Assembly: GCF_936928535.1 (NCBI RefSeq)
Contig: NZ_CAKZHY010000166.1
Location: forward strand, 1 to 64,000
Length of the DNA stretch: 64,000 nucleotides
Reading direction: 5' to 3'
Origin: an uncultured Bradyrhizobium sp.
GTDB lineage: Bacteria > Pseudomonadota > Alphaproteobacteria > Rhizobiales > Xanthobacteraceae
The notes below the pieces were generated by a model that searched no databases, was not told the DNA's origin, and worked only from the letters and a program-made list of their open reading frames with translations. Position 1 is the first letter of the stretch. Each line of letters begins with the position of its first letter. This document shows positions 1-64,000 of this stretch, piece by piece. A program made the position numbers and the translations under genes.

Positions 1-147
1 GATGTCCATGCAGAGCTCGACGCACTCGTCGCAGATGAAGACCGTGGGACCCGCGGTCAGTTTGCGGAGTGTAGTCTCGGCGACTGACTGAATTGCCATG
101 GCGGCCTCAAACCACATCGACGCGGTGGCAAGTGGGAAAATGATCAT
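1..147 (-). CDS. ClpX-type C4 zinc-finger domain protein, truncated by the window edge
   Basis: Minus-strand reading from ATG at 147: [49 protein letters not shown]. The segment [23 protein letters not shown] matches the ClpX N-terminal zinc-binding domain ([23 protein letters not shown]). The ORF stays open to base 1 and is below the ORF-track size cutoff. Confidence 0.6.
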
Positions 148-191
148 CTGCGGCCCCTCGCGGATTGTCGTGGGTCAGATAACAGGCAGGT

Positions 192-497
192 TCAGCCGCC
201 GCATTTCGGCGCTGCGAGATTATTGAAAATATTCATCACGGAATCGAGCGTAGCTAACACCCGCGCGCCATCGACACCATCAGCAACGGCTTGCCGCAGC
301 ATTATGGACTCATAGAATGAGGTCACGCGAACGCGGCACGTTTTCTCTGTCTCCGCCGTATTAGCGGCTTTGCTGTGGACAGACGTGACCGTAGGAGCAG
401 CGTGGATATCCCTGTCTAAGGTGGACCCCACCGCGAGCCCCGAATTAGCAAACGAACTGATTAGAGCAGAGGCGACGAGAACTGTGGTTCTTCGCAT
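192..497 (-). CDS. small secreted hypothetical protein
   Basis: 101-aa ORF with signal-peptide-like N-terminus (MRRTTVLVASALISSFANSGLAVG). Confidence 0.45.
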   Translation of the reverse strand: MRRTTVLVASALISSFANSGLAVGSTLDRDIHAAPTVTSVHSKAANTAETEKTCRVRVTSFYESIMLRQAVADGVDGARVLATLDSVMNIFNNLAAPKCGG

Positions 498-1147
498 GAT
501 CAGACTCCAGAATGGCAGGGCTCGTGAGAGAAATAGTTTCTGGCAGACGATGAGGCATTCAAGTCTCCTTTGATCGGTGTGAATTTCTAGTGCGTCAAAA
601 CTAATGGGATTGTCCCGAGCGTCTCAATTGAGCACGGGTTGAGCTGGGGCACCCAAAAGGGAGCAGGACGGTGATCCGAAAGCTTAGGGCACTCGAAAAA
701 AGGCTAGCGTTCGTCCGCTGCGACCATACGATTGCACCCGTCTCGCAGCGCCACACGAAGCGGGGGAGACGGTTAGTTGCAGATCCTCGCTCAGTGCGGT
801 TGATGGACCCGTCGCATATCGCCTTGCAGTTGCCGGTGGTCGTCAGCCGGAGCGGTTGGCATGCCTTCCGAGCCGCTAGAGTGCGGCCCGCGTTCAGCAA
901 CATTGGCTTTACGGAACTCTCGGTTCCAAATAGCCTCCTTCTCCGTTTTGGCGCCTGACTCTGCGTTATGCGGCCGCCGCAGTGGCGTCAAAGGCCGGAC
1001 AAATCCCTCTTTGTTGCTAAAATGAACAAGGACCGGCGTTCCCTCTACTTGGCAAGACCAACGGCGGATGGCATTTCACGGCCGACGGAGTACGATTTCT
1101 CTATTTCTGAGAGACGCCCCGCGTGTGGAGCGCGAAAAGCTTGATCA

Positions 1148-4100
1148 GTGAACTCAAGCCGATGCCCCACGCTGGGGTCTGAAGATGGTGAGGCAGTGAA
1201 CGTCACCCGCTTGGACGGTAGCTCTCAGGTGTTGTGGGAGGACGGCGAGCGCGTGTTCAGCCGAGGCTGGCGACTGGACGAGAATGGCAACCGGACCGCC
1301 GTCCTGCTTGTTACCTCTGCCGCAGACCACCCGTCCCCCTCGACACTCGATCGCCTGGCACACGAATACGAATTGAAAGATGAACTCGAGGGGGCATGGG
1401 CGGCGCAGCCGCTCGCCCTGATGCGCGGCGCCGGTCGGACCGTGCTGGTGCTCGATGATGTGGGTGGCGAGCCGCTCGGCCATTTGCTGGGTGAGCCCTT
1501 AGAGGTAGAACGGTTCTTGCGCTTGGCAATCGCCGTTACGTCTGCTCTGGGGAAGCTTCATCAGCGCGGGCTCGTTCACAAAGACATCAAGCCGGCCAAC
1601 CTGCTGCTCAACGAAGCGACCCGCGAGGTGCGGCTCACCGGGTTCGGCATCGCTTCCCGGTTTGCGCGGGAACGTCAGTCGCCTTCTCCTCCCGAGACGA
1701 TCGCGGGTACGCTCGCCTACATGGCGCCGGAGCAGACCGGACGGATGAATCGATCGATTGACTCTCGCAGCGATCTCTACGCCCTCGGCGTCACCCTTTA
1801 CCAGATGGTCACGGGGGTTCTGCCCTTAACAGCCACCGATCCGATGGAGTGGGTGCACTGCCATATCGCCAGAAAGCCGGTTCCACCAAGGGAGCGGTTA
1901 AAGAGTGTCCCGATTCCTGTCTCGGCGATCATCATGAAGCTTCTCGCCAAGACACCCGAGGATCGTTACCAGACTGCCGGCGGGGCCGAACGAGATCTGC
2001 GACGCTGTTTGGCGGAATGGGAAGCGCACCACCGCTGCGATGAATTCCCGCTCGGCCTGCAGGATGCGCCGAACCAGCTGCTGATACCCGAGAAGCTGTA
2101 TGGACGAGATCGTGATATCTCGGTGTTACTTTCCTGCTTCAGTCGGATCATAAAGACTGGCATGCCGGAGTTGGTGCTGGTCTCCGGATACTCGGGCATA
2201 GGCAAATCCTCAGTCGTTGATGAACTCCACAAGGTGCTGGTGCCGCCGCGCGGCCTTTTCGCATCTGGCAAGTTCGAGCAGTACAAGCGAGACGTCCCCT
2301 ACGCGACACTGGTGCAGGCTTTTCAAGGTCTCGTCCGGCCTCTCCTCAGCAAAAGCGATACCGAGTTGGCGAGCTGGCGTCAGGACCTCCTAGAGGCGCT
2401 GGGTTCGAACGGGCGCCTCATGATCGACCTCATACCCGAGCTCAAATTAGTCGTAGGAGACCAACCGGCGGTTCCTGAGTTACCGCCAAAACAGTCACAA
2501 AGTCGTTTTCAGCTCGTGTTTCGGCGCTTCATTGGCGTATTTGCGCGCCCCGACCATCTATTGACGCTCTTCCTCGACGACCTGCAGTGGCTCGATGAGG
2601 CAACCCTGGATCTTCTTGAGGACTTACTGACGCGTTCAGATTTGCGGCACCTCATGCTGATTGGTGCCTATCGCGATAACGAAGTTGCCGCGACCCACCC
2701 GCTAATGAGAAAGCTCCGCGACATCAAGGCGGCCGGCGGAAACGTCGTGGAGATCAAGCTGGCGCCGCTCAGCCTAGAGGATGTCGAGGAGTTGGTTGCG
2801 GACGCTCTTCGCTGCGAATTCGAGCGCGCTGCGCCGATTGCGAAGCTGGTGCACTTGAAGACGGGTGGCAATCCGTTTTTCACCATCCAATTCCTGATTT
2901 CGCTCGTCGAGGAAGGATTACTCACATTCGACCACGACGGCGCGCGCTGGTCCTGGGATATCGACCGCATATACGCCAAGGGCTATACCGATAACGTCGT
3001 CGATCTTATGGTTGGGAAGCTCACGCGCCTGCCGACTGAGACGCAGAATTCATTGAAGCAGCTCGCTTGTCTTGGAAGCACTGCCGAAAGCCAAACACTT
3101 TCGATCGTCCTCGGGATGTCGGAGGAGCGGATCGATACGTGTCTGTGGCCGGCCCGCCAGCAGGAACTGGTCGAGCTTGTGGCAGGCACTTACAGGTTCG
3201 TCCACGATCGCGTCCAGGAGGCTGCTTATGAGCTGATCCCCAAGGGACTGCGCGGCGAGGAGCACCTTCGAATCGGAAGACTGCTTGCGGCAAACATGCC
3301 CTCCGAAACGCCCGAAGCAATCTTTGATATCGTCAACCAGCTCAATCGCGGGTCAAGCTTAATGACCTCGATGCAGGAGCGCGAGCGGCTCGCCGCACTC
3401 AATCTGCTCGCGGGCGAGCGCGCCAAAGCCTCTACTGCGTACGTCTCGGCGCTCAACTATCTGCTCTCCGGCGCTGCACTGCTGCCGGGGGACGCTTGGG
3501 AGCGCAAGCGCGACCTGATCTTTGAGCTGGAACTGCATCGGGCCGAATGTGAGTTCCTCACTGGCGCGCTAGTGGAAGCTGAGCGGCGATTGGCGGTGCT
3601 GTCGGCCCGTGCCGAAACGACGCTCGAACGAGCCCGGGTCACTTGCCTGCAGGTTGATCTTTACACGACCCTGGATCAGGGCAGCCGCGCGATCACAGTT
3701 GGTCTCGACTATCTTCGCCACCTAGGCATCGACTGGTCGCCGCACCCGACGGAGAACGAAGCCCTGCAGGAGTACGAGCGGATCTGGTCCCAACTTGGCT
3801 CACGCACGATAGAAGCCCTCGTCGATCTACCATTGATGAGCAATGCTACATCACTCGCGACCCTCGATGTCCTGACGAAGCTGGGACCGCCCGCACACTA
3901 TACGGATGCGAAACTACGTTCGATGGTGATCTGTCGAGCGGTCAATCTCAGCCTCGAGGGCGGCAATTGTGACGGCTCGTGCTATGCCTATGCAGTGCTT
4001 GGCAGGCTTGCCGGACCGGAATTTGGCGATTACGAGACGGGACTTCGATTCGGCCGTCTCGGTTATGAACTGGTCGAACAGCGCGGGCTAAAGCGCTTTC

Positions 4101-7060
4101 AAGCGAGGACCTATCTGAATTTTGGATATTTGCTCATGTTCTGGACGAAACATGTCCAGGAAGGCCATAATGTGCTCAAGCGTGCGTTTGAGACCGCAAA
4201 CCAAATTGGTGACCTCACTTTTGCGGCCTACTACTACACCCACCTGAACACGTACCTTCTCAAATCGGGCGATCCTCTCGATAAGGTGCAAGTCGACGTC
4301 GAGCATGGACTTGCTTTCGCTCAGAACATACAGTTCGGCTTTGCGGTCGACTCCATCGCCGGCCAGCTTGGGTTAATTCGGACCCTTCGCGGCTTAACGC
4401 CGACCTTCGGTTGTTTCGACGATGGACAGTTTGACGAACTGCTACTGGAGTCGCGCTTCTGCAGAAACCGAGACTTGGCATTGGCCGCAGGCTCGTATTG
4501 GACCCGCAAGCTGCAGGCACGCTTCTTTGCTGGCGACTATTCAAGTGCCCTCGAGGCGTCATTGCACGCGCGACAGCTGCAGCCGACATCGGCGTCTTTC
4601 TTCGAATGCGCGGAATATCACTTTTACAGCGCGCTCTCCAGAGCTGCATCCTGCGCGTCCGCGGCGGCTAGCCAATGGCGAGAGCATGTCAGCGCACTGG
4701 CGGCGCACCACCGACAGCTCGAGGTCTGGGCGACGGCCTGCCCGGAAAACTTCGAGGACCGCGCTGCGTTGGTTGGTGCGGAGATTGCCCGGATTGATGG
4801 CCGTCAGTTCGATGCCATGAACCTTTACGAAAAAGCGATCCGTTCTGCGCAGACAAACACCTTTGTTCATAACGAAGCGCTCGCAAACGAGTTGGCGGCG
4901 CGCTTTTACACCGCCTGCGGCTTTGAGAAAATCGCGCACCTATACCTGCGAAACGCCAGGGATTGCTACCAGCGTTGGGGCGCGAATGGCAAGGTGCGCC
5001 AACTCGATGCGATGTATCCACGCCCCAGAATGGAAGAGCCCGCCCCGGCTCCGACGAGCACAATCGCGGCGTCTGTCGAGCAACTCGACCTCGCAACAGT
5101 GATCAAGGTATCGCAAGCCATATCGGGCGAGATAGTGCTGGAGAAATTGCTCGAAATGCTTATGCGCACGGCGCTTGAACAGGCTGGCGCCGAACGAGGC
5201 TTGTTGACTTTTTTGCGCGGGACCGAGCAGCGGATCGCCGCCAAAGCTATGACCGACGCCAATTTTGTAACCGTGCATCTGTGCGACGAGGGCGTGGCTT
5301 CGACAGTGCTGCCGCAGTCGGTGCTCCAATATGTTCTGCGAACGCGGCAAAGCGCTATTGTAGACGATGCGTCATCTCACCATTTATTTTCTGCTGATCC
5401 CTACATCGTTGAAAGTCATCTCCGCTCCATTCTCTGTTTGCCGCTGATTAACCAGGGAAAGCTGGTTGGTATTCTCTACCTGGAGAATAATCTGACTACC
5501 GGTGCGTTTACGCCCGATCGAGTCGCTTTGTTGACCGTGCTCGCGTCGCAGGCGGCGATCTCGCTCGAAAATTCGCGACTCTATTACGACCTGGCAGATC
5601 GGGAAGAGAAGATTCGACGTTTGGTCGACGCAAACATCATCGGCATCTTCATCGCCGACCGCGAGGGTCGGATACTCGAGGCCAATGACGCGTTTCTACG
5701 TCTTATAAGATACAGCCGTGACGACTTGATTTCAGGTCGGGTACGCTGGACCGAGTTGACTCCGCCTGAATGGCGCGAGCGGGACGCACTCACTCAAGCT
5801 GAACTAAACTCGACGGGCATCGCGCAGCCATTCGAGAAGGAGTATGTTCGGAAAGACGGCAGCCGCATTCCCGTGCTTGTTGGCGCCGCGCTCTTTAAGG
5901 ACGGCGGCGATCGCCTTGCGTTCGTTCTGGATCTGACAGAGCGGAAGCGCGTCGAGGAAGCGCTTAGCCAAGCACAAAGACTAAGCCGAACCGGCAATTG
6001 GATCTACGACGCGACAACGACGCGATACCTCTATTGGTCAGACGAGAGCTACAGGATCTGGGGGTTTGATCCCACACAGGGGCTCCCAAGTCGACAAAGT
6101 ATGTGGGAACGCATTCACCCAGAGGACCGCGATAGAGTGTGGGCAGCGGTTCAGGAGGCTGTGCTGCAGAAGAGAGATTTTATTTCCGAGTTCAGGCTTC
6201 TTCTACCTGATGATACAATCAAATGGGTTGAAGGAACCAGTTATCATGTGTTTTCTCCGAGCGGTACGCTGGCTGAGGTTATTACGACAACAGTCGACGT
6301 GACGGAACGAAGGCGAGCGCAGGACGAGCGTGAAAAGCTACGCCAGCTCGAGTTGGATTTCGCCCACATGAATCGCGTGAGCCTGATGGGAGAATTGGCG
6401 GCCTCGCTCTCTCACGAAATTCTTCATCCGATTGCAACCGCTCGCAACAACGCTCGTGCCGGAATGCGCTTTTTGGAAATGAACCCGCCAAATCTAGGTG
6501 AAGTCAGGGAAGCGCTAAGTTGCGTTGTCCGGGACGCGGACCGCGCCAGAGACATCGTCGGACGCATGCGTGATCATATCAAAAAGGCCCCCCCACGAAA
6601 AGAACGCTTTGACCTGAATGCTGCGATCAACGAAGTGCTCCTATTGGCACAAAGCGTGACTCAAAGGAACGAAGTTTCAGTTCAAACGCATCTTACTCGC
6701 GGATCTCTCCCGATTCGAGGGGATCGCATTCAGCTGCAACAAGTCCTGCTGAATTTGATTGTCAACGCGACTGAAGCAATGAGCTCTGTCGAAGATGAAG
6801 CAAGAGAGCTGTTCATCAGCACTCAGAAACATGAAATAGGCATCGTGGTAGCCGTACGCGATGTTGGCCCTGGTATTGATACGCAGCATCTTGATCGAGT
6901 TTTCGACGCCTTTTTCACTACTAAGTCCACCGGAACAGGAATGGGATTGTCGATCTGCCGCTCGATTATCCATGCTCATGGGGGCAAGTTGTGGGCGGAA
7001 GCTAACAAACCTCACGGCGCGGTGTTTCAGTTCACACTGCCTGCGGACAATGGGTCATGA
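1148..7060 (+). CDS. multidomain Ser/Thr-kinase-like / AAA ATPase / GAF / PAS / sensor histidine kinase
   Basis: 1970 aa. Kinase-like domain (HKDIKPANLLL, APEQTGRMNRSIDSRSDLYALG), P-loop SGYSGIGKSS, GAF, two PAS segments, HisKA (SLSHEILHPIA) and HATPase (NLIVNATEA, GTGMGLSICRSI). Confidence 0.93.
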   Translation: MNSSRCPTLGSEDGEAVNVTRLDGSSQVLWEDGERVFSRGWRLDENGNRTAVLLVTSAADHPSPSTLDRLAHEYELKDELEGAWAAQPLALMRGAGRTVLVLDDVGGEPLGHLLGEPLEVERFLRLAIAVTSALGKLHQRGLVHKDIKPANLLLNEATREVRLTGFGIASRFARERQSPSPPETIAGTLAYMAPEQTGRMNRSIDSRSDLYALGVTLYQMVTGVLPLTATDPMEWVHCHIARKPVPPRERLKSVPIPVSAIIMKLLAKTPEDRYQTAGGAERDLRRCLAEWEAHHRCDEFPLGLQDAPNQLLIPEKLYGRDRDISVLLSCFSRIIKTGMPELVLVSGYSGIGKSSVVDELHKVLVPPRGLFASGKFEQYKRDVPYATLVQAFQGLVRPLLSKSDTELASWRQDLLEALGSNGRLMIDLIPELKLVVGDQPAVPELPPKQSQSRFQLVFRRFIGVFARPDHLLTLFLDDLQWLDEATLDLLEDLLTRSDLRHLMLIGAYRDNEVAATHPLMRKLRDIKAAGGNVVEIKLAPLSLEDVEELVADALRCEFERAAPIAKLVHLKTGGNPFFTIQFLISLVEEGLLTFDHDGARWSWDIDRIYAKGYTDNVVDLMVGKLTRLPTETQNSLKQLACLGSTAESQTLSIVLGMSEERIDTCLWPARQQELVELVAGTYRFVHDRVQEAAYELIPKGLRGEEHLRIGRLLAANMPSETPEAIFDIVNQLNRGSSLMTSMQERERLAALNLLAGERAKASTAYVSALNYLLSGAALLPGDAWERKRDLIFELELHRAECEFLTGALVEAERRLAVLSARAETTLERARVTCLQVDLYTTLDQGSRAITVGLDYLRHLGIDWSPHPTENEALQEYERIWSQLGSRTIEALVDLPLMSNATSLATLDVLTKLGPPAHYTDAKLRSMVICRAVNLSLEGGNCDGSCYAYAVLGRLAGPEFGDYETGLRFGRLGYELVEQRGLKRFQARTYLNFGYLLMFWTKHVQEGHNVLKRAFETANQIGDLTFAAYYYTHLNTYLLKSGDPLDKVQVDVEHGLAFAQNIQFGFAVDSIAGQLGLIRTLRGLTPTFGCFDDGQFDELLLESRFCRNRDLALAAGSYWTRKLQARFFAGDYSSALEASLHARQLQPTSASFFECAEYHFYSALSRAASCASAAASQWREHVSALAAHHRQLEVWATACPENFEDRAALVGAEIARIDGRQFDAMNLYEKAIRSAQTNTFVHNEALANELAARFYTACGFEKIAHLYLRNARDCYQRWGANGKVRQLDAMYPRPRMEEPAPAPTSTIAASVEQLDLATVIKVSQAISGEIVLEKLLEMLMRTALEQAGAERGLLTFLRGTEQRIAAKAMTDANFVTVHLCDEGVASTVLPQSVLQYVLRTRQSAIVDDASSHHLFSADPYIVESHLRSILCLPLINQGKLVGILYLENNLTTGAFTPDRVALLTVLASQAAISLENSRLYYDLADREEKIRRLVDANIIGIFIADREGRILEANDAFLRLIRYSRDDLISGRVRWTELTPPEWRERDALTQAELNSTGIAQPFEKEYVRKDGSRIPVLVGAALFKDGGDRLAFVLDLTERKRVEEALSQAQRLSRTGNWIYDATTTRYLYWSDESYRIWGFDPTQGLPSRQSMWERIHPEDRDRVWAAVQEAVLQKRDFISEFRLLLPDDTIKWVEGTSYHVFSPSGTLAEVITTTVDVTERRRAQDEREKLRQLELDFAHMNRVSLMGELAASLSHEILHPIATARNNARAGMRFLEMNPPNLGEVREALSCVVRDADRARDIVGRMRDHIKKAPPRKERFDLNAAINEVLLLAQSVTQRNEVSVQTHLTRGSLPIRGDRIQLQQVLLNLIVNATEAMSSVEDEARELFISTQKHEIGIVVAVRDVGPGIDTQHLDRVFDAFFTTKSTGTGMGLSICRSIIHAHGGKLWAEANKPHGAVFQFTLPADNGS

Positions 7061-7447
7061 ATTGTCTCCAGTCGACGTCCCCGGCTGTAGCGCCCAATGC
7101 AGGCATTGCTCAAGGTGGTGGTCGTCCACCGGCTTAGCGAGGTAGCAAGCAACGCCGTCCTTTAGAGCCCGGTCCCTAATGACCTCGTCGGGGTAAGCGG
7201 TAACAAGGATTGTTGGGATCGCGTAGCCGCTATCGACCAAATGTTTGTGCAGCTGCACTCCACTCATTCCCGGCATGTGAACGTCCGCGATCAAGCAGCC
7301 TGTTAGCGGCAAAATGCCTGACGCCAGGAAATCCGCTGCTGACGGAAACGACTCAACAGTGTAGCCCATTGAAGTCACGAGCTTTTGCATCGACTCACGA
7401 TAGAGCTGATCGTCGTCGACGACTGCTATCAGCGTTTCGTTCAACAT
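7055..7447 (-). CDS. stand-alone response regulator receiver protein
   Basis: MLNETLIAVVDDDQLYRESM...LIADVHMPGMSG...ILVTAYPD...CYLAKPV; receiver Asp/Thr/Lys motifs. The start is more likely the internal ATG at 7447 than the ORF start at 7594. Confidence 0.85.
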   Translation of the reverse strand: MLNETLIAVVDDDQLYRESMQKLVTSMGYTVESFPSAADFLASGILPLTGCLIADVHMPGMSGVQLHKHLVDSGYAIPTILVTAYPDEVIRDRALKDGVACYLAKPVDDHHLEQCLHWALQPGTSTGDNS

Positions 7448-7676
7448 TGCCGGTTCCAGGCACTTTCCGCGCTCCAACCACACTGGCGGCATACTCGCGC
7501 CTGCATGCAATTGTAGTGTCGGAGACATTTCCCGACAATGCAATAACCCCGTCCCTAAGCCATGGCTTAGGTTTCTGGCTATCCGTTTAGACAAAAGATG
7601 CCTGTTCAGGCCGCCTACTTGAGCTTAGAATGATACCACAACCAGAAAGACTTCGGGCCCGCACAGGAAGCCGAGA

Positions 7677-8303
7677 ATGGGTGAGGCAAATCCCAGCGTC
7701 TTGGTTATTGATGACGATCTCGAGTTTCGCGACTCTGTCGTGCGGCTGTTGCGGACGGTCGGCTTACCGGCCCTACAATTTTCATCTGTTCCCGACTTTC
7801 TCAAAGCCGATCCGCCGGATGGCCCGACTTGCCTAGTGCTTGACGTGAGAATGCCGGGGCGAAGCGGTCTTGAGCTTCAGCGCGACCTCGCCGCCGCGAA
7901 CAGGCAAGTGCCGATCATCTTCATCACAGCGCACGCTGACGTGCCGATGACCGTCCAAGCGATGAAGGGCGGCGCAATAGAGTTCCTTACAAAGCCATTC
8001 CGTGATCAAGACCTGCTTGACGCGGTTGAGGCTGGCCTCTCTCGCGATCGTGCTCGTCGGGAGAGTGAGAGGACATTGGCTGCGCTCAGGGAGCGGTTCG
8101 ACACGCTCAGCTCCCGCGAGCGTGACATCATGCTATATGTCGTAGCCGGTCGCCTTAACAAGCAGATCGCGAGCGAGATCGGAATCGCTGAATCCACGGT
8201 GAAGGTGCATCGTACCAATCTGATGCGGAAGATGAAGGCGCGTTCGCTTCCGGAGCTCAGCCGGATGGCCGATACCCTTAATGTGAGCCGACCGCAGCAG
8301 TAG
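7677..8303 (+). CDS. FixJ-family response regulator (receiver + LuxR-type HTH)
   Basis: VLVIDDDLEFRDS...LVLDVRMPGRSG...FLTKPFRDQDLL...LSSRERDIMLYVVAGRLNKQIASEIGIAESTVKVHRTNLMRKM. Confidence 0.92.
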   Translation: MGEANPSVLVIDDDLEFRDSVVRLLRTVGLPALQFSSVPDFLKADPPDGPTCLVLDVRMPGRSGLELQRDLAAANRQVPIIFITAHADVPMTVQAMKGGAIEFLTKPFRDQDLLDAVEAGLSRDRARRESERTLAALRERFDTLSSRERDIMLYVVAGRLNKQIASEIGIAESTVKVHRTNLMRKMKARSLPELSRMADTLNVSRPQQ

Positions 8304-8819
8304 AGCCGCTCAACTCAAGCCATGTTCTCGAGGTTACGCCACACCGCGCGGACTCGATCTGGCTATTTCCCTACACCGGCAATCCGTTCTCTACGGTGTC
8401 CCTCGGCTGCGGAGGGCGTGCTTCGCCGGTTTGCATCTAAGCGATGGTTCAGCAAAGCCAACTCCAAGCCGGCTGCCCAATACCTCCTGCGGAGTCGACC
8501 GCCTCGTCTCAAGCAGCCAAGTTGCACGTTATAACCGCTCTTTTCGAGATACCGCAATGTACCGAGCACGCGAGGTTATGAATGAGCGCATTCATCAGAC
8601 GCTTGCCGCATACCGAACAGGAACTCGGCGCAAAGCATTGCGCCCGACATTTGGATTCGTACAAGTCGTACTTCCCGCTAACGAAGATCTCTTTTGTACC
8701 GTTTCGCTTTGTACTGGTTCAGCTTCCGCCGGAAGGAGGGCCCTTGTCTGCCCTGTCGCTTCCGACGAGCGCGAGGTGCTCGGGACCGTCACCGTCAGCG
8801 CTTCGGAATCGGTGGCTGC

Positions 8820-9180
8820 CGCCCCCTCAGACCTCAATCACCACTCGGTGATCATGGGTCCGGCGCACTCATCGTCGACTGTCTGCTTGCGCGAAGACGG
8901 CCGTGTCACCTCAGTGCGCGTTGCAAGTCAGCACGCGATCACGATCAGCGAAGGAGCCACAGCAAGCGCCGTCGCTGGGGGATTGCGGCGTCGAGCGAGA
9001 GCAGTGTGCAGGCAGAGCTCGCGGCCGGGCGGCTCGTGCCGGGTCCTGCCTGAGTGGGATTTCGCCTCGATGGAAGTCAATGCCCGCTTTATCGGCGGAG
9101 AGACCACGAAGCCTGCCGCACGGGCATTTGCCGATTTCCTGGCCAGGGAGCTGCCCACCTCGCGGATCATCAGTTCGACC
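8820..9180 (+). pseudogene. LysR-family regulator remnant (substrate-binding domain, frameshifted)
   Basis: Frame 1: PSDLNHHSVIMGPAHSSSTVCLREDGRVTSVRV...; frame 3: GIAASSESSVQAELAAGRLVP; frame 1 again: VLPEWDFASMEVNARFIGGETTKPAARAFADFLARELPTS. Together these reproduce the C-terminal half of an LTTR effector domain across two frame changes. Confidence 0.75.
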
Positions 9181-9328
9181 CTCAGGGCTCCAGAAAGCGT
9201 GTCCGTGCGTCCAAACCAATAGACCAGGCTGTTCTAACGTGTGCATGCAGATGGCATCTGTATGCCGTGATTTTGGCGGCCCGTGACGTCGTCAAGTGCA
9301 TAGACAGGAGAAACTCATCGGAGAATCC

Positions 9329-10315
9329 ATGGAGCTTCATCAAGTTCGCTATTTCCTCGCGGTTGCATCCACGCTCAACTTCACGCGCGCGGCCGAGCAA
9401 TGCAATGTTACGCAGCCCGCTTTGACTAAGGGGATTCAGAAGCTGGAGCAGGAACTCGGGGGCCAGTTGATTTACCGTGAGCGCCAGCTGACGCAACTCA
9501 CCGACCTCGGGAAGGAAGTTCTTCCGATGCTGGCGCGAACGCTGGCCTCGGCAGAGACGGCGCGTCGCAGAGCTAAGGAATTCCAACGCAAGGAGATCGC
9601 ACCACTCAAGATCGGTCTCGCCCCTTCCATCTCGGCTTCGCTCTTCCTTGACCTGATAGCTGAGATCGCAAAGATCGTGCCAGGGCTTACTGTTGAGCTG
9701 CGCGAAGGAGCGGCGGAAAAGCTGATCGACCTGCTGCTCGGGGGAGAGATCAACGCCGCAATCGTCGGGGACGTTCAGGACATCCCCCCTCGCATCGACG
9801 ACTGGTTGCTCTTTGAAGAGCGCTACGTCGCGGTTCTAGCGCAGACACACCAACTCGCAAATCGCCACTCGATCGGGATTGACGATCTCCGCGAGACAGT
9901 CTTGCTGGAGCGCGTAGGATGCGATGTCGCTCCGAAGATCCAACGGTCGTACTTCCCCAAGGAACCTCCCCATCTGGGCCACTGTAGCGGTCACGACTTG
10001 CACCTTCAGTACATGGCCGCAGCCGGCTTCGGCGTGATACTCGCGCCCGAGCACATGCCACGCCTTCCGACGCTAAAGACCATTCCCCTCGAGGGAGACC
10101 CGATTTCGCGCGAGGTGCGGCTGCTGGCTGTGCAGGGGCGCCGCTACTCGCCGGCACAGGACGCTTTCATCAAGGTCGCGCGGCTTCGAGACTGGTCGAT
10201 CGAAGTCCGCCAGAGAGACGTCCCCCCCGGAAGGCTCCCGGAGATGGCAACCTCTTCCGCGCTGACACGCACGTCGACAACGAACCGATCCCCGCGCATC
10301 GATCCCATCGCTTGA
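9329..10315 (+). CDS. LysR-family transcriptional regulator
   Basis: MELHQVRYFLAVASTLNFTRAAEQCNVTQPALTKGIQKLEQELGGQLIYRE, an LTTR wHTH; full-length effector domain. Confidence 0.9.
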   Translation: MELHQVRYFLAVASTLNFTRAAEQCNVTQPALTKGIQKLEQELGGQLIYRERQLTQLTDLGKEVLPMLARTLASAETARRRAKEFQRKEIAPLKIGLAPSISASLFLDLIAEIAKIVPGLTVELREGAAEKLIDLLLGGEINAAIVGDVQDIPPRIDDWLLFEERYVAVLAQTHQLANRHSIGIDDLRETVLLERVGCDVAPKIQRSYFPKEPPHLGHCSGHDLHLQYMAAAGFGVILAPEHMPRLPTLKTIPLEGDPISREVRLLAVQGRRYSPAQDAFIKVARLRDWSIEVRQRDVPPGRLPEMATSSALTRTSTTNRSPRIDPIA

Positions 10316-10437
10316 GGCCTCACCCGTTCCAAACAGGCCCTATGAGATGCGGCCCTTCGCCGCTCGGAAGGCGCGAGCGGAAGCGATGGATGGTGAGCCG
10401 GGATTGTTCGCTAATAGACTGATCCAATCGCTCCGCT

Positions 10438-11268
10438 CTATTCCGCAGCAACGGCGTGGTTGGCCCGCACTTCCGCGGTCAGCCACATCAGCGATTTGGT
10501 TGTCACGATAACGGCAAGATAGACCATCAGCTCCATCTGCGTCGGCTGATCGGTATAGCCGATCAGCGTGTGCAAGGCGCGTCCGAGAATGCTGCTCTCT
10601 GGCAAAAGCCAGCTTGAATCCCACACGACTGTGTCGAGCGATGTTAGCCAGTTGGCGCGCTCCAGAAAAGCAACGGCCTGTGCAGCCATACCCGCCGTAA
10701 GGAGGGTGATGAGAACTGTCGTTGTTGCAAACAGCGGGCGCGGCGGAATCCGCACCAGGCCCAAATAGGTCACAAGGCAAACTGCTGCGCCGAGCAAGAG
10801 GCCAAGGCAGCCGCCAACGATCAAATCCAAGCCCGAACCGCCGTCGGAGGCCACGACGCCATAGAGAAACAGCGCGACCTCGCTGCCTTCGCGCAGCACG
10901 GCAACGCCGACCACGACCGCCAGAGCCAATAGAGGCTTGCTGCCTTCGGCCACCGCCTGGCTAATCGCGCGCATCTCGACGGCAATGTCCCGCCCGTGGC
11001 GCGCCATCCAGACATTGTGCCAGGTCAGCATTACAACCGCAATCCCGAGAATAGCGGCGTTGAACAGCTCCTGTCCCATGCCTTCGAACAGCTGCGACAG
11101 GCCACTGGCAGATGCCGCGACGAAACACGCCCCGGCCACTCCTGCCAGCATGCCGCCCGCAACCCAGCGATTGCGGCGCGCGACCCCGCGCGTAACTGCG
11201 AGCACAATTCCGACGATCAGGCCTGCCTCGAAGACCTCGCGGAACACGATGATGAGCGCGGCGAGCAC
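10438..11268 (-). CDS. FTR1-family iron permease
   Basis: Multi-TM protein with two REXXE motifs (FREVFEAGLIVGIV; LREGSEVALFLYG). Confidence 0.88.
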   Translation of the reverse strand: MLAALIIVFREVFEAGLIVGIVLAVTRGVARRNRWVAGGMLAGVAGACFVAASASGLSQLFEGMGQELFNAAILGIAVVMLTWHNVWMARHGRDIAVEMRAISQAVAEGSKPLLALAVVVGVAVLREGSEVALFLYGVVASDGGSGLDLIVGGCLGLLLGAAVCLVTYLGLVRIPPRPLFATTTVLITLLTAGMAAQAVAFLERANWLTSLDTVVWDSSWLLPESSILGRALHTLIGYTDQPTQMELMVYLAVIVTTKSLMWLTAEVRANHAVAAE

Positions 11269-11280
11269 GGGACAGACGCC

Positions 11281-11628
11281 CTATTCGACCACGAGGGTGC
11301 CGCGCGCTTTTTCATTGAAATCATCATAGAACTCATAACGCCCGGCCTTGAGAGCGCGGACGTTGATCACACCCTGGCTCTTTGCGGTCACGACCTTTTC
11401 CACCCTGAGCGAAGTGCTTTCGAACTCCATCGCCTTCCCGTCGAGATTCCTGATCCGGAAGACAACCGGCTTGTCCGCCGGCGCACGTACCTCGTGCGGC
11501 TGAAACTGCCCGTTGGAGTAGCTGATCTGAATTTCCGTTGCTTGCTGCGCCGACGCGGTCGACAGCGGCAGAGTCGCCGTACAGAGCGCTGCGAGAGCGA
11601 GCTTTCTGGGCGTGGTCCAAACGTACAT
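11281..11628 (-). CDS. periplasmic cupredoxin-domain protein (EfeO N-terminal-like)
   Basis: Signal peptide, then EIQISYSNGQFQPHEVRAPADKPVVFRIRNLDGKAMEFESTSLRVEKVV...GRYEFYDDF; adjacent to FTR1. Confidence 0.8.
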   Translation of the reverse strand: MYVWTTPRKLALAALCTATLPLSTASAQQATEIQISYSNGQFQPHEVRAPADKPVVFRIRNLDGKAMEFESTSLRVEKVVTAKSQGVINVRALKAGRYEFYDDFNEKARGTLVVE

Positions 11629-11654
11629 CTGTAGGCCTTCGTCTTTGAGGGATG

Positions 11655-12569
11655 TCAGAACTCGACGGCGAATTTGACTTTGGCGCGGTTGCGCTGGAAC
11701 TCAGCAAGATTGAGCGAAAACGGGGCTCCAACCTCGCGACCCCATATCTGAGTGTTCCAGGCCGCTGTCATAAACATCTTCGGCGTGAACCGGACATAGA
11801 GTGTCGGACCGAGCATCACAGTGTCGCCGGTAAAGGCCGAGAGTGCGAAGTCGTCATAATGGCGCAGATACCAAACTTCGCCTCCGATCACGACATTGGG
11901 CATGATGCGGAGCGACAGCGCGGCGGAGGCGCCGAGTTTAGTTTCCCGGATGGTCTCATCCAACAATGTGTGGGTATATTCGGGCTCATATAGTAGGTTG
12001 AAGCCTGCAAACAGCCGGTTTCGAACGAGTTCGAGGTCGGCATTGAGTGTCGTCTCGAATTCATAGTTGTGAACCCGCTCGCCGCTTGTCTCATCGGTGA
12101 GCCGCACCGTGGGCTCGAAAGCCAGCGTGACAGACAGTGGATTGTTCGACGTCCGTTCGAGAGCGAGGTAGCGGAATTCACCAAACCCGCCGCTGAACGC
12201 CACCTGGCGACGGTCGTCGAGGTCGGCTACGTTCCGGATGTCGTGGGTTGACCCGAGCGCCCCAAACTCGATTTGCACAAATTGAGACGGGGTGAATTCG
12301 AACTCATACTTGGTCTCGGTCGCGGTGTAGTGTCCATCTCGTTTGCCAAATCGGCCGATCGTGTCGGTCGTGAATTCCTTTTCGCCTTCGATGCCGATAC
12401 CCGAACCGGTCGTGAAGCCGAAAATGTATTTCGTTTCGATATCTCGCCAAGTATTCGAGTCGTCGGCGCGGGCCAGGCCGCCAAGGCAGAGAAATGCGGA
12501 TACACCGAAGACGACGGCGTAACGCCACCCAAAGGCATTTCCCGCTGGCATCGCTTGCCTCTCCGTCAT
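11655..12569 (-). CDS. predicted outer-membrane/periplasmic beta-rich protein of the iron-uptake operon
   Basis: Signal-peptide-like N-terminus; alternating aromatic/hydrophobic beta-strand pattern ending ...RAKVKFAVEF; first gene of a same-strand operon with cupredoxin and FTR1. Confidence 0.65.
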   Translation of the reverse strand: MTERQAMPAGNAFGWRYAVVFGVSAFLCLGGLARADDSNTWRDIETKYIFGFTTGSGIGIEGEKEFTTDTIGRFGKRDGHYTATETKYEFEFTPSQFVQIEFGALGSTHDIRNVADLDDRRQVAFSGGFGEFRYLALERTSNNPLSVTLAFEPTVRLTDETSGERVHNYEFETTLNADLELVRNRLFAGFNLLYEPEYTHTLLDETIRETKLGASAALSLRIMPNVVIGGEVWYLRHYDDFALSAFTGDTVMLGPTLYVRFTPKMFMTAAWNTQIWGREVGAPFSLNLAEFQRNRAKVKFAVEF

Positions 12570-12626
12570 TGATGGAGCTTGACGCCTGTAATCGATGATC
12601 GCCCGACCTGCAAAAAGACTCCCTCT

Positions 12627-12645
12627 AAACTAGAGCGATTCTAAA
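12627..12645 (-). promoter_or_regulatory. Irr/ICE-like box upstream of the FTR1 operon
   Basis: Minus-strand sequence TTTAGAATCGCTCTAGTTT resembles the rhizobial iron-control element (TTTAGAA-N3-TTCTAAA-like) and lies ~60 bp upstream of the 12569 start. Confidence 0.5.
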
Positions 12646-13150
12646 TTGTAAGTCCGAAGGCGCATGCGCCGCCGCTTCGATGTCGCGCCCGCCGCGGCCT
12701 GCACCATGAAACAATGCAATCAATTTGAGGGAGCTGTCTCCGGGCTCGTTGCTTCCGCCTGTGGGCCTTTAGCGATGTCGCAAGGCATCCGCCTTATCGC
12801 CGTTTAGGGTTGAGCGGACATCAGGCGGCCGGCCGCTCAATGAGCACCTAGCCTAGTCCGACAGCATCCGCGTGTTTTCGCAATCGCCACGCCCGGCACG
12901 CGGACCTTACCGCGCGGGAAAGCTAAGCCAGCGGTCTGGCATGCCCTTTGCGGCCTTGCCCGCCAGACCACTGCTCGGGCCTTGTATCTTCCTACACGGC
13001 CCCGCACCTCCTGGGTTGTCGCCAGACGTCAGGACGCCGCTTAGCTCACGCCGGATCCCGGGAGGAAACTGAGCAGATCGAGCTCAGATGTCACCGCCAG
13101 GGGAACTTATATCGCCGGCAGCCGTGCCAACGCGCTTGCAGAACGGACGA

Positions 13151-13177
13151 GGGCGAACGCCCCTTCGGCGTTCGCCC
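13151..13177. terminator. perfect 11-bp hairpin just downstream of the AraC gene (candidate terminator)
   Basis: GGGCGAACGCC-CCTTC-GGCGTTCGCCC, beginning ~20 bp past the minus-strand stop of 13198..14232; no clear T-tract. Confidence 0.5.
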
Positions 13178-13197
13178 GCCCGATACGCACAGCGCTC

Positions 13198-14232
13198 TCA
13201 CGCGGCGTCGGATTGCTCGATCGCATCTTCGGCCGGAGCGGCCCTTGATAACCGTTCGCTCTGCGCATTGGAGCGGTATTCTGACGGGTCGCTCCCGTAG
13301 TATCTACGAAAGATGCGCGTAAAGCTGCTCCGACTCTGGTAGCCGACATTTAGGGCGACTTGGTCGATCGATAGCGCGTTGGCCGCGAGCAGATCAGCAG
13401 CGTGGCGCATCCTAAGGCGGCGCAGCAGTGACATGGGTGCCTCTCCGAAGGCAGCGGAGAATCGGGCCATGAAAGCTGAGCGGCTCAGACCGACGGCATG
13501 CGACAGACTTTGCACGGTGTGCGGAAGGGAGGGACGCGAGGCCATTTCAGCGAAAGCTCGTGCGATTGGGGGGTCACTTAACATCGCGAAGCGCTCCACC
13601 CAGGCTTTCGTCGAGACCAGGCAACGTCGAAGCAGGGCGAGCAATACGACCTTCAGTAGCGCTGCCGACATTGGCCCCGCACCGACATCCTGGGCCGCGA
13701 GCTCGGCTAATGCGCAAGCGATCACCTGGTCGAGCTGGTCATGTACGTCGAATGTCTCAACAATCGGCGCTGCGAGGGATGCGAACAAGTCAAGCGCTGG
13801 GCCGTAGGTCGCTCGAAAAGTGCCGCACGCAAGTACGAGTGTCGGTTGGTCATCTCCGACAATGTGCCGGTACGACGAGCCGGGCACGAAAAGGCCTACG
13901 CTGCCCTTGCCGACATTTCGTAGTGCGGTCGGGCGATCCGTGGCGACAATCCTCATTGCGCGTCCGGGTGGAACGATTACCAATGTATGCGGCGTCAGAC
14001 GGATGGGGCTTTCCCCGTCCATCAGGATGAAACCGACGCCTCGAAGGCAGTAGTGGATGGTGCACGCGTCCACGCGCGCAACGGCCAAGGGGGCACCCGC
14101 CGCAAGCAAGCATTGCGACAGCCTAACAAAGGTAATGTCCAATGTGGTCATCAACTTGTCGAGGTCTTTTCGCGATATACGCCAGAACGGCTCGCCCGCC
14201 ACGTCCAAAAACCTTTTGTTGCTTAGATTCAT
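13198..14232 (-). CDS. AraC-family transcriptional regulator with cupin-type N-terminal domain
   Basis: C-terminal HTH: LSHAVGLSRSAFMARFSAAFGEAPMSLLRRLRMRHAADLLAANALSIDQVALNVGYQSRSSFTRIFRRYYG. Confidence 0.9.
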   Translation of the reverse strand: MNLSNKRFLDVAGEPFWRISRKDLDKLMTTLDITFVRLSQCLLAAGAPLAVARVDACTIHYCLRGVGFILMDGESPIRLTPHTLVIVPPGRAMRIVATDRPTALRNVGKGSVGLFVPGSSYRHIVGDDQPTLVLACGTFRATYGPALDLFASLAAPIVETFDVHDQLDQVIACALAELAAQDVGAGPMSAALLKVVLLALLRRCLVSTKAWVERFAMLSDPPIARAFAEMASRPSLPHTVQSLSHAVGLSRSAFMARFSAAFGEAPMSLLRRLRMRHAADLLAANALSIDQVALNVGYQSRSSFTRIFRRYYGSDPSEYRSNAQSERLSRAAPAEDAIEQSDAA

Positions 14233-15030
14233 ATGAACTCAGCTCCGGACGGCTAGACAACGCCATCTCACGCGAGCAGCCAGCCTCAAAATCGAGCGAG
14301 CGGTCCTTCCGCGCTCTGACTTGATCTAGGATTTTGATTGGTTCGGTCTCGTTGCGTTCGACTGAACACGCGGAGGAAATAGCCAGTTGCGGCTCACGGA
14401 GTAGTGGTTGCAGCCGAATTAGATATATTCAGCTACGACATGAATAATCCGGCTGAGCGTCGGAGCTATCATTCGCGCGAACGCGCACCAACGCGCGTCA
14501 ACCCGGACCAATTGCAGCGGCTCGAGACCAACCAACCTCGGATGTACAGCGTCGAGCAAGCAGGTAGTCCTGTCACTCTCGACTGCTTGTTCTGCGCCGC
14601 GATACTTATGCGAGCAACCGTAAGACCCCAAACTTCCCTTTTCATCTCCTGATATGGCGACCGACACCTCGACGACCGCACAGTCTTTAACCGCTAATCG
14701 CAACAAGGCCAGAGGCTGACGCGCACAGCGCAATGACGATACCCCTACCTATCGAATGCATATCTAAAAGGAATTTTCAATTTCCCCCGCTGTATCCGAT
14801 CTTAGGCCTCGATGGCCCGGCCACCGGATGCCAACGACCTAAAGCGACTGCAGGAATCGCGTCAATTCGCGCAGCGCGCGAGCGAAGGAGTCCCGATGAA
14901 ATTACCAGCTATCGGCCCGCGGTTCCCCGTATCAAGTCAGCTAGCACTTCTCATGCTTTAACTCGACGACGATTCAACTTCGGTTGCGCGGCTGCGCTAA
15001 CTTTGAGCTAGGTAAAAAAGGATGTTCGCA

Positions 15031-15408
15031 ATGAACAACGCAGGAACGGTTGGAGCGTTTTTCGCGACGCTCCTGTTTGCGGTAGCAGCTGCCGATCCGA
15101 GCTACGCGCAGAACGCTGAGCACGGAAAACTCGTCTTCCAAGCCTGCGCTACGTGCCACACTACGGATCAGACCAACCGTGTTGGACCCGGCTTGGGAGG
15201 ACTCATTGGCAGGAAGGCAGGTACGGCCCCGGGATTTCACTACAGTGACGCGATGAAGAAGTCCGACATTGTTTGGGATACCAAAATTCTCGATGCGTAT
15301 CTTGAAGCGCCCCAGAAAGTTGTTCCCGGAAACAAGATGCCCTACGCGGGGATGACGAACCCAGCCGATCGGGCCGACCTCGTCGGTTATCTTGCAACAC
15401 TGAAATAA
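15031..15408 (+). CDS. class I cytochrome c (c2-like)
   Basis: Signal peptide; heme motif CATCH; VGPGLGGLIGRKAG...GNKMPYAGMTNPADRADLVGYLATLK. Confidence 0.9.
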   Translation: MNNAGTVGAFFATLLFAVAAADPSYAQNAEHGKLVFQACATCHTTDQTNRVGPGLGGLIGRKAGTAPGFHYSDAMKKSDIVWDTKILDAYLEAPQKVVPGNKMPYAGMTNPADRADLVGYLATLK

Positions 15409-15559
15409 GGGCTCGTTAGGCGAGACCTCAGCAAGGTACCGCCCAATTTGACGTGAAACGTCCTTACTGCCGAGCGCATGTGCAGGCCTCCGAATTGCGG
15501 TCTTATATAGATCCGGTGATGACGAAGGGACCCGACACGTGGAAAGCCAACTCCGGGGG

Positions 15560-15712
15560 ATGAGCCGATTTGAAATGTGCCTCGGCGACGGCTTTCTCGC
15601 AGTCGCGTACTACAACGCGGAGGACGGGCGCATCGTCCTGCTTCAATACACCCCAGCAATCGCCTGCGGGGTGGCGATTAGTCGTGGTTCGGCACACAGA
15701 CAAGCGAATTAA
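15560..15712 (+). CDS. candidate small protein (50 aa)
   Basis: MSRFEMCLGDGFLAVAYYNAEDGRIVLLQYTPAIACGVAISRGSAHRQAN with a G-rich stretch upstream of the ATG; below the ORF-track cutoff. Confidence 0.3.
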   Translation: MSRFEMCLGDGFLAVAYYNAEDGRIVLLQYTPAIACGVAISRGSAHRQAN

Positions 15713-15946
15713 GACGATCTCTACCGACCAGCACACATTGCTAGGAGGCTCATGTCCCCGCCGAGGCCAACGAATTTACGTGAGCGGACCTCCTGTCGTC
15801 ATACGCGCTCTCTTCTTGCTGGTGCTTTACGCTGGGCAATATCGGCGCCAAAACACAGATGAAGCCATTATGGCCACTCGTTTCGATCATCGATCTACGG
15901 GTTCCGCACTTACGTTCAGGGTGAAAAGGAGCGTTAAGAGGTCAGA

Positions 15947-16480
15947 ATGTCATTCTCGGTCTATGAAATCACAGTTCCTGTCATGATACATGGACTGAAC
16001 GTGATGGATAAATATCTCGACGACGCTGAGGCGCTCGAACGCTTCAAAGGATTTGAGGCTGGGGCGATTCTTGGCGAAAGGCTCGCGCCAGACATGCTCA
16101 CCTTCGGAGAACAATTCTCCGTGATTTGCAATAAGGTCGAGGCACACATGGCAAAATTAATGCAAGAGGCCCCGCCGGAACCACACGGCCTTGCGATATC
16201 GTACCCGGCGTTGAACAACAGACTTATCGAAACTCGCAGCTTTCTGAAAAATGTGCAGCCAGACGAGATTGCCGGTGCGCAGTCTCACACATACGAACTT
16301 ACGCCGCCTATCGTTCGTGGGTGGTTCGGCGGCAACGACTACATCCGACACCTAGTACTACCGGATTTCTTTTTCCATATCTCAGTTGCTCACGCGATCC
16401 TCCGACAGCTCGGGGCTAAACTCGGAAAGCGCGACTACCTCGGCAATCTTGCTCAGCAGAGTGGTGGTGACTACTCGTGA
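15947..16480 (+). CDS. DUF1993-family protein
   Basis: SVYEITVPVMIHGLNVMDKYLDDAE...FGEQFSVICNKVEAHMAKL...NDYIRHLVLPDFFFHISVAHAILRQLGAKLGKRDYLG. Confidence 0.75.
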   Translation: MSFSVYEITVPVMIHGLNVMDKYLDDAEALERFKGFEAGAILGERLAPDMLTFGEQFSVICNKVEAHMAKLMQEAPPEPHGLAISYPALNNRLIETRSFLKNVQPDEIAGAQSHTYELTPPIVRGWFGGNDYIRHLVLPDFFFHISVAHAILRQLGAKLGKRDYLGNLAQQSGGDYS

Positions 16481-16881
16481 GAGGCGGCGATGCGCACTAT
16501 CCGGGCCTAACAAGTAAGGCAAGCTTGGCGGATGCCGTAGTTAGCTCCGAGACGACATCCGTACGGCATGGTTTGGCGGTGACACAACTAACTTCCTCGC
16601 CTCGAGGACGAGCAGCAGGTTCGATCACTTGAGACCGTGCTCGCGGCCGCCGTTTTCCGGCAGCAACTGTCTTTGGCAGCCACGGGGTTGGCCGCCGCAC
16701 AGCTGACGGAGTAGTTCTGGTGGGCAGTCAGGCTTGTTTCTGAGCATTCTGCGTTTCAGGCGCTCTCTTTTAGCGGTTAGATCCTGCAAGGTGTGCGCTG
16801 ACACTCAGTGTACCTCGCGACCACTCGGTCTCGGTTTCATTATCGTTGCGCACATGAGGCACTCGGGATTACTGGCAGGCG

Positions 16882-19089
16882 CTAAGATGACGATTTCAGC
16901 GACTCCGTATCTATCGGCAATCTGCGCACTCGCTTACCGGTCGCGTCGAAGATCGCATTGGTCACTGCAGCGCTAACGATGGCTGTCGGCGCTTCGCCAA
17001 CGCCACCGGGCGACTCCGCATTTTTAATCAAGTGCGTCTCCACAAGCGGCACCGCGTCGATACGCATCGGTAGATAGTTGTCGAAATTACTCTGTTCGAC
17101 GCGTCCATCCTTAAAAGTGATCGAGCCATTGAGTGCAGCGGTCAGCCCAAAGAGCGTTCCACCCTCAACCTGTGCTTCGACCGTATCAGGGTTGATGTAC
17201 ATGCCGCAATCAATCGCACAGACGATCCTCTTAACTTTAACGGAGCCGTTGGCCCCCACCTCGACCTCAGCAACCTGCGATATGTAACTCCCGTATGCGT
17301 ATTGTACTGAAATTCCGCGGCCATGCCGCGCGGCAAGGGGGGATCCCCACCCAGCTTTTTCCGCCGCAAGCGACAGAACAGCGAGCGCTCGCGGATTGTG
17401 GCCAAGCAATCCCTTGCGATAAACTACGGGATCCTGCTTCGCGGCGTGAGCGAGCTCGTCTATGAAGCTTTCGACTACAAAAACATTGTGAGTCGGTCCA
17501 ACGCCGCGCCACCAAGACGTCCGAACACCAGGAGGCTCGACCCGGACAAAGTCAACGTGGATATTGGGCAGCGCATATGGCGGCACGGCCGCCGCTTCTA
17601 CGGCATCGGGGTCCAATCCATCCTTAAAGTAGGGAGGATAATAGCGAGCCATGACTGAGGAGCCGGCGATCCGATGCGTCCAGGCAACAGGCTTGCCGGC
17701 CGCGTCAAGTCCCGCCGACAGCCGATCGAAATAGTACGGCCGATACATATCGTGCTGGATGTCTTCCTCCCGGCTCCAGATCACCTTCACCGGACCATCG
17801 ATGTGCTTGGCGATCTTGACGGCGAGCACCGTACCATCAGCCTCCAGCCTTCGGCCGAAGCCGCCGCCAATCAGATGATTGTGAATTTTGACAGCATCCT
17901 TTGACAAGCCGGTGAGTTCGATCACCAGAGACTGGGTGATCGTAGGCGCTTGGGTCCCGACCCAAATGTCGCAACGATCCTTCTGCAGATGAACAGTGCA
18001 GTTCATCGGCTCCATCGCTGCATGGGCAAGGAAAGGTACCTGATAGATGGCGTCAAGCCGTTGCGCCGCCTTCGCAAGAGCCTTTCCTGCATCGCCATCA
18101 TTGCGGGCTACCGCGCCCGTTTTTTGGGATTCCTCCTCCAATTGCTTGACGATGTCGGCGATTCTGACTTTGCCGTTCGGACCGTCATCCCAGGTGATGG
18201 CGGCCGCCTCGAGCCCCTTCTTCGCTGCACCCGTGTGATCCGCTACCACGGCAACAGCCTCATCGATATTGACCACCTGCCGGACGCCCTTCACCGCCAG
18301 CGCGGCCTTCTCATCGACCGTTTTCGCTTTGCCACCGAGCACGGGCGAAATAGCAACCACAGCAATCTTCATACCCGGCAGTCGGGTATCGATCCCGTAG
18401 AGGGCGCGCCCATCGACCTTTATCGCTGAATCCACGCGCTTAGCAGGCGTGCCGATCAGAGTAAAATCCTTCGGATCCTTCAATTTTACGTTTGCCGCTG
18501 GCGGCACAGGCAATCTCGCCGCAGCGTTCGCAAGTTCGCCGTAGCTCAGCTGCTTCGAACCTGATGCATCGAACACGACGCCATCCTTGGCGCGGCAGGT
18601 CGCTGAATCGACATTCCAGTCCTTTGCGGCCGCCGCGATCAGCAGATTGCGACCAACTGCCCCTGCCTGACGCAGCGGTGTCCAGAAGGCACGGACAGAT
18701 GCGGAGCCTCCTGTATTTTGAATGCCTATGATTGAATTGACATAAAGCGCATCATTTGGCGGTGCATGCTGAACCTGAATCTGATCAAGCCTCACTTCAA
18801 GTTCTTCAGCGAGAAGCATGGAGAGCGACGTGTAGACACCCTGCCCCATCTCGATCATCGGAACGACCAGGGTCACGGCGCCGGTTGTATCGATCCGTAC
18901 AAATCCGTTCGGCGCGAAAGTGCCCGTAATCTCGCTTTCGATCACCTGCGAGGCTGGTGCCGCGAAGACGGACTCCGTGCTTCCACTTGTCAGCGCAAAA
19001 CCGAGCAGCAAACCTGCGCCCTGAAGGAAGGCGCGCCGCGAGATCGCTGTTTCATCGACAATCTGCTCGTTCAAAACAAGCTCATCCAT
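16882..19089 (-). CDS. molybdopterin-binding xanthine-dehydrogenase-family subunit (IorB-like)
   Basis: Tat-like signal (AISRRAFLQGAGLLLG) and molybdo-hydroxylase large-subunit motifs (HAAMEPMNCTVHL, GGGFGRRLEAD, GVGEAPTAIVSAAVTNAIFDATGKR). Start set at MDELVL. Confidence 0.9.
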   Translation of the reverse strand: MDELVLNEQIVDETAISRRAFLQGAGLLLGFALTSGSTESVFAAPASQVIESEITGTFAPNGFVRIDTTGAVTLVVPMIEMGQGVYTSLSMLLAEELEVRLDQIQVQHAPPNDALYVNSIIGIQNTGGSASVRAFWTPLRQAGAVGRNLLIAAAAKDWNVDSATCRAKDGVVFDASGSKQLSYGELANAAARLPVPPAANVKLKDPKDFTLIGTPAKRVDSAIKVDGRALYGIDTRLPGMKIAVVAISPVLGGKAKTVDEKAALAVKGVRQVVNIDEAVAVVADHTGAAKKGLEAAAITWDDGPNGKVRIADIVKQLEEESQKTGAVARNDGDAGKALAKAAQRLDAIYQVPFLAHAAMEPMNCTVHLQKDRCDIWVGTQAPTITQSLVIELTGLSKDAVKIHNHLIGGGFGRRLEADGTVLAVKIAKHIDGPVKVIWSREEDIQHDMYRPYYFDRLSAGLDAAGKPVAWTHRIAGSSVMARYYPPYFKDGLDPDAVEAAAVPPYALPNIHVDFVRVEPPGVRTSWWRGVGPTHNVFVVESFIDELAHAAKQDPVVYRKGLLGHNPRALAVLSLAAEKAGWGSPLAARHGRGISVQYAYGSYISQVAEVEVGANGSVKVKRIVCAIDCGMYINPDTVEAQVEGGTLFGLTAALNGSITFKDGRVEQSNFDNYLPMRIDAVPLVETHLIKNAESPGGVGEAPTAIVSAAVTNAIFDATGKRVRRLPIDTESLKSSS

Positions 19090-19093
19090 GGTC

Positions 19094-19549
19094 TTAAACT
19101 CCTGCAGCACGCTTGATCGCGGCGCGGATGCGCTGATAGGTGCCGCATCGGCAGACGTTGCCCGACATGTTCGCGTCAATGTCACCATCCGTCGGCTTCG
19201 GCCTGTCTTTCAGCAGTGCCGCCGCCGACATGATCTGGCCGGACTGGCAGTAGCCGCACTGAACCACTTCAAGCTCCAGCCATGCCTTCTGCAACGCCGC
19301 GCCCTCTGGCGCCCGGCCGATAGCCTCGATGGTCGTGATCGAGCTATCGACGACGCTATCGACTGGGGTCTGGCAGGAGCGGATCGGCTGACTGCCGACA
19401 TGGACCGTGCAGGCGCCGCACAGGCCTTGCCCGCACCCGAACTTGGTCCCCGTCATACCGAGCACATCGCGGAGCACCCACAGCAGTGGGGTGTCGCCGT
19501 CGACATCGACATCATGGAGCGTGCCATTGATCTTTAACTTGAAAGCCAT
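19094..19549 (-). CDS. (2Fe-2S)-binding subunit of molybdo-hydroxylase (IorA-like)
   Basis: [25 protein letters not shown]...[18 protein letters not shown]...[19 protein letters not shown]. Confidence 0.94.
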
Positions 19550-19638
19550 GGTTGCCTCGTTGTGGCTAGGCTGATAAGGGCGCAGGCAGTCGATCCGGAC
19601 CGCGGCGGCCGACTGCTTGCATCAATGTGCACGGATCC

Positions 19639-20557
19639 CTACGGACAAACGCGGATGATTGTCTTCCCGTTGCGCCGTTCGGGCCGGTTGAAAGTGGCGA
19701 CGGCATCCTTGAGGGTCGAGATGGTGCCGACGTTCGCCCGCAATCGTCCGTCCCGCACCCGCTGGACGATCTCACGCAGTTGGGCACGATCGGACTCGAC
19801 GACGAAATCCACCGCCAAGCCGTCAGCGGGCCGTGCCTCGGTCGGTCCGGCGATGGTCACCAACGTTCCTCCAGTTCGGATCAGGGCCGCGGACCGCTTC
19901 CCGATGTCGCCGCCGAAGACATCGAAGACCAGATCGACTGGGCCGACGTCTTCCAAAATATCGTTCTCGAGATCGACGAACTCTTGCGCGCCGAACTCGA
20001 GGGCCTTCTGACGGTCGACAGCGCGTCCGGTGCCGATGACGTAGCTGCCGGCCTCACGTGCGAGCTGGACTACCATCGAACCGACTACGCCAGCCGCGCC
20101 GTGCGCGAGGACGCTCTGCCCCGCCTTAAGGCGACCGTGCTGGAACAATCCCTGCCATGCGGTCAAGCCTGGCATTGGAAGGCTTGCGCCCACCGCAAAA
20201 TCGACATCGCCCGGCAGCGGCGCGAGGTTGCGGGCCTCGACAGCCACATACTCAGCTAGGGTGCCGTCGCGATACCAGTCGGTGAGACCAAACACTCGTT
20301 GCCCGACCGACAACCCCGTCGTGCCGTAGCCGAGCGCCGTAACTACTCCAGCCAGCTCGTGCCCTGGGATCGAAGGTGTTCGGTCGCGATCGAGGCGATC
20401 GGTGCAACTCGGGGGCCAGGTCAGCTCATCCCAGGTAAACCCTGACGCATGAACCTTAACTACGACGTCGTTTATTGCTGCCTCTGGCCGCTGCCGCTCC
20501 ACGAGCTTCATCCCGGCCGTTCCGACAGCCTGATTGGTCACAATGATCGCCTTCATG
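19639..20557 (-). CDS. NADP-dependent zinc-independent alcohol dehydrogenase/quinone oxidoreductase
   Basis: MKAIIVTNQAVGTAGMKLVERQRPE...GHELAGVVTALG...AHGAAGVVGSMVVQLAREAGSYVIGTGR. The MDR start is the ATG at 20557, not 20874. Confidence 0.88.
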
Positions 20558-20621
20558 GGAATTACCTCTTCGCTAGCTCTCGTCCGTTTAGGCGTCGTGT
20601 TCCTAAACTCATCGCGCAACC

Positions 20622-23600
20622 TCACTCCGCCGCGGCTGCTATCGGCTGGTTCGGCATGCCCTCGTTCTTGCCTTCCGCGAGGTTGCGCACCACCATGTAG
20701 AAGATCGGCGTGAAAATCAGGCCGAACAGCGTGACGCCGAGCATGCCAAAGAACACGGCGACGCCGACCGCCTCGCGCATTTCCGATCCCGACCCGGTGG
20801 AGAAGACGAGCGGCACCACGCCAAGGACGAAAGCGAACGAGGTCATCAGGATTGGTCGCAGTCTCAACCGGCAAGCCTCGATAACGGCCTCCAGGCGCGG
20901 TTTGCCTCTAAGCTCGATGTCCCGCGCAAACTCGACGATCAGGATAGCGTTCTTGGCCGCAAGTCCCACCAGCACCACGAAGCCGATCTGCGTCAGGATG
21001 TTAATATCCTGGCCCATAAGGCGCACGCCGATCGTGGCCGCGAACAGGCACATAGGCACGATCAGGATCACCGAGAGTGGCAGGGTCCAGCTCCCGTACT
21101 GTGCCGCGAGGACCAGATAGACGAACAGCACGCAGATCGGAAACACGTACAGTCCGGCATTGCCGCCCGTCACCTGTTGATAGGATAGATCGGTCCATTC
21201 AAAAGAAAAGCCGCTCGGTAATGTTTTGACGGCGAGTTGCTTGATGGTGTTAAGCGCCGTCTTCGAGCTCACGCCCGGTGCCGGCTCGCCCTGCAGCTCG
21301 GATGCTGAGTAGAGATTGTAGCGCGCGACACGATCGGGCCCGGACACATCCTTGAAGTCCACTACGCTGCCGAGCATGACCATGTCACCGGCCGCGTTTC
21401 GGGTGCGCAGCCGCGCCAAATCGGAGGCCTCTCTTCGGAATGGCAGATCGGCCTGCGCAGTGACGTGATAGGTACGCCCAAACAGGTTGAAATCATTGAC
21501 GTAGGTCGAGCCGAAATAGGTTTGAATCGCATCGTTAATGCTGGCAATAGGTACACCGAGTTTCTGCGCCTTCACGCGATCAATCTCGACGAATTGTTGC
21601 GGCGTATTCGCCGTAAACGGCGAGAACACCGACGTTAAGTTTGGCGACTTTCGTGCGGCGGCCACGAGCTCGTCCGTGGCAGCTCCCAGCAGCTCGGGAC
21701 CGCGCCCTTGTCGATCCTGGATGCGGATGGCGAAGCCGCCGCCGGTGCCGATGCCTGGCACGGCAGGCGGTGGAATAACGACAATGAAGGCGCCCTCGAT
21801 CGCCGACAGTCGCTTTCTCAGATTCGCGGTGATCACGCTGGCAGTCAGACCCCTCCTAACCCGCGCCTCGGGATCGTCGAAGACCGGAAACAGAGCTGCG
21901 GCGTTGCCCGCCTGCGTGCGCGTCGCGCCCGAGAACCCGGCAAACGCTGCCACACGGATGATCCCTGGCGTATCCAGCGCAATTCGCTCGATTTCCCGAA
22001 CCACCGCGGTGGTTCGTACCAGCGACGCGGCGCCCGGCAATTGCACCGAGATGATCAGGTAACCACGATCCTGTGCTGGGATGAAGCCCTGAGGTGAGGT
22101 CACGAGTAGCCAGCCGGCGCCGCCGATAAGCGCGAGGTAGATTGCAAGCATAATTGCCGTATGCCGGATCACGAAGGTGGCCGCGGCCGCGTAGCCATCC
22201 GCCAGGTGATCGAAGATACAATTGAAAACCGCGGAGAATCCGTCCCAGCCACGCGCAACGATGTTCCATCGCGCCGCCGGCCGTTTCTGCTCATGCGGAG
22301 TAAGAATCTGGGAGGCCAAGGCTGGCGACAGCGTTAGCGAACAGAAGCAAGAGATCGCGGTCGCGACCGCGATCGTGACGGCGAATTGCTGGAAGAACCG
22401 CCCGGAGATGCCGCCGAGGAATGCAGTCGGCACGAACACCGCGCAGAGAACGAGTGCAATCGAAACAAGCGCACCGCCGACCTCCTCCATCGTCTTGAGA
22501 GCCGCCTCGCGCCGGCTCATACCGACCTGGAGATGGCGCTCGACATTCTCCACAACAACGATGGCGTCGTCGACTACAATGCCGACCGCAAGCACGAGGC
22601 CGAACAGCGTGAGGTTATTGATGCCAAAGCCAAGCGCCGCCATCGCCGCAAATGTGCCGACCAGCGACACCGGGATCGCGACAATTGGGATGATCGCGGG
22701 CCGCCAGCCTTGAAGGAATGCCAGCACCACGATGATCACGAGCGCCATCGCCTCGTAGATCGTCTTGATCAACTCATGAACCGACTGAGCGATGAATTCG
22801 GTCGGATTGTAGCCGATGTTGTAATCGAGTCCATTTGGGAAGCTCTGCTTCAGCGTCACCATGGTCTCGGAAATATGCTTCGCGGTTGCCAACGCATTCG
22901 ATCCGGGCCGTTGCGTCACCACCATCGCAACGGCTGACTTTCGTAGTATGAAGCTGTTGGTGGTGTAGGCCAGCGCGCCAAGCTCGATCCGCGCAACGTC
23001 GCGTAGCCGTACGGTACGCCCCTCGAAACCAGCCTTCACGACGATGTCCCCGAATTGTCTGATATCCTTGAGGCGGCCGGTGAAGACGAGGTTCGGCTGA
23101 AAAGCGCGATCTGCAATCGGCGGCTCCGCGATCTGGCCGCCGGCGATCTGCAGATTCTGAGCGCGGACGGCAGCAATGACGTCGCCCGATGTCATGCCAA
23201 GACTGGCGATCTTGTCGGGGTCGAGCCATAGTCGCATCGAGTAGTCGCGCGCACCAAACATCTGGATGTCGCCGACGCCGTCGATCCGCAGCAGCTGGTC
23301 ACGCACCTGCAAGAGTGTATAATTTGAGATATAGAGCTGGTCGAAGCTATCGTCGGGCGACAGCATGAATACGACCATCAGGATATCGGGCGAGTTTTTT
23401 CGGGTGACTACTCCGTTTCGCTGAACCTCCTCCGGCAGCCGCGGCTGCGCGATCGCGACGCGATTCTGTACTAGGACTTGGGCCTTGTCGAGATCGGTGC
23501 CAAGCTTGAAGGTGACGGTTATGGTGAGCTGGCCATTGGAGGTCGCCTGGCTGTACAAGTACAACATGTCCTCGACACCATTGATCTCCTGCTCGATGGG

Positions 23601-23795
23601 AGCTGCGACCGTGTCGGACACAGTCTGTGCTGAGGCGCCGGGATATTGCGTGGTGACCGTAACCGTAGGCGGCACTACCTGCGGATATTCAGAGACGGGC
23701 AGCGTCTGGTACGCGATCGCGCCTACAATCAAGAGCACGATCGACAGCACCATCGCCAGAATGGGCTGATTGACGGAAAGACGTCCGAGATTCAT
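20622..23795 (-). CDS. RND multidrug efflux transporter permease (AcrB/MexF type)
   Basis: 1057 aa; starts MNLGRLSVNQPILAMVLSIVLLIVGAIAYQTLPVSEYPQVVPPTVTVTTQYPGASAQTV; AVGIVVDDAIVVVENVER. Confidence 0.96.
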   Translation of the reverse strand: MNLGRLSVNQPILAMVLSIVLLIVGAIAYQTLPVSEYPQVVPPTVTVTTQYPGASAQTVSDTVAAPIEQEINGVEDMLYLYSQATSNGQLTITVTFKLGTDLDKAQVLVQNRVAIAQPRLPEEVQRNGVVTRKNSPDILMVVFMLSPDDSFDQLYISNYTLLQVRDQLLRIDGVGDIQMFGARDYSMRLWLDPDKIASLGMTSGDVIAAVRAQNLQIAGGQIAEPPIADRAFQPNLVFTGRLKDIRQFGDIVVKAGFEGRTVRLRDVARIELGALAYTTNSFILRKSAVAMVVTQRPGSNALATAKHISETMVTLKQSFPNGLDYNIGYNPTEFIAQSVHELIKTIYEAMALVIIVVLAFLQGWRPAIIPIVAIPVSLVGTFAAMAALGFGINNLTLFGLVLAVGIVVDDAIVVVENVERHLQVGMSRREAALKTMEEVGGALVSIALVLCAVFVPTAFLGGISGRFFQQFAVTIAVATAISCFCSLTLSPALASQILTPHEQKRPAARWNIVARGWDGFSAVFNCIFDHLADGYAAAATFVIRHTAIMLAIYLALIGGAGWLLVTSPQGFIPAQDRGYLIISVQLPGAASLVRTTAVVREIERIALDTPGIIRVAAFAGFSGATRTQAGNAAALFPVFDDPEARVRRGLTASVITANLRKRLSAIEGAFIVVIPPPAVPGIGTGGGFAIRIQDRQGRGPELLGAATDELVAAARKSPNLTSVFSPFTANTPQQFVEIDRVKAQKLGVPIASINDAIQTYFGSTYVNDFNLFGRTYHVTAQADLPFRREASDLARLRTRNAAGDMVMLGSVVDFKDVSGPDRVARYNLYSASELQGEPAPGVSSKTALNTIKQLAVKTLPSGFSFEWTDLSYQQVTGGNAGLYVFPICVLFVYLVLAAQYGSWTLPLSVILIVPMCLFAATIGVRLMGQDINILTQIGFVVLVGLAAKNAILIVEFARDIELRGKPRLEAVIEACRLRLRPILMTSFAFVLGVVPLVFSTGSGSEMREAVGVAVFFGMLGVTLFGLIFTPIFYMVVRNLAEGKNEGMPNQPIAAAAE

Positions 23796-24985
23796 GATTT
23801 ACGGCCGCTGATCTCGACGCCGCGCGGGCTCACCTTAGCGCCAAGGCGGGCGCGCTGGAGGCCGTCGATTATGACGCGATCCTCCGGTTGCAGGCCTGTA
23901 CGAACCACGCGCAATCCTTGATCCAACGGACCGAGTTCGACCGCACGGGCTTCCACAGTGCTGTCATCTTTGACTACGAACACGATTTTACGCGACTGAT
24001 CGGTCGCGATGGCTGCATCTGGCAAAAGAAGCGCCTCATAGGGCGAAGATCCAATCAGCCCGACGCGGCCGAACTGGCCAGGCAGGATGGACAAATCGTG
24101 GTTCGGGATGATCGCGCGGCTCCGCAGCGTGCCGGTGGAGACATCGAGGCGGTTGTCGATGAAATCCATATGGCCTTCGTGCGATGGCTTGGCCTCGCCG
24201 GTCAGCGCCACCTGCACTGGATTAGGCGTATCGCGTGAGCTCGGCCGCTTACCCTCGAACCACAGCTTGTTGTTCTTGAGATAAGTCGCCTCGTCTACGT
24301 CAAAATATATGTAAATTGGGTCCATTGACACGATGGTGGTAAGTAGCGTCGAGCCGCCATTGTCGTTCCCCTGCACGAGGTTACCGACGCTCACGAAATG
24401 ACGGCTGACGCGGCCGGTGATCGGCGCCACCACATGCGTGAACTCGACATTGAGCTGGGCGGCCTTCAGCGCGCCTTCGGCGATAGTTTCGGCGGCGTGA
24501 GCGGCCTCCAAGGCCTCGCGACGCTGATCGACGACTTGCTCGGAAACAGCACTGGTCTTTACGAGGGTGAGCCCGCGCTCAAGCTCGCGCTTGGCCAGCT
24601 CGGTCTTGGCGCGCGCATCCGCGAGCTGACCGTCGGCCTGGGTCGCCACCGCCTCGAACGGGCGAGGATCGATGATGTAGAGCAGATCGCCGGCGTGCAC
24701 CATGTCGCCGTCTTTGAACTCGACACTGGTTACAAAGCCGCCGACGCGGGCGCGGACTTGCACCTCCTGGATCGCCTCGAACCGGCCGGTGAACTCGTCC
24801 CAGTCGGTGACGGTCCGTTTGACCGGTCGTGCCACCGTCACCGACGGCGGAGGCGCGGCCGCTTGCGACTGTGCCTTCTCGTTGCACCCCGTCAATACAA
24901 GCGAAAGCAGCAAACAGATCGATGCGTCGACGCATCGGCGAGAGCGACGGAACCGAGGTCGGATGAATCGGATCGACACGAACAT
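23792..24985 (-). CDS. RND efflux periplasmic adaptor subunit (lipoprotein)
   Basis: LLSLVLTGC lipobox; VQVRARVGGFVTSVEFKDGDMVHAGDLLYIIDPRPFEA; 4-bp overlap with the permease. Confidence 0.93.
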   Translation of the reverse strand: MFVSIRFIRPRFRRSRRCVDASICLLLSLVLTGCNEKAQSQAAAPPPSVTVARPVKRTVTDWDEFTGRFEAIQEVQVRARVGGFVTSVEFKDGDMVHAGDLLYIIDPRPFEAVATQADGQLADARAKTELAKRELERGLTLVKTSAVSEQVVDQRREALEAAHAAETIAEGALKAAQLNVEFTHVVAPITGRVSRHFVSVGNLVQGNDNGGSTLLTTIVSMDPIYIYFDVDEATYLKNNKLWFEGKRPSSRDTPNPVQVALTGEAKPSHEGHMDFIDNRLDVSTGTLRSRAIIPNHDLSILPGQFGRVGLIGSSPYEALLLPDAAIATDQSRKIVFVVKDDSTVEARAVELGPLDQGLRVVRTGLQPEDRVIIDGLQRARLGAKVSPRGVEISGRKS

Positions 24986-25742
24986 TCCTTTAGCCGCACT
25001 CACTTCTGGCTCTCCCAAATAGGCTAGAACGCTCGACTGACTGAGACGGGTCGACAGTGTCATTTTGCGGCAACGTGACGTTTGCTGTCATTTCTGATCG
25101 ATCCAAAGGCAAACACTGCAGGAAAAGGCGCAATATTCTGGAGGCAGATACTTTGACTGATGGCACCACCATGAGACGCGACAGCCTCAATTGCGCCGCT
25201 GCGCTGCACGTCGAGTCTCCGATAGCAACCTGCACCGCGTGTCAGTTCAGCATTGACAGTTGCGGTACGACAAAGTGACCTTGCAGCGCGGCGATGGGAA
25301 ATTACAATTCGCCATGGAGTTGATGAATTATTGTTATTGGTGTTTTCCGAGATGATCTTGTAGTCGGAAATGCACGACCACCACATCGCACATCGAGCCC
25401 GGCGTATCCTGTAAGCAGAGAGCTCCGAGTTACGCTGAGTCACCGACTTCGCAATGAGCGCCGTCATGACACCCCACAATGTCGACGCTACTTAGGTCGC
25501 GAGCCCGGAGAGACGCTCATTCGGACTCTGCGCGAGCAAACGCACTAAGAACTCTAAAGTCAGCCATTCATGATGCGCATGAATATCTCAAATACATCTC
25601 GACCGGCTAGCGTGTTTGGCGTCTTGCGTGGTAACTGCGCCGTTCTATCTCGGCAATACTTGCCTTCTGCGGGAAACTATGAACTACCTGCCTGCCTCGG
25701 AAATCGTCTGGCACTCGGTTCCTCAGCCGTGACTCTGTAGGG

Positions 25743-26786
25743 TTGATGATGGACGCAAGTGTTGGCGAGCAAAATCGCAGGACGCATCTCGAGAAGCGAT
25801 ACAGCTATCTCACTCTTGCACCGGCGGCGGCGGCGATTTGTTATCCATTTCTGCTCGATGCTTTCCATGCTATCGTCGGCACGCAAGTCGTAAGCCTGCC
25901 ACCCTTCGCAGTTGCCCGCGCGACCTTTGTTTTGGTCCTTGCGTTCGTGGTGCCGTTTCTCGGAATCGCCCTGGCTTGTCGACCGACTTCCGGTCCCGGT
26001 CCAAGACGCCTCGCCTATGCGAGCGTAATGTCGCCGACGCTCTATGTGTTTCTCGGGGTTGTGCAAGCTCTAATCAAGAGCCCTATTCCCGATGAGGTCA
26101 TTTGGTGCGCGATCTGGTTCACAATCGCGAAATGGTCGCAATCTGCGCGAGATCCAGTTAGATCAGCTGACCCTGCGGTCGGCGGTTGGCGGAGTGTTCA
26201 CGGAGTATCGGCCCTGGTCCTCAGCCTATATGTGGTGTTTCATCTCGCCAACCATCTGTTCGGCTTGATAGGTCCTGACGCGCACGCCGCAGTAATGAAA
26301 ATCGGACGCATAGTTTATCGCTCTACGGTGGGTGAGCCGTTGTTAGTTGCAACGATGCTTTTCCAGATCAGCACCGGCCTCCTTCTGGCGTGGCGCTGGA
26401 GCGCTTCGGCACATAACTTCCAGAGGACCTATCAGGTCGCTTCGGGAGCCTATCTTTCAGTCTTTGTTCTCGGCCACATGAATTCAGTCTTCGTCTACGC
26501 TCGACGTTTTCTCGGCATACCCACGGATTGGAATTTCGCAATCGGAGCTCCGACTGGACTCATTCATGACGCTTGGAACATCCGTCTACTGCCTCACTAC
26601 GCGCTCGGCGTCTTCTTTGTCCTGAGCCATCTCGCTTCAGGATTAAGGGTTGTGCTGATCGCACACGGTGTCGATGAACGTGTTGCGGGTCGTCTTTGGG
26701 GAACCTGCCTCGCTATGAGCGCGGTCGTAGCGTCAGGAATCATCGCGGGAATGTCCGGAATAAGAATCGGTGCGTTCGCCTCGTGA
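25743..26786 (+). CDS. multi-TM membrane protein, possibly b-heme binding (SdhC/FrdC-like C-terminal half)
   Basis: Repeated TM helices with conserved-looking His (SVHGVSALVLSLYVVFHLANHLFG; VLGHMNSVF; LPHYALGVFFVLSHLASGLR). Confidence 0.55.
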   Translation: MMMDASVGEQNRRTHLEKRYSYLTLAPAAAAICYPFLLDAFHAIVGTQVVSLPPFAVARATFVLVLAFVVPFLGIALACRPTSGPGPRRLAYASVMSPTLYVFLGVVQALIKSPIPDEVIWCAIWFTIAKWSQSARDPVRSADPAVGGWRSVHGVSALVLSLYVVFHLANHLFGLIGPDAHAAVMKIGRIVYRSTVGEPLLVATMLFQISTGLLLAWRWSASAHNFQRTYQVASGAYLSVFVLGHMNSVFVYARRFLGIPTDWNFAIGAPTGLIHDAWNIRLLPHYALGVFFVLSHLASGLRVVLIAHGVDERVAGRLWGTCLAMSAVVASGIIAGMSGIRIGAFAS

Positions 26787-27305
26787 GTTTTGGCGGATCT
26801 GGCATACGCCCTTTGGACAAGGCATTGCTCTCCTGCCGATGCTTCCAAGCGATCCATTCTAATGTGGTGCCAAGCGATGACTACGATCCGCCGACCTCTG
26901 ATGGGGTTTAGACCTGCAGCCTTCCCGAAGCAGCAAAGATCACTTGCGATACCTGACGCGTGTGCAATCCGACGGTCTCACCTCAGAGACCCCTCGGCAA
27001 AGAGCCCATATGGCTCAGGTATCTGGCCCTTAGCGAGCCATATAGGTGGATTGGCCACACGGGGCTGTGAGGTCTCGGCACCATCGCGCAATGACTTGGT
27101 CGAGGCGTCGTTTTGTCCGATCGTCTTGCCAAGACCGTCGCAAGCTGTTTCGAATAAGGACACGAATGTCGCGGAGAATTTCGGTATATTGTGCGCAGTT
27201 TGGGGCAAAACAACTGATCGACATCAAGTTTCGATCCAAGGAGTCCGCTGCTGAGAGTGCGCGCAAAGCCGGCTGTCCAAACGTCTTGCAGGAGATTGCT
27301 TCCTG

Positions 27306-28646
27306 ATGGGCGGAGCGGAGGTTTTAACACTATCAAAACGACGCAGGACAATGTTCTGCATCTTGCTTGGACTTGGTCTAAGCTCCCTCGGAAGCGCAAT
27401 CGTGAATATTGCCCTTCCGAATATCTCACGTTCATTTGCAGGTAACGACGCAGCGGCCGTTTGGGTCGTAAATGCCTATCAGCTTTCGGCAACAGTCTGC
27501 TTGCTGCCTGTCTCAAGTATAGTCGAGTCGCTCGGCCTAAAACGAACCTATGCCGGCGGTCTTACCATTTTTGCCCTCGCGTCTTTGGCCTGCGCGTTCG
27601 CTCCAACATTGCCTGTGCTGGTCGGTGCCCGCTTGATTCAGGGCGCCGGCGCGGCTGGGCTTTCTGTCGCTGGCGTTGCCCTCGTACGCGTGGTCTATCC
27701 ACGCGGCATGGTCAGTAAAGGCCTTGCACTGGTCGCGTTGGCGGTGGCGATACCAGGTGCATTGGGGCCCACCATCGCCGCTGCAATACTCGCCGTTGCA
27801 AAATGGCCGTGGTTGTTTCTGGTGAATTTGCCATTCGGCCTCGCCGTGCCGCTCTTCATCAACGCCGCACCACCAGACGTTCGATTCCCTCGCGCCCTCG
27901 ATCTGACCGGGACCGCTCTAAACGCGTTTGGATTCGGCCTTTTCGTCATCGGTGTTGGCACGCTAGGTAGCAGCGACGCGCGCATTGGGGTCGGAGAGAT
28001 CGTCGCAGGCATTTTCTGTTTTGGTCTCTTCATCCGACAACAACAGAAGCATCCCATGCCAATGCTGCCGTTCGATCTTTATCGCATACCGCTATTTAGC
28101 TTATCGGTGTTGACATCTGTCTGCTCATATGCGGCACAAATCCTGGCCTACGTCTCTTTACCTTTTCTACTTGAAACGCGGATGCATCTTTCTGCCGTAG
28201 AAACAGGTTTGCTCTTGACGCCTTGGCCGTTTATGACCGCCGTCACGGCCCCTATCGCCGGTCGCCTGACAAGCCGCTTCCCAACGTCATTGATATGCGG
28301 CCTCGGTCTGACCTTGTTGGCGGCCGGCTTGCTTCTGATGGTCTTCTTGCCAACAAATCCGGCAAAGTCGGATATCGCGTGGCGATTAGCCCTTTGTGGT
28401 ATCGGTTTCGGTCTTTTCCAGACCCCGAACAACACTGCGATGATGACGGCTGGACCGATCGGACGTAGCGGGGCCGCAAGTGGGATGAATGCTGCGGCTC
28501 GCTACGTCGGATGGTCACTGGGTTCCGCCTTGATTTCGCTGATCTTCGGCGTAAGCGGAGATCATAGCGCGATCTTTTGTTTGGTTGCGGGGATGACGTT
28601 CGCTCTGATGGGAGCTGCTACCAGCAGCGTTCGCCAACTCAGATAG
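27306..28646 (+). CDS. MFS transporter (DHA2-like)
   Basis: ~14 TM pattern; SLGSAIVNIALPNISRSF...WVVNAYQLSATVCLLP; GARLIQGAGAAGLSVAGVALVR. Confidence 0.9.
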   Translation: MGGAEVLTLSKRRRTMFCILLGLGLSSLGSAIVNIALPNISRSFAGNDAAAVWVVNAYQLSATVCLLPVSSIVESLGLKRTYAGGLTIFALASLACAFAPTLPVLVGARLIQGAGAAGLSVAGVALVRVVYPRGMVSKGLALVALAVAIPGALGPTIAAAILAVAKWPWLFLVNLPFGLAVPLFINAAPPDVRFPRALDLTGTALNAFGFGLFVIGVGTLGSSDARIGVGEIVAGIFCFGLFIRQQQKHPMPMLPFDLYRIPLFSLSVLTSVCSYAAQILAYVSLPFLLETRMHLSAVETGLLLTPWPFMTAVTAPIAGRLTSRFPTSLICGLGLTLLAAGLLLMVFLPTNPAKSDIAWRLALCGIGFGLFQTPNNTAMMTAGPIGRSGAASGMNAAARYVGWSLGSALISLIFGVSGDHSAIFCLVAGMTFALMGAATSSVRQLR

Positions 28647-28828
28647 TCAAACGCGGAATGTCGCACTTCCTCGAAAGTTGTGTTGCGGTTATCTAGGTTA
28701 GGTGAGCCGCCCTAGCCTGCGTGGTGGAACCCTAGCCGAACACGCAGAAGACCCGCGACTCATGCCCTTGGCCGGGCATCATCCGGACACCTGCGTGATT
28801 CATTTATCTCCCAGCTAAACCTCGCCTT

Positions 28829-29449
28829 TCAATTCTTTGCTAGAGATTTGAGGTGGTGGACAAAACCGAGCACATCGTCGGGCATCAGACGGCCGATCGC
28901 GCGGGTCGAATAGACGGCCGTCACTACCCGACCTTCGGGGTTCAGGATGAAACCGGTTGCCTGGAGACACACAGGATCGTCATTGACGAAGGCGCCCGTC
29001 ACAGCAGAAACCGCTCGCGCGTCAGCACCGTACGCGACCGGGAAACCAATTTCGTGCTTTTCGACGAGCATCTCCGACTTTTCCCGGTCGTCTACCGATA
29101 CTGAGACAACCTTGATACCTTCACCGGCGAATCTGTCCGCCGCTCGCGCGAAAGCGGCGAGTTGAGCGTTGCAGTAGGGGCACCAGGAGCCACGGTGGAA
29201 TATAACCACGCCGAACCAACCTGCCAGATCGGCAGGCAAGTTGATTTTGCCGCCCCCGACGCGAGCAAAGGTAAGAGAGGGAAAAACGTCGCCGTTCTGT
29301 AGCATCACTATTGTCCCACTGTTTGAACCGCATGGCGCTCGAACGACCCGCAGCTTCGTCAAGAACGGCCCGCGCATCCAAGGACCAAAACGCTTTGATG
29401 AAGTCGTTGTCTGGCATATCGAGCCGCCTTCTAGATTCTTAGGGCCCAC
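28829..29449 (-). CDS. peroxiredoxin / AhpC-TSA family protein
   Basis: ADLAGWFGVVIFHRGSWCPYCNAQLAAFARAADRFAGEGIKVVSVSVDDREKSEMLVEKHEIGFPVAYGAD; the start may be the internal ATG at 29305. Confidence 0.88.
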   Translation of the reverse strand: MGPKNLEGGSICQTTTSSKRFGPWMRGPFLTKLRVVRAPCGSNSGTIVMLQNGDVFPSLTFARVGGGKINLPADLAGWFGVVIFHRGSWCPYCNAQLAAFARAADRFAGEGIKVVSVSVDDREKSEMLVEKHEIGFPVAYGADARAVSAVTGAFVNDDPVCLQATGFILNPEGRVVTAVYSTRAIGRLMPDDVLGFVHHLKSLAKN

Positions 29450-29523
29450 ACTGCCTGTCGGCCGTAGGATCGGTTTCTACGACGTTGGCTTGGAGAGTGA
29501 TCCCAGAACGCAGGCGGCACCAA

Positions 29524-29560
29524 ATCGCTTATTGCCATAAAGTCAATAAACGATTGTTAT
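29524..29560 (-). promoter_or_regulatory. 11-bp-phased LysR/OxyR-like box, copy A
   Basis: Minus strand: ATAA-CAATCGT-TTAT-TGACTTT-ATGG-CAATAAG-CGAT, upstream of the peroxiredoxin gene. Confidence 0.55.
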
Positions 29561-29936
29561 TGCCGCTGGCCGCGCGACCCGAGCTTGATGCGATCGGTCC
29601 CGTCTGCAGAAACTCACCGCCTCGGCAGTCGATCACCTTCCCAGCCTGCAAGAAAAGCAGCCCATCCATTCCAGAACTGACATCACAGCACGTCGATGAT
29701 GTCATGAGCGGCGTCGACGGGATAGACCTCATCGACAGGTGCGTGCGGCACGTGGTCTCTCCCGCCGAACGATCATAAAGGAGCCGCCTCTCCGAACGCC
29801 GCCGACCTCGTAAGCACCAGTTGCGCGTCGGAATAGAAACTATAACAGTCAGACATTTTCCTGTGAGAAGCCCTCAGCTTAGCATCGCCCGAGCCAAACG
29901 AGCCATCTCGAGGCGCGCAAATCAAGGATTAACCTC

Positions 29937-30353
29937 ATGAAGATCCACACCATCATCCTCATCAGCGCCGCCCTGGCCTTCTCGATGACTGGTCCTATTT
30001 GCGCCCATGATAGTCGGGCGGAGACTGTCACGAAGAACTTCGAGGCGCTTATTCCCAATATTTCCGGTAAGTCGCTGATCGCTGTGGAAGTCAATTACGC
30101 GCCGGGTGCAGCCTCTCCGCCCCATACCCATGCAAAATCGGCTTTTATTTATGCCTATGTGATCTCAGGCGCGATCGAGTCGAAGGTGAATGATAGCGAG
30201 ACGCGCATCTATCGGGCCGGCGAGAGCTGGTCTGAATCTCCGGGTGCACTCCACTCGATCAGCCGCAATGCAAGCAAGACCGAACCCGCGAAGCTGCTCG
30301 CTGTGTTCGTCCTTGACACCAATGACAGCCCGCTCACCACCCCTAGCAACTGA
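29937..30353 (+). CDS. secreted cupin-domain protein
   Basis: Signal peptide; VNYAPGAASPPHTHAKSAFIYAYVISGAIESKVNDSETRIYRAGESWSESPGALH. Confidence 0.85.
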   Translation: MKIHTIILISAALAFSMTGPICAHDSRAETVTKNFEALIPNISGKSLIAVEVNYAPGAASPPHTHAKSAFIYAYVISGAIESKVNDSETRIYRAGESWSESPGALHSISRNASKTEPAKLLAVFVLDTNDSPLTTPSN

Positions 30354-30713
30354 GCTTCAGACGCAGTAGAGAACAACGGACCGCAAGGGACAAACCATAG
30401 AGAGTGCAAGAGCCCACTCGGTTCACCCGCCTGCATCGCTCGCTTGTACAATCGCGATAGGCCAACTGCCCGCGCCGCCGAGGCTCTTTGCGGAAATATT
30501 GATAACCCCAACGCCGATCTCCATGAGTGGCGGTTGCTCATCGTACGTCGCCACATCAAAACCTGGCCCGTTTCGACTCGAGACCATGACCGAGCTGACC
30601 TGTGACGACGGCGGTGCGGGATAAATTGAAGAACGCGCCTTCGGGCGGTACGCCAGTCGATGCCTTGCCGGAACGAAATGAACTGGCGCAACACGTTCGG
30701 CGAGCAGATCAGG

Positions 30714-30857
30714 GGCATTCGAGAGCGGTTCTTCAACCGGATCAAATAATGTCATGGGGTGACGACGCGCTACGGCAGGCTGTCTGCCAACCACCTTGGC
30801 TTCGTTCAATTCGCGCTAATCAGGTTGTGGCTGCGTCTTTATGAGTACGCGTCCTTA
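30714..30857 (+). pseudogene. IS5-family transposase C-terminal remnant (in-frame stop)
   Basis: GIRERFFNRIK*CHGVTTRYGRLSANHLGFVQFALIRLWLRLYEYASL resembles the IS5/IS427 transposase end (RIERFFNKIKQCRRVATRYDKLAANYLAFVQLASIRLWLR). Confidence 0.75.
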
Positions 30858-30861
30858 TCAT

Positions 30862-31395
30862 TCATGCGCCCGGAATCATCGACTGAAGCACTTCATCACG
30901 CAGATAAAAGTAGTGGAAGAGAGCCGCGGCTGAATGCACGCAAGCGACCCAGAGTATGGCATAACCCAGCGCGGTATGTATCTCCATGATCAGATGACCC
31001 AAAATACGCGCCTGCGTAATCTGGGGAGCGATGTCAAATCCGGGAAGGGTGACGGGAATCCCCTCAAGCCACGTACCAAGCACGGCCGTCGTAGGAATCG
31101 CAATGAGCAACACATAAAGCGCGAAGTGGACGAGCTGCGCGGTTAGGGTCATCAATCGCGGCATCGCTTGCTTCGCTGGCGCGCCGCCGACCAGGCGCCA
31201 AATCAACCGCAATACGACGACACCGAAGACAAGAACCCCGATCGCCTCATGAATCCTTCGGAGCCCGTCCGCGGAGGCCGAATAGAGCGAGTAGCCATCG
31301 CCACTGCTCAGCGAATAAGCCACAAGAACTAGCATGACCGTCAGCCAATGGAACAACCGGACGGGGGCGCCGTAGCGAGAAGAACTGCTGCACAA
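30862..31395 (-). CDS. cytochrome b561-family protein
   Basis: YGAPVRLFHWLTVMLVLVAYSLS...RRIHEAIGVLVFGVVVLRLIWRL...GHLIMEIHTALGYAILWVACVHSAAALFHYF. Confidence 0.88.
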   Translation of the reverse strand: MCSSSSRYGAPVRLFHWLTVMLVLVAYSLSSGDGYSLYSASADGLRRIHEAIGVLVFGVVVLRLIWRLVGGAPAKQAMPRLMTLTAQLVHFALYVLLIAIPTTAVLGTWLEGIPVTLPGFDIAPQITQARILGHLIMEIHTALGYAILWVACVHSAAALFHYFYLRDEVLQSMIPGA

Positions 31396-31874
31396 AGCGA
31401 TTACCTAACTTTAAGGGCGCTGCGGCATCTGATGAACTGTTGCGGCGCGTTGCGAGAGATGTGAACGCAGATTAACTTTGGTTCAGCATGCGGGCAAACA
31501 ACACCTCGGTTAGCCCATTCTTTTCCCACTCCGTTCAATGGACTACCGCGGCTTCGCTCTCTCGCTCCGAGCAATGTCTCCTTGCAGGTGACTTTTAAGA
31601 GCTGTTCAGGAAAGGCCGTCTCGCCATTCCAATTGGCTTGCTGGCACATCGAGGCGTGCGGCAGGGCTTTGTGCACCTCGATAAACAGACGCCATCACGA
31701 AGCCATTTTTGCGCCGCCTGACCCGGCCAGAGACACGGGATCGCACCATCGACCTCAAACTTCCGCCTTCCATAGCGACCCTCGCTGCCTTCCGCCTGGT
31801 CGCGTACCGTTGGCAGCATTTAGCATTTGAACGACGTTGGTTGAAGAATGACCCAGCAACTGGGGCGCAGTAAA

Positions 31875-31911
31875 ATCACCTTTAGCCATAGATTCGATAG
31901 GCGATCGTTAT
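31875..31911 (-). promoter_or_regulatory. 11-bp-phased LysR/OxyR-like box, copy B
   Basis: Minus strand: ATAA-CGATCGC-CTAT-CGAATCT-ATGG-CTAAAGG-TGAT. Confidence 0.55.
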
Positions 31912-32119
31912 TGTCGCCTCTCCGACGTGGCGACGCCATAACGTGGAATGCCTGCAGGCCAAGAGACCAGCGCTCGCACTTTCGGACAACTCGACTTGGC
32001 TGGTTCCATGGCGCCGCTCGCTTACCCATGTCGCCAACAAGGCGATCGACATTGGGGAAACCTGGATCTCTGGAGATTCAACGGATGGCATTCCTCGCCG
32101 CAACGCCGTCAGCTGGGCA

Positions 32120-32156
32120 ATAACGGACGTCTATCGACTCTATGTCGAAAGGTGAT
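32120..32156 (+). promoter_or_regulatory. 11-bp-phased LysR/OxyR-like box, copy C
   Basis: Plus strand: ATAA-CGGACGT-CTAT-CGACTCT-ATGT-CGAAAGG-TGAT; ~370 bp upstream of the ccoN-like gene. Confidence 0.55.
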
Positions 32157-32527
32157 TTCCCTCGGAGGTCTTGCAAGGTCAAGCTTCAACGCATCGTCGT
32201 ACCGCAGCTTTCAAAGAGCGTCAGCAAGACGCGATCAGATTCGAGAAGCCTGGAGGCCCGACATGCAAAGCGACGGCCTAACACCGATCTCAGTAGGTAG
32301 TCAGGTCGCCTGTTTCAGTAGGTCCGTGGAAATATTACTGCCGGTGCCTAATGGCGATCAGGATTGGCGTGACGCTCCATGTCTTCGCCCAGCTCAGCCA
32401 CAAACAAAAGTGTACAAGTTGAACACGCTGGATCCTCTAGATAAAGCAGGCTCGGTTGCGGCGCCCGCGGGCGTCGCGCTTTTGATGCCCCTCAGGACAA
32501 CGCTGAACAACGTCGTGGAGGAGACGG

Positions 32528-33928
32528 ATGATGTCAGATAGCGCTGCAGCAATTCCACTTCGCGCGCTCCCTTCAGATGACCACGTTTTGGCGCGGGTGC
32601 TCGCGGCGTACGTGGCATCGGCCACAATCTGGCTTTTATTCGCCACGGCCGTGGGACTTCTCGTCAGCTTTAAATTCGCCTACCCTGATTTCGCGACCAC
32701 GCCGGCGCTGTCGTTCGGTCGGCTGCGCGCGATACACACCAGCGGAACATTTTATGCCTGGGCGAGTCAGGCACTGATTGGGCTTGCGCTGTTCGTCGCG
32801 GCTCGCAGCTCTGGCACAAGACTCTACAGCGAGCGCCTCGCATGGATCAGTCTTGCGCTCCTCAATCTTGCCGCGGTACTGGGCACTGTCACGCTCGATT
32901 TGGGGTTCACCTACGGCCAGGAGTATCGCGAATGGCTATGGTGGATTCGCGTAATCCTTGGACTCGGCTTGATCACCGCGGCCTGGAATTTGATCGCCAC
33001 CGTCGAGCGCCGCGATGGCGAGCATATCTATATTTCTAACTGGTATACTATCGGGGGTACGCTGTGGACGATCGTTATGGTCCTGGTGTCAATGTTGCCC
33101 TGGTATCAGTACGGCCTGGGTCAAGTCGCGGTCCAGGGATTCTTCATGCATAACGCTGTCGGACTATGGTTCACGCCTCTATCGCTCGGTGTGTCATACT
33201 ATGCGCTGCCGAAGCTCCTAAACCGGCCGATCTATTCATATTCTCTCGGTGTCTTCGCATTCTGGACCAATCTCATCTTTTATCCGATCATCGGCGCTCA
33301 TCATTTTGAATTCAGTCCACTACCATGGTGGCTGCAGACTACGGCCATTGTCTTCAGTGTGGCCATGCTCGTTCCAGTGTTGAGCGGCTCGGCAAACTTC
33401 CTTCTCACCTTCCGGGGGACTCACGAATGGGTATATCGTTCGCCCGCGGTTTTCATCCTCGTTGGCGTCTACGGCTATTTACTGGGATCCGCGCAAGGCA
33501 CATTCGAGGCGTTTCGCTCGCTGCAGCAGCTTTGGCATCTGACGAATTACACGGTAGGGCACTCGCACCTCACGATGTATGGCTTCGTCACCTTCGCGAT
33601 CTGGGGCGGCATCTATGCACTGTTGCCGCGCGCAACCGGAAAGTGTCCCTATAATCTAGCGATGGGCATTCATTTTTGGCTGTCTGCCGTCGGTGTAGTC
33701 ATCTATGTTGCGGCGCTGTCGGCCGCCGGCACCATTCAGGGGCTCGACTGGTTCCGAGGTCTCACCTTCATCCAGTCGGTCGAAGATGCCGCGCCATACT
33801 GGATGTGGCGCTCCGTCGGCGGCTCCTTGATGTTTGCCGGCCATCTAGTCTTCGCTTTCAACGTCTGGACGATGACCTACGGTAGGTCCCGCGCCGAGAT
33901 TGCCACAGCCAAGACAGTGCCAGCATGA
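32528..33928 (+). CDS. ccoN: cbb3-type cytochrome c oxidase subunit I-like (CcoN)
   Basis: Heme-copper oxidase motifs: RAIHTSGTFYAW, HNAVGLWFTPLSLGVSYYALPK, NRPIYSYSLGVFAFW, IIGAHHFEFSPLPWWLQT, HLTNYTVGHSHLTMYGFV. Confidence 0.88.
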   Translation: MMSDSAAAIPLRALPSDDHVLARVLAAYVASATIWLLFATAVGLLVSFKFAYPDFATTPALSFGRLRAIHTSGTFYAWASQALIGLALFVAARSSGTRLYSERLAWISLALLNLAAVLGTVTLDLGFTYGQEYREWLWWIRVILGLGLITAAWNLIATVERRDGEHIYISNWYTIGGTLWTIVMVLVSMLPWYQYGLGQVAVQGFFMHNAVGLWFTPLSLGVSYYALPKLLNRPIYSYSLGVFAFWTNLIFYPIIGAHHFEFSPLPWWLQTTAIVFSVAMLVPVLSGSANFLLTFRGTHEWVYRSPAVFILVGVYGYLLGSAQGTFEAFRSLQQLWHLTNYTVGHSHLTMYGFVTFAIWGGIYALLPRATGKCPYNLAMGIHFWLSAVGVVIYVAALSAAGTIQGLDWFRGLTFIQSVEDAAPYWMWRSVGGSLMFAGHLVFAFNVWTMTYGRSRAEIATAKTVPA

Positions 33929-35253
33929 ACAAGACATTTGTTATTTCTGGCGGATCAACGCTGATCTACACTGGATTAGCGGTTCTTATGGGCGTGCTGC
34001 CGGGGATCTGGCTGTCGAAGGTGCCGCCAACGCCTGGCCTTAAGCCACTAAGCCCGATTGAGGCGCGGGGGCGAGATGTTTATGTCTCAGAGGGCTGCTT
34101 CTATTGCCATACCCAGCAAGTACGCCCGCTCTCCGGAGATAAGCCGTTTGGCCGCCCGTCTGCGCCCGGCGATTACGCCTACCAGACTACGGAATTGCTA
34201 GGTTCGGAGCGCACTGGTCCAGACTTGAGCAATATCGGCGCGCGGCAATCGAGTAACATATGGCAGTACATCCATCTCTATCAACCACGTGCAGTTGTAC
34301 CACAATCAATCATGCCGGCCTTCCCCTGGCTGTTTAGGACCGTGCGCAAACTGCCACCAGGAGAGAAAGCGGTGCCATTGCCGCCCCAGTTCGCGCCAGG
34401 CGATATCGTCATCCCCAACGACGACGGCAAGGCGCTAGTTGCCTATCTGCTATCACTGAAACAGCCCCCACTCGCTCCGGCACAGACCCCCGCCGCGACT
34501 AAGAGCCCTTCGACCGGGTCCCTAAGGTTTGACGCCACCAAGGGCGCTGCATTGTTTGCCGACAACTGTGCATCCTGCCACGGCGCGGAAGGAATGGGTG
34601 TGCCGGGAACGTTTCCGCCGCTTGCTGGAGATGCGGTGGTGAACGACGCCAATCCCACTGCACACATTGGCACCGTGCTGCACGGACTTAGCGGGCGCGT
34701 AATCAACGGTCAGAGCTATGAAGCGCAAATGCCCGGGTTTTCCGATCAACTGTCTGATCAGCAGATTGCTGACATCATCGATCACGAGCGATCCTCGTGG
34801 GGCAACCGCGGTGCCCTAATCAGTGCGGCTGATGTCGTCGCGGCCCGTGCCAATGAACCATTGCAGAAGCAAGCAGCGACCCCGAAAGAGGCGTCCCCAG
34901 TAACGGCCCCAGCATCGACGTTCGATGCTGCGGAAGGATCGAAGCTCTTCGCCGACAACTGCGGCGTCTGTCACGGTGCAGAGGGAAAAGGCGTTCCTGG
35001 CACATTTCCGCCACTTGCGGGCGATCCGGTCGTTAATGCCACTGATCCTGCCGAACACATCGCCACCATGCTGCGCGGCCTCAGTGGCAAGGTAATCGAC
35101 GGCCAGAAGTACGAAGTGGAGATGCCGCCGTTCGCTGACCGACTCTCTAATCAGCAGATCGCCGATATCATTAATCACGAGCGCACGTCCTGGGGTAACC
35201 ACGGGGCGTTGGTCACGCCTGCCGAGATCACGAAGCTCCGCAGCAAAAAATAG
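33925..35253 (+). CDS. ccoO: CcoO-like cytochrome c fused to two tandem cytochrome c domains (three CxxCH)
   Basis: CcoO-like GRDVYVSEGCFYCHTQQVRPLSGDK...GSERTGPDLSNIGAR, then CASCHGAEGMGVPGTFPPLAGD... and CGVCHGAEGKGVPGTFPPLAGD...; 4-bp overlap with ccoN. Confidence 0.88.
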   Translation: MNKTFVISGGSTLIYTGLAVLMGVLPGIWLSKVPPTPGLKPLSPIEARGRDVYVSEGCFYCHTQQVRPLSGDKPFGRPSAPGDYAYQTTELLGSERTGPDLSNIGARQSSNIWQYIHLYQPRAVVPQSIMPAFPWLFRTVRKLPPGEKAVPLPPQFAPGDIVIPNDDGKALVAYLLSLKQPPLAPAQTPAATKSPSTGSLRFDATKGAALFADNCASCHGAEGMGVPGTFPPLAGDAVVNDANPTAHIGTVLHGLSGRVINGQSYEAQMPGFSDQLSDQQIADIIDHERSSWGNRGALISAADVVAARANEPLQKQAATPKEASPVTAPASTFDAAEGSKLFADNCGVCHGAEGKGVPGTFPPLAGDPVVNATDPAEHIATMLRGLSGKVIDGQKYEVEMPPFADRLSNQQIADIINHERTSWGNHGALVTPAEITKLRSKK

Positions 35254-35256
35254 GAG

Positions 35257-35505
35257 GTGACGATGATCGATACGATTAACGCCTGGATTCTCTCAGCGCT
35301 TGGCTACCTCTGCACCTCGTCTGCGACAGCTGGTGGTGCTGGCGGTCCTAACCTTTCCGGACCACTGCTCGGCAACGTGCTAGTGGCGGGGGGAGCCGGG
35401 CTCGTGACAGTCAGTTGCATCGTGGCAGCGGTGTGGATGCTTATCGCCCCGGGCGAACGAGACCCCGATCATCCAAAATATCGCGTCCTGCATGTCGACC
35501 GTTAA
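35257..35505 (+). CDS. small membrane protein of the oxidase cluster
   Basis: 82 aa with C-terminal TM helix; starts 4 bp after ccoO. Confidence 0.65.
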   Translation: MTMIDTINAWILSALGYLCTSSATAGGAGGPNLSGPLLGNVLVAGGAGLVTVSCIVAAVWMLIAPGERDPDHPKYRVLHVDR

Positions 35506-35965
35506 AGGAATGCAGCACGTGCCCGATCCGCGCATCCGAATCTATCTCGACGAAGCGACCGATCCAGTGACCGATCAGAGGCCGCCGGCGCAGATAGCGC
35601 TCGACACAAAGAGCCTCGCCGACGGCGAACACGCCCTGCGCATCGAAGCCCAGGACGCCACCGGCCAGGTCGGCATCCGACGCCTCCAATTCCAAGTTCG
35701 CAACGGCCCTGGGATCACAGTTAGCGGGCTTGGTGATGGGGCCCTCGTTCACGGTACGCTCCGCTTCATAGTCAACGCGTTTGGAGCCGAAGAGCCATTT
35801 GAGCCGCACCGGGCGGAATCGCCCTCGCCGATCCCTGTTTGGGTGTGGGTGCTGAGCCTCCTCATCGTTGCTTGGACCGCCTGGTATATTGCAACGCTTT
35901 GGGACGTTCCGACGGACTACGCCAAAACCCCAACCTACTCCACGTCAATGAATCCCTTCAAATAG
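35492..35965 (+). CDS. C-terminally membrane-anchored oxidase-associated protein
   Basis: Soluble beta-rich region (LDTKSLADGEHALRIEAQDATGQVGIRRLQFQVRNG) then TM (IPVWVWVLSLLIVAWTAWYIATLW); overlaps the upstream gene. The start may be the ATG at 35510. Confidence 0.65.
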   Translation: MSTVKGMQHVPDPRIRIYLDEATDPVTDQRPPAQIALDTKSLADGEHALRIEAQDATGQVGIRRLQFQVRNGPGITVSGLGDGALVHGTLRFIVNAFGAEEPFEPHRAESPSPIPVWVWVLSLLIVAWTAWYIATLWDVPTDYAKTPTYSTSMNPFK

Positions 35966-36014
35966 CGAGCTCGAGGCAACTGGCGATGAGGGCCTCAGCC
36001 GGGATCAAATTCAC

Positions 36015-36302
36015 ATGCCACGCATCATAGTCAACAAACACGGCTTCCCCGGCGTCAGGAAGCGCTCGGACCATGCTAGGCGGCGAAAGCCCTACTATGC
36101 CCGCATCAGCACTGGTTGCGAAACCTTCATTTATAGCAAGAATTTCGCGACAGCCGAAGAAGCCGCTTCGGAATATCAACGAATGAAAGCTGAAAAATCA
36201 TCGCCATATCGTCCAGGGACCACCGGTCAGCATCCTGCGACGAGCTACCCAACAAGTAAGAGGTTTGATCATGGAGATTCGCCTCGGCACCAGGCGAAGT
36301 GA
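36015..36302 (+). CDS. small AP2-like DNA-binding-domain protein (candidate)
   Basis: GFPGVRKRSDHARRRKPYYARISTGCETFIYSKNFATAEEAASEYQRMKAE resembles the AP2 fold signature (GVR...Y.A.I......F.TAEEAA.AY); the 3' end overlaps hemC. Confidence 0.45.
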   Translation: MPRIIVNKHGFPGVRKRSDHARRRKPYYARISTGCETFIYSKNFATAEEAASEYQRMKAEKSSPYRPGTTGQHPATSYPTSKRFDHGDSPRHQAK

Positions 36303-37209
36303 CCTGGCCCGCTGGCAAGCCAGTCACGTCGCCAATCTTATTCGCGGCGTCGAGCCGGCCGCTGAGGTAAGGATTGTTTTCACAAGTTCGGTTGGCGATA
36401 GAGATCGAAGGTCGTCTTTTCATCAGTTTGGGGGCGTCGGAGCATTCACGAAGGAGGGCGAAGACACGCTTATGCGAAAGGAAGTTGACCTGGTCGTTCA
36501 TTCTCTCAAGGATCTTCCGACTAGATTGCGGCAAGGCTTGGTATTAGCGGCTGTTCCCAAGAGAGAGGATGCTCGTGACGCCATTTGTGGCGTTACACTA
36601 GATCAGCTACGACCGGGGCTACGCGTCGGCACCGGATCAATTCGCCGCAAAGCGCAACTTCTCGCTCTATGCAGTGGTCTCGATGTTCGACCCATCCGCG
36701 GGAACGTTTCTCCAAGGCTTCGTAAGGCAAAGATCCGGGACGGAATAGACGCTACTCTATTGGCCGCGGCAGGACTGTCCCGGCTAGGGTTGCTACATGA
36801 GGCCTCACAGGTTCTAGACGCGAATGTCTTTCCGTATGCAGCCGGCCAAGGCGCTCTCGCGGCCGAAGCTCGCGAAGAAGATACGGAACTCATAGCATTG
36901 CTTCAAAAGATAGAAGATCGGAAATCGCGCACTGAAGTAGATGCAGAGCGCGCCCTGATGAGAAGTCTCGATGCGGGTTGCAGCCTACCCATCGGCGTTT
37001 CCGCCACGTGGGTCGCCGGGACACTAACGCTTCGAGGACAGGTGACTCATCCAGATGGTAAATCGAAGATTGCTGATGAATGCGTTGGTCCGGCCGACCA
37101 GGCCGAGGCAATCGGTAGACGTCTCGGGCACAAGCTTCTTCAGCAAGGTGCAGGCGAGATACTGGAGGCCGTGCATCGTATGATGGAAGTACAGGGAGTG
37201 CTTCCATAG
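36271..37209 (+). CDS. hemC: porphobilinogen deaminase (hydroxymethylbilane synthase)
   Basis: MEIRLGTRRSDLARWQASHV...GVGAFTKEGEDTLMRKEVDLVVHSLKDLPT...RALMRSLDAGCSLPIGV. Confidence 0.95.
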   Translation: MEIRLGTRRSDLARWQASHVANLIRGVEPAAEVRIVFTSSVGDRDRRSSFHQFGGVGAFTKEGEDTLMRKEVDLVVHSLKDLPTRLRQGLVLAAVPKREDARDAICGVTLDQLRPGLRVGTGSIRRKAQLLALCSGLDVRPIRGNVSPRLRKAKIRDGIDATLLAAAGLSRLGLLHEASQVLDANVFPYAAGQGALAAEAREEDTELIALLQKIEDRKSRTEVDAERALMRSLDAGCSLPIGVSATWVAGTLTLRGQVTHPDGKSKIADECVGPADQAEAIGRRLGHKLLQQGAGEILEAVHRMMEVQGVLP

Positions 37210-38288
37210 TGGTTTACGAGCCAAGAAAGTTGCTTCTGCGTGCGCTTGCCGGCGAGCGTACGGAACGACCGCCAATCTGGCTTATGAGACAAGCTGGCCG
37301 GTACCTGCCGGAGTATCTTGTAACGCGGGCCGCAGCCGGCGGAATGCTGGAGCTGTGCAACTCGCCGGACCACGCGGTAGAAGTCACGCTTCAGCCGATC
37401 CGGCGATTTGGATTCGATGCGGCCATTCTATTCGCGGACCTTCCGCAGATTGCCGCAGCGCTTGGCCAAGTGCTCGAATACAAGGACGGCGATGGGCCGG
37501 TTCTGTCGCCCCCGATCCGTACGGCTGCGGATGTGGCGCGCCTTAAACGTACTTGGTTGCACAAGAAATTGGCGCCGATCTATGAGACGGTGCGACGACT
37601 CACCGTCGCCCTCCCTCCAAACGTGGCCTTGATTGGCTACGCGGGGGCGCCCTGGACAGTGGCTACTTACATGGTTGAGGGTCGCGGCGGCGGTGCCACC
37701 GACCATGCTACTATCAAGCGATGGGCGTTGAGCGACCCAGAGGAGTTTCAGCCGCTGATAGACCTGTTGACCGAAACCATCACTCAGTTCCTAGGACGAC
37801 AGATCGAGTCGGGCGCAGAAGCCATCCAGCTATTTGAGAGCTCGGCGGGTATCCTCCCTGAACCTTTCTTCCAGCGCTGGTGCGTGCAGCCCGTAGCCGC
37901 GATCGTCAGCGCCCTTCGCGCCAAATATCCCAATACCCCGATCATAGCCTTTCCGCGCGGCGCCGGTCTGCTTTACGTTGGCTACGCCGAAGCGACCGGG
38001 GTCAATTGTGTAGGCCTGGACAGCACCGTCCCGCTCGCTTGGGCTGCCGACAGAATACAGCGCGCCCTTGGGTGCTGCGTGCAGGGCGGCCTGGACAACC
38101 AACTACTGGTGGCGGGAGGCGCAGCGATGTACGCAGAAACCGACCGCATCCTGGCGGCCTTGGGCCGGGGACCGTTCATTTTCAATCTCGGTCATGGCAT
38201 TCTGAAGACCACACGCCCCGAGCATGTCCAATCCTTGGTGCGTCACATAAAGTCGCAAAAGCTCGATGGCAGAGGTCGAGCTACCTGA
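37209..38288 (+). CDS. hemE: uroporphyrinogen decarboxylase (GTG start, overlaps hemC stop)
   Basis: RPPIWLMRQAGRYLPEYL...IGYAGAPWTVATYMVEGRGG...FPRGAG...QGGLDNQLLVAGG...FNLGHGILKTTRPEHV. Confidence 0.96.
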   Translation: MVYEPRKLLLRALAGERTERPPIWLMRQAGRYLPEYLVTRAAAGGMLELCNSPDHAVEVTLQPIRRFGFDAAILFADLPQIAAALGQVLEYKDGDGPVLSPPIRTAADVARLKRTWLHKKLAPIYETVRRLTVALPPNVALIGYAGAPWTVATYMVEGRGGGATDHATIKRWALSDPEEFQPLIDLLTETITQFLGRQIESGAEAIQLFESSAGILPEPFFQRWCVQPVAAIVSALRAKYPNTPIIAFPRGAGLLYVGYAEATGVNCVGLDSTVPLAWAADRIQRALGCCVQGGLDNQLLVAGGAAMYAETDRILAALGRGPFIFNLGHGILKTTRPEHVQSLVRHIKSQKLDGRGRAT

Positions 38289-38424
38289 ATCCTAATCGAA
38301 ATCAAATCAGCGCCGTATCCGTATCGCTGCAACAATGCAAGCGCAAGCACATCGTACTTGGCCCTTAATGTCCGCATGTATCAGCAGCACCACCGCTCGG
38401 CATCTATCAAGCGCGACGAGCAAA

Positions 38425-38529
38425 CAACTGAACGCGATTCCCGGCGTCGGGCCACGCTGGCAACAGCTTGTGGTCGCCGGCATTGCTGATGCCAAGGCCT
38501 TCGCAGCTTTCGTCGCATCACGTCGCTGA
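38425..38529 (+). pseudogene. IS110-family transposase remnant
   Basis: QLNAIPGVGPRWQQLVVAGIADAKAFAAFVASRR resembles the IS110/IS116 C-terminal motif (IPGVGPxxATALVAxIGDAKAFxSGR). Confidence 0.6.
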
Positions 38530-38706
38530 GTGGGTACGCCGCCTAAACCTCAAAGCCGTCGACCGCGTTTGTTGCCCAGCGCGCGCGAGAACTCCTCATT
38601 TTGTGTCGGCGGTTAAATCAAATCTTGATCTAGCTGCGCTGACGCTGAAGTTAACCTTGTCAGGTTCCAGCTGCTTGCATTGTAAGTGGCCCGGAACACG
38701 GGGACC

Positions 38707-38940
38707 TTAATTCGGCTCGCCGAGCACGAACGTGAAGGGCACAACGAAGAGTTCATCGCCCTGATCATCACTGACATGCAAAATCCAATCACGCCAATCC
38801 TCGAGGCTGCGCTCTCTAGTGAGAGATTGTACGATACGGTTCGCATGATCCCGCGCATCAGCAATATCTTCCACCACTGCGCCGCGGCGATCGACGAAAA
38901 CCTTCTTGGTGTTCGAACAGTGGAAATATACGTGCGTCAT
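38707..38940 (-). CDS. DUF6894-like small protein
   Basis: MTHVYFHCSNTKKVFVDRRGAVVEDIADARDHANRIVQSLTRERSLEDWRDWILHVSDDQGDELFVVPFTFVLG; Y-F-H ... DLxxARxxA pattern common in Rhizobiales. Confidence 0.7.
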   Translation of the reverse strand: MTHVYFHCSNTKKVFVDRRGAVVEDIADARDHANRIVQSLTRERSLEDWRDWILHVSDDQGDELFVVPFTFVLGEPN

Positions 38941-39122
38941 TTCGGCTCCTTCAAACGCAACAGTTTGCCAACTTCAGCATTGCTGGTTTCCTTGATGATG
39001 GGATGCCAGGAGATTTCGGTTAGGTGCACCCCAGGATTTCACGCGTGGTTGTGCATCGGGGGACTGCCTCGCGCCACTGGTGGGCAGGAAGACCCATATC
39101 CTTTCCATTGTCCGGCTTGCTA

Positions 39123-40988
39123 TTATGATTTCATGCCGAGGCTCCGCGACGCGTCTCCGATAAGCTCCCGGTGCGAAGTTCCCCAGAGCAGGACAGTCCC
39201 AAGGGCGGCAGAGAGAATCGAGGCGGCGAACACAGCTATTTTTGCGGCCGAGAAGTCAGTGGCGTTTGGAAATGCCTGACCGGCGATGAAGAGAGACATC
39301 GTGAAGCCAATCCCAGCGAGGGCTCCTGCCCCGCCCAACTGCCGCCACGAGTACTCGTCCGGCTTGACGGCTAGGCCTGTGCGTACAGCCGCGGCGGCCG
39401 CGAGGAAGACGCCGAGCGGCTTTCCTAAAGCGAGACCAGCGACGATCGCGGCCATGAGCCTGCCATGGCCGACGAAGACGCCTGGGTTGATCATCATTCC
39501 CGCATTCGCCAATGCGAAGATTGGGAGGATAGCGTAGCTCGATCGCGCGCCGGCATGTCGCAGCAGCCGATCGGCGGGCGACTCAAGTCTCTCGTAGATT
39601 GCCTCGAGCGCGTGCAGAGCCGAAGTAGAGGGGCCGTTCCTAAGAACTTCACCCTCGCGCCGAGCCTCGGACGCGATGATGGTGCTCGCCTGCGTCATCA
39701 GGGCTTCTAAGTTGGCGGGCGGTCGCGTCGGAATAAACAACGCAAGTACCACCCCGGCCAACGTAGGGTGCAGGCCGCCAGCGTATACGGACGCCCAAAG
39801 CGCAACGCCCAACAGGATGTAGGGCGACAGAAAGTAGACTCCAGATCGGCTCAGAAGCACCAGCGCAACTACAACTGTGGCGGCCGCAGCAAGGTAAGCC
39901 AGATGGATCTCACCAGAGTAAAACAGAGCGACGACGACGATCGCGCCGATGTCGTCAACGATGGCCGCCGCAGTGAGGAAGATACGCAGCTCCACAGGGA
40001 CGCGGGAGCCCATCACCGCGATCAAAGCAACCGCGAACGCGGTGTCGGTCGCCATCGGGACACCCCATCCGCGCGACCACGGCCCCGCTGGGATGATCAG
40101 CGCATACAGAAGCGCCGGTCCGACCATGCCGCCGAGCGCGGCCACGATCGGAAGCGCGGCCGAACGACGGCTTGCGAGATGGCCCACCGTCATCTCGCGC
40201 TTGACTTCCAATCCAACGACCAGGAAGAACACTGTTAACAGCCCGTCATTGACCCAATCGAAGATAGGCTTCCGAAAGGCTATGTTGCCCAAGCTCACGC
40301 CGAACTCGCGGCGCCAGAGCGCCTCGAAGTGCGGCCCGATGGGCGAGTTCGTCAAGATGATCGCCGCCACGGCCGCGAGGACGAGCAGAATGCCGGCTGA
40401 CGGCCCCCAGCTCGCAAAGTCCAAGGCAGCCGTACGAACGCGGTGACCGAGTGTGCCAAGCATCGCATCGACGAAAGAACTCTCGTCCCACGGCCCGTCG
40501 TAGCGCCGACGGTTGATGTAGAAACTTGGCGTGAATCTCACTCCGCTCGCGCGCGCGCTTGCGATGTCCGACTCCACTCTCGACCTCGCCCGCCGTACGG
40601 CTTCGCTCTCGCCAAGCGAGAGGTCCGCGTTCACACCGAGGTCTGCGGCCACCGCGAAGAGATCGTCTTCCGTGAGCTGCGCCGATCTCGTCATAAGCTT
40701 GATGTGCGCGGACCAGAACGCTTCGGGCGTCCGAGCGAGCTCAACGATCTGTGCAGCCCAGAATGAAAGACTGTTGTTCGCGAGCGGCTTGTGACGGAAC
40801 GCATAGCAGATGCGGTCGCCGAGTTGATCGCGCGCCTGCGCGATGCGATCGTTGGCAGCCCTGCAGTGCGGACACGCGTAGCTGCCGTACTCGACCAGCG
40901 AGATCTCGGCGTCGGGAGGGCCGAGCACATGTTCCGTATCGTGATCGACCGGTCGATCAAGTCGGCCTGACGGAAATATGAGCTTCAT
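39123..40988 (-). CDS. nhaA: DsbA-like thioredoxin domain fused to NhaA Na+/H+ antiporter
   Basis: N-terminal VEYGSYACPHCRAANDRIAQA (CPHC) and DsbA fold; C-terminal NhaA (DGLLTVFFLVVGLEVKREMTVG; ATDTAFAVALI; AAAIVDDIGAIVVVALFYS). Confidence 0.93.
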   Translation of the reverse strand: MKLIFPSGRLDRPVDHDTEHVLGPPDAEISLVEYGSYACPHCRAANDRIAQARDQLGDRICYAFRHKPLANNSLSFWAAQIVELARTPEAFWSAHIKLMTRSAQLTEDDLFAVAADLGVNADLSLGESEAVRRARSRVESDIASARASGVRFTPSFYINRRRYDGPWDESSFVDAMLGTLGHRVRTAALDFASWGPSAGILLVLAAVAAIILTNSPIGPHFEALWRREFGVSLGNIAFRKPIFDWVNDGLLTVFFLVVGLEVKREMTVGHLASRRSAALPIVAALGGMVGPALLYALIIPAGPWSRGWGVPMATDTAFAVALIAVMGSRVPVELRIFLTAAAIVDDIGAIVVVALFYSGEIHLAYLAAAATVVVALVLLSRSGVYFLSPYILLGVALWASVYAGGLHPTLAGVVLALFIPTRPPANLEALMTQASTIIASEARREGEVLRNGPSTSALHALEAIYERLESPADRLLRHAGARSSYAILPIFALANAGMMINPGVFVGHGRLMAAIVAGLALGKPLGVFLAAAAAVRTGLAVKPDEYSWRQLGGAGALAGIGFTMSLFIAGQAFPNATDFSAAKIAVFAASILSAALGTVLLWGTSHRELIGDASRSLGMKS

Positions 40989-41018
40989 CGCTGCGCGGTT
41001 CCGAGTGTTCGCGCCTGG

Positions 41019-42128
41019 CTACGACCTTGGCGCGGTCGTCGCGGTGTTGAAGATTTGGAATACGCCACCACCGGTTGTCGGCGTGTATGAAGTCCTTGTT
41101 TCGACGACGCTGCAGGAGAGCCCAGTAGGCTGCACGCGCGGCAGGAAGAGGCGCACCACCGTTCCGGCACCGGGCTCGCTCTCTATCCAGACCGCGCCAC
41201 CTTGTCTCTCAGCGAAGTGCCGGACCTGGGGGAGTCCGAGTCCGGTCCCGCTACCTTTGAGCTTTGTCGTGAAGTATGGGTTGAAGGCCTGCGAAAGGAC
41301 ATTCTCGGGCATGCCCTCTCCACGGTCGGCGACGACAATCTCGACAAACTCTCCCGCAGTTACGGTGGAAGCCTCGATGTTCCGCGCCACGATAGTAATC
41401 ACGCCGCCGGTTGGCATTGCATCGGCCGAGTTTCGGCAGAGATTGAGCAAGGCGAAGTACAGCTCTTCCGCGTCGGCATTGAAGGTCCATAAGGCAGGGA
41501 CGATTTCCGTGCGGACGGAAACGTCTGGACGCAGCACCCCGTCAAGCGTTCCCGCTATCAATGCGAGCTGACTGCCTGTTATACCATTGGACTTGGGGCG
41601 CGGCCTCGCTGCGTCAAGGAGCTGCCGGCTAAGCGACGCGCTTCGTGTGATCGCATGCTGCATTTTATCAACGATGGCCCTCCGGTACGCAGCATCGCTC
41701 TGACGCTCGATTTCCCGCAAACCGCTCCCGATGACGGTGAGAAGGTTATTGATGTCGTGAACGAACTGCCTCACGTCCGCTATCGTCTCCGCCATTGTCC
41801 CCCCGACCGCGTCTCGCGCCTCGCACTGCGGACCGGTATGGCGCAAAATCCCCGAAACCTCGCCGTCGGACCCGACGACTTGGATCTCCACACATTTAAA
41901 CGAGCGGCCGCCACCATCATCGTGCACGCAGCTCATCCTTCTCACCGCACGCTCCACTCCAACCGCAGCACCGTTCCCGTCCACGAGCACGACCACGTCC
42001 TCCAACGGCGGGCCCTCGACGCGGCCGGGGATTGTCTCGCCGATATGCATTTCGGGATCTCCTGGCATCGGATCGTTCGAGGTAACGTCGGCAACTCCAG
42101 CCGCCGCCGCGGACGGGCGACGATGCAT
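41019..42128 (-). CDS. PAS-type sensor histidine kinase
   Basis: VRQFVHDINNLLTVIGSGLREIERQ H-box; NLCRNSADAMPTGG N-box; GEGMPENVLSQAFNPYFTTK; GTGLGLPQVRHFAE. Confidence 0.87.
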   Translation of the reverse strand: MHRRPSAAAAGVADVTSNDPMPGDPEMHIGETIPGRVEGPPLEDVVVLVDGNGAAVGVERAVRRMSCVHDDGGGRSFKCVEIQVVGSDGEVSGILRHTGPQCEARDAVGGTMAETIADVRQFVHDINNLLTVIGSGLREIERQSDAAYRRAIVDKMQHAITRSASLSRQLLDAARPRPKSNGITGSQLALIAGTLDGVLRPDVSVRTEIVPALWTFNADAEELYFALLNLCRNSADAMPTGGVITIVARNIEASTVTAGEFVEIVVADRGEGMPENVLSQAFNPYFTTKLKGSGTGLGLPQVRHFAERQGGAVWIESEPGAGTVVRLFLPRVQPTGLSCSVVETRTSYTPTTGGGVFQIFNTATTAPRS

Positions 42129-42159
42129 CTACATTGGGCCAACCATGGTCGAAACCAAA

Positions 42160-42196
42160 ATCACCTCTCGCCATAAAGTCGATAGCCGACTGTTAT
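42160..42196 (-). promoter_or_regulatory. 11-bp-phased LysR/OxyR-like box, copy D
   Basis: Minus strand: ATAA-CAGTCGG-CTAT-CGACTTT-ATGG-CGAGAGG-TGAT, just upstream of the histidine kinase ORF. Confidence 0.6.
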
Positions 42197-42596
42197 CGGA
42201 ATAGCTCAGAAGTGTGCGGCGTGCTGCGGGCGCCAGTTACACCTAGTCGCCTCGGTCCAGTAGAACCCTTCGCGACTAAGAACGGGTGTTCACGCGACGA
42301 TCCTCTGCCCTGGTTCCAAGCCTCAGCAATAGCAATGGTGCCGTGGGCGTCCCGTTAGCCAAAAAGCGCCCGCCCGTTCCGCTGCGGTCGGAAGCGCGAT
42401 TGCCAGTGCGGCAGAGCATTTGCGGCGAGCTGCCCTTACTTTGCGGCTCCCCACTCGCACGGATATCCGGACGCCGATGACATCGGGCGAAGCAGCAGTC
42501 TGACCGCGTTCAGGCACCAATGCCAATGCGCGCGACAATTTTCCTCAACTAGCGGCACCATCGCGCTGCGCTCCCTTGGGCCCTAGCGGTCCGCCA

Positions 42597-42633
42597 ATAA
42601 TGGTCGTCTATCGACTTCATGGCGAGAGGTGAT
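42597..42633 (+). promoter_or_regulatory. 11-bp-phased LysR/OxyR-like box, copy E
   Basis: Plus strand: ATAA-TGGTCGT-CTAT-CGACTTC-ATGG-CGAGAGG-TGAT, ~60 bp upstream of the ATG at 42694. Confidence 0.6.
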
Positions 42634-42693
42634 TTCACTGGCCACCGCTGCAATGTCATTATCTCGCAGAGTTCCACTCTTATAGGATCTGCC

Positions 42694-43173
42694 ATGAACG
42701 CTCGACTTCGCATTTGCGCGTCTGCGCTCGCACTTGTGATTCCGATCGCAATTGCCGCGTCGTCCAAATCATCAGCCGCCCCAATTGTTAGTACGTCCAT
42801 CAAGGCGGCCATACCACCGTTGACGACAGATGTCCGCTCAAGGGTGCGGCCTGGTCATCCTCTTGAACCGGCAGCATACGGTCGTTCGGCCTACGATGGC
42901 TCTTGGGACCTCGTCTTCGTGACGCAACGAGGAACCTGCGATTCCAGCTACAGTTTTACTGTCGATGTAACCAACGGCATTGTTACGCATCCAAATCTCG
43001 TGAAGTTTCGGGGTTACGTCGCAAGGTCGGGCGCAGTTCGCGCCTCCGTGGAGGTCCACGACAAATATGCCGCGGGTACTGGCAAACTGTTCGCGACCAC
43101 CGGTCGAGGGACCTGGAGCGGCCACTCAGGATCAGCGCGCTGCTCAGGCTACTGGTCTGCACAACGTAATTGA
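42694..43173 (+). CDS. secreted hypothetical protein
   Basis: MNARLRICASALALVIPIAIAASSKSSAAP signal peptide; YDGSWDLVFVTQRGTCDSSYSFTVDVTNGIV...GKLFATTGRGTWSGHSGSARCSGYWSAQRN. Confidence 0.7.
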   Translation: MNARLRICASALALVIPIAIAASSKSSAAPIVSTSIKAAIPPLTTDVRSRVRPGHPLEPAAYGRSAYDGSWDLVFVTQRGTCDSSYSFTVDVTNGIVTHPNLVKFRGYVARSGAVRASVEVHDKYAAGTGKLFATTGRGTWSGHSGSARCSGYWSAQRN

Positions 43174-43271
43174 AGACGCAATGTCGCCACGCACCCTACT
43201 AGACTCTGGCCGGAACGCTATTGCCGATATGCCATCTTACCGGAGGGTAGTGAGCCGGAAACCATAATGGA

Positions 43272-44135
43272 ATGAGATCTCCCAAACTAGCTAGCGTTGC
43301 CGTCCTGCTTAGCTTGCTCTCAGCTGCTTCCGACGGGGCAATGCGGCCGCAGACGCCTCGTTCCATGAGCGAGTCCATCCAGCCGGACGACGTCGCGCCC
43401 CTTGATGCTGGTCGACTGGCGTTGGTGATTGGCAATTCAGCCTATCCCGATGCGGACTTTCCTCTTCCTCAAATAACACGCGATACGGAAGCCTTGACAA
43501 ATGCTCTTCGCGAGGACGGCTTTTTCGTCGATGCACTTGAGAATACGACGCGTCTCGGAATGACCCGTGCAATCGATCATCTAAAAGAACGACTGCGTTC
43601 GAACTCAACTGTGTTGGTTTATTTCGGAGGTTACGGCATCCAATCTGACGGACAGAATTACCTAATCCCCATCGATGCGACGATTTGGAGTGAAGAGGAC
43701 GTTCGTCGACAAGGTGTAAGCATCGACCACCTCCTTTCGCAACTACGCAATTCCGGAGCACGCGTTAGGCTCGCAGTGATTGAGGCCTCACGCCGCAATC
43801 CGTACGAGCGACGCTTTAGGACTTATTCACATGGGTTGGCCCCCATTCTACCGGCCGAGAACGCACTTGTCCTGAGCTCAGCCGGGCCTGGTGAAGTAGT
43901 CGAAGATCCTGAAGGACTGCATAGTCAGCTGATTAGCGCTCTGCTTGCGCAGATGGAACCCTCAAGGGAGATCAAGGAAGTCTTCAATAATACTCGAAAC
44001 GCGGTGGTGGCTGCTACTCGGGGCCAACAGATTCCAATTGTGTTATCTACGCTGACGGAGAGTTTCCATCTTTCGCCGGCGCAGATCGACGCTCCCGCCT
44101 ACTCCGTCGGCTCTGCGGTTAGTGGTCATCGGTGA
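43272..44135 (+). CDS. caspase-like (peptidase C14 fold) protein with substituted catalytic dyad
   Basis: RLALVIGNSAYPDADFPLPQITRDTEALTNALREDGFFV...VLVYFGGYGIQSDGQNYLIPIDA...VRLAVIEASRRNPYERRFR; p20-like core with Y at the usual H and S at the usual C. Confidence 0.85.
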   Translation: MRSPKLASVAVLLSLLSAASDGAMRPQTPRSMSESIQPDDVAPLDAGRLALVIGNSAYPDADFPLPQITRDTEALTNALREDGFFVDALENTTRLGMTRAIDHLKERLRSNSTVLVYFGGYGIQSDGQNYLIPIDATIWSEEDVRRQGVSIDHLLSQLRNSGARVRLAVIEASRRNPYERRFRTYSHGLAPILPAENALVLSSAGPGEVVEDPEGLHSQLISALLAQMEPSREIKEVFNNTRNAVVAATRGQQIPIVLSTLTESFHLSPAQIDAPAYSVGSAVSGHR

Positions 44136-44159
44136 CGGCGCCTCTTCGAGAACCTGACG

Positions 44160-44426
44160 ATGGACGAGGAGAACCTTATCGCTTCCCTCGAGACGCAGCT
44201 TGATTTGATCAAGCGCGTTGGTCTCGCACTTTACACCCAAGCTCCGGACCGGGGAGTACTAAGCTTTGGCATCATACCGCAAGTGCTCGTACACGCTCTC
44301 GCCGAGAGACGTCGTCGAGAGCGCCGTTCCAAACTCAGCTATATTCCAGCAATGTGGGACCGCTCTCCTGAAGCAGGAGCCTCAGCTCGGCAGACTGCCT
44401 CCCCAGCGCCAATCCTACAGGCATAG
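44160..44426 (+). CDS. small hypothetical protein
   Basis: 88-aa ORF 24 bp downstream of the caspase-like gene, same strand: MDEENLIASLETQLDLIKRVGLALYTQAPDRG... Confidence 0.35.
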   Translation: MDEENLIASLETQLDLIKRVGLALYTQAPDRGVLSFGIIPQVLVHALAERRRRERRSKLSYIPAMWDRSPEAGASARQTASPAPILQA

Positions 44427-44721
44427 TCTCGATAGCCTAAGGTGATTGGACGGTCCGGGACCGGGCGTCTAGCTTTCTACAACAAAATTGTACTGCCAAT
44501 TGCCTGCGCTGCTGAGCACCTGCGTCGTGCTCCCCGCGAGGGCCGGCGCTGGCGCTGCATTTGCGGCTATCGATGCAGCGTCACGGAGAACGTTACCAGC
44601 TACATCGAGCGACAGCGGGTGGAGATACTGAATTGACTCCGCCTTCTTTCGCTCCATCCGCCGCAGCTAAGTGGACGCGACCGCAACAGCCAAAGCTCTT
44701 TGCAAAGGAGGAGACCCTACC

Positions 44722-45234
44722 ATGGCAGGGACTACAGAACGCACAATACTGGCGGGGGGTTGCTTCTGGGGAATGCAGCAACTGCTAAGACGATTGCCTG
44801 GTGTCATCTCAACGCGGGCGGGCTACTCGGGCGGCGCCGTCAAGAACGCCACGTACCGCGATCACGGCACGCACGCCGAAGCGCTTGAGATCGTGTTCGA
44901 CCCGCGTCAGGCGACCTTCCGAGAGTTGCTCGAGTTCTTCTTCCAGATCCACGACCCAACGACCATGGACCGGCAAGGAAACGACCGAGGTACAAGCTAC
45001 AGGTCGGCGATTTTCTACACGAGCGACGAACAGCTTCGCGTAGCCCAAGAAACCATCTCCGACGTTGAAGTCTCGGGGCTGTGGCCAGGCAAGGTCGTAA
45101 CGGAGCTTTCGCCCGCTGGCGAGTTTTGGGAGGCCGAGCCTGAGCACCAAGATTACCTGGAACGCCATCCGAACGGCTACACCTGCCATTTCGTCCGGCC
45201 CCAGTGGAAGTTGCCACGCAAGACCACTGCCTGA
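44722..45234 (+). CDS. msrA: peptide methionine sulfoxide reductase A
   Basis: [31 protein letters not shown]...[17 protein letters not shown]...[27 protein letters not shown]. Start set at MAGTTERT. Confidence 0.95.
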
Positions 45235-45986
45235 GCAATCGCGCTTTCGGCGGCTGACGAAACGCACGTGCGTGGCGAAGGCGCGTTCCGAACTCATCTC
45301 GTGATGACTAGCGATGGCCTGGGGGGCCTGGTCGCCAGGCGGCGCTCGCGCGAGCTTGAGTGGTTGTACGGCGAGGTCCGAAAAACGAGCAAGAGGCTGG
45401 ACCACCCTCTTTCCCCGGCGCGAACGTGCATGCAGCCGATGTGAGAAATGCGAGCCCTCGCGGACCCCGCTTACTGAGCGATCCTGAAGGGCTACAGCTT
45501 TTCGATGAGCCGTACACCTTCCTATCCGGTCCTTCTTTTAGACATTCTCGGGCGCGGTCCATAGCGCGATCGGCATCACGAGGCGAGATACAGTCGGAAC
45601 AAGGTCGACACGATCGACAGGTCGCATTGGGGCCTGCGGCGCGATAAGGATCACGCTTGCGGCATGTGGCGGTAAAACTGCTCTTAATCATCACCCCGCG
45701 GTCTTTCGTTACAGAGAGGAGGCCAGAGCGGCTGCGCTAGCCGCGTCGCCCCCCGACTGCCGACCGACCCGCTACGTCCGTTGGTATCCAGCAGCTAACG
45801 CTTATGCCCAGCTATGCCCGGACTGCGGTCGACAGCCCCCGTCTTTCTGTCGAGCCACAAGGCACGAGGCGCGCCAGAGCATCGACCCTGCGGTATGGCG
45901 TGGGGCCTTAGCCTGAAGTAAAGCCCCAGTCCACGAATAGACGTTGCGCTCCCCGGCTCCGCAGCCCGCAATTATGCAGTCGGGGG

Positions 45987-47081
45987 CTATTCATTGGTAA
46001 AGCCCACAACCGGACAATTGACTAGATTGCCCGTCGTCTTCACCGGCCCTCCCGCAGGGCTCACCAGTAAGCCCGCCGCGCTTTTGGCTTCAAGATCGTC
46101 GCCGTCAGTGATGAGTTTCCTTTGATCCTTCACGATAGCTTCTTTGGTCCACTCGGCTATCCGCACGTCCCACATTGGAGAGTATCCGGCACTAATCTCC
46201 GTGAAGTGTGCGAGGATGTCGAGCGAAGGCCCCTCTCCCTTGATAGCACTGTTGAGTCCCTGGCGATTTGGATCCTCCACACCCATGCTGCCATTCAAAA
46301 TCGTGTAGATCACCTCAATCGCGCCGCTCTGTAGAATGTCGCTTTCCGCAGGTGCAAAGGTAGACGACTCAAGGGTCGCCGATTCCTCGGAATTTGCGTC
46401 AAAACTAAGATAACGCAGGTGTTTTCCGTTCGCGAATCCAAAACGAAGTTTCAAGTCGACAGTGCCCTTATCAGGACAAATACTTGATACGGAGTCCGTC
46501 ACGAGGGAGTAATCGGGGCTGCCGTTGCAAAATGCAATTTTGTCCGGCCCGACATCGAACGCGATGATCGGCGCATTGAAAACAATATTCATACGATTAG
46601 CTACCCGCACCAGTGGACTGTAGTGCGCATCCCCAATAGAACCGGCTCGGGCTGTCTTAGGAGGAAAAAACTTGGGCGCGTCCCCACCGACCAACTTCTG
46701 CGAAGGCGAGAAATCGACCCGCCCCGATTCAAACGTGAAGTTACCCGTGTCGTCCATTTCAGCAACCCGTGTGCTCTTCAGGTCCTTGGCATCAGCGAGA
46801 CTCGGCGCCCACGTAAGCCCCATCTCTTTTGAAGTAGCGTAATCGCTTACGTCGGTGAGCACGAACCAAACGGTCTCTCCCGACGCAAGACGGCCGCGAT
46901 GGAGCGGTAGCGTCACCACCTCTCGTACTAGGTCCACCTGGCCCGACGTAAGAAATTGTTTTGTGAGCTTTTTGCCAGCGATTGGGTCGGCCGCGAGACT
47001 TACATGAGGTATCGAAAACGACACCACAAGCATCACCATCGACCCGCAAACGCATCTGACGAGCTTCCCGCTAGGCTTCAT
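45987..47081 (-). CDS. secreted hypothetical protein in operon-like arrangement with two P460 cytochromes
   Basis: Signal peptide (VCGSMVMLVVSFSIPHVSLAA); 364 aa; same strand, ~70 bp after 47151..47723. Confidence 0.6.
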   Translation of the reverse strand: MKPSGKLVRCVCGSMVMLVVSFSIPHVSLAADPIAGKKLTKQFLTSGQVDLVREVVTLPLHRGRLASGETVWFVLTDVSDYATSKEMGLTWAPSLADAKDLKSTRVAEMDDTGNFTFESGRVDFSPSQKLVGGDAPKFFPPKTARAGSIGDAHYSPLVRVANRMNIVFNAPIIAFDVGPDKIAFCNGSPDYSLVTDSVSSICPDKGTVDLKLRFGFANGKHLRYLSFDANSEESATLESSTFAPAESDILQSGAIEVIYTILNGSMGVEDPNRQGLNSAIKGEGPSLDILAHFTEISAGYSPMWDVRIAEWTKEAIVKDQRKLITDGDDLEAKSAAGLLVSPAGGPVKTTGNLVNCPVVGFTNE

Positions 47082-47150
47082 GACGCTACTTTCCTTGCAT
47101 CACGTCTGGTTTTGCACAGGTGATATTGCAGCTAGTTCGCCGACGGCCTG

Positions 47151-47723
47151 TCACTTTTTGAGTCCAGGATAGCCTTGAACATAGATCCAGTCGGTCGCTT
47201 TCGCAGGGATGTGGCAACCTAGACAATCTGAGCGGAAGTTCGTTGAGGTCGTTTTCATCGGATCACCCGCATCAAACCAGGACCAGCCCCAACCATTGCC
47301 CCACAACTTGTTACCGGGGTGGCTGTCCTTGCCGTCCTTCACCATCATGAACCATCCTTTTAGGCTTTGCTGATGGCTAACGGTCCCAGTCGTCATTTCC
47401 GAAGTGGCCGCGGCGTACACCTCTTTCACCAAGATCGAACCCTCCGGAAATTTGCCAGTCGCCCGATAGGCCGCCGCAGTGCCGGGCGACGCGTAGACCA
47501 CGTGCATCTCCTTAGCGCCTTTGTCACCTGCAACAGACCAGCTCCCAAGGAATTCGTAAGCCGTTCGGTAGTCCTTCGGGATATGCATGTTGCCTGCCCC
47601 GTCGACGAGTTGCTCCTGCGCAGGCGCGGCCTGGCTCGGTCCGAGCTGCGATACGAGGCACCCGACGGTCACGGCAATGAATGAAGCGGACACAACGGCC
47701 GCACTTCCGAGAAATTTCATCAC
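47151..47723 (-). CDS. cytochrome P460-family protein
   Basis: FPEGSILVKEVYAAAT...GWFMMVKDGKDSHPGNKLWGNGWGWSWFD...SDCLGCHIPAKATDWIYVQGYPGLKK; signal peptide. Confidence 0.8.
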   Translation of the reverse strand: MMKFLGSAAVVSASFIAVTVGCLVSQLGPSQAAPAQEQLVDGAGNMHIPKDYRTAYEFLGSWSVAGDKGAKEMHVVYASPGTAAAYRATGKFPEGSILVKEVYAAATSEMTTGTVSHQQSLKGWFMMVKDGKDSHPGNKLWGNGWGWSWFDAGDPMKTTSTNFRSDCLGCHIPAKATDWIYVQGYPGLKK

Positions 47724-47731
47724 GGTTCTCC

Positions 47732-48406
47732 CTACTTCTTGATAGACGGATTCTCGTTGGGCGGCATTTTCTTGGAGTGATTCTGGCCGGGCGGTAGCGG
47801 CACTTCGTCAAGCAACGCGTAGAACTGCGTCCATACGTCGTCCCGCTTCGCGTTTGCGATGTGACAATAGCCGCATTCCTCGACAGGCCGGACTTTCGCA
47901 GAGGCGGCCTTTGGTTCAAAATGGTTGAAGTTGAAATAGCCCCAGCCGTGACTTGCCTTATATCTTTCGGAGTCCTTGACAGTCACATCCGCACCGTTGA
48001 AGGGACCCGGGAAGAACCCTTTACCCGATGGCTCAGTTCTCGAACCGTCCGGATTGGTGGCGGGCTGCAAGAGCTGCAGTTCCTTCACAAAAATCGTTCC
48101 TTCAGGAAAGACTCCCGTTTTTTTGTAGATCTCGTAAGAGCCAGGCTCGATATATACGTTGTGAAATTCCGGGAAATTAGCCTGGGGCGGGTTTAAGAAA
48201 TTGGGTGTTGTTGGGGATCCAACGTAAACCCATTCGTGAAAATTCTTCGGCAGAATGAGGTCGCCGTCTTTCGTGTATTCAGGAAGATAGCGGCCGGTCG
48301 CGTGCCAATCGTCGGGTGGTGGTAGTTGCGGTTGCTGCGCGAAAACTGCGGTTGCTAGAGCGCCAACGCCAAGGACGGTGGAAAGTGCCAATACGGTGCG
48401 TCTCAT
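47732..48406 (-). CDS. cytochrome P460-family protein
   Basis: PEGTIFVKELQLLQPAT...GWGYFNFN...ECGYCHIANAKRDDVWTQFYALLDE; signal peptide. Confidence 0.8.
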   Translation of the reverse strand: MRRTVLALSTVLGVGALATAVFAQQPQLPPPDDWHATGRYLPEYTKDGDLILPKNFHEWVYVGSPTTPNFLNPPQANFPEFHNVYIEPGSYEIYKKTGVFPEGTIFVKELQLLQPATNPDGSRTEPSGKGFFPGPFNGADVTVKDSERYKASHGWGYFNFNHFEPKAASAKVRPVEECGYCHIANAKRDDVWTQFYALLDEVPLPPGQNHSKKMPPNENPSIKK

Positions 48407-49334
48407 AGTCTCTCTCCTTTGACAGCTCGATATTGCCGATGAGGCAATGACTGCATCTTTGCGAGGGTGGTCTCATCAACAACTCGCAAATCAAACTAGG
48501 CATGGTTGCCACAGGGCGAAAGCAACAAAGGGGCATGAAATCAATGCCCGATGGAAATGACGCGCTTTCGAACTATCGAAGGTTGATCGTCGACTCCTCT
48601 GTTTCCTAGCAACGCGACGCACCGAGTTGCCGACTAATCGCCATGTCCCGGCCTCGCTGATGAGCTCGACACTTTGCTCATCTGCAGATTTGACCATTGA
48701 GCGTCCAATCTTGTCGGTCCACATATCGCACGCAATTCCGCGGAAGGGGCCAGTGCAGTCTGCCGGCCAATAGCAAGCCCTGCTCGGTCAACCTAATTTG
48801 CATCTCGTCCATTCGCTCGCGATTTGCCCCCCTTCCGAGCGATTGTCGTGTCAGCGCAGCTTACGAGCTAATGTTCATCGTGTTTGATGAAGTCACTTCT
48901 CTTTCAGAAGGCATAGTCTGTCGAACGTCGACACCTGCACCGCGCCAGCGTTGAAGAGGTCTCCTACGTCACACTTTGGGTGCATGACACTACGATCGAG
49001 AGGCGAGCCTCGGCTCGGCTTTGTTCACTTCGACCCCTGCCGGTCCGGATCACCCAGCTCTTCACTGGTGAACAGCCATCGAGCATCTTGGACTATGATC
49101 TGGGCGGCAACTTCGGGTCCGGTGAGCGACGAACTATCTCGCCGATCTGACTGATCCCGTCGTACAGTTGACTTAGCTTCCGGAACTAAGCCGCGACCGG
49201 CGCAATTTTGCATCAGAGCGGCGTACGCACGATGCAAAAAAGGACGGCGGCTTGGGTTAGGTCTGAGCTGCCTCAGGTGGCGTCGCTCGATCATAACCGG
49301 AGGGTTTTAAAACCATAACTGAGACGAGTGCGAA

Positions 49335-50771
49335 GTGCGCTGCGTGATAGGCTATGGTCGACCTATGCTCGAGCGACGGATAGGGAAAGTTGACATGGAC
49401 GATCTGGACGTATCGGCTGAGCCTCAAGCGAAGCATTCAGCGCACGGAAGCTCCGATAATGGACATTCGTGTACGGACACACACTCGTGCTCGGACATAT
49501 CGTGCATGAAACGCGCGTTGACGACGCCTCCAGCGAGCTTCGTCTGGGGTTCCGTCAATTGTGCGAACGAAATATACGAGCGCTATTTCAACGACTCTCT
49601 TGAGCGCCTGCGTGGGGAACAACGCTATCGCGTCTTCGCTAACATCGAACGCGTCTGCGGCCGCTTCCCAACCGCCAAATGGCGCAGTCCTGACGGGGCC
49701 GTTACTGATATCACGGTTTGGTGCTCGAATGATTACCTGGGCATGGGACAACATCCGGAGGTCGTGAGCGCGCTGACGGCCGCGGCGCACCGCTGCGGTG
49801 CAGGAGCAGGTGGAACTCGCAACATCGCAGGGAATAGTTCGCCCTTAGTTGATTTAGAGGAAGAACTTGCTGATCTGCATGGCAAGGAGGCAAGTCTCGT
49901 CTTCACCTCCGGCTATGTATCGAATCAGGCCAGCATATCCACAATCGGTAAGCTGATCCCAGGGTGCGTAATCTTTTCTGATGCATTCAACCACAATTCG
50001 ATTATCGAAGGCATTCGTCAATCAGGTTGCGAAAAGCGGATTTTCCGCCACAACGACCTTGGTCACCTTGAGGGCTTGCTGCGCGAGGCAGGAAGCGGCC
50101 CCAAGCTCGTCGTGTTCGAATCCGTCTACTCAATGGACGGCGATGTGGCGCCGATTGGCGCAATCTGCGACCTTGCCGAGCGGTATGGGGCAATGACCTA
50201 CCTTGATGAGGTTCACGCCGTCGGCCTCTATGGCGCTCGGGGCGGCGGAATCAGCGAGCGCGAAGGCGTGATGCACCGCTTGACGGTGATCGAGGGTACT
50301 CTCGCTAAGGGATTTGGCTGCATTGGCGGCTATATCTCGGCATCGCGATCTATTTGCGATGCGGTGCGCAGCTTCGCGCCCGGATTCATCTTCACGACCG
50401 CCCTCCCTCCACCGATTGCCGCCGCAGCGCGTGCGTCTGTTCGCCACTTGAAACACTCGTCTGCCGAGCGCGAAGCACAACAACGACAGGCAGCCGCAAC
50501 GAAAGAGGCACTCAAAGCCGCCGGGCTTCCGGTTCTACCGACCGAAACCCACATCGTGCCTGTGATTGTCGGCGATGCGGAGTTGTGCAAGGCGGCAGCC
50601 GATCGCCTTCTACAGCGCCACGCCATCTATATCCAGCCGATCAACTATCCGACGGTCCCGCGCGGGACGGAGCGGCTGCGGATCACGCCGTCGCCTTATC
50701 ACGCAGATACCCACATAGCGGAACTCGCAGCTGCGCTGGCTGAGACCTGGGGCGCCCTTTCTCTTTCCTGA
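49335..50771 (+). CDS. hemA: 5-aminolevulinate synthase (start uncertain; core begins ~49580)
   Basis: [17 protein letters not shown]...[16 protein letters not shown]...[43 protein letters not shown]...[22 protein letters not shown]...[15 protein letters not shown]. Confidence 0.96.
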
Positions 50772-51153
50772 GAGACGTAATCGGTAGCGCTCCTTTCGCG
50801 ACCGCTTACCCGGCTTCATCACCGGGCCGTCGGCTTACCGGCGGCGCAGAGTACACTCTGAGGGCGTCGGGAGTCCCGGTGGTGCAGCCGAGGCAGCAAG
50901 TTGGGGCAATGGAACATCCCTTTCAAGTTTGTATGGGCGCTCCCGTGGCACATCTTGCCGTCGGCGTTCACAATCGGGCTCGCATCCGTTTAATGGGCGG
51001 CCCCGAAGAGCGAACCTCCTCGGCCTCTGGACCGTTCTTCCCCCGAAACCGCTCGAACACGTTTGTCCAAAATCGCCAGTCATTTCGATAAGCCTCCACA
51101 CGACCGTTCGTTGAAAACGAACTCAGAGAAGCATCGGATAACGAGAACTGAAA

Positions 51154-51780
51154 ATGGATAAAATACAGCGCTCCCATCTGCTGATCGAAGATCTGTCTGT
51201 GGCGCGCGGCGAGCGCATCCTGCTCGGCGGGATATCTTTGCAACTAAGCTCGGGCCAAATCGCCGAAGTGACGGGTCCCAACGGAGTGGGCAAATCTACA
51301 CTCTTGCGCGCGATCGCCGGTTTTTTTCCACTGAGATCCGGCCGCATGTCGTGGGTGGAATCCGAAGCTGCGGATTCTGTGCCCCTGGCAGAACGCCTCC
51401 ACTACGTGGGCCATCTCGACGGGCTGAAATCGGCGTTGACCGCCCGCGAAAACCTCGAGGTCGGCCTGGGATTTTTGGGGCGGGACCGGCGAACCGCCTT
51501 ACAGGCGCTGGACTGCATGGAATTGGCTCATGTTCTCGATCTGCCAGTCGGTTATCTCTCCGCGGGGCAGCGTCGCCGCGTCGCATTGGCCCGGCTCTTG
51601 ATCGTCGATCGACCTCTATGGCTGCTCGACGAACCGCTGACTGCACTCGACCGGCACGCGCGCGCCTTACTGAAGGCTATCGTCGCGGGCCATCTCGGAA
51701 GCGGAGGATTGACGCTGACCGCGACCCACGAACCTCTTGGTCTGGCAGGGACAATCCAAGTCAGGCTTGGAACCAGGTAA
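51154..51780 (+). CDS. ccmA: heme ABC exporter ATP-binding protein CcmA
   Basis: GPNGVGKSTLLRAIAGFFPLRSGRM; LSAGQRRRVALARLLIVDRPLWLLDEPLTALD; upstream of ccmB. Confidence 0.94.
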   Translation: MDKIQRSHLLIEDLSVARGERILLGGISLQLSSGQIAEVTGPNGVGKSTLLRAIAGFFPLRSGRMSWVESEAADSVPLAERLHYVGHLDGLKSALTARENLEVGLGFLGRDRRTALQALDCMELAHVLDLPVGYLSAGQRRRVALARLLIVDRPLWLLDEPLTALDRHARALLKAIVAGHLGSGGLTLTATHEPLGLAGTIQVRLGTR

Positions 51781-51910
51781 TGGCCATTTCGCTGAAGGGC
51801 GGTCGCAGCCCAGGTAGCTGTCTGTCTCGAGGTCGGGCAAGAAGAGATCACGCTGCTCTTCCGATTTCAGTGGAGCGGTGTCAACCCAATAGCGATACCG
51901 GACGGGAATC

Positions 51911-52573
51911 ATGACCCGTATTCTCCTCGTCGTTTTTGTTCGCGACCTCATGCTGGCCCGCCGCATCGGGGGCGGCGGGATTCTCGGTCTGGTCTTTTTC
52001 CTCAGTCTCGTAACGGTCGTACCATTCGCAATCGGGCCTGACCTGCGTTTGCTGTCGCGGATCGGCCCGGCAATTCTATGGATAGCGGCACTTCTCGCGA
52101 GTCTATTGGGCCTCGACCGTCTGTTTCAGGCGGATCAAGAGGACGGTTCGCTCGACCAAATGTTGCTGTCGCCGGCGCCCTTAGAACTCATTGTTCTTGT
52201 GAAGTGCATGGCTCACTGGTTTATGACAGGGCTGCCGCTCGTTATGCTCTCGCCCCTCTTTGGCCTGATGTTTAATTTGGATGGCCCGGCCCTCCGATCG
52301 GTAGCAGCAACGTTGTTGGTTGGTACGCCGACGTTCACCTTTCTAGGGGCGATCGGGGCGGCCCTTACTGTCACCCTGCGGCGCGGCGGTCTGTTGCTAT
52401 CGATCCTCGTCGTGCCACTAGCCGTACCGGTGCTGATCTTCGGTGTCTCCGCGGCGCAAAGTGCCACAATTCCCTTTTTGACACCGTTCCTGGTCCTCTG
52501 CGCGCTCGGGCTCGCGTCCATCGCGCTCGCTCCGATAGCTGCGGCCTCAGCTCTTCGTAGCGCAGGAGAATAA
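51911..52573 (+). CDS. ccmB: heme exporter protein CcmB
   Basis: Six-TM protein: FFLSLVTVVPFAIGPDLRLLSRIGPAILWIAALLASLLGLDRLFQADQEDGSLDQMLLSPAPLELIVLVKC. Confidence 0.94.
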   Translation: MTRILLVVFVRDLMLARRIGGGGILGLVFFLSLVTVVPFAIGPDLRLLSRIGPAILWIAALLASLLGLDRLFQADQEDGSLDQMLLSPAPLELIVLVKCMAHWFMTGLPLVMLSPLFGLMFNLDGPALRSVAATLLVGTPTFTFLGAIGAALTVTLRRGGLLLSILVVPLAVPVLIFGVSAAQSATIPFLTPFLVLCALGLASIALAPIAAASALRSAGE

Positions 52574-52657
52574 TGAGGCATGCAACGATTGAGTTTTCTT
52601 TCGGGGCACTGTTGTGGAACGATTTCGGCATTGCCCGAACTTGACCTCAGGAGGAGC

Positions 52658-53134
52658 CTAAAGCGGGCTATCGGAGTCAAACAAAACGGCAAGCTGATCC
52701 CGCTCGGCTTGGCTCAATGGTGCCGCTGGCGTGGACTGCTGGCGGCGCAATCCGAACAGGAGAGCGATGGCGCCCGCTCCGAGCACCAAAGCCGGCATTC
52801 CCCAAAGGAGAGCGGTTTCCAAGTCGATTGGCGGTTTCAGCAGGATAAAGTTTCCGTAGCGCTTTACCAGAAAAGCGCGGACCTGCTCATCACTCTCTCC
52901 TAGCTTAAGGCGCTCGCGCACTAGCAGGCGAAGGTCCCGCGCGAGTTCTGCCTTGGAATCGTCGATAGACTCATTTTGACAGACCAGACAACGCAGTCCG
53001 GCGGAAATAGCGCGCGCGCGTACCTCGAGTTTCGGGTTGGTCAGGACTTCATCCGGCTGAACCGCCCTCGCCAAGCTAGGAGCGACGCTTGCGAGTACGA
53101 TCGAAAGCAGAAGAATGCGACGAAGCCGCGTCAT
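52658..53134 (-). CDS. ccmH: cytochrome c-type biogenesis protein CcmH
   Basis: LRCLVCQNESIDDSKAELARDLRLLVRERLKLGESDEQVRAFLVKRYGNFILLKPP. Confidence 0.95.
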   Translation of the reverse strand: MTRLRRILLLSIVLASVAPSLARAVQPDEVLTNPKLEVRARAISAGLRCLVCQNESIDDSKAELARDLRLLVRERLKLGESDEQVRAFLVKRYGNFILLKPPIDLETALLWGMPALVLGAGAIALLFGLRRQQSTPAAPLSQAERDQLAVLFDSDSPL

Positions 53135-55128
53135 TCGGCGGGCTCCGGCGCTGCAGGGCCGTCGGCGACGCGAAGGCGAGCCGCGCGGCGCGCGAAGCCA
53201 ATTCGGAGGCGTCTGTCGGACAAGGATACCATCCCTCCGAACGCCATAATGACCGCACCGATCCAGATGCTCGTCACGAGCGGCTTCCAGAACAGGCGCG
53301 CATCAACCGAACCATCCGCGTGGCGGTCCCCAAGCGAAATGTAGATCTGCCCAAAACTCAGCGTTACGATGCCTGCCTCGGTGACGGTTGTCTGTCGTGT
53401 GGGAAAGCTGCGCTTGGCTGGCTCGACGGCTGTCACGTATGCACCGCCCTTGCTGATAATCGTATGGCCGACGAGCTCTGTGTAGTTCGGGCCCTGCCGC
53501 GATTGAAATTTCTCTATGGTCGCTTGATAAGGGCCAAGATCGATCCTCTGACCTAACTTGACGGTCGCGATCCGCTCCACACCCCAACCCGTCGCCGCCA
53601 AGCCCATGAGTGTAAGGCCCAGGCCCGCGTGAGCGATCGCCCCACCCCACGCGGAGCGCGGCAGCCCGATCGCGCGGGCTAGCATAACCCGGCCGCCTTG
53701 CCCTCGTGCCCAGATACGCGACGCCACATCGGTGAACGAACCGACGATGAGGTAGACGGCGAGACCGAGACCGGCTGCGGAGAAGACGGAGCCGCCCCGG
53801 ATGACGGCAACAAGCACAATTGAGACTACAAGACCACCCAAGGCTGCGAACGTTACCCGTTGCGCTGCGCCGAGCAGGTCGCCGCGTTTCCAGGCGATCG
53901 ACTGACCGAGCGGCATCAGCAGAACGATAGGCGCTACGAGCGGGCCGAGCGCTAAATTAAAAAACGGCGCGCCGACCGAGATCTTGTCTCCGGTCAGCGC
54001 CTCAAGCGCGAGCGGATAGAGCGTGCCGGTCAGAACCGTGACGCAGCAGGTAGTCAGCAGCAGGTTGTTGACTGCCAGCGCACTCTCGCGTGAAACGGGT
54101 GCGAACACGCTACGCTCGCTCAGGGGGGGCGCACGCCACGCGTAGAGCGCGAGTGGTCCGCCGATGAATACGGTCAGTATGACCAAGATGAAGACCCCGC
54201 GAGCTGGGTCACTGGCGAACGAATGGACGGAGGTAAGTACTCCGGAGCGCACGAGGAACGTACCCAGCAGCGACAGCGAGAACGTAAGTATCGCCAGGAA
54301 CAGTGTCCAAATCTTGAGGGCTTCACGCTTTTCCATGACAGCAGCCGAATGGAGGAGCGCGGTGCCCGCAAGCCAGGGCATTAGTGACGCGTTTTCGACC
54401 GGATCCCAGAACCAGAATCCGCCCCAGCCTAGGGTGTAATAGGCCCAGTACGACCCCATGGCGATGCCAAGCGTCAAAAATATCCAGGCAATCAGTATCC
54501 AGGGCCGCACGTAGCGGGCCCAAGCAGCGTCTAGCCGGCCGCTGATCAGCGCGGCTACCGCGAAGGAGAACACGATCGAAGAACCGACATAGCCGACGTA
54601 AAGCAGCGGCGGGTGTATGGCGAGGCCCGGGTCTTGAAGCAGCGGATTAAGGTCCTGGCCCTCAAACGGCGCCGGAAATCGTCGCAAGAAGGGATCGGAG
54701 GTGAACAGAATGAAACTGAGGAAGGCAAGCGAGATCCAGCCTTGCACGGCCAGCGTATTCGCGCGTAGCTCGTTTGCCATGGCGTGTTCGAAAATCGCTA
54801 CAGCCGCTCCAAAAGCCGCGAGAATCAGAACCCAAAGCAGCATGGATCCTTCGTGATTGCCCCAGACGCCCGCGATTTTGTATATAAGTGGTTTGGTGGT
54901 GAGTGAGTTCTCGGCGACTGTCACGAGACTGAAGTCAGACGCCACATGGGCGTAAGTCAGTGCTGCGAAGGCATAACCTAGGAGCAGGAACTGGGTGATT
55001 GCGGCAGGGACCGCGATTGAAGTAAGTGCCGTATCTCCAGTACGGGTTCCCCAGAGTGGCAGAATTGATTGAAGCAGCGCGACGGCGAGAGCCAAAGCGA
55101 GCGCGTAATGTCCGGTTTCGATGATCAT
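53131..55128 (-). CDS. ccmF: heme lyase CcmF
   Basis: WGNHEGSMLLWVLILA; WAYYTLGWGGFWFWDPVENASLMPWL; 665 aa, multi-TM. Confidence 0.97.
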   Translation of the reverse strand: MIIETGHYALALALAVALLQSILPLWGTRTGDTALTSIAVPAAITQFLLLGYAFAALTYAHVASDFSLVTVAENSLTTKPLIYKIAGVWGNHEGSMLLWVLILAAFGAAVAIFEHAMANELRANTLAVQGWISLAFLSFILFTSDPFLRRFPAPFEGQDLNPLLQDPGLAIHPPLLYVGYVGSSIVFSFAVAALISGRLDAAWARYVRPWILIAWIFLTLGIAMGSYWAYYTLGWGGFWFWDPVENASLMPWLAGTALLHSAAVMEKREALKIWTLFLAILTFSLSLLGTFLVRSGVLTSVHSFASDPARGVFILVILTVFIGGPLALYAWRAPPLSERSVFAPVSRESALAVNNLLLTTCCVTVLTGTLYPLALEALTGDKISVGAPFFNLALGPLVAPIVLLMPLGQSIAWKRGDLLGAAQRVTFAALGGLVVSIVLVAVIRGGSVFSAAGLGLAVYLIVGSFTDVASRIWARGQGGRVMLARAIGLPRSAWGGAIAHAGLGLTLMGLAATGWGVERIATVKLGQRIDLGPYQATIEKFQSRQGPNYTELVGHTIISKGGAYVTAVEPAKRSFPTRQTTVTEAGIVTLSFGQIYISLGDRHADGSVDARLFWKPLVTSIWIGAVIMAFGGMVSLSDRRLRIGFARRAARLRVADGPAAPEPAE

Positions 55129-55622
55129 CTGGTGGTCCCATCAGCTGGGATGTTTCGTGGGAGCGGCGCTAATTGCGCTCGCGCAGATCTTTCGTTGCGC
55201 CAAGTACCTTCTTGCTTGAGCTTGTCAGCTACCTCCTTGGGCATATATCGCTCGTCGTGTTTTGCTAGCACGGTGTCCGCATGAAAACGGCTCGGTCCTT
55301 CCACGGTGCCCTCGGCGACGACGCCCTGTCCTTCCCGGAAGAGATCCGGCAACAATCCGGTGTAGCTGACTTCGACGTCGTGTTTTAAGTCTGTCACCGC
55401 GAAGATGACAGTCGACGAACCCTCGTGAGTAAGAGAGCCACTTTTAACTAGGCCGCCGATGCGCAGCCGGGTGCCAGGCGGCGGCGCCTTTGCGGCCAGT
55501 TCGCTTGGCCCATAAAAAAATACAATACTGTCCCGCAACGCGAACAGGATGAGCCCTATCGCGATCGTCAAAGTGACGCCAGCTGCGCTGATGATAGCAA
55601 GGCGCCTGCTCTTTCGCGTCAA
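55125..55622 (-). CDS. ccmE: heme chaperone CcmE
   Basis: TRLRIGGLVKSGSLTHEGSSTVIFAVTDLKHDVEVSYTGLLPDLFREGQGVVAEG...VLAKHDERYMPKEVADKL. Confidence 0.96.
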   Translation of the reverse strand: MTRKSRRLAIISAAGVTLTIAIGLILFALRDSIVFFYGPSELAAKAPPPGTRLRIGGLVKSGSLTHEGSSTVIFAVTDLKHDVEVSYTGLLPDLFREGQGVVAEGTVEGPSRFHADTVLAKHDERYMPKEVADKLKQEGTWRNERSARAQLAPLPRNIPADGTTR

Positions 55623-55625
55623 GAT

Positions 55626-56360
55626 CTACTCCTCTAAACGAAGCTGTCTGACGAGTTCATCGACGCGAGCCGACGCTTGCGCGTCGTCTGCTAGCTGAGC
55701 ACGTGCGCTTGCGACGGCCGCCTCAGCTTTCTTGTGCTCACCCAATGCCGCGTAAGACCTAATAAGTTGTAGCCATCCTTGAAGGTGATGTCCGTCCTTC
55801 GATAGCTTCTCGGCGAGCTCCGCTACCATTCCTCGGATCGCGTTGCTCCGTTGCTCTGGACGGAGCCTTTCAATGTCAGCTCCCGCTTGGCCGGCGTGGA
55901 TGTCAGGAACTGCGGCAGCGAGGTTAAAATCTGCATTGGACTGCCTCGATGCGATCGGCATGTCAGGTTGGCTGGGAGCGCCGACTTTGAGGTACGACGC
56001 GAATGCGACGAGCGGCAGGACTAAGACGATCGCCAAAGCTGCGGCGCGTCGCTGACCTCCGCGGCGCGACGTATGCGACCAGCCCTCGGGCGCCGAGTTG
56101 AGTGAAGCGAGCAGCCGGCGCTCGATTTCGGCGCGAGTCGTCACAGAGTCCTCAGGTGCTAGCATTCCGCTGCGCACGTCCTCATCCGTTTCGGTCAGAA
56201 GATCGCGATAGAACGTCACATCGGAATCGCGAGCGTGAAAAGCTTCGCGCCGCTCAGAGAGCGACCGGGCCAGCGCCAGCACGACTGACGACGTCATCAT
56301 TCCAAAAATGGCCCACACCACGTTTTCAAAGACCTCCGTTCGTCCTCGCCACCGCACCAT
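55626..56360 (-). CDS. ccmI: cytochrome c-type biogenesis protein CcmI (start uncertain)
   Basis: N-terminal TM; DSDVTFYRDLLTETDEDVRSGMLAPEDSVTTRAEIERRLL; TPR-like C-terminal half. Confidence 0.88.
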   Translation of the reverse strand: MVRWRGRTEVFENVVWAIFGMMTSSVVLALARSLSERREAFHARDSDVTFYRDLLTETDEDVRSGMLAPEDSVTTRAEIERRLLASLNSAPEGWSHTSRRGGQRRAAALAIVLVLPLVAFASYLKVGAPSQPDMPIASRQSNADFNLAAAVPDIHAGQAGADIERLRPEQRSNAIRGMVAELAEKLSKDGHHLQGWLQLIRSYAALGEHKKAEAAVASARAQLADDAQASARVDELVRQLRLEE

Positions 56361-56527
56361 CCGCCGGCATGCGCCGCCAGTAAGGGTCGGTCCACCTCAC
56401 TGTTCCGCTTTCATTGCCAACTCGGAATTCCCGAACAATGCAGCGGACGGGGCACTACAACGCTGGGGCAAGAAACGATCCTTCTTGCATTCAATTCCAG
56501 AGGGATGGAGAGCGTGCAATGCAACCG

Positions 56528-57151
56528 TCATGGGCCCTCAGCCTCGGCAATGGCGTCCATCAAACCAGGCAGGCTTACATCCGAGATGCCACCAACCAGC
56601 TTGTATACAATTGTGCCATCGCCCTTGATCACATATGTCTCGGGAACGCCATAGACGCCGAAATCAATCCCCGTTCGGCCCGATGGATCAGTGCCGACCT
56701 GTGCGAACGGGTTGCCGTGAGCGGCAAGATAGGCCAGCGCAGTTTTGGGATCGTCTTTGTAGACAATCCCGGAGAGTTTCACGCCATGTCGCTGCAGCGT
56801 GGGGTCCCTTGCCAATGCCATCAGGGCCCCTTCTTCTTGCCTACATTCAACGCACCATGACGCGAACACGTTTAAGATCGTCACGTGCCCTCTCCGCAAA
56901 TCTGCGCTCGACAAGCCAGGTGGAGCGGATGTTGAAAGCCCTTCGAGCGGCATCAGCGCAAATTGCGGTACTGACCTGCCGATCAGAGCTGAGGGCACGA
57001 GTGAGGGGTCACCGGCCCCGAGCCGCACCAGAAGCAATGTTGCAATTCCGCAGAAGACCAATAATGGGATCACCACCCCCAAGCGGGCCAGTGCGCGTCG
57101 GCGCGTCGAGGCGCGCAATGAAACGTGAGTTGAGGCCTGGATGTTACTCAT
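56528..57151 (-). CDS. ccmG: thiol:disulfide interchange protein CcmG/DsbE
   Basis: VTILNVFASWCVECRQEEGALMALARDP...YLAAHGNPFAQVGTDPSGRTGIDFGVYGVPETYVIKGDGTIVYKLVG. Confidence 0.94.
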   Translation of the reverse strand: MSNIQASTHVSLRASTRRRALARLGVVIPLLVFCGIATLLLVRLGAGDPSLVPSALIGRSVPQFALMPLEGLSTSAPPGLSSADLRRGHVTILNVFASWCVECRQEEGALMALARDPTLQRHGVKLSGIVYKDDPKTALAYLAAHGNPFAQVGTDPSGRTGIDFGVYGVPETYVIKGDGTIVYKLVGGISDVSLPGLMDAIAEAEGP

Positions 57152-57300
57152 GCGCGACCGCGCCGTTCCGAGTGCTCAAGAAGGCGCGCCAACGTACGGT
57201 GCTGAAGGCCATAGTCGATAAACACCGCCACGATCATTCCCGCCAGGACGGTCCCCGTCACCAGAAATGCCGCCATTATGAATCCGTCATGTCGCAACAT
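57148..57300 (-). CDS. ccmD: heme exporter protein CcmD (not in the supplied ORF track)
   Basis: Minus-strand translation MLRHDGFIMAAFLVTGTVLAGMIVAVFIDYGLQHRTLARLLEHSERRGRA; one TM; lies between ccmC and ccmG with 4-bp TCAT overlap with ccmG. Confidence 0.9.
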   Translation of the reverse strand: MLRHDGFIMAAFLVTGTVLAGMIVAVFIDYGLQHRTLARLLEHSERRGRA

Positions 57301-57304
57301 ATGC

Positions 57305-58078
57305 TCAGGAACCTCTTTCGGCAGTCAGCATGCGAGCCATCGCCGCTTCGCCATTAGCGGCCCGCGTGATCGCGAGGCGTCGGGCTCGGCGTCGCATGAT
57401 CTCGTTACGAACTGACATGACGTGGAGCGTCACGAACAAGAGCGAGTATGCAAAGGCCATAACGATCAGCGGCCATAGCATCGAGCCAGCAATCGCCGAG
57501 CCCTCCATTCGGAACACCGACGCGGGTTGGTGAAGCGTGTTCCACCAATCAACCGAGAACTTCACAATCGGAATATCGATAAGACCTACCAGGGTCATAA
57601 TCGAAACTGCCCGTCCCGCCCTACTCGGGTCCTCGATTGTCTGCCAGAGCGCGATGAGACCGAGATAAATGAGAAGCAGAACCAGCATGGAGGTCAGCCG
57701 TGCATCCCAGACCCAATAAGTGCCCCACATTGGTTTGCCCCATAGCGAACCCGTGACGAGGCAAATGAAAGTGAAAGCTGCGCCGAGGGGCGCTGCCGCC
57801 TTTTGAGCCGCATCGGCGAGTGGATGACGCCATACCAAGGATCCGAACGCAGACACCGCCATGAATGCATAGGCAAGCATTGCGGTCCAGGCGGCGGGGA
57901 CGTGGATGTACATAATTCGCGCAGTTTCACCTTGCTGGTAGTCGGGGGGCGCGTCGAACGTTCCAAATAGACCAATCGCGAAGGCGACTGCTGTCGACCC
58001 CCAAAGCAAAGGCAGCAGCTTTGCGGCGACGCGCACGAAATTGCCTGGGTTGCTGTAGGCACTAAAGCTCAGCTTCAA
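57305..58078 (-). CDS. ccmC: heme ABC transporter permease CcmC
   Basis: YIHVPAAWTAMLAYAFMAVSAFGSLVWRHPLAD...GSLWGKPMWGTYWVWDARLTSMLVLLLIYLGLIAL. Confidence 0.97.
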   Translation of the reverse strand: MKLSFSAYSNPGNFVRVAAKLLPLLWGSTAVAFAIGLFGTFDAPPDYQQGETARIMYIHVPAAWTAMLAYAFMAVSAFGSLVWRHPLADAAQKAAAPLGAAFTFICLVTGSLWGKPMWGTYWVWDARLTSMLVLLLIYLGLIALWQTIEDPSRAGRAVSIMTLVGLIDIPIVKFSVDWWNTLHQPASVFRMEGSAIAGSMLWPLIVMAFAYSLLFVTLHVMSVRNEIMRRRARRLAITRAANGEAAMARMLTAERGS

Positions 58079-59027
58079 CTTTCGATCTCCTCGAAGCCAA
58101 CCAGCAGGCGGAGACTCGCTCCCTTCCTAACGCGGCTCGCGTAGGGACTCTGCTCTCATTTCGCCTGCAAAGCCGATGAGTATTGCATCACACGAGGCGC
58201 GGGTTCGCAAATTACCCTCGGTTATCATTTCGATGCCCGAAGATCGGAGATTAGACATTTCTATCGGGAGATCCACTTAGTCCATCACGCGGATTTCGCA
58301 CGAAATTTATTTAGCCACGCTCTGAGCCTCGGTGTTATGTGGTCACTTAGCTGCCAAGGAGGAGGTGGACAGCCGGTGGGATGCGCGATCACCTGGAGAA
58401 ACTGCCTCGCGTCTGACGCATGCTTATCGTGATAACGATTGAAGCATGCAATAGCTATCCGCACTCCTCGCTCGCGGCAGTCGACCCTGAGGGGCAGTTA
58501 TCGCCAGGCGGATAGTCGAGTGCGGTAAAGCCTCGCGCTTATGTCTGCAGAAGCGGTTCGTCGTGTGCAGCGAGCGCCTTAAGCTTTCGTATAGGACCAT
58601 TGCTCCATTTGGATGACTGGTCTGTACTGGCGTTCAATTGAGCCGCCGATCGCGATCATCGTATGTATCAAGCCGCGATGGTCCTCCCCCCCCCCGCCAT
58701 CGCTGCCCATCTTGGGCTCCTCCCTAGACTTGGGCCGCTTGTGGCAACGCAGGCGGCCTTCCTTTTGCGTACGCCATTCCGATTAGACCGGCGTTTTATT
58801 TAACCAATACCTCTGTACTGTTACTTGATACCTGCGCCCAATGGTCTCAATCACGCGCTCCGTGCTAGCCGTTGATACGGAATGAAACGCAACGGAACCG
58901 GCCCGCGAGCAGGCAGTTGCAGGATAAGGTCGGCGGCGTAGCGCCCGACCGACCTTTCCCCTGACCGAAACGTGCGTCGCCGATCCCGCAAGCCCTTAGT
59001 TCGACGGTTCGCTGCGGAGAGCCGGCC

Positions 59028-59189
59028 ATGAAAAACATCGTGCATCTCCTAATCTGGTTTTGGCGAGGGAGCTCGCCGACGCCCAACACACAACTTGGGC
59101 CTGTGGCGGAAAATCGGGATCAATCCAGCATGGCCGACTTTGTCCGCATCCTGCAGGCCTACGATCATGACCAGTACGGCGGGAGTTAG
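59028..59189 (+). CDS. candidate small protein (53 aa)
   Basis: MKNIVHLLIWFWRGSSPTPNTQLGPVAENRDQSSMADFVRILQAYDHDQYGGS; GGAGAG 8-13 nt upstream; below the ORF-track cutoff. Confidence 0.35.
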   Translation: MKNIVHLLIWFWRGSSPTPNTQLGPVAENRDQSSMADFVRILQAYDHDQYGGS

Positions 59190-60027
59190 GGATATCGCAA
59201 TTGGCTGACCAAAGTCTCATGGGCCCAGTAGAAAATACGCGGTCACGGGGTCGGCATCATCGGTACCTTTCCAAATGGCCATCGCGGTCAAGTGCACCGG
59301 TAAACAATCGGCCACGCGTCTTCGAAGCCTGACTCCCTGATCGAACTCGTGAGAGCGATCTCGCGCCAGCAATAAGTGGTCGATATTGTTCTGACCGCGA
59401 GAAGATTAGGCGCGCAACTTGGTTGCACTCGACAGAAGGTCGCAGGCCAACGCGCCGCGATGCTACCACCTTAGACTTGACTTGTTTCAGGTCGGACTAA
59501 TCGGCACGGCTAAGTAGAGCTGCACCAAAATTGGGGCCACGGCTACAATAGGCACTGGAACAACAGCCGTTGCCAGGCAAGGACCCGCCGCCCTGCCTCT
59601 CTGGTATTGTGTTTCTTCGTAGCATGCGCCCCGACCTTGAGAGACATCTAGCAGAATCGGGGGCGCGCACGATGGTTCAGAATTCCGCCTTGGTGATTCA
59701 GGCCCCGCACAAGTCGAAGCTTGGATATGCCAAAGTCGCAGTCCGGCTCCGAAAAGGTTTATCCCGGTTTCGCCCTTCCTATCAGACGGGCAAATGCGAG
59801 TGCAATTGAGGACCGGGCTGCCGCACGGCAAGCTCACCTCGAGCCATTCGCCGGGCATTTCGGGCGAAGAAAGCCGGCGCTCGAACCGCTGCCCGCACGG
59901 TCACCGCCACCATGACAAACGAGCGGATGAACAAGGTCTGAATGGGAACCCGGAGGTAGAACCCATGCGTTTAGCCGAAAGAAGGCAGCTGACAGCACGA
60001 AGCCAACTTAAGCGAACAGGAGAAGCG

Positions 60028-61155
60028 ATGTCAGACGGCCACCTACGTCTTCCGACGTCCACATTGGGAGTCAAACTGCACCAGGTTCGTTTACGCGGCA
60101 CCTCGGAGACGCTTCGCGATTCCTCGCGGGACCGTGATGATCGGCAACAGGTACCAAGTTCGCAAGTATTGCTCCCGATAACCCGGTCCCGAAACATTGA
60201 AGACGACCACGCCTCCTCCGTTTTTGATACAGCTCGCCGATTGGACAGTCACCTCGCAACGGGCGCGGCCCATCCTGTCGTCGAAATCTCCCCCTCCCAA
60301 GCCGTGGCACGCGTCAAGATAAATGGGCACGGAATGGCGGCCGAATCTGTGCGATTTACCGGACGAGGCAAAATCCAAAACCATTTCCGGGCTCCAATGC
60401 ATATGCTCGTTATGTACGAGACGGGAGAGCGCCGGGACGGAGAGTCATTCGTGGAGGGTCTGCCGCGATCTGCGCTCCGAAAACTCGAGCGGAAACTGGC
60501 ATTCGTACCGGCGGGCCTCGAATTTTCTGACTGGCACGAGCTGCGCGGGTCGCAGATGCGGCTCATGTACTTCTACTTCGAGCCGGACAAGCTTTCGGGC
60601 CTTTCTAATCCAGGTCTCGCTGGATCCTCGATAGCTCCACGTCTGTTATTCGAGGACGACACACTCTGCCACACCGCAATCAAGCTGAAGACGCTTGTGG
60701 ATGGCCCTGCAGCAGACCCACTCTACTTCAACAGTCTCGGCACTCTGCTCATACACGAACTCGTACGCTTCACTTCCGGGCTGCCCAGCATTAAACCTCA
60801 GCTCCAAGGCGGCCTGGCCCCGTGGCAACAACGGCTTGTCACCGCCTACATTCGCGAGCATGTCAATGAGCGGATTCCTATCCGCATACTAGCACAGCTG
60901 GTGCGTCTCAGTCCGCATCATTTCTGCCGCGTCTTCAAGCAATCTCTCGGAGTGCCGCCACATCGCTACCAGACCAACCAGCGTGTTGAGCAGGCGAAGT
61001 TACTGCTGGCGGGCCGGCCGTGTTCGATGACGGAGATCGGGCGGGCGTTAGGCTTCAATAGTCGTAACGCGTTCGCGACGGCGTTCCGGAAGGCGACAGG
61101 AATTGCACCTGCCGATTACCGCCGAAGCCTGGATTCTCGTATGACAGAAGAATAA
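60028..61155 (+). CDS. AraC-family transcriptional regulator
   Basis: AGGAGAA RBS before ATG 60028; HTH: IRILAQLVRLSPHHFCRVFKQSLGVPPHRYQTNQRVEQAKLLLAGRPCSMTEIGRALGFNSRNAFATAFRKATGIAPADYRR. Confidence 0.9.
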   Translation: MSDGHLRLPTSTLGVKLHQVRLRGTSETLRDSSRDRDDRQQVPSSQVLLPITRSRNIEDDHASSVFDTARRLDSHLATGAAHPVVEISPSQAVARVKINGHGMAAESVRFTGRGKIQNHFRAPMHMLVMYETGERRDGESFVEGLPRSALRKLERKLAFVPAGLEFSDWHELRGSQMRLMYFYFEPDKLSGLSNPGLAGSSIAPRLLFEDDTLCHTAIKLKTLVDGPAADPLYFNSLGTLLIHELVRFTSGLPSIKPQLQGGLAPWQQRLVTAYIREHVNERIPIRILAQLVRLSPHHFCRVFKQSLGVPPHRYQTNQRVEQAKLLLAGRPCSMTEIGRALGFNSRNAFATAFRKATGIAPADYRRSLDSRMTEE

Positions 61156-61604
61156 CCGAAGACTTCGCGACCACCTTCACTAATCGAGAGGTGAAGGCAC
61201 CTCGCGCAACATTGCGATGAGAACGATCGAGCTTTCGCGGCCCGTTAGCAGTTCGCACCCCCGGATGAGGAGATGCCTCCAGGAGGGACAGCCGAGGACG
61301 TTGCCGCAACGGCAGCTTCGAGCGCTTAAATCCCACTAAATCCTCAGACCGCAATATCCGTCAACACACGCCGAGTCGGAGATCTGGGCCTGCGATGCCC
61401 CCATAGTCGCCAGTAGCTGTGAGGTCGATTTTATCATCCTGGGGCTACACGCAGGAAGAAAGGAAGCACAAAGCACGGATGCCGTCGTTCCGGCCCTACG
61501 GGCGCTCCGCAATTCTCGGGCGCTGGCGACGATTGACCAGGCGAACTTCCTGCGGCCAATAATTCGGCGTTCCGCCATGGAACTCGCGTGGCATCGTGCA
61601 TTGA

Positions 61605-62315
61605 ATGACCATCGCGAAGGTGATATTTTTCATAGTGCGTGTCAGGAGAAAAGCACCAGTGGCGCAGCATTCTATTCGAACGCTTGCGGTAGCGGAGGAG
61701 CCAATTATTGTCGTTGTGGACGACGACAAGGACTTCCGCGACTCACTCGGAGCTCTCTTCAGCTCGGTCGGGTTCAAGGTCAAGCTGTTTGGGTCGGCCG
61801 CGGAATTGCTCCAAACCGGCTTGTTCCCCGACGTGGTGAGCTGCCTAGTACTTGATGTCAGATTGCCGGGTTTGGGCGGCCTCGATTTGCAAACGGAGCT
61901 GTCGAAAAAGAGCGCCTCGATTCCTATCATCTTCATGACTGGCCACGGCGACATCCCGATGTCAGTCAAGGCGATGAAGGCCGGGGCTGTGGACTTTCTG
62001 ACCAAGCCGTTCCGAGAGCAAGACATGCTGGATGCAGTGTCGATCGCGCTAGATCGGGATCGAACGCGGCGGAAGACTGAGCAGCGGCTCACAGACCTTA
62101 GGTCGCGTTACGAGCGATTGAGCCCGCGCGAGCGAGAAGTATTGGCTCTCGTGACCACTGGTTTAAAAAACAAGCAGATCGCTTTCGAACTAGATGTCGC
62201 TGAGATTACCGTAAAGGCGCACCGTGCCCATGTGATGCAAAAGATGGGTACTCAATCGCTGGCCGAGCTTGTCAAAATGGCGGAGACGCTCGGTATAAAG
62301 TCCCCCGGGTCCTGA
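61605..62315 (+). CDS. FixJ-family response regulator (receiver + LuxR-type HTH)
   Basis: IIVVVDDDKDFRDSLGALFSSVGFKVKLFGSAAELL...LVLDVRLPGLGG...FLTKPFREQDMLDAV...LSPREREVLALVTTGLKNKQIAFELDVAEITVKAHRAHVMQKM. Confidence 0.93.
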   Translation: MTIAKVIFFIVRVRRKAPVAQHSIRTLAVAEEPIIVVVDDDKDFRDSLGALFSSVGFKVKLFGSAAELLQTGLFPDVVSCLVLDVRLPGLGGLDLQTELSKKSASIPIIFMTGHGDIPMSVKAMKAGAVDFLTKPFREQDMLDAVSIALDRDRTRRKTEQRLTDLRSRYERLSPREREVLALVTTGLKNKQIAFELDVAEITVKAHRAHVMQKMGTQSLAELVKMAETLGIKSPGS

Positions 62316-62554
62316 TCGCTTTCAGGCTTCAGGCGAGCCAGAAACTGGCTTGGACTATTCAGAAGCTCTGCAGCAATTATTCCAAAATATAGCACCCATT
62401 GTCCCGAAGTGTGGTGTTCCCCGTCCACCGTATAATCGCCAATCCAGAGCCCTGTCGTTATGTTATGCTGAGTGCATAGTCACCGTGCGCTCCTGGAAAT
62501 GGACACAGACGAGAGATGCGGCGCACCGCATCCCCCAACAATCAGGGTGGGGAC

Positions 62555-62941
62555 ATGTCTAACGAGATTCGCATTTCGATCATCGATGATGATGACCAAT
62601 CTCGCGCGGCATTGACGGGCCTCATGCAGGCAATGGGATTTGATGTTGCGTCCTTCCCCTCCGCAGCGGATTTTTTGGCGACTCCTAACTTCTGCCATGC
62701 GTCCTGTTTGATCGTTGATGTCCATATGCCGCAAATGACAGGGGTGGAGCTGCATAGCTTCTTGACCGGATCTGGCTACGACCTTCCAACGATTCTGATC
62801 ACAGCCTACCCGGATGACAGCGCGCGAGTTCAGGCTCTGCGTCAGGGCGTCGTTTGCTACCTGGCCAAACCCATCTACGACGAGGATTTGCTCGGATGCG
62901 TCCAATCTGCTCTGCAGCGCTCGAAACCGGTAAACATTTGA
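62555..62941 (+). CDS. stand-alone response regulator receiver protein
   Basis: ISIIDDDDQSRAALTGLMQAMGFDVASFPSAADFLATPNF...LIVDVHMPQMTGVELHSFL...ILITAYPDDSARVQALRQGVVCYLAKPI. Confidence 0.9.
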   Translation: MSNEIRISIIDDDDQSRAALTGLMQAMGFDVASFPSAADFLATPNFCHASCLIVDVHMPQMTGVELHSFLTGSGYDLPTILITAYPDDSARVQALRQGVVCYLAKPIYDEDLLGCVQSALQRSKPVNI

Positions 62942-63261
62942 ATGACCGCTCAATGGGCTGCCGTCGTTCAACGAGAAGTTCGGTTATTGCGCCGTTAACG
63001 TTCGGCCTGACTATCGTGAAGTATGGACTAAGAAATCGCTGCCCTTACTCGTCCGTCCGGAGGTCCGAATTTCCACTACACCGCGCGCGCGGAGCCGCTG
63101 CTCAACACCTCGAATGATTTCTCCGGCTCGGACGAAGGCCTAGCCACACGCGGCCACAATTTAGAAGGAGACGTGATGACTCGCGCCTCTTCAGCCCCTG
63201 AGCGCGATCTTCCCAAAAATTAGTGGAAGCTTTCCCTGATCGACTGGCTCGGGTCCGCGGT

Positions 63262-63294
63262 GGTCTATCGACGTAAATCTCCTGTCGTTAGACC
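63262..63294. terminator. hairpin downstream of the molybdoprotein gene (candidate terminator)
   Basis: GGTCTATCGAC-GTAAATCTCCT-GTCGTTAGACC: 11-bp stem with one T-T mismatch, 11-nt loop, 45 bp past the minus-strand stop at 63339. Confidence 0.35.
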
Positions 63295-63338
63295 AAGTTC
63301 ACGCCCCCAGGTGAGGGGCTAACATCGGGTTCGGATGC

Positions 63339-63953
63339 TCAGCTCGAAGATCGTTGCTCTTTGAACGGGTCACCGTAAAGGTGATAGCCATTAAATTCCC
63401 ATAGACCCGGCGACTCGCGATCCAAGAACTGGATCGCGCGCACCCACTTCACGCTCTTATACGCATAGAGGTTTGGCACCACGAGCCGCAGCGGGTGGCC
63501 GTGCTCGGCCGCAAGGGGTTCGCCGTCATGCCGCAGGGCTAATATTGTAGTCGGGCGCAGAAAATCCGCGATTGGTAGGTTTGCCGTGTATTTGTTCTCG
63601 CCATGGACCATTACATGCCGCGCTTCTGGCCGCAACTTCACGCGCTTCATCAATTCTGTGACGAGCAATCCTCCCCAATTGTTATCGAAGCGGCTCCAGC
63701 CATTGACGCAGTGCATGTCCGCAGATAGCTCTGTCTGCGGCAGATTAGAAAACTCTTCCCACGAAAGCCGCAGCTGCATTTCTACTAGCCCGAATACACG
63801 GAAATCCCACGACCCCGGACGAAAGATCGGCACCGAACCCACATGTATCACCGGCGACTTCAGCGTCAGCGACTGTCCGGGGGGAAGCCGCCCGGCGGCA
63901 CACATCTCGCGCTCCCATTCGCCTCGACGCTTTGATCCCACATTTACCTCCAC
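63339..63953 (-). CDS. molybdopterin-dependent oxidoreductase (sulfite oxidase/YedY-like)
   Basis: SPVIHVGSVPIFRPGSWDFRVFGLVE...ADMHCVNGWSRFDNNWGGLLVTELMKR...LRHDGEPLAAEHGHPLRLVVPNLYAYKSVKWVRAIQFLDRE. Confidence 0.88.
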   Translation of the reverse strand: MEVNVGSKRRGEWEREMCAAGRLPPGQSLTLKSPVIHVGSVPIFRPGSWDFRVFGLVEMQLRLSWEEFSNLPQTELSADMHCVNGWSRFDNNWGGLLVTELMKRVKLRPEARHVMVHGENKYTANLPIADFLRPTTILALRHDGEPLAAEHGHPLRLVVPNLYAYKSVKWVRAIQFLDRESPGLWEFNGYHLYGDPFKEQRSSS

Positions 63954-64000
63954 CTCGAGCGATAAAGCGTCTAGTCAGCGCACTTCATTTGGGCACCGGC

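Follow-up and report, generated by a model that had tools for sequence, protein, structure and literature searches.

In the 64,000-nucleotide stretch of Bradyrhizobium DNA analysed here (the window), a gene for a caspase-fold protein with a replaced catalytic dyad (the window gene) lies downstream of a gene for a small secreted protein (the linked gene). Dyads are written below by their residues at the catalytic His and Cys positions, HC for His-Cys and YS for Tyr-Ser. The features of the locus are as follows:

42694-43173, + strand: linked gene, encoding a secreted 159-aa protein with Cys 82 and Cys 150 in its mature part and no Pfam match
43272-44135, + strand: window gene, encoding a YS pseudo-orthocaspase of 287 aa with a Peptidase_C14 p20 domain (residues 48-265) and no cysteine anywhere in the protein
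43272-43340, + strand: N-terminal hydrophobic signal or anchor, residues 1-23, MRSPKLASVAVLLSLLSAASDGA (from hydropathy; cleavage site putative)
43482-43484, + strand: Asp71, aligned with the Asp of 19/19 HC homologues and taken as the equivalent of TbMC2 Asp95
43632-43634, + strand: Tyr121, codon TAC, at the catalytic His position (from alignment and orthologues)
43782-43784, + strand: Glu171, two residues before the dead nucleophile, at the position of TbMC2 Asp211
43785-43844, + strand: Arg-rich loop after the dead nucleophile, residues 172-191, ASRRNPYERRFRTYSHGLAP (from alignment)
43788-43790, + strand: Ser173, codon TCA, at the catalytic Cys position
44160-44426, + strand: small ORF starting with a bacterioferritin C-terminal remnant (residues 2-27), outside the two-gene module

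Peptidase_C14 (PF00656) is the sole Pfam match of the window protein (E 1.6e-30, profile positions 2-232 of 233). This nearly full-length match places it in the Peptidase_C14/caspase p20 superfamily, as does a Foldseek comparison in which the best solved matches, obtained with a model of pLDDT 54, are MALT1 paracaspase structures (3v4o, E 4.2e-10). A sequence search agrees, MALT1 paracaspase again being the best solved-structure match. MALT1 itself differs in being an active, eukaryotic His-Cys protease with death and Ig domains. The AlphaFold model is modest (pLDDT 54, pTM 0.56, eight usable sequences); its strands and helices alternate in a caspase-like manner, and its active-site loop is poorly modelled. 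The translated ORF shows ...LVYFGGYGIQS... and ...LAVIEASRRNPYE... around the dyad positions. In an alignment with HC homologues these positions are occupied by His in 19/19 and by Cys in 19/19 sequences, which identifies Tyr121 and Ser173 as the dyad positions and bears out the sequence-only reading, according to which Tyr and Ser stand here in place of His and Cys. The window protein lacks the His-Cys dyad of an active orthocaspase (family C14 peptidase). It has the p20 without p10 architecture of pseudo-orthocaspases, with C14 as the only Pfam domain and a C-terminus that extends 22 residues past it.

A close match to the window protein is present in 17 of the 272 genus genomes, its own included. 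In a set of 16 close orthologues, made up of the window protein and 15 proteins 67-90% identical to it, the substituted dyad is conserved, with YS in 14, FS in two and HC in none; the more distant relative L061, at about 52% identity, also carries FS. Ser173 is invariant in the close orthologues, and three synonymous TCN codons are in use. Neither strain-specific decay of the dyad, with close relatives retaining His and Cys, nor a sequencing error, the two outcomes that the sequence-only reading had named against itself, survives this comparison: all 16 close orthologues have Tyr or Phe with Ser, and sequencing error is excluded because independent genomes repeat the same residues. Over 120 orthologue pairs the median dN/dS is 0.27, at a dS of about 0.5. 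This purifying selection, together with the replacement of the dyad in every close orthologue, supports the functional pseudo-protease that had been proposed from the letters. Outside these 17 genomes, the window gene is present as a frameshifted copy in B. elkanii WSM2783 (L069; L119 seems to be the same record) and in G286 (L122). Because it is accessory and frameshifted in these two genomes, the gene is dispensable, yet it is under selection where present. A plasmid search for its homologues at E 1e-40 found none.

The 7.5-Mb genome of origin, in which the window lies on contig C166, encodes 17 C14 domains, 13 of them HC, two YS (the window protein and L009), one FS (L010, with TPR repeats) and one YA (L007). 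The second, core YS paralogue is found in 264/272 genus genomes. Other genera of the family have it too, at 58-70% identity, and in many of their genomes it is accompanied by a paralogue of about 520 aa, often 7-30 kb apart. These long paralogues are FS in all cases sampled but one, which is HA (L160). In a tree from which the two dyad columns had been left out, the Bradyrhizobium YS and FS proteins form one clade (support 100/100) apart from the HC proteins. The window clade (100/99, and 100/99 again with L061 added) and the core YS paralogue join in one group (97/99), and the FS-TPR protein is an outer branch. The YA protein is placed among the HC proteins (99/91) and represents an independent dyad loss. 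The tree and the distribution are best explained if this lineage lost its dyad long ago and duplication followed; the window gene most likely arose within the YS/FS clade as a duplicate of the near-universal YS paralogue.

The core YS gene (L100:6181-7029) and the FS-TPR gene (L101:14326-15855) are two dead caspases whose linkage is conserved, at a distance of about 7-30 kb in many Bradyrhizobium and several sister-genus genomes. The HA protein L160 (G296:C8), a C14 protein, has an RRNPFERR loop and is a possible intermediate in dyad loss.

The S1 pocket acids of TbMC2 are Asp95 and Asp211 (PMC6426788). Judged by alignment position, Asp71 of the window protein would be the equivalent of Asp95, and it is Asp in 15/16 close orthologues. 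Position 171 is Glu in 15 of these and Asp in one; every HC homologue has Asp there, as does the core YS paralogue. The two pocket acids characteristic of pseudo-orthocaspases are retained, the charge being kept at 171 though the residue differs. Behind the dead nucleophile, an ASRRNPxERRFRxxSxGL loop is nearly invariant across the YS/FS proteins sampled in Bradyrhizobium and sister genera, while the HC homologues have CRN or CRD at this place and then variable sequence. (A degenerate DNA pattern for the ASRRNP motif, applied family-wide, matched every genome by chance.) The text of PMC6426788 as searched makes no mention of this loop. What is new is that the YS/FS proteins are one clade with an Arg-rich loop and retained pocket acids. 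Tyr121 is exchanged for Phe among orthologues and within the core paralogue, hence its hydroxyl is not needed; the loop and this exchange argue that the site serves as a surface for binding and has not been remade into a serine hydrolase.

The N-terminus of the window protein, MRSPKLASVAVLL, combines a positively charged start with a hydrophobic stretch and has no RR. A positive start followed by a hydrophobic stretch is typical of a Sec signal or anchor, and we infer that the protein is probably exported. The cyanobacterial YS class differs in having a Tat-like N-terminus (PMC6426788); the window protein has neither this extension nor its twin arginine.

The window gene is linked to the upstream gene, which ends 98 bp before its start codon on the same strand. 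A homologue of the linked gene lies directly upstream in 16/16 close orthologues and at both frameshifted copies, the remaining flanking genes differing in part between orthologue loci; it is missing beside the divergent relative L061. The linked protein has a hydrophobic N-terminus by hydropathy, no family match was found for it, and its AlphaFold model (pLDDT 39), unreliable in any finer detail, is mostly beta. The arrangement suggests that the two genes may constitute an exported two-gene module, and from order and spacing they form a putative operon; promoter and terminator scans gave nothing above chance, and no promoter was found. The linked protein may also be a functional partner of the window protein. 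The term 'linked' is preferred here to 'obligate partner', as stand-alone relatives exist elsewhere in the genus and the gene is disrupted at some loci. The N-terminal 56 residues of the linked protein (42694-42861) appear to derive from a different secreted-protein family, a shorter 119-aa form is present at most orthologous loci, and at L058 a similar N-terminus is encoded by a separate ORF upstream, which suggests that the 159-aa gene is a fusion by deletion.

The window protein adds a member to a class that is already published. A 2012 paper described the class, with Ser and Tyr as the most frequent substitutes for Cys and His (PMC3501461); Klemencic et al. 2019 (PMC6426788) treated it in detail and give YS, YA and FS as the commonest dyads in Rhizobiales pseudo-orthocaspases. 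With the alphaproteobacterial YS pseudo-orthocaspases described there, the window protein has in common the p20 without p10, the Tyr-Ser dyad, the occurrence in Rhizobiales and the pocket acids. It differs in being short, at 287 aa without a long C-terminus, and in its clade, which is accessory and has the gene for a small secreted protein linked to it. The FS-TPR protein L010 of the same genome shares its clade, the Arg-rich loop and an exported-looking N-terminus; it differs in its length of about 510 aa, its C-terminal TPR repeats and its location elsewhere (C17). In the literature found, genetic results on pseudo-orthocaspases exist only for SyOC of Synechocystis PCC 6803, whose deletion raises H2O2 tolerance, suggesting a pro-death role (PMC7889975), and no role is known for any alphaproteobacterial member. 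SyOC is cyanobacterial; the window protein is likewise a pseudo-orthocaspase, known here from its sequence.

Overall, the best explanation, and one in which we have good confidence, is that the window gene encodes an exported pseudo-orthocaspase, periplasmic or membrane-anchored, that binds rather than cuts. The caspase p20 fold has kept its peptide-binding pocket acids and lost the His-Cys dyad, and from this loss the protein is predicted to perform no proteolysis. Once in the periplasm or anchored in the membrane, it would act by binding or as a scaffold in place of cutting, and its ligand would be bound via the acidic pocket and/or the Arg-rich loop. The gene is carried as an accessory two-gene unit with the small secreted protein of disulphide type. 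It is tempting to go further and suggest a previously undescribed exported two-component module with the two-cysteine neighbour, in which the Arg-rich loop, having taken the place of the active-site loop, would present the working surface for an acidic ligand. We advance this joint reading only tentatively, and the candidate ligand within it, a protein, an envelope polymer or a phosphate compound, is equally speculative.

The window protein could instead regulate the 13 HC orthocaspases of its genome, as a dominant-negative dimer partner or a substrate decoy in the way of cFLIP or TbMC4. The presence of these HC domains in the same genome speaks for such a role; its acidic pocket could retain an affinity for basic substrates, and precedents are cited in PMC6426788. 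The same paper reports, however, that a pseudo-variant can be the sole orthocaspase of unicellular cyanobacteria, and no HC gene adjoins the window gene in the loci examined. We consider this role rather unlikely.

Less probable still is the reading of the gene as a paralogue in decay, without function and sited on a genomic island. Bradyrhizobium GC is about 63-64%, and islands are often lower in GC. The window, with 54-63% GC in 2-kb steps, is lower than expected for the genus. The patchy distribution (17/272), this low-GC neighbourhood, the two frameshifted copies and a pseudogene remnant nearby would all fit decay. The remnant lies in the downstream ORF that had been listed as small and unknown; the ORF is present, but it is not wholly unknown, as it begins with 26 residues of a bacterioferritin C-terminus, 73% identical to one Bfr protein of the same genome, followed by unrelated sequence, and it is a gene remnant. 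Decay of the window gene itself is opposed by the open reading frame in 17 genomes, by an omega of about 0.27 at this level of synonymous divergence and by the invariant loop.

The sequence-only reading had also offered a Ser-based variant. In such a hydrolase Ser173 would be the nucleophile and cutting would continue with a different base. This proposal is weakened to the point of being very improbable. Every YS and FS member examined does have Ser173, and the pocket acids are retained. The exchange of Tyr121 with Phe in orthologues and in the core paralogue implies, however, that no hydroxyl or base is needed there: the FS paralogue has no hydroxyl, position 121 offers no base and no conserved His, and the related RRNPFERR protein L160, with its HA dyad, has no nucleophile. 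A role in photosynthesis, as proposed for pseudo-orthocaspases of the group in PMC6426788 from a correlation across orders (the alphaproteobacterial carriers belong to phototrophic orders), is rejected within Bradyrhizobium and seems to us hardly credible, since among the 272 genus genomes, 27 of which have photosynthetic reaction-centre genes, the core YS gene occurs in 26/27 that have them and in 238/245 that lack them (Fisher p 0.57), and all 17 carriers of the window gene lack them. This absence of a photosynthesis association is a further difference from the published alphaproteobacterial YS class.

The analysis yields three handles on this probable binding protein: the conserved loop, the linked gene as a candidate partner, and the within-genus evidence against the photosynthesis hypothesis. 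Follow-up is most worthwhile for the Arg-rich loop and the linked gene. Bradyrhizobium, whose members include legume symbionts, almost always has a dead caspase, and this offers a tractable case of a protease fold that may have been reused as a binder.

A defence role as an anti-phage caspase was considered separately and rejected, as the PADLOC caspase model matches the window protein only partially and weakly (E 3e-5, 21.4 bits, 126/453 profile positions) and there are no defence genes among its Pfam-scanned neighbours. Elsewhere in the window, a respiratory/haem gene cluster occupies 32528-38288 and 47151-55128 on the low-GC stretch. It includes COX1- and FixO-type oxidase subunits, hemC, two cytochrome P460 genes, ccmB and ccmF, together with an ORF that reads as uroporphyrinogen decarboxylase and an ALA-synthase-like aminotransferase at 49335-50771. 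An NhaA-family Na+/H+ antiporter with a fused N-terminal DsbA/thioredoxin-like domain is encoded at 39123-40988, and a 1970-aa hybrid signalling protein with Ser/Thr kinase, AAA ATPase, GAF, PAS and histidine kinase domains at 1148-7060.
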